Of a DNA stretch of 38,574 bases, positions 1 through 38,574 are shown piece by piece (positions within the stretch are counted from its first letter, which is position 1; each line of letters opens with the position of its first letter). This DNA comes from Alphaproteobacteria bacterium (lineage in GTDB: Bacteria > Pseudomonadota > Alphaproteobacteria > Micropepsales > Micropepsaceae), in the NCBI GenBank assembly GCA_013697055.1, contig JACCXK010000052.1:1-38574 (forward strand). Direction: 5' to 3'. The translations under genes and the position numbers were made by a program. The notes below the pieces were generated by a model, which did no database searches, was not told the DNA's origin, and saw only the letters and a list, made by a program, of their open reading frames with translations.

Positions 1-15
1 GCCCTCAGGGGATTG

Positions 16-38
16 AATAAGCCGTAAGCAGGCTTATT
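16..38. other. hairpin upstream of rpoH
   Basis: A perfect 8-bp inverted repeat (AATAAGCC / GGCTTATT) with a 7-nt loop is followed by TTTC. It may be a weak terminator for a gene to the left of the window or part of the rpoH leader. A second inverted repeat (GTTCAGG at 56-62, CCTGAAC at 78-84) lies between it and the rpoH start. The upstream gene is not visible, so the role is open. Confidence 0.35.
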
Positions 39-111
39 TCCTAAACCGTCGGGGCGTTCAGGCGTTGTCATTTCTCACCTGAACTTTGGCCTCGGCACGA
101 AGGGGGACTTT

Positions 112-999
112 ATGAGTAGTCGTGGACTTCCCGCCCTGTCGGGCGAAGCCGGCCTTTCGCGGTATCTCACCGAGATCCGCAAATTTCCGCTGCTGACGCC
201 GGAAGACGAATACATGTTCGCCAAGCGCTGGAAGGAACATGAGGACCCGGAGGCCGCGCGCCGCCTGGTCACCAGTCATCTGCGCCTGGTCGCCAAGATC
301 GCCATGGGCTATCGCGGCTATGGCCTGCCGGTTTCCGAAATCGTCTCCGAAGGCAATGTCGGGTTGATGCAGGCGGTCAAGCGCTTCGAGCCCGACCGCG
401 GTTTCCGTCTCGCCACCTATGCCATGTGGTGGATCCGCGCTTCGATCCAGGAATATGTGCTGCGTTCCTGGTCGATGGTGAAGATGGGCACCACCGCGGC
501 GCAGAAGAAGCTGTTCTTCAACCTGCGCAAGGCCAAGAACAATATCGGTGCCATCGAGGAAGGCGATCTCACGCCTGAGCATGTCGCCACCCTGTCCGAC
601 CAGCTTGGCGTCATGCCCACCGAGGTGACGGACATGAACCGCCGCCTGTCGGGCGGCGATGCCTCGCTGAATGCGCCGCTGCGTTCGGACGGCGAAAGCG
701 AATGGCAGGACTGGCTGGCGGATGACACCGTCGACCAGGAAACTCGCCTGGCCGAGCGCGAAGAAATGGGCAACCGTCACACACTGCTGACCGGCGCCAT
801 GAAGGACCTGACGGACCGCGAGCGCGACATCATCCAGGCCCGCCGGCTGCAGGACGAGCCCGCCACCCTGGAAGAGCTGTCGCAGAAATACGGCGTCTCC
901 CGCGAGCGGGTGCGCCAGATCGAGGTGCGGGCCTTCGAAAAGCTCCAGCGCGGCATGAAGGCGGCGATGAACACCGCCGCCCTTCCCGCTCCGGCATAG
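112..999 (+). CDS. rpoH: RNA polymerase heat-shock sigma factor RpoH (sigma-32)
   Basis: Alternative sigma factor that directs RNA polymerase to heat-shock promoters. The 295-aa length is normal for the family. Region 2 is at about residues 45-120 with the core-binding and -10 recognition helices (YAMWWIRASIQEY near 103-115). The RpoH-box (QKKLFFNLR) at residues 131-139 separates it from the housekeeping sigma. Region 4 helix-turn-helix (GVSRERVRQIEVRAFEKL) is near the C-terminus. The start is supported by AGGGGG at 101-106, five bases before the ATG. It stands alone; the next gene begins 73 bases later. The box and regions are seen directly; the heat-shock role is family knowledge. Alphaproteobacteria often have two RpoH paralogues and I cannot tell which this is. 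Confidence 0.95.
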   Translation: MSSRGLPALSGEAGLSRYLTEIRKFPLLTPEDEYMFAKRWKEHEDPEAARRLVTSHLRLVAKIAMGYRGYGLPVSEIVSEGNVGLMQAVKRFEPDRGFRLATYAMWWIRASIQEYVLRSWSMVKMGTTAAQKKLFFNLRKAKNNIGAIEEGDLTPEHVATLSDQLGVMPTEVTDMNRRLSGGDASLNAPLRSDGESEWQDWLADDTVDQETRLAEREEMGNRHTLLTGAMKDLTDRERDIIQARRLQDEPATLEELSQKYGVSRERVRQIEVRAFEKLQRGMKAAMNTAALPAPA

Positions 1000-1072
1000 C
1001 CATTATGCAGGGATGGCGTTTCCGCGTATTTGCGGGCGCGCTAGGCTTTTGCCCTGAATTGAAGGGAAAGCC

Positions 1073-1906
1073 ATGAAGCTCAAGATTTGGCAGGTTGACG
1101 CGTTCGCCAGCAAAGCGCTGGAAGGCAATCCGGCGGCCATCGTGCCGCTGGAAAGCTGGCTGGATACGGGGCTAATGCAGGCCATCGCGGCCGAGAACAA
1201 TGTCGCGGAAACCGCTTTCTTCGTGAAGACCGGTACGGGGCGTTATGACCTGCGCTGGTTCGCGCCCGACCGGGAAGTGGATTTGTGCGGCCATGCCACG
1301 CTGGCCAGCGCCTGGACGCTGTTCAACAACATCGAGCCAGCGTTGAACGAAGTGCGCTTCGCCACCCGTTCGGGCGAACTGATGGTGACGCGCACCGATG
1401 GTGGCAACGTCATGTCGTTACCATCTGCCGATTCCGAGCCCTTTGCGCCGCCCGCCGGTTTCGCCGAAGCATTGGGCAGGGCTTTGGGTGGCACGCCGCC
1501 AAAGGAATTGCATGTCAGCGCCAAAGGCGGCGCCGGCGCGAAAGCGTTGATCGCGGTGTGGGAGACGCCGGATCAGGTCAAGGCGCTGAAGCTCGGTGCG
1601 ACCTTGCAGGACGTAGCGATGCAGGTGGGTGCGGGTTCGGTGCTGGCCACCGCCGCCGGCGGCGGCAACCCCTATGACATGGTCTCGCGCTTTTTTGCGC
1701 CCTATTACGGCGTGCCGGAAGACCCGGTGACCGGGTCTGCGCATTGCGCCTTGACGCCCTTCTGGGCCAGGCGGCTGGGCAAGAAGACGTTGAAGGCGCG
1801 CCAAGCATCGCCGCGCGGCGGCGATCTTCTTTGCACCGATGATGGTGCCCGCACCATTATCCAGGGCGAATGCGCGCTGTATCTGACGGGCGAAATCGAG
1901 ATTTAA
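1073..1906 (+). CDS. PhzF family isomerase/epimerase-like protein
   Basis: 277-aa member of the PhzF/diaminopimelate-epimerase fold family. PhzF itself isomerises trans-2,3-dihydro-3-hydroxyanthranilate in phenazine synthesis, but most family members have unknown substrates. The conserved catalytic Glu lies in the NNVAETAFF segment (E46), the CGHATLA motif holds H74, and the second half carries the typical EDPVTGSAHC signature. The start follows AAGGGAAAG and an ATG. No phenazine genes are nearby, so a phenazine role is not supported and the substrate is unknown. It is convergent with the DUF3775 gene across a palindromic repeat. Confidence 0.85.
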   Translation: MKLKIWQVDAFASKALEGNPAAIVPLESWLDTGLMQAIAAENNVAETAFFVKTGTGRYDLRWFAPDREVDLCGHATLASAWTLFNNIEPALNEVRFATRSGELMVTRTDGGNVMSLPSADSEPFAPPAGFAEALGRALGGTPPKELHVSAKGGAGAKALIAVWETPDQVKALKLGATLQDVAMQVGAGSVLATAAGGGNPYDMVSRFFAPYYGVPEDPVTGSAHCALTPFWARRLGKKTLKARQASPRGGDLLCTDDGARTIIQGECALYLTGEIEI

Positions 1907-1917
1907 AAATAACCGTC

Positions 1918-2003
1918 ATCGCCCGCGTATGCGGGTGATCCAATTTGTTTGAAACAAAATGGATGGCCCGGACAGTCGCTAGCAACAGCGTAGCGACGGG
2001 CCA
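1918..2003. repeat. triple palindromic intergenic element
   Basis: Three adjacent inverted repeats fill the gap between two convergent genes. ATCGCCCGC/GCGGGTGAT is at 1918-1939. A 27-nt near-perfect palindrome, ATCCA-TTTGTTT/AAACAAA-TGGAT, is at 1938-1964. TGGCCCG/CGGGCCA (1964-2003) encloses GTCGCTA/TAGCGAC. The layout resembles the repeated palindromic (REP/RPE-like) elements of alphaproteobacterial genomes. It may also act as a two-way terminator. Copy number cannot be judged from one window. Confidence 0.6.
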
Positions 2004-2015
2004 TGACAATAGGAA

Positions 2016-2528
2016 CTACTGGCGCGCAGGCTTGTCTTTCATATTGCCCAGCGGCTCGTTTTCGCCGTCGACGCCTTCGCGTGTGTCGGAATCATCGACA
2101 ATGCCTTCGTCGAACATCGCCAACCCGTCTTCCAGGTAATCGCCCAACAGCGGCAGGTTGAGCAGGTATTCTGCGGTGCGGCGGGAGTGTTCGGTCTTTG
2201 CGGTGGCGACCGCTTCCTTCCATTCATCGATGTCATAGGTGCCGCGGCCCAGCCAGGCCAGCGCCACCAGCTTGATGCGCTCGTCGTCATTCAACCCGCG
2301 AATCGCGCCCAGCAATTCCTCGCGCACCGGATCGTCCGCCGTGTCGGTCAACACATCGGTCTGGCCGTCATCGGTGGCGTTGGAACCCTCATCGGGATCG
2401 GTATCTTCTTCCTTCACGTCATATTCGCGCGCCTTGACAATGATGAAGGCCAGCTGGTCCAGTGGCAGGTTGAGCGCGGGCGGGGTCTTGCGCGGCGTGG
2501 CGGGATTTTCGGGCGTTGCGGAAGCCAT
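2016..2528 (-). CDS. DUF3775 domain protein
   Basis: 170-aa acidic protein of unknown function that matches the DUF3775 family, common in Alphaproteobacteria. The core runs from about LNLPLDQLAFIIVKAREYD to the EWKEAVATAKTEHSRRTAEYL segment, then an acidic tail. It has no signal peptide or membrane segment. I chose the ATG at 2528 because AGGAA lies six bases upstream. Two more upstream in-frame starts (2543, 2603) lack a ribosome site. It is divergent from the serine operon and shares its upstream region. No function is proposed. Confidence 0.8.
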   Translation of the reverse strand: MASATPENPATPRKTPPALNLPLDQLAFIIVKAREYDVKEEDTDPDEGSNATDDGQTDVLTDTADDPVREELLGAIRGLNDDERIKLVALAWLGRGTYDIDEWKEAVATAKTEHSRRTAEYLLNLPLLGDYLEDGLAMFDEGIVDDSDTREGVDGENEPLGNMKDKPARQ

Positions 2529-2611
2529 GGAAGTTCCTGACATTTTTTGACTTTTGTTGAACGCATTGACAGGCCGCACCGTTCCCTTCGGGCTTTTCAT
2601 CAATCTTTGCG

Positions 2612-2640
2612 TTGACGCAGCTGAGCCCCGCGCCTATATC
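2612..2640 (+). promoter_or_regulatory. sigma-70 promoter of the serine operon
   Basis: TTGACG (2612-2617) and TATATC (2635-2640) are separated by exactly 17 bases, a near-consensus housekeeping promoter. Transcription would begin near 2647, just before the hairpin leader of serC. Confidence 0.7.
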
Positions 2641-2647
2641 GGCGGCG

Positions 2648-2697
2648 GGCCACACCTCCCCAACGAGGTGCTATCATTCTGGAAGGAATGAACCGCG
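2648..2697 (+). promoter_or_regulatory. serC RNA motif-like leader
   Basis: The predicted leader holds a perfect hairpin, CACCTC (2653-2658) / GAGGTG (2665-2670) with loop CCCAAC, then CTATC and a purine-rich GGAAGGAA (2681-2688) before the serC ATG. A conserved 'serC' RNA motif, described upstream of serC-serA operons in Alphaproteobacteria, has this position and general look. Assignment rests on my memory of the motif and its place in front of serC, not on a covariance search. The pyrimidine-rich hairpin strand could pair with the GGAAGG segment, which would affect translation; this is inference. Confidence 0.6.
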
Positions 2698-3855
2698 ATG
2701 ACTGACTTGGTTATTCCGGCTGTGCGTCCCGCACGGCCTTTTTTTTCCTCCGGTCCCTGCGCCAAGCGCCCCGGCTGGACCCCCGAAGCCCTCAAGGGCG
2801 CGCTGGTGGGACGCTCCCACCGCTCCAAACCCGGTAAAGCCAAGCTGAAGGACGCCATTGAGCGGACCAAAAAGCTGCTCGGCGTGCCGGCCGATTATCG
2901 CCTCGGCATCGTGCCGGCCTCCGACACCGGCGCCGTGGAAATGGCGCTGTGGTCGCTGCTAGGGCCCCGCCCGGTGGATCTGTTCGCCTGGGAAAGTTTC
3001 TCCGAGGACTGGGTCACCGACACCGTCAAGCAGCTCAAGCTGAAGGATGCGCGGGTGTTCAAGGCCGCTTATGGCGAGCTCCCCGACCTCAAGCAGTATG
3101 ATCCCAGCCATGACGCGGTGTTCGTGTGGAACGGCACCACCAGCGGCGTGAAAGTACCGAACGGCGACTGGATTCCCGCCGGCCGCGAAGGCCTGACCAT
3201 CTGCGACGCCACCAGCGCCGCCTTCGCCATGGACCTGCCCTGGGACAAACTCGATGTCACCACCTTCAGCTGGCAGAAGGTCTTGGGCGGTGAAGCCGCG
3301 CACGGCGTCCTGATTCTGTCGCCCCGCGCCGTGGCGCGGCTGGAATCCTACACCCCGCCTTGGCCGCTGCCGAAAATCTTCCGCATGACCAAAGGCGGCA
3401 AGATCGTGGACGGCATCTTTGAAGGCGAGACCATCAACACGCCGTCCATGGTGGCGGTGGAAGATTATCTCGACGCCCTCACCTGGGCCGAGGGCCTGGG
3501 CGGGTTGAAGGCACTGATCGGCCGTTCCAACGGCAATCTGGCCGCGCTGGAAAAGTGGGTCGCTGCATCGAACTGGGCCGGCTTCCTGGCGGCGGACAGC
3601 GCCATCCGTTCCAACACTAGCGTCTGCATCGCCGTCACCGATCCCGCCTTCGCCGCCTTGGGCGACGAGGCCAAGCAGGACCTGATCAAGAAGATGTGCT
3701 CCCTGCTGGACAAGGAAGGCGTGGCGCTGGACATCGCCGGCTATCGCGCCGCGCCGCCGGGCCTGCGCATCTGGTGCGGCGCCACCGTGGACGTAGGCGA
3801 TCTCGAAGCCCTGACGCCCTGGCTCGACTGGGCCTGGGCGCAAGTCCAAGCCTGA
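2698..3855 (+). CDS. serC: phosphoserine aminotransferase
   Basis: Class V PLP-dependent aminotransferase that converts 3-phosphohydroxypyruvate and glutamate to O-phosphoserine, the second step of serine synthesis. It also acts in vitamin B6 synthesis in many bacteria. 385 aa, of the long alphaproteobacterial subtype. The PLP-binding Lys is in [12 protein letters not shown] (K194). It opens a three-gene operon with sseB (15 bases downstream) and serA. Expression is probably set by the promoter at 2612-2640 and the RNA leader. Confidence 0.95.
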
Positions 3856-3870
3856 CAACGGGAGTTTCCC

Positions 3871-4617
3871 ATGATTTCCGAAAACGAACTGGAACGGGCG
3901 CTGATCGAGGCGGCGAAGAATCCCGCCGCCGCGCCCGACTTCTACCGCCTGCTGCTGGAAAGCGACCTGCTGGTGATCGGGACGGCGGAAGGCCTGGAAA
4001 ACGCCTCGGAGGAATTTGCCTTGTCGGCCGGCGGCAAGCTGAACCTGGTCACCGGCGTCAAGGAAGGCGCCCAGTATCTGCCGGTCTTCTCCTCCATGGC
4101 GCGCATGCAGGAATTCGTGAACCAGGAGAGCAAGTACCTCAGCATCCGGGGCCGCGACTTGCTGGACATCACCCGCGGCGCGCCGGTGATCCTGAATCCT
4201 GCCTCCGAATTCGGCAAGGAATTGTCGGCGCGTGAAATCCTGCGGCTGCTGGACGGTCTGGGCGCCGGCATTCCGCACTACAATTTGGAAGATGAAGTTC
4301 CCGAGGCGCTGATCGAAACCCTGAGCTCGGTGTTCAGCAAACGGGCCGACGTCATCGCTGCCTGGATGATCAAGGTCGGCTTTTCCGAAGACGTCAGCCA
4401 GCGCCATCCCCTGGTCGGTATCGAACTGGATGCCGCCACCGGCGGCGACTGGCCGTCCTTGATGAAGGCGATCGAGGACGCCGCGCAGGCTGGTGTTCCC
4501 GGCATGGTGTTCGACCTCCACCGCGTCGACCGCGCCAATCCCATCGCCCTGACCCAGGTCCTTGTGAACGCCTCGCCTTTTTTTGTGCGCGCGCCCGCCG
4601 CCTCGTCCCTCAACTGA
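3871..4617 (+). CDS. sseB: SseB family protein (enhanced serine sensitivity)
   Basis: 248-aa cytoplasmic protein with the two-part SseB architecture. The N-terminal SseB domain covers about residues 1-125, with GGKLNLVTGVKEGAQYLPVFSS-type strands split by a short loop. The C-terminal SseB_C domain covers about 130-245. In E. coli, raised SseB makes cells more sensitive to serine, but its biochemical role is unknown. Here it lies between serC and serA, 15 bases after serC and 19 before serA, with GGGAG upstream of its ATG. That position supports a true link to serine metabolism. The family call is firm; the function is not known. Confidence 0.8.
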   Translation: MISENELERALIEAAKNPAAAPDFYRLLLESDLLVIGTAEGLENASEEFALSAGGKLNLVTGVKEGAQYLPVFSSMARMQEFVNQESKYLSIRGRDLLDITRGAPVILNPASEFGKELSAREILRLLDGLGAGIPHYNLEDEVPEALIETLSSVFSKRADVIAAWMIKVGFSEDVSQRHPLVGIELDAATGGDWPSLMKAIEDAAQAGVPGMVFDLHRVDRANPIALTQVLVNASPFFVRAPAASSLN

Positions 4618-4636
4618 TTCCCAAAGGAACCGTCCC

Positions 4637-6217
4637 ATGCCCAAGGTCCTGATCGCCGACAAGCTCAGCCCCGCCGCTGTCGCCATCTTCAAGGAGCGCG
4701 GCGTGGATGCAGACGTAAAGACCGGCCTTTCCAAGGAAGAGCTGATCAAGATCGTGGATCAGTATGACGGCATCGCCATCCGTTCGGCCACCAAGCTGAC
4801 CGCCGATGTGCTGAAGGCCGCCAAGAACCTGAAAGTGGTGGGCCGCGCCGGCATCGGCGTCGACAATGTCGATATTCCCGCCGCCACCGCCGCGGGCGTG
4901 ATCGTGATGAACACCCCCTTCGGCAATTCCATCACCACCGCCGAACACGCCATCTCATTGATGCTGGCCCTGGCCCGCGAACTGCCGGCCGCCAATGCCT
5001 CGACCCAGGCCGGCAAGTGGGAGAAGAACCGCTTCATGGGCGTGGAGATCACCGGCAAGGTGCTGGGCCTGATCGGCGCCGGCAACATCGGCAGCATCGT
5101 CGCGGACCGCGCCAAGGGCCTGAAAATGCGCGTTATCGCGTTCGATCCCTATCTGTCGCAGGAACGCGCCAATGACTTGGGCGTCGAAAAGGTGGAGCTG
5201 AACGACCTGTTGGCCCGCGCCGACTTTATTACTCTGCATGTGCCGATGACGCCGGAGACCAAGAACATCCTCTCCGCCGACGCCTTGGCCAGGACCAAGA
5301 AGGGCGTGCGCATCATAAACTGCGCCCGCGGTGGCCTGATCGATGAAAACGCGTTGAAGGCCGCCATCGACAATGGCCATGTCGCCGGCGCGGCGCTGGA
5401 CGTGTTCGAGGTCGAACCGGCCAAGGAGAATATCCTGTTCGGCAACGAGAAGATCGTCGCCACGCCGCACCTGGGCGCCTCCACCACCGAAGCGCAGGAA
5501 AATGTCGCCCTGCAGGTAGCCGAGCAGATTTCCGATTACCTGCTGACCGGCGCCATCACCAATGCCCTGAACATGCCGTCAATCTCGGCCAGCGAAGCGC
5601 AGAAGGTGCGCCCCTGGATTTCACTGGCGGAAAAGCTGGGCTCGTTTGCGGGCCAGCTTACCGGCTCCAGCCTGACGGGGGTCGAGATCGTCTATGAAGG
5701 CACGCCCTCCATGCTCAACACCCGCGCCCTCACCCAGGCGGGACTGGCGGGCATGCTCAAGCCGATGTTGTCGGAGGTGAACATGGTCAATGCGCCGGTG
5801 ATCGCCAAGGAGCGCGGCATCAAGGTGAGCGAGACCCGCCGTGACGCGCAGGGCGTCTATGAAGGCTATATCAAGCTAGTGGTGAGCATGAGCGACGGCT
5901 CCACCCGCCGCGTCGCCGGCACCGTCTTCTCCGACGGCCGCCCGCGCCTGATCCAGATCAAGGACATCGGCCTGGACGCGGAATTCGCGCCGCATATGCT
6001 CTATATCGTCAATGAGGACAAGCCGGGTTTCATCGGCAAGCTGGGCACCATCCTGGGCGATGCCAAGGTCAATATCGCCAACTTCACCCTGGGCCGCAGC
6101 GCCCCGGGCCAGGACGCCATCGCGTTGATCGAAGTGGATGGCCGGGTGCCGGACGCTGTGGCGGAAGCCGTCGCCAAGCTGCCGCAAGTCAAACACGCCA
6201 AGCCCCTGGCGTTTTGA
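4637..6217 (+). CDS. serA: D-3-phosphoglycerate dehydrogenase
   Basis: NAD-dependent enzyme that oxidises 3-phosphoglycerate to 3-phosphohydroxypyruvate, the first step of serine synthesis. 526 aa, the long form with an intervening domain and a C-terminal ACT domain (about residues 455-526), the usual site of serine feedback. GAGNIG (147-152) binds NAD. Catalytic R231 (NCARGG), E260 (FEVEP) and H278 (TPHLGAST) are all present. The ATG at 4637 follows AAAGGAAC; an upstream in-frame GTG would run into sseB and is rejected. It is last in the serC-sseB-serA operon. Confidence 0.95.
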   Translation: MPKVLIADKLSPAAVAIFKERGVDADVKTGLSKEELIKIVDQYDGIAIRSATKLTADVLKAAKNLKVVGRAGIGVDNVDIPAATAAGVIVMNTPFGNSITTAEHAISLMLALARELPAANASTQAGKWEKNRFMGVEITGKVLGLIGAGNIGSIVADRAKGLKMRVIAFDPYLSQERANDLGVEKVELNDLLARADFITLHVPMTPETKNILSADALARTKKGVRIINCARGGLIDENALKAAIDNGHVAGAALDVFEVEPAKENILFGNEKIVATPHLGASTTEAQENVALQVAEQISDYLLTGAITNALNMPSISASEAQKVRPWISLAEKLGSFAGQLTGSSLTGVEIVYEGTPSMLNTRALTQAGLAGMLKPMLSEVNMVNAPVIAKERGIKVSETRRDAQGVYEGYIKLVVSMSDGSTRRVAGTVFSDGRPRLIQIKDIGLDAEFAPHMLYIVNEDKPGFIGKLGTILGDAKVNIANFTLGRSAPGQDAIALIEVDGRVPDAVAEAVAKLPQVKHAKPLAF

Positions 6218-6224
6218 ATCTCGA

Positions 6225-6243
6225 GCGCCGCACATCGCGGCGC
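6225..6243 (+). terminator. hairpin after serA
   Basis: A perfect 7-bp stem GCGCCGC/GCGGCGC with a 5-nt loop begins 8 bases after the serA stop. It has no U-tract, so it may be a Rho-assisted or pausing hairpin rather than a classic intrinsic terminator. Confidence 0.4.
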
Positions 6244-6266
6244 GACCATCAGTATCCGACAGCTTC

Positions 6267-6355
6267 CTTCCCCCCTCACGGCGAAGCCGTCAGAGGGGGA
6301 AGGTGTCGCAGCGAGGTTTGCGGAGCAAACCCGAGCTGTGACGGATGGGGGTCAT
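6267..6355. repeat. palindromic intergenic repeat (CTTCCCCC type)
   Basis: CTTCCCCCCTCACGGC / GCCG-TCAGAGGGGGAAG forms a long near-palindrome (6267-6302) with a GAA loop. It is followed by GGTTTGCGGAGCAAACC (6315-6331), another inverted repeat, and GACGGATGGGGGTC. This looks like the dispersed CTTCCCCC...GGGGGAAG palindromes common in alphaproteobacterial intergenic DNA. It sits between the convergent serA and chorismate mutase genes and may help end transcription. Confidence 0.55.
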
Positions 6356-6390
6356 CAAATAAAACGAGGCGCTAGGCACCGGACTTCGAT

Positions 6391-6678
6391 TTAAGCCCGG
6401 CTCTTCGCAATAGCCTCGTGATGGCGAATGACTTCCTTGACGATGAAGCCGAGGAACTTCTCCGCAAAGTCCGGGTCGAGCTTGGCATCCTCGGCCAGCT
6501 TGCGCAGGCGCGCGATCTGGGCGGCCTCGCGCGCCGGATCGGCCGGCGGCAGGCTGTGGGTCGCCTTGAACTCGCCCACCGCCTGGGTGCACTTGAAACG
6601 CTCCGCCAACAGATGAATCAGCGCCGCGTCGATATTGTCGATACTGTCTCGCAGGCGCAGCAGTTCAGGATGGCTCAT
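6391..6678 (-). CDS. chorismate mutase, AroQ class
   Basis: 95-aa all-helical AroQ-fold enzyme that rearranges chorismate to prephenate, toward phenylalanine and tyrosine. The pattern fits the monofunctional AroQ type: LRDSIDNIDAALIHLLAERF, then VGEFK (residues about 32-36), a basic PAREAAQIARLRKLAEDA stretch, and FIVKEVIRHHEAI at the end. The ATG at 6678 is preceded by a GGAG ribosome site; a longer in-frame start at 6735 would only add an unrelated stretch. It has no signal peptide, so it is cytoplasmic. It is divergent from hpnN. Confidence 0.85.
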   Translation of the reverse strand: MSHPELLRLRDSIDNIDAALIHLLAERFKCTQAVGEFKATHSLPPADPAREAAQIARLRKLAEDAKLDPDFAEKFLGFIVKEVIRHHEAIAKSRA

Positions 6679-6742
6679 GGCGGGTTCTCCGGTCGTCCAT
6701 TGTTTAAGCCATGCCCGTGCCGACGCCAAGACCACAAGAAAA

Positions 6743-6784
6743 GCCCGGCTTTAACCGGTCCGCGGAAAATGCTCTAAACCGGGC
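6743..6784 (+). promoter_or_regulatory. hairpin abutting the hpnN start codon
   Basis: GCCCGG(c)TTTA (6743-6753) pairs with TAAACCGGGC (6775-6784), a 10-bp stem with one bulge that ends at the base before the hpnN ATG. No usual ribosome site is seen before this ATG. The hairpin may tune translation of the transporter. Only the pairing is seen directly. Confidence 0.35.
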
Positions 6785-9388
6785 ATGACAATCGTGGAGC
6801 GCATTGTCGCTTTTTGCTGCCGCTGGCCCTGGGCCGTGATCACCGTCTGCCTGGTTCTGGCGGGCGGCACGGCCTGGTACACGACGCAGAATTTCGCCAT
6901 GAACACCGACAGCGAACAGCTGATCGATGCCAAGGTGGGCTGGCGCATGCGCCAGGCGCGGTTCGACGCCGCTTTCCCGCAACAGACCAATCAGACGGTG
7001 GTGGTCATTGACGGCGCCACGCCGGAGCTGGCGGAATCCGCCACCGCGCGCCTGACCGAAAAGCTGGTGGCCGACAAGCATCTGTTCAATCATGTCCAGG
7101 CTCCGGGCGGCGGGCCCTTTTTCAACCAGAACGGCATGCTGTTCCTGTCGCTGAAGGAGGTACAGAACACGACCCAGCAATTGATCAAGGCCCAGCCCTT
7201 TCTGGGGGGCCTTGCGGCCGATCCCTCGCTGCGCGGGATCATGACCAACCTGGACACGGTGCTGCTGGGCGTTGGCGCCGGCCAGGCCAAGCTGGCGGAC
7301 ATCGACGGCGCGATGGCGCGCTTCGCCGATGTGTTCGACGCCGCCGCGCATGGCAGAACCGAGTTCCTGTCCTGGCGCTCGCTGATCACGGGCGCCAAGC
7401 CCCGGCCGGAAGAGATCCGCCGCTTCATCGAAGTCAAGCCGCGGCTGGACTTCAACGCGCTGGAGCCGGGCCTGGAAGCCAATGACCGCATTCGTGCCGA
7501 GGCCCGCGCGCTGGGCATCACCCCCGAACATGGCGTGGGCCTGCGCCTGACCGGGCCGGTGCCGCTGTCAGACGAGGAATTTGCCACCCTGACCGACCGT
7601 GCCGGCCTGATGATCGGGGCGATGATGGGCGGTGTGCTGCTGACCCTGTGGCTGGCGCTGCGCAGCTTCCGCATCATCTTCGCCATTCTGGTCACATTGT
7701 TCGTGGGCCTGGCCATCACCATGGGCCTGGGCTTGAAGGCGGTCGGCGTGTTCAACATCATCTCCATCGCCTTCATCGCGCTTTTTGTCGGCCTGGGTGT
7801 CGATTTCGGCATCCAGTTCTCGGTGCGCTATCGCAGCGAACGCCACCGCGACGAAAACCTGATGCGGGCGCTGGCCGCCACGGGACGCGGCGTGGGCGTG
7901 CCCCTGGCGCTGGCCGCCGCCGCCACCGCCGCCGGCTTCTTTTCCTTCCTGCCCACCACCTACACCGGCGTCGCCGAGCTCGGAAAGGTCGCCGGCATCG
8001 GCATGATCGTGGCCTTCCTGCTGTCCATCACCATGCTGCCAGCGATGCTGATGCTACTCAATCCGCCGGGCGAAGACGAGGATGTCGGCTTCAAGAGCCT
8101 TGGCCGCCTGGACGACTTTATGACCAGGCATCGCCGCAATGTGTTGCGCATCGCGGCCGGCGCCGGTGTCGTGTCGATGGGGCTGATGGCCTTTGTGCAG
8201 TTCGATTCCAATCCCCTGGATTTGCGCAGTCCCAAGGTGGAATCGGTGTCCACCCTGTTCGACCTGATGAAGAATCCCCTGACCTCGCCCAATACCATCG
8301 ATGTGCCGGCCTTGTCGTTGAACGACGCCGAATCCGTCGCCGCCCGTATCCGCCAGGAACCGCTGGTGGGCGAGACCCTGACCCTGTTCAGCTTTGTGCC
8401 GGAGCAGCAGACAGAAAAACTGGCGCTGATCGCCGATGCCAACAATCTGCTGGACGCCACGCTCAATCCCTTTGAAGTGTTGCCGGCGCCGAGCGATGCC
8501 GAGCGCATCGCCGCTTTCAAGGCCACGGCCGGGAAGCTGCGCGCAGCGGCCGGCAACGGTCAGGACAAGCCGGCGCGCGATGCCCGCCGCCTGGCCGATG
8601 CGCTGGACGCGGTGGTAGGCGCGGGCAAGCCCGCCATCGACCGGGCGCATGAAGCCATCGTGCCGAGCCTCAAGACCATGCTGAAGCAGGTATCGGATTC
8701 CCTGAAGGCCGCCCCGGTGACGGTCCAGACCATCCCCGCCGATTTCCGCGCCGGCTGGGTCGCGGCCGACGGCACGGCTCGCATCCAGGTCTTCCCCAAG
8801 AACAACAGCAACGATCCCGCCGCTTTGTCGGCCTTTTCCGACCAGGTGCTGAGCGTGGCGCCCCAGGCCACCGGCGCGCCCATCTCCATCCGCGAATCCG
8901 GCAAGACCATCGTGGGCGCCTTCGCCGAGGCCGGCGTGCTGTCCTTCATCGTCATCATCCTGCTGTTGGTGCTGGTATTGCGCAGCGTCCACGATGTGCT
9001 GATGACCTTGGCGCCGCTGGTGCTGTCGGGCTTGCTCACCTTGGCGACCTGCGTGGTGCTGGGGCTGCGGCTGAATTTCGCCAATGTCATCGCCCTGCCC
9101 TTGCTGCTGGGCATCGGCGTCGCCTTCAACATCTATTTCGTGGTGGCCTGGCGCCATGGCCAGCGCTGCTTCCTGGCCTCCAGCCTCACCCGCGCGGTGA
9201 TCTTCTCCGCCGCCACCACCGCGTCAGGCTTCGGCACCCTGTGGCTCAGCGTTCATCCGGGCACCGCCAGCATGGGCGAGCTGTTGATGATTTCCCTGGG
9301 CTGGGTGCTGGCGACGACCTTGTTCCTGTCGCCCGCGCTCCTGGGCGCGCCGACACACTCGTTGCAGTTTAATGATCCGGAAGTGTGA
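6785..9388 (+). CDS. hpnN: hopanoid-associated RND/MMPL transporter HpnN
   Basis: 867-aa inner-membrane protein of the RND superfamily (MMPL type). HpnN is needed in Rhodopseudomonas palustris to move hopanoids to the outer membrane. One N-terminal membrane helix (about 15-33) precedes a large periplasmic domain. A five-helix block follows (about 275-420) with GLGVDFGIQFSVRYRSE, then a second periplasmic domain and a second block (about 715-850) with LLLGIGVAFNIYFVVAW. This two-fold layout is typical. It is divergent from chorismate mutase and convergent with hpnM, whose product is thought to work with it. Confidence 0.9.
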   Translation: MTIVERIVAFCCRWPWAVITVCLVLAGGTAWYTTQNFAMNTDSEQLIDAKVGWRMRQARFDAAFPQQTNQTVVVIDGATPELAESATARLTEKLVADKHLFNHVQAPGGGPFFNQNGMLFLSLKEVQNTTQQLIKAQPFLGGLAADPSLRGIMTNLDTVLLGVGAGQAKLADIDGAMARFADVFDAAAHGRTEFLSWRSLITGAKPRPEEIRRFIEVKPRLDFNALEPGLEANDRIRAEARALGITPEHGVGLRLTGPVPLSDEEFATLTDRAGLMIGAMMGGVLLTLWLALRSFRIIFAILVTLFVGLAITMGLGLKAVGVFNIISIAFIALFVGLGVDFGIQFSVRYRSERHRDENLMRALAATGRGVGVPLALAAAATAAGFFSFLPTTYTGVAELGKVAGIGMIVAFLLSITMLPAMLMLLNPPGEDEDVGFKSLGRLDDFMTRHRRNVLRIAAGAGVVSMGLMAFVQFDSNPLDLRSPKVESVSTLFDLMKNPLTSPNTIDVPALSLNDAESVAARIRQEPLVGETLTLFSFVPEQQTEKLALIADANNLLDATLNPFEVLPAPSDAERIAAFKATAGKLRAAAGNGQDKPARDARRLADALDAVVGAGKPAIDRAHEAIVPSLKTMLKQVSDSLKAAPVTVQTIPADFRAGWVAADGTARIQVFPKNNSNDPAALSAFSDQVLSVAPQATGAPISIRESGKTIVGAFAEAGVLSFIVIILLLVLVLRSVHDVLMTLAPLVLSGLLTLATCVVLGLRLNFANVIALPLLLGIGVAFNIYFVVAWRHGQRCFLASSLTRAVIFSAATTASGFGTLWLSVHPGTASMGELLMISLGWVLATTLFLSPALLGAPTHSLQFNDPEV

Positions 9389-9397
9389 GGCGGATTA

Positions 9398-9629
9398 GCG
9401 AAAGGTCCCGTGGACCTTTCGCCGTGAGCAGGATTAGGTGAATTTCCAGTGGAAGTTCACCCCTGCGAACGAACGCCAAGCCGCGAAGCGGCGCGGCAGT
9501 GGCTCAACCGGATCGGTTTCAACTATGCACAGGCAGGAAGTGGGCCTCTGGAATTCGTCCCGGCCTCGCGAAGCGCTTGGTCGCGCGCCGCTGCGGCGTT
9601 CGGCGCTTTCGCAGGTCCACTGGACCTGC
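9398..9629. repeat. cluster of short perfect hairpins between hpnN and hpnM
   Basis: The 264-base gap holds three related hairpins. GCGAAAGGTCC/GGACCTTTCGC is at 9398-9422, GGTGAATTTCC/GGAAGTTCACC at 9437-9461 with one mismatch, and GCAGGTCC/GGACCTGC at 9611-9629. All have 3-nt loops and a common tip resembling TCC-NNT-GGA. Smaller ones (CCGCGAAGCGG at 9481; AACCG/CGGTT near 9506) lie between. No convincing gene is present on either strand. The first hairpin could end hpnN transcription; the set looks like a palindrome-rich repeat mosaic. Confidence 0.5.
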
Positions 9630-9652
9630 TCACCCGCTACGCGGGACGCGCC

Positions 9653-10288
9653 TCACCCCAGCATCTGGTCGGTCAAAGCGTTAATACGCTTTGCCAAACC
9701 GGAAGCACCACCCGAGGCGAGCGTCGCGGCGAAGTCGGAACGCTTCTGCGCCATCTGGCTGATGTTTCCGGCCAGATAGACGTCGGTGACCTTCCAGTCC
9801 GAACCCACCTGATGCAGGCGGTAATTGAAGGCGATGGTGTCGCTGGAGCTCTTCATCGTGCTCTTGACGAAATGGTCGCTGCCGCGCGTCACCGAAGCCG
9901 GCTCGACGATGAATTTCTCGCCGCTGTAGGAATCAAAGCTCTTGGCATAATTGGCGATGGTCATGCGGCTGAAGGCATCGGTCAGCGCCTTCTTGTCGGC
10001 GTCGGACAGGCTGGCCCAGCTCGGGCCTACGGCGGTGGCGGTCATGGCCGAAAGGTCGAAGGCCTTTTCCACGGCGGGCTTCAATTTGTCATAGCGCGAC
10101 TTGGCCGTGCCGCCCGCCTTCATCGAGGCGGTCAGGACATCATAGAAACCTTGCACCTGTGCCACCGATGGGTCGGCGGACTTGTCTTGGGAAGACTGGG
10201 CCTGGGCGGACTGGATCGGAAGCGCGGTCAAGGCGGGGGTGGCGGCCAGCATCAGGCCCAGGGAAACGGACTTCAAAATGCGGTTCAT
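9653..10288 (-). CDS. hpnM: hopanoid-associated MlaC/Ttg2D-like periplasmic protein HpnM
   Basis: 211-aa secreted protein. A signal peptide covers about residues 1-31 (basic MNRILK, hydrophobic core, AQAQ cleavage region). The mature part matches the MlaC/Ttg2D family of periplasmic lipid-binding proteins, with YRLHQVGSDWKVTDVYLAGNI near the end. HpnM is the hopanoid-cluster member of this family and is thought to carry lipid between the membranes together with HpnN. The ATG at 10288 is preceded by AGAGGAG; an upstream in-frame start at 10306 would put extra residues before the signal peptide. It is convergent with hpnN and downstream of ispA. Confidence 0.88.
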   Translation of the reverse strand: MNRILKSVSLGLMLAATPALTALPIQSAQAQSSQDKSADPSVAQVQGFYDVLTASMKAGGTAKSRYDKLKPAVEKAFDLSAMTATAVGPSWASLSDADKKALTDAFSRMTIANYAKSFDSYSGEKFIVEPASVTRGSDHFVKSTMKSSSDTIAFNYRLHQVGSDWKVTDVYLAGNISQMAQKRSDFAATLASGGASGLAKRINALTDQMLG

Positions 10289-10348
10289 GAAAATCTCCTC
10301 TGACACCGGTCTAACGCGCGAAAGCTGAACGGGACCCGAACGGCGCGC

Positions 10349-10371
10349 AAAAATCAGGCCTTTTTTGGCCT
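10349..10371 (-). terminator. intrinsic terminator after ispA
   Basis: On the minus strand AGGCC-AAAAAA-GGCCT is followed by GATTTTTG, a short stem with a T-run, 41 bases after the ispA stop and before hpnM. It would separate ispA from hpnM transcription. Confidence 0.5.
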
Positions 10372-10411
10372 TCCCGTCTGTCGCCGTCCAGCAAAAATCT
10401 GTCGCAAAACG

Positions 10412-11332
10412 TCAGGCGTCCCGGTCGAGCAGGAAGAACGGAAGGGCCGACAATTCCGGCGCCCGGACGGCATAGGGGCCCAGGGCGTCCACGGCGCGGC
10501 GGGCGCGTTTCTCGGCCTCGACCCGCGCCCCGTCCAGTCCCAGAAGCGTAACCAGGGTCTGCTTGCCCATGTCGGCGTCCTTGCCCACAGCCTTGCCGGT
10601 TTTCTCGGCGGTGGAGGTCACGTCCAGCAGGTCGTCGGTGATCTGGAACACCACGCCCACATCCTCGGCATAGGCCTTCAGGCGCGCGCGATCCGCCGGA
10701 TCCGCCTGTCCCAGAATGGGCCCCGCCTCGCAGGAGAATTCGAACAGCTGGCCGGTCTTGCGGCGCTGCAGGTCGATCACGTCGTCTACGCCGAAACTCG
10801 CATCGGCCAGCATGTCGATGATCTGGCCGCCGATCATGCCGCTATGCCCCGACGCTTCCGCGAGCCTGGCAATAAGCGCGCAGCGCACATCGGCGCTGGG
10901 ATGGGTGCGGGCATCGGACAGGATTTCGAACGCGATGGTCAGCAGCGCGTCCCCCGCCAGCACCGCCGTCATCTCGTCAAAGGCGATATGGGTGGTGGGA
11001 CGGCCGCGGCGCAGATCGTCATCGTCCATGCAGGGCAGATCGTCGTGCACCAGGCTGTAGGTGTGCAGCGCCTCGATCGCCGCCCCCACCCGCAAGGAGC
11101 GCGAATCGTCCACCCCGAACAGCCGGGACGAGTGCAGCACCAGGAAGGGCCTTAAGCGCTTGCCCCCCGCCATGATGGCGTAGCGCATGGCCTCCTGAAC
11201 CCGGGCCTGGCGCCCTGAGGGCTGGGGCAGGACCGCGTCCAGGCTGGCGTCCACCAGCCTGGCGCTGGCAGCAATGGCCGGGGCCAGTTGGGGAACAGCC
11301 GCTCTGGCGGTCTGAATAACGCTGTCTGACAC
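10412..11332 (-). CDS. ispA: polyprenyl synthetase (farnesyl diphosphate synthase, IspA type)
   Basis: 306-aa trans-isoprenyl diphosphate synthase that condenses IPP with allylic diphosphates to farnesyl diphosphate, the direct precursor used by HpnC/HpnD. It shows GGKRLRP (56-62), the first aspartate-rich motif DDLPCMD (97-103) with RRG after it, KTG, and the second motif FQITDDLLD. The DDxxxxD form of the first motif is usual for bacterial short-chain enzymes. Geranylgeranyl diphosphate synthase is an alternative; the hopanoid setting favours farnesyl. It starts divergently from ispH and ends at a likely terminator. Confidence 0.85.
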   Translation of the reverse strand: MSDSVIQTARAAVPQLAPAIAASARLVDASLDAVLPQPSGRQARVQEAMRYAIMAGGKRLRPFLVLHSSRLFGVDDSRSLRVGAAIEALHTYSLVHDDLPCMDDDDLRRGRPTTHIAFDEMTAVLAGDALLTIAFEILSDARTHPSADVRCALIARLAEASGHSGMIGGQIIDMLADASFGVDDVIDLQRRKTGQLFEFSCEAGPILGQADPADRARLKAYAEDVGVVFQITDDLLDVTSTAEKTGKAVGKDADMGKQTLVTLLGLDGARVEAEKRARRAVDALGPYAVRAPELSALPFFLLDRDA

Positions 11333-11591
11333 GATTTTAGCCCCGGGTTTGGACCGCTTTTAGCCTTGAAACTGCCCGGCTTGCCAGCCGGTTTGCGGCA
11401 GGTTCCCGTACCATTTCACCACATCCCCGCCCGCATGGCTGTACCCATGCCTTCTAAGGGGTTGCACCCCCTATCCTGAAAGGCGAAAATGGCTATGTTG
11501 CAGCGCCACACCAGTCTTTGCCCGGCCTTCGCCGGGCGGGGCCTAGGCCAGGGGCGGCCAGGTCCTTCTTGGAGCCGGATTAGGAACTGAC
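11333..11591 (+). promoter_or_regulatory. divergent ispA/ispH control region
   Basis: The 259-base gap has no gene. A candidate sigma-70 promoter for ispH is TTGCAC (11462-11467), 17 bases, GAAAAT (11485-11490); its -10 is poor. A strong 7-bp hairpin, GCCCGGC-CTTC-GCCGGGC, lies at 11520-11537 in the would-be ispH leader, and a GGAG site sits 19 bases before the ATG. I saw no recognisable riboswitch. Confidence 0.4.
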
Positions 11592-12515
11592 ATGCGAGTC
11601 ATTCTAGCCCAGCCGCGCGGCTTCTGTGCCGGGGTCGTGCGCGCCATCGATATCGTGGAAAAGGCGCTCGATAAGTATGGCGAGCCCGTCTATGTCCGCC
11701 ATGAGATCGTGCACAACAAGCATGTCGTGGACACGCTCAAAAACAAGGGCGCCCGCTTTGTCGAGGAACTGGATGAAGTGCCCGAAGGCGCCGTCACCGT
11801 GTTCAGCGCCCATGGCGTGCCCCAGTCGGTGGTGAAGACCGCCGCGGCCCGCGGACTTCCGGTGCTGGACGCCACCTGCCCGCTGGTTTCCAAGGTGCAC
11901 AACCAGGGCAAGCGCTATGTCGCCCACGGCCGCACCCTGATCCTGATCGGCCATGCCGGCCACCCCGAAGTCGAAGGAACCATGGGCCAGGTCGGCGCGC
12001 CGGTGACCCTGGTGCAGAACGAGGCCGATGTCGCCACCATGGCCATCCCGCCGGAAACCCCGGTCGCCTATATCACCCAGACCACGCTTTCCATCGACGA
12101 CACCAAGGGCATCATTATCGCGTTGAAGAAGCGCTTCCGCGACATCGTCGGCCCCGAAACCAGCGACATCTGCTACGCCACCCAGAACCGCCAGACCTCT
12201 GTGCGGGAACTGGCCAAGATCGCCGATGTGATCCTGGTGGTGGGCGCGGCCAACAGCTCCAACTCCAACCGGCTGCGCGAGATCGGCATCGAGGAGGGCG
12301 TGCCCTCCTACCTGATCAATGACGGCAGCGAATTGCAGGCCGAATGGGTGCGTGGCAAGGAGGTGGTCGGCCTGACCGCCGGCGCCAGCGCCCCCGAAGA
12401 ACTGGTGCGCCATGTGATCGAAGCCCTGGGCGAGATCGAAGACGTGGAAGTGGAACAGATGGACGGCAAGAAGGAACATATCGAGTTCCGTCTTCCCGCC
12501 GAGTTGAGGGCTTAA
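11592..12515 (+). CDS. ispH: 4-hydroxy-3-methylbut-2-enyl diphosphate reductase
   Basis: 307-aa iron-sulfur enzyme (LytB) that makes IPP and DMAPP in the last step of the MEP pathway. The three cluster-ligating cysteines are present: C12 (PRGFCAG), C96 (DATCPLV) and C194 (SDICYAT). So are the substrate-binding histidines H41, H74 and H124 and the catalytic E126 ([10 protein letters not shown]). hpnH begins three bases after the stop, so precursor supply and hopanoid side-chain building are co-transcribed. This pairing is known from other hopanoid loci. A housekeeping role is also certain if this is the only copy. Confidence 0.95.
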
Positions 12516-12518
12516 GCC

Positions 12519-13664
12519 ATGGGACTTCCGTTTCGCCAGGCCGCCAAGATCGGCGCCTATGTCGTCAAGAAGCAGCTGTCGGGCAAGAAATACCCGCTGG
12601 TGCTGATGCTGGAGCCGCTGTTCCGCTGCAACCTGGCCTGCGCCGGCTGCGGCAAGATCGATTATCCCGATGAGATCCTGAACCAGCGCATGTCCTATGA
12701 GCAGTGCATGCAGGCGATCGACGATTGCGGCGCCCCCGCCGTCTCCATCGCCGGCGGCGAGCCCCTGCTTCACCGCGACATGGCCAGGATCGTGGAAGGC
12801 TATATCGCGCGCGACAAGTTCGTCATCCTGTGCACCAACGCGCTGCTGCTGGCCAAGAAGATCGACCAGTACAAGCCGCACCCGAATTTCACCTGGTCCA
12901 TCCATCTGGACGGCGACAAGGGCATGCACGACAAGTCGGTCTGCCAGGACGGCACCTATGACCGCGCCATCGCCGCCATCAAGCTGGCCAAGTCCAAGGG
13001 CTTCCGCACCCAGATTAACTGTACCCTGTTCGACGGCACCGACCCGGAACGCACCGCAAAATTCTTCGATGAGATGATGGCGATGGGCGTGGACGGCATG
13101 ACCGTGTCGCCGGGCTATGCCTATGAGCGCGCGCCCGACCAGCAGCACTTCCTCAATCGCGAGCGCACCAAGAAGATGTTCCGCGACATTCTGAGTCGCG
13201 GCAATGGCGGCAAGAACTGGGAATTCACCAATTCCTCGCTGTTCATGGATTTCCTGGCCGGCAACCAGACTTATGAATGCACCCCCTGGTCGATGCCGCT
13301 GCTGACCGTGTTCGGCTGGCAGAAGCCCTGCTACCTGCTGGGCGAAGGCTATGCCGCGACCTTCACCGAACTGATGGAAGGCACGGATTGGGAAAAATAC
13401 GGCGTCGGCAAGTATGAGAAATGCGCCAACTGCATGGTGCATTGCGGCTTCGAAGGCACCGCCGCCACCGACGCGATCAAGCACCCGCTCAAGATGCTGC
13501 CGATCCTGATGAAGGGCATCAAGACCGACGGCCCGATGGCGCCGGAAATCGACCTGTCAAACCAGCGGCCGGCCGAATTCACCTTCTCGCGTCATGTCGA
13601 GCACAAGATGTCACAGATCAAGGCCGGCAATTCCAACACCACAGAGATCGCGGCAGCGGAGTAG
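12519..13664 (+). CDS. hpnH: adenosylhopane synthase, radical SAM protein HpnH
   Basis: 381-aa radical SAM enzyme that joins a 5'-deoxyadenosyl group to diploptene (hopene) to give adenosylhopane, the first step of the C35 side chain. The CxxxCxxC cluster motif is C37-C41-C44 (FRCNLACAGCGK), followed by the SIAGGEPLL strand that binds SAM. Extra cysteines occur near the C-terminus (KCANCMVHCGFEG). It is coupled to ispH with a three-base gap. Its last 54 bases overlap the end of hpnG on the other strand. Confidence 0.95.
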   Translation: MGLPFRQAAKIGAYVVKKQLSGKKYPLVLMLEPLFRCNLACAGCGKIDYPDEILNQRMSYEQCMQAIDDCGAPAVSIAGGEPLLHRDMARIVEGYIARDKFVILCTNALLLAKKIDQYKPHPNFTWSIHLDGDKGMHDKSVCQDGTYDRAIAAIKLAKSKGFRTQINCTLFDGTDPERTAKFFDEMMAMGVDGMTVSPGYAYERAPDQQHFLNRERTKKMFRDILSRGNGGKNWEFTNSSLFMDFLAGNQTYECTPWSMPLLTVFGWQKPCYLLGEGYAATFTELMEGTDWEKYGVGKYEKCANCMVHCGFEGTAATDAIKHPLKMLPILMKGIKTDGPMAPEIDLSNQRPAEFTFSRHVEHKMSQIKAGNSNTTEIAAAE

Positions 13665-14273
13665 TTCCGCGAACGCCTTGTTGGAGGCGCGTGCCGTGCG
13701 GATCAGCGCCGGTACTTGCAACGGCCTTCTCAGAAGCGAGCCCAGCACACGGTCAATGGCGATGCCGCCGTCCGGCTTCATCGCCACCATGGCCGCCGGC
13801 GGCAGCACATGGCTGGCATCATCCGAGATCACCCGAAGCCCCGCCAGTGGGACATTTCGCAGGGTGGCGAAGCGCGCCGCGACCTGGGATTCCATGTCCA
13901 CCGCCAGCGCGCCGGTGGCGTCATAAAGACCGGACTTGGTTTGCGCATTCTCGATGATCACGTCGCTGCCGAACAATTGGCCCTGATGGGCATGGGCCAG
14001 GCGCGACATCAGCCGCACCCGCCAGCCTTCATGGCAGTCCCAGCTTTCCGCGCCGGTGATGATCTGGTCGGCGATCAGTACGTCGCCCACCTTCAGGTGC
14101 GGTGACAGCGCGCCGGCCAACCCGATGGAAATCACGCCGCTGATATCGCCATGCAGGGCATTGAGCTTGGCCGCCAAGCCAACCGAGTCGCCACCACCTG
14201 CTACGGCGATCACCCCGGCCACGCCGACGATACCAGCTTCCTTGGTGAGGCCCGTGACGGCGAGGACGGTCAT
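13611..14273 (-). CDS. hpnG: adenosylhopane nucleosidase/phosphorylase HpnG
   Basis: 220-aa enzyme of the purine nucleoside phosphorylase/MTA nucleosidase fold. HpnG removes adenine from adenosylhopane to give ribosylhopane, following HpnH. Typical elements are MTVLAVTGLTKEAGI at the N-terminus, GISIGLAGAL-like glycine-rich strand (near residues 45-55), and ALAVDMESQ, where the Met-Glu pair holds the ribose. It is last in the minus-strand hopanoid operon but is set apart from shc by a 160-base gap filled with a palindromic repeat. It has only a weak ribosome site. Its 3' end overlaps hpnH. Confidence 0.9.
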   Translation of the reverse strand: MTVLAVTGLTKEAGIVGVAGVIAVAGGGDSVGLAAKLNALHGDISGVISIGLAGALSPHLKVGDVLIADQIITGAESWDCHEGWRVRLMSRLAHAHQGQLFGSDVIIENAQTKSGLYDATGALAVDMESQVAARFATLRNVPLAGLRVISDDASHVLPPAAMVAMKPDGGIAIDRVLGSLLRRPLQVPALIRTARASNKAFAELLRCRDLCGVGIAGLDL

Positions 14274-14288
14274 TGCCGCCGACCCAAA

Positions 14289-14423
14289 CTGTCATTCCCG
14301 GCCGAGCGAAGCGATAGCTTCGCGAGGGGAAGGGAACTCAGGCGTCCAACACCGATAGGTTTCTCCCACCTGGGTCCCCTTCCCTCACGCCGCGCAATGC
14401 GCGGCGTTCGCCGGGGATGACAG
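14289..14423. repeat. 135-bp palindromic repeat element (RPE-like)
   Basis: The ends CTGTCATTCCCGGC (14289-14302) and GCCGGGGATGACAG (14410-14423) are inverted copies with one mismatch. The inner parts also pair: GGGGAAGGGAACTCAGG against CCTGGGTCCCCTTCCC. GAAGCGATAGCTTCGC and GCCGCGCAATGCGCGGC form side hairpins. Large palindromes of this kind are dispersed in several alphaproteobacterial genomes. It lies inside the hopanoid operon between shc and hpnG and could attenuate hpnG transcription. No ORF is convincing here. Confidence 0.65.
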
Positions 14424-14433
14424 GTAGTGCTGG

Positions 14434-16362
14434 TCACAACCCGTACTCAACTCGGCGGCTATTGCCTGTCTTGAGATTGCGGTAGCGCGCCAGGGCCCAG
14501 AGCGGGAAGAATTTCGGATAACCGTGATAGTTCAGGTAGAACACCCGCGGGAAACCGCCGCCGGTGTAGTGCGGCTGGCTCCACAGACCATCGCCTTCCT
14601 GCGTCGCCTTCAGGTAATTGACGCCGCGCGCCACCGCCGGATGATCCACAGCGCCCGCCGCCATCAGGCCCAGCAACGCCCAGGCTGTCTGTGACGCGGT
14701 CGAGGGCGCGGCCTCATAGCCTTTGTAATCCAGCTTGTAGCTGTCGCAATTCTCGCCCCAACCGCCGTCCGGATTTTGGATGGCGAGCAGCCAGTCGGCG
14801 CCCTTTTTCATTGTTGCGTGATCGGGGCCGAGCCCTGCGCCGTTCAGCCCCGCCAGCGCCGACCAGGTGCCATAGATGTAATTGACGCCCCAGCGGCCCC
14901 ACCAGGAACCATCACCGCGCTGGGTCTTGATCAGATAATCGATGCCGGCCTTCAGGCGCGGATCGTCCGTCTTCGCGCCCAGTTGCGCCAGCATGCCGAC
15001 GCAGCGCCCCGACACGTCTTCGGTGGGCGGGTCCAGCAGCGCGCCGTGATCGGCGAAGGGAATGTTGTTCAGGTAGTAATAGGAATTGTCGGCATCGAAG
15101 GCGCCCCAGCCGCCGTCCCGGCTCTGCAGGCCTTCCACCCATTCGGCGCCGCGCGCGATGGCTTCTTTGTATTCGCCGCGCTGTGCGGCGCGGTCCATCG
15201 CCATCACCACCACGGCAGTGTCGTCCAGGTCGGGGTAATGATCGTTGCGATACTGGAAGGCCCAGCCGCCGGGGCGCACATCGGGCTTTTCCCCGGCCCA
15301 GTCGCCTTTGACATCCAGCACCTGCAACGGCTTCAGCCATTCCAGGCCACGCGCCACCGCCGCTTCCGCCGCCGCGTCCTTGGTTTCCAACAGGGCATGC
15401 GCCACCAGCGCGGTATCCCACACCGGCGAAACGCAGGGCTGGCAATAGGCTTCGTGTTCCTTGATGACCAGGAGGTTTTCGACCGACTTGCGGGCGATGG
15501 CGCGATCCGGGTGCTCCGGCGGATAACCCAGCACGTCGTACATCATCACGCTGTTGGCCATGGCGGGATAGATCGCACCCAACCCGTCTTCGCCGTTCAG
15601 CCGCAGGCGCGTCCATTCGCGGCACTTTTCGATCGCCTTGTCGCGCGAATCCTTGGGCCAAGGCACTGTCTTCAACACCCGGTCCAGCGCGCCGAAGAAG
15701 GCCGACCAGCCGGCGCTCTGGTGTGGCGCGCGCGGGCTGGCGGCGGGCACACCGGGCACAAACAATTCGTCGATATGAATGCCGCGCAGATTCTTCGCTA
15801 GCGGCTGTTTCGCGCACAGCACCAGCAGCGGCACGATCACGGTGCGCGCCCAGTAGCTCATCTTGGACAGGTGCACCGGAAACCAGCGCGGCAGCAGGAT
15901 CAACTCCGGCGGCACCGTCGGCACATCGTTCCAGGAACATTGCCCGTACAGCGCCAGGAGGATGCGGGTGAAGACATTGGCCTTGATGGCGCCGCCGCGG
16001 GCATGCAGCGCCTCGCGCGCCCGCGCCATGTGCGGGGCGTTAATGTCATCGCCGATCATCTTGAGGGCGAAATAGGCCTTCACCGTCGCGGAGATGTCGA
16101 AGGCGCCTTCGTGATACAGCGGCCAGCCGCCATGCGCGCCCTGGATGCGGCGCAAATAGACGCCGATCTTGCGCTCCAGCTCCAGGTTGGGCGCTTCCGC
16201 CAGGTAGTGCACCAGCAGCACATACTCCGCCGGGATGGTGGCATCGGCCTCCAGCTCATAGACCCAGTGCCCGTCCGGCCTCTGCTGCGCCAGGATCGCA
16301 TACGTGGCGGCGCCGATCGCGCCTTCCACCTCCACGAAGTCGCCGGGGTTCAGCTGGTTCAT
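14434..16362 (-). CDS. shc: squalene-hopene cyclase
   Basis: 642-aa monotopic membrane enzyme that cyclises squalene to hopene and hopanol in one step. The catalytic DxDDTA motif is D378-L-D-D381-T-A. Several QW repeats are visible, including QRPDGHWV near residue 27, GDGSWWGRWG, PDGGWGEN and EGDGLWSQ. The length is normal. I took the ATG at 16362, seven bases after the hpnE stop, because protein before it in the open frame is only the antisense of hpnE and the family begins close to this point. It is also called hpnF. All residues expected for activity that I can judge are present. Confidence 0.97.
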   Translation of the reverse strand: MNQLNPGDFVEVEGAIGAATYAILAQQRPDGHWVYELEADATIPAEYVLLVHYLAEAPNLELERKIGVYLRRIQGAHGGWPLYHEGAFDISATVKAYFALKMIGDDINAPHMARAREALHARGGAIKANVFTRILLALYGQCSWNDVPTVPPELILLPRWFPVHLSKMSYWARTVIVPLLVLCAKQPLAKNLRGIHIDELFVPGVPAASPRAPHQSAGWSAFFGALDRVLKTVPWPKDSRDKAIEKCREWTRLRLNGEDGLGAIYPAMANSVMMYDVLGYPPEHPDRAIARKSVENLLVIKEHEAYCQPCVSPVWDTALVAHALLETKDAAAEAAVARGLEWLKPLQVLDVKGDWAGEKPDVRPGGWAFQYRNDHYPDLDDTAVVVMAMDRAAQRGEYKEAIARGAEWVEGLQSRDGGWGAFDADNSYYYLNNIPFADHGALLDPPTEDVSGRCVGMLAQLGAKTDDPRLKAGIDYLIKTQRGDGSWWGRWGVNYIYGTWSALAGLNGAGLGPDHATMKKGADWLLAIQNPDGGWGENCDSYKLDYKGYEAAPSTASQTAWALLGLMAAGAVDHPAVARGVNYLKATQEGDGLWSQPHYTGGGFPRVFYLNYHGYPKFFPLWALARYRNLKTGNSRRVEYGL

Positions 16363-16369
16363 GACGGTA

Positions 16370-17623
16370 CTATAAAGACAGATGGCGGCAGGCCAAAGCC
16401 GCCGCACTTTCCCCGGATTGCAGGGCGCCCTCGATGGTGGCGGGCAGCCCGGTTTGGGTCCAATCGCCGGCCAGGAACAGGTTGGGCCAGCCGGTCCTGG
16501 CCTCCGGCCGGCGGGCATCCTGGGCCGGGGTGGCGGCGAAGGTGGCGCGCTTTTCCTTGACGATCTGCCACACTGGCATGGGCGCCGTGATATCCAAGGC
16601 TTTGGCGACATCGCCCCAGATGCGGGTGGCCAGCGCCTCGCGGTCCTCATCCACAATCGCGTCCGCGCCCGACACCGTCACCGAGATGCGGTCGGGAAAG
16701 GTGAAAATCCATTCGGCGGTGCCGCCGATCACGCCGAGCATGGGGGACGCGCCCGCAGGACCCGGCATCTTGAAATGCGCATTGACGATGGCGCGAAAAT
16801 CATCGGGCGCGGTCAAGGTGGGAATGAGGTCCTTGGCCACCCAGGGCGGCACCGCCAGCACCACCGCATCGTTCCGCGTCAGCGGCACCGCCGCCTCGCC
16901 CAGGTCCAGCGCCAGGGCGGTGCGCCGGCCCAGTGTGATGCCGCGCAGGCGAGTGCCCAGCTGCACGCTCGCGCCGTGCTTTTGCAAATAGGCCAGCGCG
17001 GGGTCGATGAAGGCCGCCGCCAAAGTGGGATGGGCAATGCGCGGGCGGTAATAGCGGCCGCCCTTGGCCAGGGTCTCGCGCAGCACCGCACCCGCCAACG
17101 CGGCAGAGGACTCCTCCGGTTCTGTGTTCAACGCCGCCAGCAGGAAGGGATGCATCAGCCGCCGCCACAAGGGGCCGCGATCCTTGACGATGTCGGCAAT
17201 GCTCTTTTTCTTGTCCGCCCACAGCAACGGCGCATATTGGGTGTAATCACGAGCGTTGCTGCCGGGCACCCGGCGGTCCGGGCGCGCAATCCAGTAGGGC
17301 ACGCTGCCTTCATTGGGCCGCAAGGTCCAGCGATGACCATCGGCAAAATCCACAAAGGCAAATTCGGCACGCGGCGGCCCCGCCAGCGCATCCTTGGCCG
17401 CAATGCGCGCCAGATAGGCATGCACGGCACGATTGCCCGACAGCACAAGGTGATTGCCATTGTCGATCACGCCGTCAAAGGCCGGATCGAAATAGGAGCG
17501 GCAGCGCCCGCCCGCCTGCGGCGCCGTCTCGATCACCGTGACGGACGCGCCGCGCGACGCCAGCACAGTAGCCGCCGACAGGCCGGCCAGCCCGGCGCCT
17601 ATCACATAAGCTTTTCCCGTCAT
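16370..17623 (-). CDS. hpnE: hydroxysqualene dehydroxylase HpnE (FAD-dependent)
   Basis: 417-aa flavoprotein of the amine oxidase/phytoene desaturase family. It reduces hydroxysqualene to squalene, the third step of the HpnC/D/E route. The FAD-binding GAGLAG is at residues 9-14 followed by ASRGASVTVIE. The C-terminal FAD motif (NLFLAGDWTQTGLPATIEGALQS region) is near residues 383-405. It starts 13 bases after hpnD and ends seven bases before shc, matching pathway order. Confidence 0.93.
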   Translation of the reverse strand: MTGKAYVIGAGLAGLSAATVLASRGASVTVIETAPQAGGRCRSYFDPAFDGVIDNGNHLVLSGNRAVHAYLARIAAKDALAGPPRAEFAFVDFADGHRWTLRPNEGSVPYWIARPDRRVPGSNARDYTQYAPLLWADKKKSIADIVKDRGPLWRRLMHPFLLAALNTEPEESSAALAGAVLRETLAKGGRYYRPRIAHPTLAAAFIDPALAYLQKHGASVQLGTRLRGITLGRRTALALDLGEAAVPLTRNDAVVLAVPPWVAKDLIPTLTAPDDFRAIVNAHFKMPGPAGASPMLGVIGGTAEWIFTFPDRISVTVSGADAIVDEDREALATRIWGDVAKALDITAPMPVWQIVKEKRATFAATPAQDARRPEARTGWPNLFLAGDWTQTGLPATIEGALQSGESAAALACRHLSL

Positions 17624-17636
17624 CCCAACAGGCTCT

Positions 17637-18494
17637 TCATGAAAAGAGTCCCTGGCGCAACACCAGCGACATCAGCCGCGACTTGCGCAACGACACGCGA
17701 TGGCGGGGCGCGGCAAAACCCTGTGCTTCGCTGGCGCGCAGGATTTCCGAATAGACCGCGCCCATCAGGCGCGGCGTCTTGATGCGCCCCTTGGGCCGCG
17801 CCGACAGGATGGCTTGCGCTTCGTCATAATGATGATGCGCCAGCTTGGCGACCTTGCGGCAGACCGCGTCGATTTGTGGCTTGTTGACGATGGCGCTGAC
17901 ATCCAGCGAGCGGCAGCAATCCATTTCCTGCAGATATTCCCGCGGCAGGTAAAGCCGGCCGATGGCGGCATCCTCGTCGATGTCGCGCAGGATATTGGTG
18001 AGCTGCAGCGCACGGCCCAGGTGATGCGCCAGTTGGAAGCCGGGGCCCTCGTCCATGCCGAATATCTTGATGGACAAACGCCCCACCGCGCTGGCCACCC
18101 GGTCGCAATACAGGTCCAGGGCGGCAATATCCGGCGCGACGATATCCTCGGTCACGTCCATGTCCATGCCGTCCAGCACCGCCAGGAAATCCTGGAGCCG
18201 CAGGCCGTATCTGGCGATGGCGGGGGCGAGAAACCGCACTTGCGGCGCGATCGTCCCGGCATACAGGCCGCGCAGGTCGGCGCGCCATTGGTTCAGCTTT
18301 TCATGGCGTTCGGCGCGCGTGCCGACGCCGTCATCGGCAATGTCGTCCACCTTGCGGCAAAAGGCATAGATGGCGAACATGGCGTCGCGCTCTTCCACCG
18401 GCATCAGCCGCATGGCGAGATAGAAAGAGCTGCTCTTGGCCTTCTTGTGCACGGCCTTGGCGGCGGGGGCGCCGATATTCTCTGCATTGGTCAT
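17637..18494 (-). CDS. hpnD: presqualene diphosphate synthase HpnD
   Basis: 285-aa squalene/phytoene-synthase-fold enzyme that joins two farnesyl diphosphates to presqualene diphosphate, the first step of the HpnC/D/E squalene route. Two aspartate-rich motifs are present, DDIADD (50-55) and DIDED (171-175). So is the TNILRD context typical of the family. Its ATG overlaps the hpnC stop in an ATGA junction, indicating translational coupling of the two paralogues. Confidence 0.93.
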   Translation of the reverse strand: MTNAENIGAPAAKAVHKKAKSSSFYLAMRLMPVEERDAMFAIYAFCRKVDDIADDGVGTRAERHEKLNQWRADLRGLYAGTIAPQVRFLAPAIARYGLRLQDFLAVLDGMDMDVTEDIVAPDIAALDLYCDRVASAVGRLSIKIFGMDEGPGFQLAHHLGRALQLTNILRDIDEDAAIGRLYLPREYLQEMDCCRSLDVSAIVNKPQIDAVCRKVAKLAHHHYDEAQAILSARPKGRIKTPRLMGAVYSEILRASEAQGFAAPRHRVSLRKSRLMSLVLRQGLFS

Positions 18495-19336
18495 TTGGGG
18501 CGTCTCAGGCGCATCAGCGCGAAGGCGGGAAAGCGTTTCAGGAACAGGGCGGCCACATCCATCCTGGAATGATGCACGGCTTGCGACAGCGGATCGCGGT
18601 TCATCAGCATGGTGTTCAAATCGTCGGCCAAGGTCTGGATGAGATCGACTTCCAGCGCAAGCCGGCCGTCTTTTATCCCACGGGCAAAGAGCCGCGAAGT
18701 CTCCAGCAGGCCGGCATTCTTTCGCGCCAGGCCGGCAATCACCGCCGTCAGCGCCGGATTGGCTTTATTCTGGCCCAGCGCCTCCACCCCGATCCCGGCC
18801 AGCAGCGGCTCGGGGATATAGACGCGGGTAAGCTCGCGATAATCCTTGGCGCAATCCTGCAGATGGTTGATCACCTGCAGCGCGGCGCACAGGGCGTCGT
18901 TGGCGGGCCACAGCTTTGGGCTTTCGCCATGCACATCCAGCACAAAGCGGCCGACCGGCATGGCGCTGTAGCGGCAGTAATCGATCAGGTCATCCCAATC
19001 GCGGTAGCGCAGCTTGGTGCAGTCGCGGCGGAAGGCTTCCAGCAAATCCAGCGCATGCGCCGGCGACAGGCCACGCTCTTTTTGAATCTCGCGCAGCGTG
19101 ACGCCTTCCGGCACGGCATCGCTCTCGCCCACCAGGCTGGCGCGCATCTGTTCCAGAAGCGCCAGCTTCTCGTCCGGCGCGGCGGTGACATGATCGGCCA
19201 CGTCATCCGCGGCGCGCACGAAATTGTAGAAGGCCATCACCGGCGGACGGTGCTTGGGCGCGATCAGGATCGAGGCGACGGGAAAATTCTCGTCCTTGTG
19301 GCCCTTGCCAGACTGGAGTTCGGCGACACTGCTCAT
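18491..19336 (-). CDS. hpnC: hydroxysqualene synthase HpnC
   Basis: 281-aa paralogue of HpnD that converts presqualene diphosphate to hydroxysqualene. The first acidic motif is RAADDVAD (41-48). The second site reads NHLQDCAKDYRE, the altered form expected for HpnC. The ATG at 19336 overlaps the hpnB stop as ATGA, and its own stop overlaps the hpnD ATG in the same way. An upstream in-frame start at 19465 would only extend into hpnB and is rejected. Confidence 0.93.
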   Translation of the reverse strand: MSSVAELQSGKGHKDENFPVASILIAPKHRPPVMAFYNFVRAADDVADHVTAAPDEKLALLEQMRASLVGESDAVPEGVTLREIQKERGLSPAHALDLLEAFRRDCTKLRYRDWDDLIDYCRYSAMPVGRFVLDVHGESPKLWPANDALCAALQVINHLQDCAKDYRELTRVYIPEPLLAGIGVEALGQNKANPALTAVIAGLARKNAGLLETSRLFARGIKDGRLALEVDLIQTLADDLNTMLMNRDPLSQAVHHSRMDVAALFLKRFPAFALMRLRRPK

Positions 19337-20493
19337 GCCTGCCCTCCAGCATCGGCTTGCGCCCGGCCCTTCCACGTCCCACCCCGGCCCGACCAGTGCT
19401 GGATGGCCGATTCCACCGTGAAGGCGGCATAGAAAATGCCGATCAACGGCAGCGCCAGGCCCCACAAGGGCGACAGGCGGTAGAAGCGCAGCATGGGCTG
19501 GTACATCAGCGCCATGATCATCCAGGCCAGCCAGCCGGCCAACTGCGAAGGCCCCCAGGCGAACAGCGCCGTCATGACCGGCGCCAGGTAAACCAGCGCC
19601 AGGCCTAGGAGGGTTGCCGCCAGCACCAGCGGCGAATAGCCCAGCTGAGCATAGGCGCTGCGCGTCACCATGTGGCGGATATCGGCGATATGGGGATAGG
19701 GCCGCAAAGATACGGCGCGATCGGTGAGGCCCAGCCAGATGGGGCCGCGGGCCTTCATGGCCCGGCCCAGGGCGCAGTCATCGATGATGTTGTGGCGGAT
19801 GGCCTCGATGCCGCCGGCTTTTTCCAGCGCCGTGCGGCGCGCCAGCATGCAGCCGCCGGCCGCCGCCGCCACGGTACTCGCGCGGTTGTTCACTGCGCCG
19901 AAGGGAAACAGCATATCGAAGAAAAATACGAAGGCAGGGATCAGGAAATGCTCGGCCGCCGACTTGCAGGACAGCCGCGCCATCAGCGACACCAGCACCT
20001 TGTTGCCATCCTGCGCCCGCGCCACCAGATGGCGCAGATTGTCGGGAGAATGGGCGATATCGGCATCGGTGAACCAGAGGAATTCCGGCCCCCCTTCATT
20101 CTTAAACAAGTTGGCGGCAGCATAATCGCTGCCCTGCTTCATCGCCCACAGCTTGCCGGTCCAGCCGGAGGGTCGCGCCGCGCCCGTCACCACCGTCAGA
20201 CGCTCGGAATTCAGCGCCCGCGCCAATGCGCCGGTGCCGTCGCCGGACTGGTCGTCCACCAGCACGATGCGGAAGGTGCCGGGATAGTCCTGGGCGATGA
20301 GGCTGCCGATGCTGTGCCCGATCACGTCCGCCTCGTCGCGGGCGGGCACCACCGCCACCACCGGCGGCCAGGCCTGCGGTTCGGCAAGCGGGGCCGTGTC
20401 GCGCTCGCGCAGCAGCCAGAAGCCGTTGTGGAACAGCAGGAGATAGAGCCAGATCGCCAGCGGCAGGAAGCCGAACAGGATGCCCGCGATCAT
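19333..20493 (-). CDS. hpnB: hopanoid-associated glycosyltransferase HpnB
   Basis: 386-aa membrane-anchored GT2-family glycosyltransferase. A hydrophobic helix at residues 1-25 is followed by the catalytic domain with VPARDEADVI, DDQSGDGT and the FTDADIAH metal-binding DxD region. IRHNIIDDCALGRAMK supplies the later acidic motif. Three C-terminal membrane helices end the protein (about 285-365). HpnB is conserved beside hpnA and hpnC-F, but its sugar and acceptor are unsettled. Translation is coupled to hpnC. Confidence 0.9.
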   Translation of the reverse strand: MIAGILFGFLPLAIWLYLLLFHNGFWLLRERDTAPLAEPQAWPPVVAVVPARDEADVIGHSIGSLIAQDYPGTFRIVLVDDQSGDGTGALARALNSERLTVVTGAARPSGWTGKLWAMKQGSDYAAANLFKNEGGPEFLWFTDADIAHSPDNLRHLVARAQDGNKVLVSLMARLSCKSAAEHFLIPAFVFFFDMLFPFGAVNNRASTVAAAAGGCMLARRTALEKAGGIEAIRHNIIDDCALGRAMKARGPIWLGLTDRAVSLRPYPHIADIRHMVTRSAYAQLGYSPLVLAATLLGLALVYLAPVMTALFAWGPSQLAGWLAWMIMALMYQPMLRFYRLSPLWGLALPLIGIFYAAFTVESAIQHWSGRGGTWKGRAQADAGGQA

Positions 20494-20503
20494 GCCGAAT
20501 ACC

Positions 20504-21493
20504 TCATGAGAGATATCCGTTCTCGCGGAACCAGCTTAGCGCGTCCTTCAGACCTTCCTTGTAGGGCCGCGCGGTATACCCGAGATCGCGGCGCGCCTTT
20601 TCCGAGCTGAAGAACATGCGATAGCGCGACATGCGCAGGGCATCGGCGGTGAGGAAGGGTTCCTTGCCGGTGATGCGGGCGAGCGCTTCAGCGCCCCAGG
20701 CCAGCGGAAACAGGGGTGCGCGCGGTATTTTTATGGTCGGCGCTTTGCGCCCCGACAGGAAGGCGATGTCGCCGAGCATGGTTTCCAGCGCCACATCGGT
20801 GCCGCCCAGGATGTAGTTTTCGCCGATCTTGCCCTTGTCCAGCGCCAGGAGATGTCCGTTCGCCACGTCATCGACATGCACCAGGTTGAGCCCGGTATCG
20901 ACAAAGGCCGGCATGCGGCCGGTGGCGGCTTCGACGATGACGCGGCCCGTCGGGGTGGGCTTGACGTCGCGCGGGCCTATCGGAGTCGATGGCGCGACAA
21001 TCACGCCAGGAAGCCCCTCCTCCCGCACAAGCCGTTCGACTTCGCGTTCGGCCAACAGCTTGGAGCGCTTATAGGCGCCGATCACGCTTTGCGGCGTGTG
21101 GCGGGAGCTTTCGTCCACCGCCGTGTCGCCCGGCTTCAGGGCCGCTACGGAGGAAGTATAGACCACCCGCTCCACCCCCGTCCGCAGCGCCGCCCCCATG
21201 GTCGCCTTGGCGCCCTGGAAATTGTTGTGCTCGATCTCGCGCGGATTGCGGGCCCACAGGCGATAATCGGCCGCGACATGGAACAGGTAGCGGGCGCCTT
21301 TCAGCGCGGCCCGCATGGACTCTTCATCGCGCATGTCGCCGACCACCGGATCGCAATGCAGCTTGGCGATGTTCAGCCGGTTGGCGGTGGGCCGCATCAA
21401 CACCCGCACATGCAGGCCGCGCGCCACCAGCGCCCGCGCCACCGCGGAGCCAACGAACCCGGATGCCCCGGTGACAAGTGCGATGTCAGACAT
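20504..21493 (-). CDS. hpnA: hopanoid-associated sugar epimerase/dehydratase HpnA
   Basis: 329-aa short-chain dehydrogenase of the extended NAD(P) type. The nucleotide-binding GASGFVG is at residues 9-15 and the catalytic pair Y141 and K145 in YKRSK. TSS just before it supplies the Ser/Thr. HpnA is associated with hopanoid loci, probably in sugar head-group metabolism, but its substrate is not known. The ATG at 21493 lies eight bases inside the end of hpnL; the longer open frame above it is an antisense-like stretch of hpnL. hpnB follows after ten bases. Confidence 0.9.
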   Translation of the reverse strand: MSDIALVTGASGFVGSAVARALVARGLHVRVLMRPTANRLNIAKLHCDPVVGDMRDEESMRAALKGARYLFHVAADYRLWARNPREIEHNNFQGAKATMGAALRTGVERVVYTSSVAALKPGDTAVDESSRHTPQSVIGAYKRSKLLAEREVERLVREEGLPGVIVAPSTPIGPRDVKPTPTGRVIVEAATGRMPAFVDTGLNLVHVDDVANGHLLALDKGKIGENYILGGTDVALETMLGDIAFLSGRKAPTIKIPRAPLFPLAWGAEALARITGKEPFLTADALRMSRYRMFFSSEKARRDLGYTARPYKEGLKDALSWFRENGYLS

Positions 21494-22463
21494 TGGCGAA
21501 CGCTTTCCGGCCCTCGATGCTTTGCCAATACAGCAAAGCCGGAACCCCCAGCACAATCTCGCGCGCCCGCTTGAGCAGCGACACCGCCACGCCCATCTCA
21601 GCCGGCAGGCCGAACAGCGGCGCCAGCATGGCATAGCCCCATTCCTGTACGCCGATGGCGGCCGGCACAGGGGCTGCGATGCTGCGCAAGGTGCACAGCA
21701 AGGCTTCCAGCGCGATGGCGTTCAGAAAACCGATCTGGCCGCCGACCAGGCGGAAGGAAATGAAGGTCCCCACCCCCGCCCCGATCCAGGCCAGCAGATG
21801 CAGCGCCGCAGAAACCGCTAGACGACTCCTGGAGTGATACAATTCCTCGATGGCGGCGCGGAAGGAAACGCCTTCACGCACCGCGGGGAAGAAGCGCGCG
21901 GCCAGGCGCTCGGCAAAACCGGCGCCTTTCTTCTGCAGGAAAATCAGCAGCGCGATGGCCGGAACGGCCAGCAGCAGCACTGCCAGCATGCCCTCGGTGA
22001 CAGGGCCGGACCCTTCGAGGTGCCGGAACTGGGTGATGCCCAGCCCCAGGCCGAAGGCCAGGAACACGACCTGCGCCATCGCCTCGGTGGTGGCGTCGCC
22101 GGCGACAGAGGCCGCCGCGAAGGCGGGACTCATGCCCTTCAACACCATCAGCCGCGCGGCGGCTACCATGCCACCCACCGGCGAGAAGGGCGAAATCTCG
22201 GCAATGGAATCACGCACCAGCCGGGCGAGATAGAAATCGCGCAGCGGCCGGCGTTCAGACGCCGGCAACAGAAAAGACCAGGCAAAGGCCAAGCTGACGA
22301 ACACCAGCAGCGCAAACAGGCACAGCACCGCCAGCCCGCCGAACCCGGCGCGCGCCACGGCCGCGAACACCGCGTCAAAGCCGATGGACCACACCAGATA
22401 GACGGCCGCGATGACGCCGGCCAGCAGCGCGACAGCGACCCCGAGCTTTGGTGCCCACTTCAT
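21486..22463 (-). CDS. hpnL: hopanoid-associated membrane protein HpnL
   Basis: 325-aa integral membrane protein related to the membrane part of lysylphosphatidylglycerol synthase (UPF0104 type) and matching the HpnL family. About eight hydrophobic segments are visible, beginning with residues 5-28 and 40-65. A conserved-looking ISPFSPVGGM loop is near residue 90 and PAAIGVQEWGYAML near 270. The substrate is unknown; a lipid flippase-like role is a guess from the family. It starts on the base after the stop of the first ferritin-like gene and overlaps hpnA by eight bases, so it is fully inside the operon. Confidence 0.85.
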   Translation of the reverse strand: MKWAPKLGVAVALLAGVIAAVYLVWSIGFDAVFAAVARAGFGGLAVLCLFALLVFVSLAFAWSFLLPASERRPLRDFYLARLVRDSIAEISPFSPVGGMVAAARLMVLKGMSPAFAAASVAGDATTEAMAQVVFLAFGLGLGITQFRHLEGSGPVTEGMLAVLLLAVPAIALLIFLQKKGAGFAERLAARFFPAVREGVSFRAAIEELYHSRSRLAVSAALHLLAWIGAGVGTFISFRLVGGQIGFLNAIALEALLCTLRSIAAPVPAAIGVQEWGYAMLAPLFGLPAEMGVAVSLLKRAREIVLGVPALLYWQSIEGRKAFANV

Positions 22464-23312
22464 TTACGCAGGCAGCGGCTTGGCGCGGAAGCTCCACAGC
22501 CGCATGGCGCCCAGCGCGGTTTCTGCCAGTTGCGGCAGGAAGCTGGGGCGCAGCAATTCGGGCTCGAACACGCCCATGCGGCGGCGATTTTCCGAATAAC
22601 AGTCTTCCAGGAAGCGGCGGAAAGTGAAGCCGTCCAGGAACACGGATGCCTGGGTGGCGGAAAATTCCTTGCCGTCGTTCAGATCCTTGCCGCGCTTGGC
22701 GGTGCCGACCATGCGGCCCAGAGCGCGCATGTAATAGCGAAAGTCGGTCAGCGGCAGCAGCATGCGGGCGATCACGCCCTTCTGCGCCTGGTTGTAGGCC
22801 ATCCAGTTGACGAAGAAGACGATATGGCGCGTCTCCTCGTACATCAGGGTTTCGAAAATCTGGAACATCTCCTTGGGCAGGAACTGGGACTGCATGGCGA
22901 TCTTGAACACGCCGAAGCCCAGGAAGGAATCCATGCACTCGCCGAAACCGAAATCCTTGAAGCGGGTTTCGACATTGTCGCTGACATCTTCCAGCGGACG
23001 CTCGGCGGCGTCGATATTGTATTTCTGGATCATCACCCGGATCAGCTTGGCGTGGCGAGCTTCCTCGAAGCCCTGCAGCGCCACGGCTTCCTTCATCACC
23101 GGGTCCTTCACCGTCTTGACGAATTCCGCCACGATCGCCCCGGCGCGGCGCTCGGTGTAGAAAACCTCTTCCCAGAAAGGCACCGATTTCAGGCGCGCCA
23201 ATGCCGCCTCGTCCAGGTCCGGCCAGGGCAAGGTGTCCGGGTCGAACTCGGTATAAGTCTGCATGAACTGCTTGCAGAAAGTGTCGCGATGTTCCGGAGA
23301 TCCGATTTTCAT
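22464..23312 (-). CDS. ferritin-like di-iron protein in hopanoid operon (copy A)
   Basis: 282-aa soluble, mainly helical protein of the ferritin-like superfamily with unknown substrate. A complete four-helix di-iron set is visible: E54 (YTERRAG), E84 and H87 in EEARH, E125 (GFGECMDSF), and E160 and H163 in EETRH. This is the E...ExxH...E...ExxH ligand pattern of di-iron oxidases rather than of iron-storage ferritin, and the protein is larger than ferritin. There is no signal peptide. It shares the whole ligand layout and local sequence (GxxECxDSF, FFVNWxA) with the neighbour copy B. It overlaps copy B by an ATGA junction and abuts hpnL. A hopanoid-modifying oxidase is inferred from context only. 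Confidence 0.8.
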   Translation of the reverse strand: MKIGSPEHRDTFCKQFMQTYTEFDPDTLPWPDLDEAALARLKSVPFWEEVFYTERRAGAIVAEFVKTVKDPVMKEAVALQGFEEARHAKLIRVMIQKYNIDAAERPLEDVSDNVETRFKDFGFGECMDSFLGFGVFKIAMQSQFLPKEMFQIFETLMYEETRHIVFFVNWMAYNQAQKGVIARMLLPLTDFRYYMRALGRMVGTAKRGKDLNDGKEFSATQASVFLDGFTFRRFLEDCYSENRRRMGVFEPELLRPSFLPQLAETALGAMRLWSFRAKPLPA

Positions 23313-24214
23313 GCGTTGACCTTTTTCGGACCGATGAACTTCAACGCCATGCGGGCCATGAACGGCACAAAGCGCGGACGCTTGAGCCGGTTGTCATAGG
23401 GCTTCAGCCGGCGGTCATTCTCGGCGACGCAAATGGCGATCAGCTCGCCGACATTGATGTCCGAACCCAGCTGCTCGGCGCCGGTGACGGTGAAGTTGTT
23501 GTCCTGCTCGCCGTTGGACACGTCCGAGGCGATGCCCATGCGCTCATAGATCAGGAACAGCCAGACCGCGAGCACCTTCAGTTCAAAATAGGGCCGGCGC
23601 CAAAACGGCATGTTGCGTCGATGCCAGGCGACCCAGTTCACAAAGAACAATATATGGCGGGCTTCCTCATTCACCACCGGATCGAAGGTCTGGATCAGCT
23701 CGGGCGGGAAATAACCGGTGTCTTTCGCCGCCTTGAACAGGCCAAAGGCGAAGAAGGAGTCGATGCATTCGCTATAGCCGGTGACCATGAAGGCCCATTC
23801 CGGATTCTTCGGCTTCTCATAGACCGGCTCGGGCGCCAGCTTGATGCCATAGGCTTCCACAAGATTGGCCAGCACATGACGATGACGGCGTTCCTCGAAC
23901 CCGTTCAGCTCCACCGCCTTGCGCAGCAACACGTCGGGAATGCTTTCGGCATAGGTGCAGACATTCAGCCCCGCGCGGTTCTCGGTCTGCACCGCGATGT
24001 CCCAGATCGGCAGGGCGGTGATGCGTCTCTCGGCTTCCTCGCCCAGCTTGGGCCAGTCCAGCACCGCCGGCTTGTAAGGGTCATGGGTGTCCAGCAAGGT
24101 CTTGCAGAACAGCCGCTTGTGCGCGTCCGAGCCGAACTTGATCGGGCCGTCATCGGGCCAGGCGCCGGTGTCGCGCGTCAGGTCGGGTGGAATGGCAAAG
24201 GCGTGGCTGCTCAA
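23309..24214 (-). CDS. ferritin-like di-iron protein in hopanoid operon (copy B)
   Basis: About 301-aa paralogue of the downstream copy A. The di-iron pattern is again complete: TENRAG, EERRH, GYSECIDSFF and EEARH, in the same order and with similar spacing. FFVNWVAWHRRN follows the last ligand. A short hydrophobic stretch (VLAVWLFLIYERM) lies near residue 205. I place the start at a TTG at 24214, since AGGGAG sits six bases upstream and no in-frame ATG exists before the conserved part. A second TTG at 24271 lacks a ribosome site. Its stop overlaps the ATG of copy A. Function unknown; see findings. Confidence 0.75.
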   Translation of the reverse strand: MSSHAFAIPPDLTRDTGAWPDDGPIKFGSDAHKRLFCKTLLDTHDPYKPAVLDWPKLGEEAERRITALPIWDIAVQTENRAGLNVCTYAESIPDVLLRKAVELNGFEERRHRHVLANLVEAYGIKLAPEPVYEKPKNPEWAFMVTGYSECIDSFFAFGLFKAAKDTGYFPPELIQTFDPVVNEEARHILFFVNWVAWHRRNMPFWRRPYFELKVLAVWLFLIYERMGIASDVSNGEQDNNFTVTGAEQLGSDINVGELIAICVAENDRRLKPYDNRLKRPRFVPFMARMALKFIGPKKVNA

Positions 24215-24276
24215 GGACGGCTCCCTATTCGCTACTGCAATACCCCTTTGGCCGGGGCAATTGAATACCAAAATAT

Positions 24277-24293
24277 GGGCGGCCAGACCGCCC
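24277..24293 (-). other. hairpin between hpnK and ferritin-like copy B
   Basis: GGGCGG/CCGCCC with a 5-nt loop lies in the only sizeable gap (96 bases) of the upper half of the operon. On the minus strand it is followed by ATATTTTGG, a weak T-rich stretch. The gap is AT-rich. It might be a partial terminator or mark an internal promoter region for the genes below it. I see no clear promoter. Confidence 0.3.
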
Positions 24294-24310
24294 TTAAGTC
24301 ATTGATTTTG

Positions 24311-25150
24311 TTAGTTTGAAAAGTCACCAAAGCCGCCGGTTTTGATACCCTGCGCCGTCAGACTCGCCTTCACCGCCGGATTGGTCAGAGCGGCCAGTTC
24401 GGAAGCGTACTGATAGCCCGGCGCCGAACCCGGATAAGGACCGGTGGCCGGATGGGTATAAATCTCACTCAGGCCCTCCGGCAGATGCGCGATCAGCCCC
24501 GCCAGCCGGCTTTGCGTCATCGCCCCCGACCAGGCCAGGCCGAACACCGCGTCAGGCGCGGTGATGCCGGCCTTGGTAAAGCGGCCGCGCAACGCCCGCG
24601 CGAACGGCGCGGTCAGCGCCACCATACCGGATGCCTTGTGCGCTTCAATGCGGCCCAGCACATCCTGCGGCTCCAGCGGCACCCGCGCGCCCTTCACACG
24701 ATGCTTCTTGCCGATTTTCACGATCAGCGAGGCGATGGTGGGATGCAGGTGGAAATGCTTGTGGGCGTTGACGTGGTCCAGCTTCAGGCCGGTGGCTTCA
24801 AATGCCTCAAACTGGGCTTCGATCTCGGCCGCCAGCTGGGCGCGCACTTTCGGCAGGAAAAACATCGCCGCCCCTGCCCGTGCCATGTCGGTACGGAAAG
24901 TCCCGCTGGCGTCCACCAGGTCCGGCACCGCATTGCGCGGCAGGATCGGCTTGCCCTCGACCAGAACAAGATGAAGCCCGACCCGAAGCTCTGGCATGGA
25001 TTTGGCGCGGATAACAGCGTCGCCCGCGGCGGCGCCCGCCACCATCAGGCTGGCGGCGGAGAGAATGCCATCGCAATGGGCGCGTTCGACCGCCTCGTTG
25101 ACTTCGAGTGCGGCACCGAAGTCATCCGCCGTGACGATCAGGCGTTTCAC
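24311..25150 (-). CDS. hpnK: hopanoid N-acetylglucosamine deacetylase HpnK (YdjC/ChbG family)
   Basis: 279-aa YdjC-like carbohydrate deacetylase. HpnK removes the acetyl group from the N-acetylglucosaminyl hopanoid made by HpnI, giving the glucosamine form. The metal-binding TADDFG is at residues 7-12, and the histidine cluster HVNAHKHFHLHP sits near residue 125. The start is a GTG two bases after the hpnJ stop. The order hpnI-hpnJ-hpnK on one strand is a compact head-group module. Confidence 0.9.
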   Translation of the reverse strand: MKRLIVTADDFGAALEVNEAVERAHCDGILSAASLMVAGAAAGDAVIRAKSMPELRVGLHLVLVEGKPILPRNAVPDLVDASGTFRTDMARAGAAMFFLPKVRAQLAAEIEAQFEAFEATGLKLDHVNAHKHFHLHPTIASLIVKIGKKHRVKGARVPLEPQDVLGRIEAHKASGMVALTAPFARALRGRFTKAGITAPDAVFGLAWSGAMTQSRLAGLIAHLPEGLSEIYTHPATGPYPGSAPGYQYASELAALTNPAVKASLTAQGIKTGGFGDFSN

Positions 25151-25152
25151 GC

Positions 25153-26580
25153 CTAGGAGACGATCATGTCTTCGCGATTCTTGAGGAACTGGAAGAACTC
25201 CACGCCTTCGCGCAACCGGCGCACCAGCATGTCGCGGCTGGTGAGCATTTCCTTGACGATCTCGGCGATCTTGGACGGGCGGAAATAGAACTTCTTGTAG
25301 AAGTCTTCCACCGAATTGAAGATCTCGGTGTGGCCCAGATGCGGATAATTCAGCGGCGCGATCTGGGTGCCGTCGTCCGTCAGCAAGTCCACGTCGGACG
25401 CGAACCAGCCATTTTCCTTGGCCTGCTTGTAGAGGAAGGTGCCCGGATAGGGCGCCGCCAGCGACACCTGGATGGTGTGCGGGTTCACGTCCTTGGCGAA
25501 TTGCAGGGTTTCCTGGATGGTTTCGCGGGTCTCGCCCGGCAGGCCCAGGATGAAGGTGCCGTGCACCACGATGCCCAGATCATGGCAATCCTTGGAGAAG
25601 CGGCGGGCGACATCGACCAACAGTCCCTTCTTGATGTTGTGCAGGATCTGCTGGTTGCCGGATTCATAACCGACCAGGAGCAGGCGAAGGCCGTTGGCCT
25701 TCATCACTTCCAGGGTCTTGCGCGGCACATTCGCCTTGGCATTGCACGACCAGGTCACCTTCAGCGGGCCCAGCGCCTTGGCCAGTTCTTCCACACGGTC
25801 GTGATTGTCGGTCAGGGTGTCGTCGTCGAAGAAGATTTCCCGCACTTCCGGGAAATTGTCCTTCACATACTGCACGTCCTGCACCACGCGGGCGGTGGAC
25901 ATGAAGCGGTACTTGTGGCCGCCGATGGTCTGGGGCCATAGGCAGAAGGTGCAGCGCGACTTGCAGCCGCGGCCGGTGTACCAGGACATGTAGGGGTGCA
26001 GCAGGTAGCCGCCGAAATACTTCTTCACATCGAGCTGCTTGTAATAGGGCAGCACCGACGGCAGCTTGTCCATGTCCACCAGAATTTCGCGCTCGGGGTT
26101 CGAGACGATCTGGCCGGCGGCGTCGCGATAGGTCAGGCCCTTGATGGTGGACCAGTCCGCGCCTTCGGCGATTTCCTTGATGGTGAAGTCGTATTCATTG
26201 CGCGCCACGAAATCCAGTTCCGGGCAGGCGGCCATGCTTTCGTTCGGCTCGACCGCGACCTTGGCGCCGATGAAGCCGATCTTGGCGGTAGGATTGAGTT
26301 CGCGCACCAGGCGCGCGCTCTTGCAGTCGGACTTGAACGATGGCGTCGAGGTGTGGATGACGATCAGCTCATGCGCCTTCACATCGTCTTCGATGTCCTT
26401 GAAGGACAGGTTGTGCGGCGGGGCGTCGATCAGGCGCGAGCCCGGCACCATCGCGGCCGCCTGGGCCAGCCAGGTGGGAAACCAGAAGCTCTTCACTTCC
26501 CGCTTCATCTGGTAGCGCGCGCCGGCGCCGCCGTCATAACCCTCGAAAGAAGGCGCCTGCAGGAAAAGGGACTTCATCAT
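25153..26580 (-). CDS. hpnJ: radical SAM protein HpnJ (cyclitol ether formation)
   Basis: 475-aa B12-binding-type radical SAM enzyme. HpnJ contracts the ring of bacteriohopanetetrol glucosamine to the cyclitol ether head group. An N-terminal Rossmann-like cobalamin-type region (about 1-140) precedes the radical SAM core with CxxxCxxC in GRGCKSRCTFC, cysteines at about 206, 210 and 213. I start at the second ATG (26580), which has AGAGG seven bases upstream; the first (26586) lies only one base from it. It is between hpnI and hpnK, coupled to hpnK by a two-base gap. Confidence 0.92.
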   Translation of the reverse strand: MMKSLFLQAPSFEGYDGGAGARYQMKREVKSFWFPTWLAQAAAMVPGSRLIDAPPHNLSFKDIEDDVKAHELIVIHTSTPSFKSDCKSARLVRELNPTAKIGFIGAKVAVEPNESMAACPELDFVARNEYDFTIKEIAEGADWSTIKGLTYRDAAGQIVSNPEREILVDMDKLPSVLPYYKQLDVKKYFGGYLLHPYMSWYTGRGCKSRCTFCLWPQTIGGHKYRFMSTARVVQDVQYVKDNFPEVREIFFDDDTLTDNHDRVEELAKALGPLKVTWSCNAKANVPRKTLEVMKANGLRLLLVGYESGNQQILHNIKKGLLVDVARRFSKDCHDLGIVVHGTFILGLPGETRETIQETLQFAKDVNPHTIQVSLAAPYPGTFLYKQAKENGWFASDVDLLTDDGTQIAPLNYPHLGHTEIFNSVEDFYKKFYFRPSKIAEIVKEMLTSRDMLVRRLREGVEFFQFLKNREDMIVS

Positions 26581-26632
26581 CGTCATACCTCTAGGCCCGA
26601 AACGTCGGGAACAGCAGGGAACTTTCAGGTCC

Positions 26633-27784
26633 TCAGACCTGGGACATCGCGCCCGAAGGCTCTACCGCAAAGTGGCTTCCGCGCCAATGCACGGTTTCGC
26701 CAAACAGCGAGGCCACGAAGACCGCGAAACTCAACAGGTCGCGCAGGGGCACCAGCCAATAAGGGCCGGCATAGGTACCGAAATGCCCGTCAATCCGGGC
26801 TTTCAGGAAGAAACGGGCGGCCAGGGTCAGCGCCAGTGCGGCGAGGCTGACAGTGTTAAAATCCAGAAAGATGGCGCTCATCAGGGCGAAGGCAAAGCCA
26901 TGGGTGATAAAGCTGCCGGCATGGCCTGCCGGGTTCACCAGCCGGATGGTGCGGCTCCAGCGCAATTCGTGGCGGAACAATTCGCCGACGCTGTCTTCCG
27001 CCGTGGTGTGGCCAACGCCCATGGCCGGGATGGCCAGGGTGTAACCCTTGGCGCGCACGGCGCGGCCCATCTCATAATCATCGGCCAGCTGATCGGCGAA
27101 GGCGGCGAAACCGCCGACCTCGTCCAGGGTCTGGCGGCGCAGCGCAATGGTCGAACCGAAGCAGGGCGTGGCAAGGCCGAGGCTGGTGCCCAGTACTGCA
27201 TTGGGCAGGAAGGTATAAGACGTGCCCATCGCCGCCAGCGAAGACCACAGCCTGTGGCCATCCTTGGCCGGCTCGCCGGTATAGAGACACGTGACGATGC
27301 CGACATTCGGACGCGCCAGCGCCGTAGTTACCTGGGCCAGCCATTTGTGGCCCACGGCGATGTCGCTGTCTGACAGCACCAGCGTGTCATGGCGCGCGGT
27401 GGGCAGCATGTTGATCAGGTTGGAAATCTTGGCATTGGCGCCGTAGAGCGCGGTGTCCGCCACGATGGCGGTATCGCTGTCCGGATACTTAGCCTGCAAC
27501 GCGCGCACCACTTCGATGGCGGGGTCGGCTTCGTCATGCACGCCGAACAAGATTTGCACCGGGCCGGCATAGTCCTGGGTGAAGAAGGTCTCCAGGTTCT
27601 GGAACAGATCCGGCTCGCAACGGTGCAGCGGCTTCAGGATGGTGACAGCGGGGCTGGGCGCGGCCGTGCCCTGCCCTTCCTGCATGAAGCGACCAACCAG
27701 CACGGCGGAGAGCAGCGCATAGCCGGCACCGATCACGGCCACCGCCGCCAACAAACCGCCGATGTCGAAGAATAACGAATGCAT
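26633..27784 (-). CDS. hpnI: hopanoid glycosyltransferase HpnI (ceramide glucosyltransferase-like)
   Basis: 383-aa membrane GT of the GT21-like group. HpnI adds N-acetylglucosamine to bacteriohopanetetrol. An N-terminal membrane helix (about 5-30) is followed by KPLHRCEPDL, the DSDIAVG metal site, a DDYEMG acidic motif and RHELRWSR, which is the (Q/R)xxRW-type motif of processive and ceramide-type enzymes. Two or three membrane segments end the protein. I use the ATG at 27784; a GTG at 27790 is possible. It is the first gene of the minus-strand operon, below a region with clear inverted repeats. Confidence 0.9.
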   Translation of the reverse strand: MHSLFFDIGGLLAAVAVIGAGYALLSAVLVGRFMQEGQGTAAPSPAVTILKPLHRCEPDLFQNLETFFTQDYAGPVQILFGVHDEADPAIEVVRALQAKYPDSDTAIVADTALYGANAKISNLINMLPTARHDTLVLSDSDIAVGHKWLAQVTTALARPNVGIVTCLYTGEPAKDGHRLWSSLAAMGTSYTFLPNAVLGTSLGLATPCFGSTIALRRQTLDEVGGFAAFADQLADDYEMGRAVRAKGYTLAIPAMGVGHTTAEDSVGELFRHELRWSRTIRLVNPAGHAGSFITHGFAFALMSAIFLDFNTVSLAALALTLAARFFLKARIDGHFGTYAGPYWLVPLRDLLSFAVFVASLFGETVHWRGSHFAVEPSGAMSQV

Positions 27785-27864
27785 GGTCACTATCTGGGAG
27801 CCCCCGCCCGTAGATACTTATTAAATCTCGCGCTTCGAGGGGGGAAGGCCAATTTTCTGACAAT

Positions 27865-27891
27865 TTGCGACAATTAGACATCCTGTCGCAA
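27865..27891. promoter_or_regulatory. inverted repeat, candidate operator for hpnI operon / TPR gene
   Basis: TTGCGACA (27865-27872) and TGTCGCAA (27884-27891) are perfect inverted copies 11 bases apart; with one mismatch the arms extend to 11 bp. A further direct GACAATT copy lies just left (27859-27865). The centre-to-centre spacing of the arms is 19 bases, about two helical turns, as for a dimeric regulator. It sits in the divergent region, 80-107 bases upstream of hpnI. The regulator is unknown. Confidence 0.5.
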
Positions 27892-27924
27892 TTTTGCCAA
27901 CCCCTTGAACACAAAAGGCTTAAT

Positions 27925-27941
27925 CGTGACCATCCGTCACG
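27925..27941. promoter_or_regulatory. inverted repeat CGTGAC-N5-GTCACG
   Basis: A perfect 6-bp inverted repeat (TCGTGAC..GTCACGT context) 5 bases apart, 44 bases upstream of the TPR gene and 141 bases upstream of hpnI. The shape suits a small dimeric regulator. No known operator is claimed. Confidence 0.4.
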
Positions 27942-27984
27942 TTTTAGTCCTGCAGGCTCCGCACCGCTCCTATAGGATGCCGTC

Positions 27985-29796
27985 ATGGCGGCACCCCAGG
28001 CAAATCCGGCCCTTTTTCAGGCCCTTGGGACAGCGAGTCAGGCGCTGCGAGCCGGCGATCCCGATGCGGCCGACCGGGCATTGGCCCCGATGCTTGGCCA
28101 AGACGACCCGCGGGTGCTGCACCTGGCAGGGCTGGTGCGCATGCACCAGGAGCGTCACGAAGAGGCCGCCGAGCTTTTTGCCCGCGCCCGCGCCGCCGAT
28201 CCGGGCGAGGCGTTGCTGGCCTTCAGCCATGGCACGGCGCTGCGCTGGCTGCAGCGTGGCGATGAAGCGGCCCAGGCCTTCAAAGCCGCCGTGGCGCTCA
28301 AGCCCGATTATGGCGAAGCCTATTTCGAGGCCATCAACGCCTTTCAGGAAATGGGCGACTTGAAAGAGGCCGAGAGCCTCGCGCGCCAATGGCTGCGGGT
28401 GATGCCGGAGAATGTGCGCGCCCGGCTGTCGCTGGGTGACATATTGCTGGCGGCCCGGCGTCTCGCCGAAGCCGAAATGCCCTTGCGCGAAGCGCTGGCC
28501 GGCGCGGCATCGCCGGAAGGCCGCGCGGTTCTCCACCAAAGACTGGGCCTGGCGCTGCGCCGGCAACACAAGAATGAAGACGCGCTGGCGCATTATGAAA
28601 GCGCGGTGACGCTGGACCCCGATCCGGTCTCCGATGCCATCCGGGTGGAGATTTTGCAGGACCTGAAACGCTATGACGAGGCGGTGCTGATTTCGCAAAG
28701 CCTGGTGGCGCGCGATCCGGCCAATCCGCAATGGCACAAGCTTCACAATGACCTGATGTACCGGCTGGGACATGAGGATTATCTCAAATCCTATGGCCGC
28801 GCGCCCCAGAGTGCCGAACTCCTGATGTCCAAGGCCTATTTCCTCACCCATGAAAAGCGGGGCGAGGAAGCGCATGAAGCCTATAGCGCCGCCCTGGCGC
28901 TGGCGCCGGACGACAAGGCGGCCGCGATCGGCGTGGGCAATGCCCTGAACCTGATGCAGCGTCCCGGCGAGGCGCTGAAGGTCTTCGAACAGGTGATGGC
29001 AAAATACGGCGAAGACGCAAATCTTTTGAGTTGCGCCGCCGAGGGCGCCATCCTGTCGGGCGATCCCGAACGTGCCGCGATGCTGTGCGAGAAAAACCTC
29101 GCTTTGGCGCCGCACGACCAGGTGGCGCTGGCGATGCTGGGCACGGCCTGGCGGATGCTGGGTGATGACCGCGACGAAGCGCTGAACGGCTATGACTCGC
29201 TGATCCGCATCTATGACCTGGAGCCGCCGGACGGCTTTTCGGACATGGAAATCTTCAATGCCGAGCTGAATGCCTGGCTGGACCGTGTGCATCCCGCCAC
29301 CCGCGAATATCTGGACCAGTCGCTGCGGGGCGGCAGCCAGACGCCCGACAAGCTGTTCGGGGCCGGTCACGAGCTGGTGGAAAAAATCCAGCGACGCATC
29401 CACGAAGCGGTGGAACGCTACATCGCGGATATGAAGCCCGACGAGAAGCATCCCCTTGCGGCACGCCGGGCGCGCGGTTTCGATTACACCGGCTCCTGGT
29501 CGTCACGGCTGAAGGATTGCGGGTTTCATACCAACCATATCCATCCCGAAGGCTGGATCAGTTCCTGCTATTATGTGGCGTTGCCCAAGGCGGTCGAAGA
29601 CACGGAAGGCCGGCAGGGCTGGATCAAATTCGGAGAGCCGGCGCTGGACGTGGCGCTGAAAGACCCGATCCGCCGCACCATCCAGCCGCGCGCCGGACGA
29701 TTGGTGCTGTTCCCGTCCTATATGTGGCATGGCACGGTGCCGTTCCGCGATACGCAGCCGCGCACCACGATCGCCTTCGACGCTGTACCGATCTAA
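27985..29796 (+). CDS. TPR protein with C-terminal 2OG-Fe(II) oxygenase-like domain
   Basis: 603 aa. Residues about 1-430 are tandem 34-residue TPR-like helices (for example the ALALAPDDKAAAIGVGNALN repeats). Residues about 490-603 match the putative 2OG-Fe(II) oxygenase family that often follows TPRs. Likely iron and cosubstrate residues are H518/H520 in HTNHIHPEGW, H582 in YMWHGT and R593 in RTTIAFD. There is no signal peptide. AGGA sits seven bases before the ATG. It is divergent from the hopanoid operon and overlaps the MetA-like gene by four bases at the 3' ends. Substrate unknown; TPRs suggest a protein partner or target. Confidence 0.8.
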   Translation: MAAPQANPALFQALGTASQALRAGDPDAADRALAPMLGQDDPRVLHLAGLVRMHQERHEEAAELFARARAADPGEALLAFSHGTALRWLQRGDEAAQAFKAAVALKPDYGEAYFEAINAFQEMGDLKEAESLARQWLRVMPENVRARLSLGDILLAARRLAEAEMPLREALAGAASPEGRAVLHQRLGLALRRQHKNEDALAHYESAVTLDPDPVSDAIRVEILQDLKRYDEAVLISQSLVARDPANPQWHKLHNDLMYRLGHEDYLKSYGRAPQSAELLMSKAYFLTHEKRGEEAHEAYSAALALAPDDKAAAIGVGNALNLMQRPGEALKVFEQVMAKYGEDANLLSCAAEGAILSGDPERAAMLCEKNLALAPHDQVALAMLGTAWRMLGDDRDEALNGYDSLIRIYDLEPPDGFSDMEIFNAELNAWLDRVHPATREYLDQSLRGGSQTPDKLFGAGHELVEKIQRRIHEAVERYIADMKPDEKHPLAARRARGFDYTGSWSSRLKDCGFHTNHIHPEGWISSCYYVALPKAVEDTEGRQGWIKFGEPALDVALKDPIRRTIQPRAGRLVLFPSYMWHGTVPFRDTQPRTTIAFDAVPI

Positions 29797-30782
29797 GCGC
29801 GGCGGCGGGTATGCACGCTGCGCGAGGCGGCGCGGCGCGCCTTGGCGGCGGCCACCAAAGTCAGCCAGTTGCCGAACAGCTTGATGGTGTTGTTGCGCCA
29901 CATCTGGCGCGGCAGGGCGCTGACGACAATTTCGTCGAAGCGCGCCAGGTCCGTCTCTCCGGCCATCTCCGTCAACTGGCCTTCGGTGGCGCGGTCGAAG
30001 TAATTTTCCGGCAGCGCAGGACGCTCGGCGCTTTCGCCGCGCAGGAAGCGGCCCATATCGCGCAGATATTCGCGGCCCAGGGTGCCCGGGTCATATTCGG
30101 GATGGCCCTGGAAGAACACAAAGCGGCTCTGGCCCGGCGGCTCGCGAGTGAAGATGTCGGCCTGGCCCCGACTTCCATCATTGAAGTTGAGGCGCGACAG
30201 CACGCGATAGCCCTTGGCGGCAAGATCGCTCTCGGCGATGTCGTTGCGGCGTGAATGCGGCACCGGCACGGCCGGGGTGGTGTTGAAGAACAACGGATCG
30301 TCCTCGACCCGCGTGCTGTCATAGACACCGGAAAGCTTCTTCGCCAACGGGCGGCGCGCGATGCCGTCCAGGTGCAGCACCGCGGCATGGGCGGCGAGGT
30401 CCGAAAACAAAGTCGAGATGGTGCCGATCTCGGCCCAGTCGATCAGATGGGCCAGCTCGGCCCAATAAGGTTCGTCGCGCAGGTCGGCGGCGCCGGGCTG
30501 GGCACCGGTGACGATCAGGGCATCGATATTGGCGGCCTGCAGGAAACCGGCATCGTCATAAAAGCCGGCCATGCGCGAGCGGGTCTCTTCGCTGCGGGGG
30601 ATCGATCGCAGCGAGAACAACCGGAGGCGCACATCCAGGGGGCCGGCCGAAGCCTTCAGCAGGCGGGCGAATTGCAGCTCGGTGGCGCGCAGCGCCGCAT
30701 CGGGCATGTTGTTGACCAGCCCGACATGAATGGCGGTGCGGTTGTGGCCGCCGCCCAGCAGGAATTGTTCGACCCGGCTCAT
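29793..30782 (-). CDS. MetA (homoserine O-succinyltransferase)-family protein with Cys-to-Asp change
   Basis: 329 aa with end-to-end similarity to MetA: DALIVTGA (88-94), a YW...WAEIGTISTLF segment, KKLSGVYD (148-155), PHSR (175-178), GHPEYD (226-231) and NYF further on. MetA acylates homoserine at the start of methionine synthesis through a nucleophilic Cys (C142 in E. coli, in LFVCWAVQAA). Here the aligned segment is LFSDLAAHAA, so the nucleophile position is D128 (codon GAC). H227 and E229 of the catalytic set are kept. It is either inactive as a transferase or works on another reaction. It is convergent with the TPR gene. I saw no SAM-II riboswitch upstream. Confidence 0.8.
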   Translation of the reverse strand: MSRVEQFLLGGGHNRTAIHVGLVNNMPDAALRATELQFARLLKASAGPLDVRLRLFSLRSIPRSEETRSRMAGFYDDAGFLQAANIDALIVTGAQPGAADLRDEPYWAELAHLIDWAEIGTISTLFSDLAAHAAVLHLDGIARRPLAKKLSGVYDSTRVEDDPLFFNTTPAVPVPHSRRNDIAESDLAAKGYRVLSRLNFNDGSRGQADIFTREPPGQSRFVFFQGHPEYDPGTLGREYLRDMGRFLRGESAERPALPENYFDRATEGQLTEMAGETDLARFDEIVVSALPRQMWRNNTIKLFGNWLTLVAAAKARRAASRSVHTRRRA

Positions 30783-30935
30783 CCTTCCAGCCTAGCGTGC
30801 GGGGATTAACAAATTCCCGGTGCGATGCACGAGCGGAACGGGGTGCGCATTAACGCCGCTTCCACGCAAAGCAGCGGAATCCGCGCCAGCACATTTCATG
30901 TCCGTTTCAATTTGAGACAGAGAGGGATGGAACGC

Positions 30936-31937
30936 TTACGCCCGGATCAGTTCGGGCCTGATCCGCCTGTGAACCCGGCGCTCCGGCAGCTGGGGCAACT
31001 TCACGGCATAGCGGATTTCTGAACCGATGATGCGCATCGCTTCGGCGGCGTACGGGATCATGCGCGGCATGCACAAGAAATAATGGATCATGCCGGGGTG
31101 GGCGCGGCCATGCACCGGCACGCCGAAGCCGCCCAGCTTCTGGGCATACGCCTCGCCCTCGTCGCTGAAGGGATCAAACTGGCCGGTATGGATGAAGGCC
31201 GGCGGCAGGCCAGAAAATTCCTCGGCGCAGAGCGGCGACAGGCGCATATCCGACAATTCCACGCCGCCCGGCACATACAGCTCCAGGTCGCGGCGTAAAG
31301 TCTCGCTGTCCAGGAAATAGCCTTCCGCCAATTCGCGGCGGGCGGCGGATTCGCCATGCACGTCCAGGATCGGGCACAGCAGGAGTTGAAACGCAATCGC
31401 CGGGCCTTCTGCATCGCGCGCGATGCGGCACAGCACCGCCGCCAGGGTGCCGCCCGCGCCGTCGCCCGCCACCCCCAGTCGCGCCGGATCAATGCCGAAG
31501 GCTTTGGGATTCTTGGTCACGGTGTTCAGCGCGGCGATGGCGTCGGCCAGGCCGAAAGGAAAAGGATGGGTGGGCGCCAGCCGGTAATCCACCGCAATCA
31601 CCCGGCAGCCGGTCTCGTTGCTCAGCCGCCGGCACAAGCCGTCATGGGTTTCCAGGCTTCCCGCCACCCAGCCGCCGCCGTGAAAGAACAGAATGCCGGG
31701 CAACACCCGCGCCGGCTCGCCCAGCGGCGAATAGGTGCGCAGCGAGATATGGCCGTCACTCACCGCCATCAGATGTTCGCGCACTCCGCCGATGGGCTCG
31801 CTGCCGGGCGGATCCACCAGGTCGGCCAGATTGGTCAGGGCGGCGCGGCGGTCCAGGGCATCGTCGTAGCGGCCGCGACTTTGACCTGCGGCGGCCAGCA
31901 TTTCCAGGAAGCGGCGGGCGTGCCTGTCGAGAGGCAT
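30936..31937 (-). CDS. HSL-family alpha/beta hydrolase homologue lacking the Ser nucleophile
   Basis: 333 aa of the hormone-sensitive-lipase (GDXG) family. The oxyanion motif HGGGW is at 86-90, DYRLAP at 117-122, the acid D255 in FDPFSDEGEAYA and the His H285 in HPGMIHYF. The nucleophile elbow, normally GDSAGG, reads G158-D-G-A-G-G, so the Ser is Gly160 (codon GGC). Esterase activity by the usual mechanism is therefore not expected. The ATG at 31937 fits the family start and follows GGAAGG. It is 17 bases after the polysaccharide deacetylase stop and probably co-transcribed with it. Confidence 0.82.
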   Translation of the reverse strand: MPLDRHARRFLEMLAAAGQSRGRYDDALDRRAALTNLADLVDPPGSEPIGGVREHLMAVSDGHISLRTYSPLGEPARVLPGILFFHGGGWVAGSLETHDGLCRRLSNETGCRVIAVDYRLAPTHPFPFGLADAIAALNTVTKNPKAFGIDPARLGVAGDGAGGTLAAVLCRIARDAEGPAIAFQLLLCPILDVHGESAARRELAEGYFLDSETLRRDLELYVPGGVELSDMRLSPLCAEEFSGLPPAFIHTGQFDPFSDEGEAYAQKLGGFGVPVHGRAHPGMIHYFLCMPRMIPYAAEAMRIIGSEIRYAVKLPQLPERRVHRRIRPELIRA

Positions 31938-31954
31938 GCTTATTTGCCTTCCAT

Positions 31955-32707
31955 CTAAAGGCCCAGCGCCACCGGCAAGGCATCGCACACCGGCATCACA
32001 GGCACGCGCGCCGCAGCGACGCGGCCCAGCGCCCAGTCCAGCATCTCGGGCGTGGAGCCGTAGGGCGACGGCGAATCCGACACGTCATGGGTGTGGAGAA
32101 TCAGCCAGCCATTTTCGTGCAGGGTGCGCTGGATGGCGGTCTCGATCCGCACCTTGTCCCAGAGCCGCGTCTCCAGGGAAATGGTATTGAGCTGCGCCAG
32201 ATCCACCCGCCCGGCATTAATGGCCTGATGCACGCCGCGCACGGATGCAAAGCGCGGCGCATAGAAGCGCTTGGTGCGGGGTGACACCCGGCCATGGGGA
32301 AAGGCGTAGCTGACCGGCGCATCCCCGCCCAGGAAGGGGCGCAGGAATTCCCTGTTGCGCTCGGCGTCCTGGGTCAGTTCTTCGGTGGTCAGGGTCGGGG
32401 TGGGCTGGTGGCCGAAGCCGTGACAGGCGATCTCATGCCCCGCCGCCGCCACCTGGCGCAGATCGTCTTCATCGTAGAATGCGGCGCCGTTCTCGGTGCG
32501 GCCGCAAAAGCCGCCCGCCGTATAATAAGTGCCCCGCACCCCGCGCCGGGCCAGCACAGGACCGCCCAAGGTCCAGGCATTCTTGGGAAAATCATCAAAG
32601 GTGATGCTGGCCACCGGCCGGTGCCCGGCCAGGCGGGCGGGCCGGACCGCCAGCTTGCGCGCCAGAAGGCTGGTCAGCTTGGTTTTGACAAGGGCGGACA
32701 GGCTCAT
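31955..32707 (-). CDS. polysaccharide deacetylase (NodB-homology) family protein
   Basis: 250-aa CE4-type protein. The first NodB motif ITFDDFP holds D38-D39. The second, HEIACHGFGH, gives metal-binding H96 and H100 (HxxxH). A later HTHDVSD segment supplies the motif 5-like His. YAFPHGR is the third conserved strand. These suggest a metal-dependent deacetylase for an N-acetylated sugar, substrate unknown. No clear signal peptide is visible from the chosen ATG at 32707, so a cytoplasmic or membrane-face role is possible. It is divergent from padR and heads the pair with the hydrolase homologue. Confidence 0.8.
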   Translation of the reverse strand: MSLSALVKTKLTSLLARKLAVRPARLAGHRPVASITFDDFPKNAWTLGGPVLARRGVRGTYYTAGGFCGRTENGAAFYDEDDLRQVAAAGHEIACHGFGHQPTPTLTTEELTQDAERNREFLRPFLGGDAPVSYAFPHGRVSPRTKRFYAPRFASVRGVHQAINAGRVDLAQLNTISLETRLWDKVRIETAIQRTLHENGWLILHTHDVSDSPSPYGSTPEMLDWALGRVAAARVPVMPVCDALPVALGL

Positions 32708-32756
32708 AACGCCGCTTTTAGCCCCCAAAGCCTTAAGACCCGGAAAACAGAAACAA

Positions 32757-32790
32757 GTACCTTGCACGGCAAGGTACCATGTGATAGACA
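32757..32790 (+). promoter_or_regulatory. padR promoter with perfect palindromic operator
   Basis: GTACCTTGC (32757-32765) and GCAAGGTAC (32769-32777) form a perfect 9-bp inverted repeat with a 3-base centre. It overlaps a candidate -35 TTGCAC (32762-32767); 17 bases on is TAGACA (32785-32790) as -10. The start of transcription would fall at about the padR ATG (32798), so the message may be leaderless, in keeping with the lack of a ribosome site. The operator is likely bound by PadR itself and could also affect the divergent deacetylase. Confidence 0.65.
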
Positions 32791-32797
32791 ATAGCGC

Positions 32798-33124
32798 ATG
32801 ACGGAATCACTACAGATCCAACTGAAAAAAGGCGTCCTGGAAATGTGCGTGTTGGCGCTGCTCTCCAAGGGCGACAACTACGCCTATGACATCGCCAGCC
32901 GCATGGCCGAGGCGGTGGGGATGGGCGAAGGCACCATCTATCCCCTGATGCGCAGGATGCAGAATGACGGGCTGGTCTCGACCTATCTGCAGGAATCCGG
33001 CAGCGGCCCGCCGCGCAAATATTACAAGCTCACCAAAAGCGGCGCCAACGCGCTGAAGTCACAGGTCTCCGAATGGATCGTGTTCGAGACCGCGGTGCGA
33101 AAAATCCTGGGAGACGCAACATGA
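32798..33124 (+). CDS. PadR-family transcriptional regulator
   Basis: 108-aa winged-helix repressor-type protein. The N-terminal part (KKGVLEMCVLALLSKGDNYAYDI, residues 10-32) and GEGTIYPLMRRMQNDGLV (near 43-60) are the usual PadR signature; PPRKYYKLTKSG is the wing. The C-terminal dimer helix is short, as in PadR subfamily 2. It heads a cassette with a DUF1700 membrane protein (ATGA overlap) and two GIN-domain proteins, an arrangement in which PadR commonly represses its own operon. The palindrome upstream supports autoregulation. The signal is unknown. Confidence 0.92.
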   Translation: MTESLQIQLKKGVLEMCVLALLSKGDNYAYDIASRMAEAVGMGEGTIYPLMRRMQNDGLVSTYLQESGSGPPRKYYKLTKSGANALKSQVSEWIVFETAVRKILGDAT

Positions 33125-33684
33125 ACCGCGCACATTTCATGGCGCAACTTCGCGACGGCCTGTCGGGCCTGCATCACACCGACATCAGCGACATCCTGCG
33201 CGATTATGAAAGCCATTTCGCCGACGGCATTGCCGACGGCCGCAGCGAGGACGAAGTCGCCGCCGCGCTGGGCGAGCCGTCGCGCCTGGCGCGCGAGCTG
33301 CGCGCCGAAGCGGGCTTCCGCCGCTGGGAGGAGAACCGCAATCCAGGCAACTTCCTGGGCGTGGTGCTGGCGCTGCTGGGTCTGGCCACCCTCGACTTCG
33401 TTATCCTGTTGCCCATCCTTTGTGTGCTGGCCGCGATATTCTTCGGCCTGTCGCTGGGCTGCCTGGGCTGCGTGGTCGGCGGCACCTTCCTGTTGCTCAG
33501 CCTTTTGTGGGGCGGGGTGATGGGCAACGCCGCCATGCAGCTCCTGATCGCGCTGGGCCTGATCAGCGGTGCCATCGGCGGCGGGGCGTTGCTGCTGCTG
33601 TTGATGGACATGATCGCCAAGCTGCTCATTCGCTATGCGCGGCTGCATTTCCGCCTGTTCGACACCGCCAACAAGTCGCTCTGA
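33121..33684 (+). CDS. DUF1700 (HAAS-domain) membrane protein
   Basis: 187-aa protein. Residues about 1-65 form the helical HAAS/DUF1700 domain (LRDGLSGLHHTDISDILRDY, then ALGEPSRLARELRAE). The rest is three to four membrane helices rich in Leu and Gly, with a LGCLGCVVGG turn. Such proteins regularly sit next to PadR regulators, and the HAAS domain is thought to act with PadR in signal sensing. The start overlaps the padR stop (ATGA), so the two are translationally coupled. A longer in-frame start inside padR is rejected. Confidence 0.88.
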   Translation: MNRAHFMAQLRDGLSGLHHTDISDILRDYESHFADGIADGRSEDEVAAALGEPSRLARELRAEAGFRRWEENRNPGNFLGVVLALLGLATLDFVILLPILCVLAAIFFGLSLGCLGCVVGGTFLLLSLLWGGVMGNAAMQLLIALGLISGAIGGGALLLLLMDMIAKLLIRYARLHFRLFDTANKSL

Positions 33685-33694
33685 GGAGAACTTC

Positions 33695-34540
33695 ATGGTC
33701 CACAAGCTCGCCATCATCGCCGTCATCGGCCTCAGCGCCTCAGCCGTCTGCATGGGCGCCGCCGCCGCCATCGGCGGAAAGGAATTTGGCAAAAACTTCG
33801 ATAACCTGGACCTGTCATTCGATGAACGGCCGCGCTGCGAAAACGGCGGCGGCTACCCCACCAGCCGCACCCTCGACTGGGATGGCAGCGACCATGTCGG
33901 GCTGGCGGTCAAAGGTCATGCCACCTACACGCCGGGCGGCGACGACAAGGTGCATGTCAGCGGTAATCCGCTCCTGGTCCCCCATGTCCGCGTGCGCGAC
34001 GGCAAAGTCGAGCTGGATTGCCGCAGCTCGCGCGGCGATTCGAGCGACCTGGCGATCACTCTGCCCGGGCGAAATTTCCGCAAGTTCGCCATTCTCGGCG
34101 GCGGCAATCTGGCATTGAATCAGCTGGATCAGGACAGTGCGAAAATCGAGATCGACGGCGCCGGCGACGTGAAGGCGGGCGGCCGGATCGGCGAACTCAA
34201 AATGACCATCAATGGTTCTGGTCAGGCCGACTTCGATCAGCTGCAGTCACGCAAAGCCGAAGCGGAAATCCATGGCTCCGGCTCCATCAGCGCCAAGGGC
34301 AAGGTCGACGATGTCAAAATCCGGATCGCAGGCTCCGGCAGCGCCGACTTCGGCCAGATGGAAACGCGCAACGCCGACGTGAAAATCAGCGGTCATGGCG
34401 ATGCCCATATCGCACCCAGCCAGGACGCCAAGGTGGAAATCCAGGGCTCGGGCGACGTTTATCTGCACGGCAATCCCAAGACGCTGGACACCGACATGCA
34501 GGGATCGGGCCGCATCCACAACGTCCCCGCGGGCGGCTGA
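33695..34540 (+). CDS. secreted GIN-domain (DUF2807) beta-helix protein, copy 1
   Basis: 281 aa. A hydrophobic N-terminal export signal (about residues 5-26) is followed by a region with ITLPGRNFRKFAILGGGNLAL and then repeated Gly-Ser-Gly strand turns (INGSGQAD, IHGSGSIS, IAGSGSAD, IQGSGDVY), typical of the GIN/DUF2807 right-handed beta-helix. Residues 157-195 and 196-234 are an internal 39-residue duplication. Location is probably periplasmic or envelope-bound. GAGGAG lies before the ATG. It shares its signal and architecture with the next gene. The function of GIN proteins is not known; the PadR/DUF1700 context suggests an envelope response. Confidence 0.82.
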   Translation: MVHKLAIIAVIGLSASAVCMGAAAAIGGKEFGKNFDNLDLSFDERPRCENGGGYPTSRTLDWDGSDHVGLAVKGHATYTPGGDDKVHVSGNPLLVPHVRVRDGKVELDCRSSRGDSSDLAITLPGRNFRKFAILGGGNLALNQLDQDSAKIEIDGAGDVKAGGRIGELKMTINGSGQADFDQLQSRKAEAEIHGSGSISAKGKVDDVKIRIAGSGSADFGQMETRNADVKISGHGDAHIAPSQDAKVEIQGSGDVYLHGNPKTLDTDMQGSGRIHNVPAGG

Positions 34541-34555
34541 GGCCAGGAGAAGACA

Positions 34556-35278
34556 ATGGTATCCAAATTCACCGTCATCGCCGTCATCGGCCTGACCGTT
34601 TCAGCCGTCTGCATGGGCGCAGCCGCCGCCATCGGCGGCCGTGAATTCGGCGGCCTGGATATCCCTTTTTTCGGCGGCGGCCCCCGTTGTGAAGCCATAC
34701 CCGGCGCCACCGCCACCAGCCGCGACCTGGACTGGGATGGCAGCAGCCAGGCCGGAATCGCCATCCATGCCATCGCCAATTATACGCCCGGCAGCGGCGA
34801 CAAGGTGCATGCCACCGGTGATCCCGCGATCCTGGCGCATTTGCGCGTCAGCAACGGCGTGATCAAACTGGACTGTCGTGGCTGGCGCGAACGCGATGCG
34901 GACGTGACCATCACCCTGCCCGGCCGCACGTTCGAGAAGTTCATCCTGACCGGCACCGGCAGCATGAACCTGAACCAGCTGAACCAGCCCAGCCTGGATG
35001 CGCACATCGCCGGCACCGGTAGCATCACCGCCAATGGCAAAGTGGACGATCTCAATATCCGGATGGAAGGCGTTGGCCATGGCGACTTCGCAAAGGTGAC
35101 CGGGCGCCGGGTCGAGGCAAAGCTATACGGCGTCGGCAAGGCCGACATTGCGCCCACCGACGAAGCGGAGATCGATATTTACGGGCCCAGCGAAGTCACG
35201 TTGCACAGCAATCCTCCGCACCTGGACACCAGCATCAACGGTCCCGGACGCATCCATAAGGTCGGCGCGGGCGGTTAA
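34556..35278 (+). CDS. secreted GIN-domain (DUF2807) protein, copy 2
   Basis: 240-aa paralogue of the preceding gene. The signal segment is almost the same (IAVIGL..SAVCMGAAAAIGG), as are RDLDWDGSS, ITLPGRTFEKFILTG, NPPHLDTSINGPGRIH and the C-terminal GAGG. It lacks one of the two 39-residue beta-helix blocks of copy 1, which explains the shorter length. AGGAGA precedes the ATG, 15 bases after copy 1. The pair looks like a tandem gene duplication followed by block gain or loss. Function unknown. Confidence 0.82.
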   Translation: MVSKFTVIAVIGLTVSAVCMGAAAAIGGREFGGLDIPFFGGGPRCEAIPGATATSRDLDWDGSSQAGIAIHAIANYTPGSGDKVHATGDPAILAHLRVSNGVIKLDCRGWRERDADVTITLPGRTFEKFILTGTGSMNLNQLNQPSLDAHIAGTGSITANGKVDDLNIRMEGVGHGDFAKVTGRRVEAKLYGVGKADIAPTDEAEIDIYGPSEVTLHSNPPHLDTSINGPGRIHKVGAGG

Positions 35279-35280
35279 GC

Positions 35281-36171
35281 ATGCGCCGCCGTCGAGAGTT
35301 CATCTTCCAAGGCGCCTATGTCCTCGGGACTTTCAACGCGATGCATGCCGCTGGTGCCGCGGAAACAGCGAGAGCGGTGCCACCATCAAAAAGCAGCGGC
35401 ATACCAGTTGAATTCCGCAGCGAAGGAGCAATCCTTTCCGGCTCTATTCTTCTGCCTGACTCAGGCTCTCCCACCGCGGCGATTGTCTTGGTACATGGCT
35501 CGGGCAAAGAGGAAAGGATGCTGTGGCTGGCTCGTCCGCTGGCAAAAGATGGATTTGCTGTCCTGACGTATGACAAGCGTGGCGTGGGGATGTCAGGCGG
35601 CGTCTATGTGGGCGGAGAAGATAATATCAGCGCCACCAACCTTGATCTTCTGGCCAATGATGCTGCAGCCGCCATGGCGGCATTGCGCAATCGCTTCCCA
35701 GATGTACCGGCGGGCTTTGTTGGCGGCAGTCAGGCCGGCTGGATCATTCCCATCGCGGCAACGCGAAGTCCGGGTACGAAATTCCAGGCACTTTGGAGTG
35801 GGCCGGTCTGCACCACCAGCGAACAGTTGCACTTTCAGCATCTGGCGGAAGCGGATGCCGCTTTCTGGAAATCGCATGCACATGAAGAAATCGCGGACTA
35901 TATGAAATCCGCTTCTTACCGCGCGGACGATGTTGATCCGCGCGCCAGTCTGGTAAAATTGTCGATGCCCAGCTTGTGGCTGTATGGCGATCAGGACAAT
36001 TTGGTGCCCGTTGATCTTTCCATAGCGCGTCTGCAAGACCTGATCCGGCAGGGTCATTCCAATTTCGCATATCGCGTGATCGCGGGCTACGGCCACAACA
36101 TCATCGGGGAGGGAAATAGCGCCCCCGCCTATCTCCAGACCGTGGCCTGGATCAGGGCAATTGCCCGTTAA
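35281..36171 (+). CDS. alpha/beta hydrolase, probably exported
   Basis: 296-aa alpha/beta-hydrolase. Residues 1-30 look like an export signal with four leading arginines (MRRRREF), perhaps Tat-type. The oxyanion region is VHGSGKEE (71-78). The nucleophile is S150 in GGSQAG, the acid D237 or D239 in GDQDNLVP, and the base H272 in GYGHNI. So the triad is complete. It starts two bases after the second GIN gene and probably belongs to the padR operon. Its base composition looks clearly lower in GC than its neighbours, with more A/T third positions, so recent gain is possible. Substrate unknown. Confidence 0.8.
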   Translation: MRRRREFIFQGAYVLGTFNAMHAAGAAETARAVPPSKSSGIPVEFRSEGAILSGSILLPDSGSPTAAIVLVHGSGKEERMLWLARPLAKDGFAVLTYDKRGVGMSGGVYVGGEDNISATNLDLLANDAAAAMAALRNRFPDVPAGFVGGSQAGWIIPIAATRSPGTKFQALWSGPVCTTSEQLHFQHLAEADAAFWKSHAHEEIADYMKSASYRADDVDPRASLVKLSMPSLWLYGDQDNLVPVDLSIARLQDLIRQGHSNFAYRVIAGYGHNIIGEGNSAPAYLQTVAWIRAIAR

Positions 36172-36209
36172 ACTCGACAAAAGCGGCGCGCGGGCGTATC
36201 TCCCGCCCC

Positions 36210-37232
36210 ATGCCTTCCAGCCTCCAGATCGGCGACGTGACCATTCCCGGCCGGGTGCTGACCGCGCCCATGACGGGGGTATCCGACCTGCCGTTCCGGC
36301 GCATCGCCAGCCGCTGCGGCGCCGCTTATGTGGCGACCGAGATGGTGGCCTGTGACAGCTTTGCGCGCGGCCGGCCCGATGTGGTGCGTCGCGCCGCCAT
36401 CGGGGACGGCTTGCCCTTGATGGTCATTCAACTCGTCGGACGCACCCCCGAATGGATCGCCAAGGGCGCCAAGCTCGCCGAAGAAGCCGGCGCCGACATC
36501 ATCGACTTCAACATGGGCTGCCCCGCCAAGGAAGTGACCGGCGCGCTGTCGGGCTCGGCCCTGATGCGCGAACCCGAGCTGGCGGCGCGCCTGATCGAAG
36601 CGGCGGTGAACGCCACGTCGCGTCCCGTCACCCTGAAGATGCGGCTGGGCTGGGACGACCGGAACCGCAACGCGCCCGAGATTGCGGCGCTGGCGGAAGG
36701 CCTGGGCGTGAAAGCCATCACCGTGCATGGCCGCACCCGCAACCAGTTCTATGGCGGCAAGGCCGACTGGCGCGCGGTGGCCGAAGTGAAAAAGGCCGTC
36801 TCCATCCCCGTGATCGTCAACGGCGACATTATCGATGCCGCATCGGCCCGTGCCGCGCTGGCGCAGTCCGGCGCCGATGCCGTGATGATCGGGCGCGGCG
36901 CCTATGGCCGGCCCTGGATCGCCGCCGCCCTGGACAAAGCCCTTGATGGCAACAGGGACGCGGACGAACCCGATATTGCCTCCCGTTTAGGCATTGCGCT
37001 TGAACATTTCACAGACACGCTGCGCTTCTATGGCGATGCGCTGGGCCTGAAGATTTTTCGCAAACATTTGGGCTGGTATGTTGAGCGCGCCTTGTATCCC
37101 GCCGACCCCAGCGTACGCAGGGCCGCCAAGGCCCGCTTGTGTCAAATTGACAACGTAAACGCCGTAGAATCGGCATTGGCCGCACTTTGGTCGAATTCCG
37201 CCCTTCCAATTCTCGCAGCCGCACATATGTAG
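36210..37232 (+). CDS. dusB: tRNA-dihydrouridine synthase (DusB/NifR3-like)
   Basis: 340-aa flavin enzyme that reduces specific uridines of tRNA to dihydrouridine. It shows the N-terminal TAPMTGVSDLPFR (18-30), the catalytic Cys in NMGCPAKEV (C104), KMRLGWDD, the TVHGRTRNQFYGG strand with FMN contacts, and VNGDI plus MIGRGAYGRPW of the TIM barrel. The C-terminal helical domain is complete. Symbol by best family match; DusA/DusC are less likely. In many Alphaproteobacteria this gene leads to ntrB/ntrC, but here RND efflux genes follow. Confidence 0.9.
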   Translation: MPSSLQIGDVTIPGRVLTAPMTGVSDLPFRRIASRCGAAYVATEMVACDSFARGRPDVVRRAAIGDGLPLMVIQLVGRTPEWIAKGAKLAEEAGADIIDFNMGCPAKEVTGALSGSALMREPELAARLIEAAVNATSRPVTLKMRLGWDDRNRNAPEIAALAEGLGVKAITVHGRTRNQFYGGKADWRAVAEVKKAVSIPVIVNGDIIDAASARAALAQSGADAVMIGRGAYGRPWIAAALDKALDGNRDADEPDIASRLGIALEHFTDTLRFYGDALGLKIFRKHLGWYVERALYPADPSVRRAAKARLCQIDNVNAVESALAALWSNSALPILAAAHM

Positions 37233-37336
37233 GAGCCACGGCGGTCATTGGCGCCGTATGGTTTTATTTGCCTTGGGATGTCTGTGGCGCTTCGGGCCAA
37301 ACGTCATCCTGATCCGTGATTTTTTCGGGGGTATTG

Positions 37337-38458
37337 ATGTCGCGTCGCCTTTTGCCGGCCCTGGTTCTTGGCCTGGCCACCGCTCTTGTTCTTGCCGGCT
37401 GCGGCAAACCTCCGCAGCAGCAGATGCCGCCGCCCGCGGTTGGCTTCGTCATCGTCACCGAACAGCCCGTGGCGCTGACCGTCGAACTGCCCGGCCGCAC
37501 CCATCCCTTCGTCGTGTCCGAGATCCGTCCCCAGATCAACGGCATCGTGCTGAAGCGGCTGTTCGTGGAAGGCTCCACCGTCAAGGCGGGCCAGCCGCTC
37601 TACCAGATCGATCCCGCGCCCTATCGCGCGCTCTATGACAATGCGCTGGCGGTGCTGGCCTCGACCAAGGCCAAGGCGGAACGCTATCAGCGCCTGATGG
37701 CGGAGAACGCCATCGCGCCGCAGGATGCCGACGACGCCAAGGCTGCCTATCTGCAGGCCAAGGCCAGCGCCGACAGCGCCCGCATCAACCTCAATTACAC
37801 CCGCATCGTGTCGCCCATCACCGGGCGCATCGGCGCCTCCACCGTGACCGAAGGCGCGCTGGTGACGGCGCAGCAGGCGACAGCCCTGACCACCGTGTCG
37901 ACCCTCGATCCCATCTATGTGGATGTAAACCAGTCCACCGCCGAACTGATGGCGCTGAAGCGCGCCGTGCAGGATGGCAATGCCAATGCCGGCGGGCCGC
38001 TGACCGCCGAAGTCTCGCTCAAGCTGGACGACGGCAGCCCCTATTCCCTGAAGGGCCGGCTGCAATTCACTGACGTGACGGTGGACCCCGCCACCGGCGC
38101 GGTGCAGCTGCGTGCCATCTTCCCCAATCCGGAAACCATGTTGCTGCCCGGCCTCTATGTCCGCGCCGTCATCAACCAGGGCGTGGACCCGCATGGCATC
38201 CTGGTGCCGCAGAACGCCGTCGGCCACGACCAGAAGGGCGAGCCCACCGCCCTGGTGATCGACAACAAGAACATCGCGCGCCTGCGCGTGCTCAAGACCG
38301 GACGCGCCGTTGGCAACCAGTGGCAGGTTCTGGAAGGCCTGAAGCCCGGCGACAAGCTGATCACAGAGGGCCTTACCAAGGCGATGCCTGACATGCCGGT
38401 CAACCCGCAGCCTGCGGGCGCCGCACCGGCGCAAGCCCCCAACCCGGCGGCCCACTAG
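37337..38458 (+). CDS. RND efflux periplasmic adaptor lipoprotein (AcrA/MexA type)
   Basis: 373-aa membrane-fusion protein. A lipoprotein signal with LAGC lipobox (Cys22) is followed by a lipoyl half motif (RPQINGIVLKRLFVEGSTVKAGQPLYQID), an alpha-hairpin coiled coil (about 100-155), the second lipoyl half (NYTRIVSPITGRIGAS) and beta-barrel and membrane-proximal domains. The C-terminal tail is Pro/Ala-rich. It links the inner-membrane pump to an outer-membrane channel. The ATG at 37337 follows GGGGG; seven extra in-frame residues upstream are rejected. The pump gene starts on the base after its stop. Confidence 0.93.
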   Translation: MSRRLLPALVLGLATALVLAGCGKPPQQQMPPPAVGFVIVTEQPVALTVELPGRTHPFVVSEIRPQINGIVLKRLFVEGSTVKAGQPLYQIDPAPYRALYDNALAVLASTKAKAERYQRLMAENAIAPQDADDAKAAYLQAKASADSARINLNYTRIVSPITGRIGASTVTEGALVTAQQATALTTVSTLDPIYVDVNQSTAELMALKRAVQDGNANAGGPLTAEVSLKLDDGSPYSLKGRLQFTDVTVDPATGAVQLRAIFPNPETMLLPGLYVRAVINQGVDPHGILVPQNAVGHDQKGEPTALVIDNKNIARLRVLKTGRAVGNQWQVLEGLKPGDKLITEGLTKAMPDMPVNPQPAGAAPAQAPNPAAH

Positions 38459-38574
38459 ATGAATCTCTCGCGCTTTTTCGTCGACCGCCCGGTTTTCGCC
38501 TGGGTGCTTGCCGTGGTCATCATGCTGGCCGGCGGCATCGCCGCCTTCAGCCTGCCGATCGAGCAATATCCCGC
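38459..38574 (+). CDS. RND efflux pump inner-membrane subunit (AcrB/MexB type), 5' part
   Basis: Only the first 38 codons are present; the gene runs off the window. The N-terminus ([17 protein letters not shown], a hydrophobic first helix, then LPIEQYP) is the classic start of HAE1-type RND pumps. The ATG directly follows the adaptor's TAG with no gap, so the pair is an operon. Substrate class cannot be judged from this fragment. Confidence 0.9.

Follow-up and report, generated by a model that had tools for sequence, protein, structure and literature searches.

A family of proteins predicted to be ferritin-like di-metal enzymes, FerA and FerB (names coined in the present analysis), is found almost only in bacteria that make hopanoids, the sterol-like bacterial compounds that are major membrane lipids and also geological biomarkers. 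A hopanoid function for the two proteins is close to certain, and the predicted fold and metal ligands make it likely that they are O2-dependent oxygenases. Our best explanation as a whole, which we rate just below an even chance, is that FerB and FerA form a family of ferritin-like monooxygenases dedicated to hopanoids, with a di-metal (Fe/Fe or Mn/Fe) site. In this explanation FerB would hydroxylate the side-chain CH2 that adjoins the tetrol, probably at C-31, and a second, linked oxidation would fall to FerA.

The hopanoid locus that holds both genes, on G000:C147 of an alphaproteobacterial genome, is complete and was analysed here as a window of 38,574 nucleotides, by which we mean the whole stretch of DNA. 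A run of genes from hpnI to hpnG occupies the minus strand, and hpnH, ispH and hpnN lie on the opposite strand, as follows:

26633..27790, minus strand: hpnI, glycosyltransferase
25153..26586, minus strand: hpnJ, B12-binding radical SAM protein of the cyclitol ether step
24311..25150, minus strand: hpnK, deacetylase
23309..24214, minus strand: FerB, putative ferritin-like di-metal oxygenase paralogue B, 301 aa, TTG start; E78, E108/H111, E149, E184/H187
22464..23312, minus strand: FerA, putative ferritin-like di-metal oxygenase paralogue A, 282 aa, ATG start; E54, E84/H87, E125, E160/H163
21486..22463, minus strand: hpnL, membrane protein abutting ferA (TIGR03476, 245.6 bits against a cut-off of 195.7)
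20504..21508, minus strand: hpnA
19333..20493, minus strand: hpnB
18491..19330, minus strand: hpnC
17637..18494, minus strand: hpnD
16370..17623, minus strand: hpnE
14434..16386, minus strand: shc, squalene-hopene cyclase (SHC), 740.7 bits
13611..14273, minus strand: hpnG
12519..13664, plus strand: hpnH
11592..12515, plus strand: ispH
6785..9388, plus strand: hpnN, hopanoid transporter

Three further observations concern this locus. Divergent from hpnI, positions 27985-29796 of the window encode a TPR protein whose C-terminal domain is a 2OG-Fe(II) oxygenase (PF13759), another oxygenase flanking the hopanoid genes. A 284-aa open reading frame 3' of hpnN (window 9449-10303) has no Pfam or NCBIfam match and may be no gene. 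Compared with its syntenic relatives in loci L004-L030, hpnJ is bimodal in identity, at 86-98% in some and 61-62% in others, independently of how close ferA is, and the bimodality suggests xenologous replacement of hpnJ.

The earlier note on this DNA had described two paralogues joined by an ATGA overlap and abutting hpnL, and this arrangement was confirmed at 22464-23312 and 23309-24214. The ferB/ferA junction reads GCATGAAA, with ferA starting within the end of ferB, and the TAA stop of ferA is directly followed by the ATG of hpnL. The TTG start of FerB takes the position of an ATG in its relatives. FerA and FerB are about 33% identical and are regarded as paralogues on this ground. The ligand residues of FerA are exactly those that had been named, and FerB has a matching set. 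All six ligand columns (E, ExxH, E, ExxH) are invariant in the 46 aligned family members, as are, beyond the ligands, H8, W30, Y98, C126, N169, E241, R244 and R245 (FerA numbering). The Fer genes are under clear purifying selection, with dN/dS of 0.04-0.20. When Pfam and NCBIfam models were searched, neither protein reached a curated cut-off.

An AlphaFold2 model of FerA built with 42 aligned sequences (pLDDT 88, pTM 0.86) confidently predicts a four-helix bundle of the ferritin-like di-metal carboxylate superfamily, in which E54, E84/H87, E125 and E160/H163 sit on four successive long helices (core helices 47-65, 71-97, 114-141 and 147-177). A natural FerB/FerA fusion, folded with thin alignment coverage of its FerB half, gave two complete bundles whose mutual position is uncertain (pTM 0.50). 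The suggestion that the two proteins act as a heterodimer with one modified site was rejected: FerA and FerB each have all ligands, no sequence has an incomplete site, and each half folds into a bundle of its own in the models.

The association with hopanoid synthesis was seen at three taxonomic scales. Among 385 alphaproteobacterial genomes the family occurs in 27, and SHC is present in 25 of these carriers against about 103 of the 385 overall, not counting three SHC matches that were marginal and four with atypical long frames (Fisher P about 1e-13; P values are only a guide, as related genomes are not independent). The two carriers without SHC have fragmented genomes, G127 (74% complete) and G307 (92%). 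In a phylum sample SHC accompanies the family in every one of the 11 clear carriers; a weak match in G485 (E 2e-4, no SHC) was left out of the family members. In the genus of Sphingomonas-like G585, the family is present in 12 of 131 genomes, SHC in 18 and both in 11 (P about 1e-10), with ferB and shc 10-11 kb apart in 10 of the 11 double carriers; seen from the other side, 11 of the 14 near-complete SHC-positive genomes of this genus carry ferB. Because many further carriers hold the family gene far from hpn genes, the association is not merely hitch-hiking. Co-occurrence with shc, which the earlier note had proposed as a check, therefore came out strongly in the class, phylum and genus samples (25/27, 11/11 and 11/12 carriers) and supports its proposal of ferritin-like di-metal proteins in hopanoid tailoring. 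In two genomes that keep ferB, the shc match falls in two pieces (G815:C1:831258-832358 and G876:C1:2278269-2279221), possibly marking frameshifted or insertion-bearing cyclases.

Gene order and phylogeny outline how the pair is built. One scan of genome contigs fetched 28 relative loci, 25 of which hold the pair, or the part of it that the contig contains, with hpnL, and with hpnI, hpnJ and hpnK in the same order where the contig reaches. Of the remaining three, L026 has a lone ferA next to hpnN, and in L029 and L031 FerB and FerA are fused into a single ORF followed by an hpnL (confirmed by TIGR03476 in L029); an SHC match was found in the L029 genome and none in the L031 genome. A third fusion, also in one open frame, occurs in G334. 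Such natural fusions of the two halves in other genomes make it probable that FerA and FerB work together. Two other genes were observed at these loci. In one locus a gene for a NodS-like SAM methyltransferase separates ferB from ferA (L025:9240-10004) and may encode a further hopanoid tailoring enzyme; in L029 the ferB-ferA fusion has an OlsE-like membrane hydroxylase (L029:755-1696; 70 bits, under its cut-off) at a distance of about 3.4 kb.

In a tree of 46 members, FerA forms a clade with support of 1.0 and FerB a core clade with support of 0.98, which takes in hpn-linked, Sphingomonas, Acetobacteraceae and Burkholderia members, and more divergent subfamilies stand beside them. FerB is the widespread core member and FerA an add-on. 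In the class sample all eight FerA genomes hold a second family member, which fits either a heterodimer or a second step, by FerA, that depends on the first. The order hpnI-J-K-ferB-hpnL recurs in Sphingomonas-like genomes, and Cupriavidus metallidurans has ferB-hpnB-hpnA-ispH-hpnH-hpnN. Two SHC-positive Sphingomonas-like genomes without ferB (G827 and G863, loci L158 and L161) have no hpnI/J/K or hpnL beside hpnA either, so the module seems to be gained or lost as a unit. Divergent subfamily members lie away from hpn genes; in G308, G115 and G384, three genomes of different families, a divergent ferB-type gene directly adjoins an alanine dehydrogenase-like gene (L068:8058-10052, L069:8369-10386 and L071:7056-9089). 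Among the conserved neighbours outside hpn loci no electron donor gene was found, and none was linked to the family.

The spread of FerB matches that of bacteriohopanepentol, at the level of orders and families, and unsaturated hopanoids fit it less well. FerB-type genes occur in Acetobacteraceae (Commensalibacter melissae and Formicincola oecophyllae), in Sphingomonas-like genomes, and in Burkholderia, Caballeronia, Cupriavidus and Massilia forsythiae. A 2025 survey of Alphaproteobacteria reported pentol and hexol BHPs, often as cyclitol ethers, in Rhodospirillales (including Acetobacteraceae) and Sphingomonadales and not in Hyphomicrobiales; pentol was present in three of the four hopanoid-making Sphingomonas species surveyed, and the genes for pentol, hexol and unsaturated hopanoids were given as unknown, with no candidates near hpn clusters (PMC12583986). 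The cyclitol ethers of Burkholderia cenocepacia comprise tetrol and pentol types, along with their putative delta-6 forms (PMC8560942). The family profile had no match in 337 genomes of Hyphomicrobiales, the order of Methylobacterium-like G283, a null result that carries weight, since this profile did find targets in other runs. G283 and Methylobacterium bullatum share 99.8% identity in SHC, and the G283 genome has hpnJ and hpnK without Fer genes. Amino-BHPs hydroxylated at C-31 and C-30 are made by methanotrophs (PMC11844350), including type II methanotrophs of Hyphomicrobiales; as the family was not found in that order, another C-31/C-30 enzyme must exist. In Rhizomicrobium palustre a cyclitol ether is nearly the only BHP (PMC12583986), and its near-absence of pentol would be awkward if the window comes from a member of Micropepsaceae, requiring R. 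palustre to lack ferB or to leave it unused.

On this distribution, FerB may convert bacteriohopanetetrol-type into bacteriohopanepentol-type lipids, chiefly those of the cyclitol-ether branch that HpnI/J/K build. That FerB makes pentols, with the carbon attacked judged from lipid distribution, is something we hold tentatively, at nearly even chances. The linked oxidation by FerA would most simply fall on C-30 and yield hexols, or else FerA would serve as heterodimer partner of FerB; the division of labour likewise leans on distribution, and hexol formation by FerA is on the unlikely side. The fuller claim, that FerB and FerA are the missing hopanoid side-chain hydroxylases, for pentol (C-31) and then hexol (C-30), and so a new lipid-hydroxylating family of ferritin-like oxygenases, is possible but doubtful.

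The pair had been suggested to hydroxylate or desaturate the hopanoid; of these two, desaturation fits the phylogenetic distribution worse. Ferritin-like di-iron proteins do include desaturases, and FerB-bearing Acetobacteraceae and B. cenocepacia make delta-6 (and delta-11) hopanoids (PMC12583986; PMC8560942), so that unsaturated hopanoids in Acetobacteraceae and Burkholderia are a counterpoint to the pentol reading. Ring desaturases inserting delta-6 and/or delta-11 double bonds are nevertheless improbable: although 11 of 14 near-complete SHC-positive Sphingomonas-like genomes have FerB, unsaturated BHPs amount to 0-1% and pentol to as much as 90% in the surveyed Sphingomonads, and Afipia broomeae, with 43% unsaturated, belongs to the order in which none of 337 genomes has the family (PMC12583986). 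Hydroxylation is favoured over desaturation because ferB is common in SHC-positive genomes of the Sphingomonas-like genus and the surveyed Sphingomonas species combine pentol, in three of four, with so little unsaturation. There is also a small chance that FerA and FerB, with HpnI/J/K, oxidise the cyclitol-ether or glucosamine head group and not the side-chain carbons beside the ring system. The joint presence and absence of ferB with hpnI/J/K and hpnL in Sphingomonas-like genomes, G827 and G863 included, would suit such a role, and FerA is very weakly similar to the aerobic cyclase AcsF, whose anaerobic counterpart BchE is related to HpnJ. However, HpnJ is present beside FerA and FerB and is thus not replaced by them, G283 has hpnJ and hpnK without Fer genes, and no head-group oxidation in the survey tracks the Fer distribution.

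Weak Pfam matches to Rubrerythrin and Ferritin_2, together with members unlinked from hpn genes, could point to proteins of iron storage, peroxide scavenging or stress defence whose genes simply accompany those for hopanoids. This is very improbable, as even the unlinked members occur almost only with SHC, and the proteins, at 280-300 aa with R2-like extra helices, invariant non-ligand residues and no rubredoxin domain, are unlike ferritin or rubrerythrin. An obligate FerA-FerB heterodimer performing one hydroxylation, with lone FerB elsewhere acting as a homodimer in the same or a related reaction, would account for the ATGA coupling, the natural fusions (L029, L031, G334) and the eight of eight FerA genomes with a second member. 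We give it a low probability, since both metal-ligand sites are complete, the two copies of G370 lie on separate contigs with a divergent partner, and those of G066 are about 13 kb apart.

The FerA/FerB family, often inside the hpn cluster and with a clear phylogenetic signature, is thus a good candidate for the gene or genes that add extra hydroxyls to the hopanoid tail. If this is true, Fer genes would predict which bacteria leave pentol and hexol biomarkers, and ferritin-like oxygenases would gain a new membrane-lipid substrate.

Among known systems, FerA and FerB share their operon and their phylogenetic dependence on SHC with the named HpnA-HpnR proteins, but no NCBIfam Hpn model matches either of them, and a literature search combining hopanoids with ferritin-like proteins found no relevant paper. 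FerA scores 16.1 and 17.6 bits against Rubrerythrin and Ferritin_2, below their gathering thresholds of 22.8 and 24.7. The similarity to the AurF N-oxygenase (PF11583) is weak (E 0.006-0.14), at 11.8 and 12.7 bits against a gathering threshold of 29.6, and FerA/FerB have no N-oxygenase context. Searching PDB sequences with the single FerA and FerB proteins gave no real match. By structure, VIA-align placed R2lox and the ribonucleotide reductase subunit RNR R2 on top for the FerA model with Z of 14-15; unrelated helical bundles can also reach Z near 14, but here the order of the ligands is in agreement as well. RNR R2 (NrdB/NrdF) has the same fold (Z about 15) and ligand order, but its radical Tyr position, four residues past the first ExxH His, is I or L in all 46 Fer members, and the hpn operon contains no nrdA. 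A radical-Tyr RNR function is rejected on both grounds, gene context counting as well because R2 classes without the Tyr exist. R2lox shares the ferritin-like bundle and the 2His/4Glu ligand set (4ac8 aligns over 226 residues with Z 14.8) but is about 11% identical, and the Fer family is hopanoid-linked. The R2lox Tyr of the Tyr-Val ether cross-link sits five residues before the helix-3 Glu, and none of the 46 family members has a Tyr there (FerA position-120 column). R2lox binds a fatty acid (PMC6399176), and one R2lox is a reported alkane hydroxylase (PMC10867098). The top PDB match of the family profile is MiaE-like, marginal and below significance (E 0.047); MiaE is a ferritin-like di-iron tRNA hydroxylase with another substrate and context that acts on an isoprenoid side chain. 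The R2lox alkane hydroxylase and MiaE are precedents for hydroxylation chemistry of the kind proposed here for FerA and FerB.
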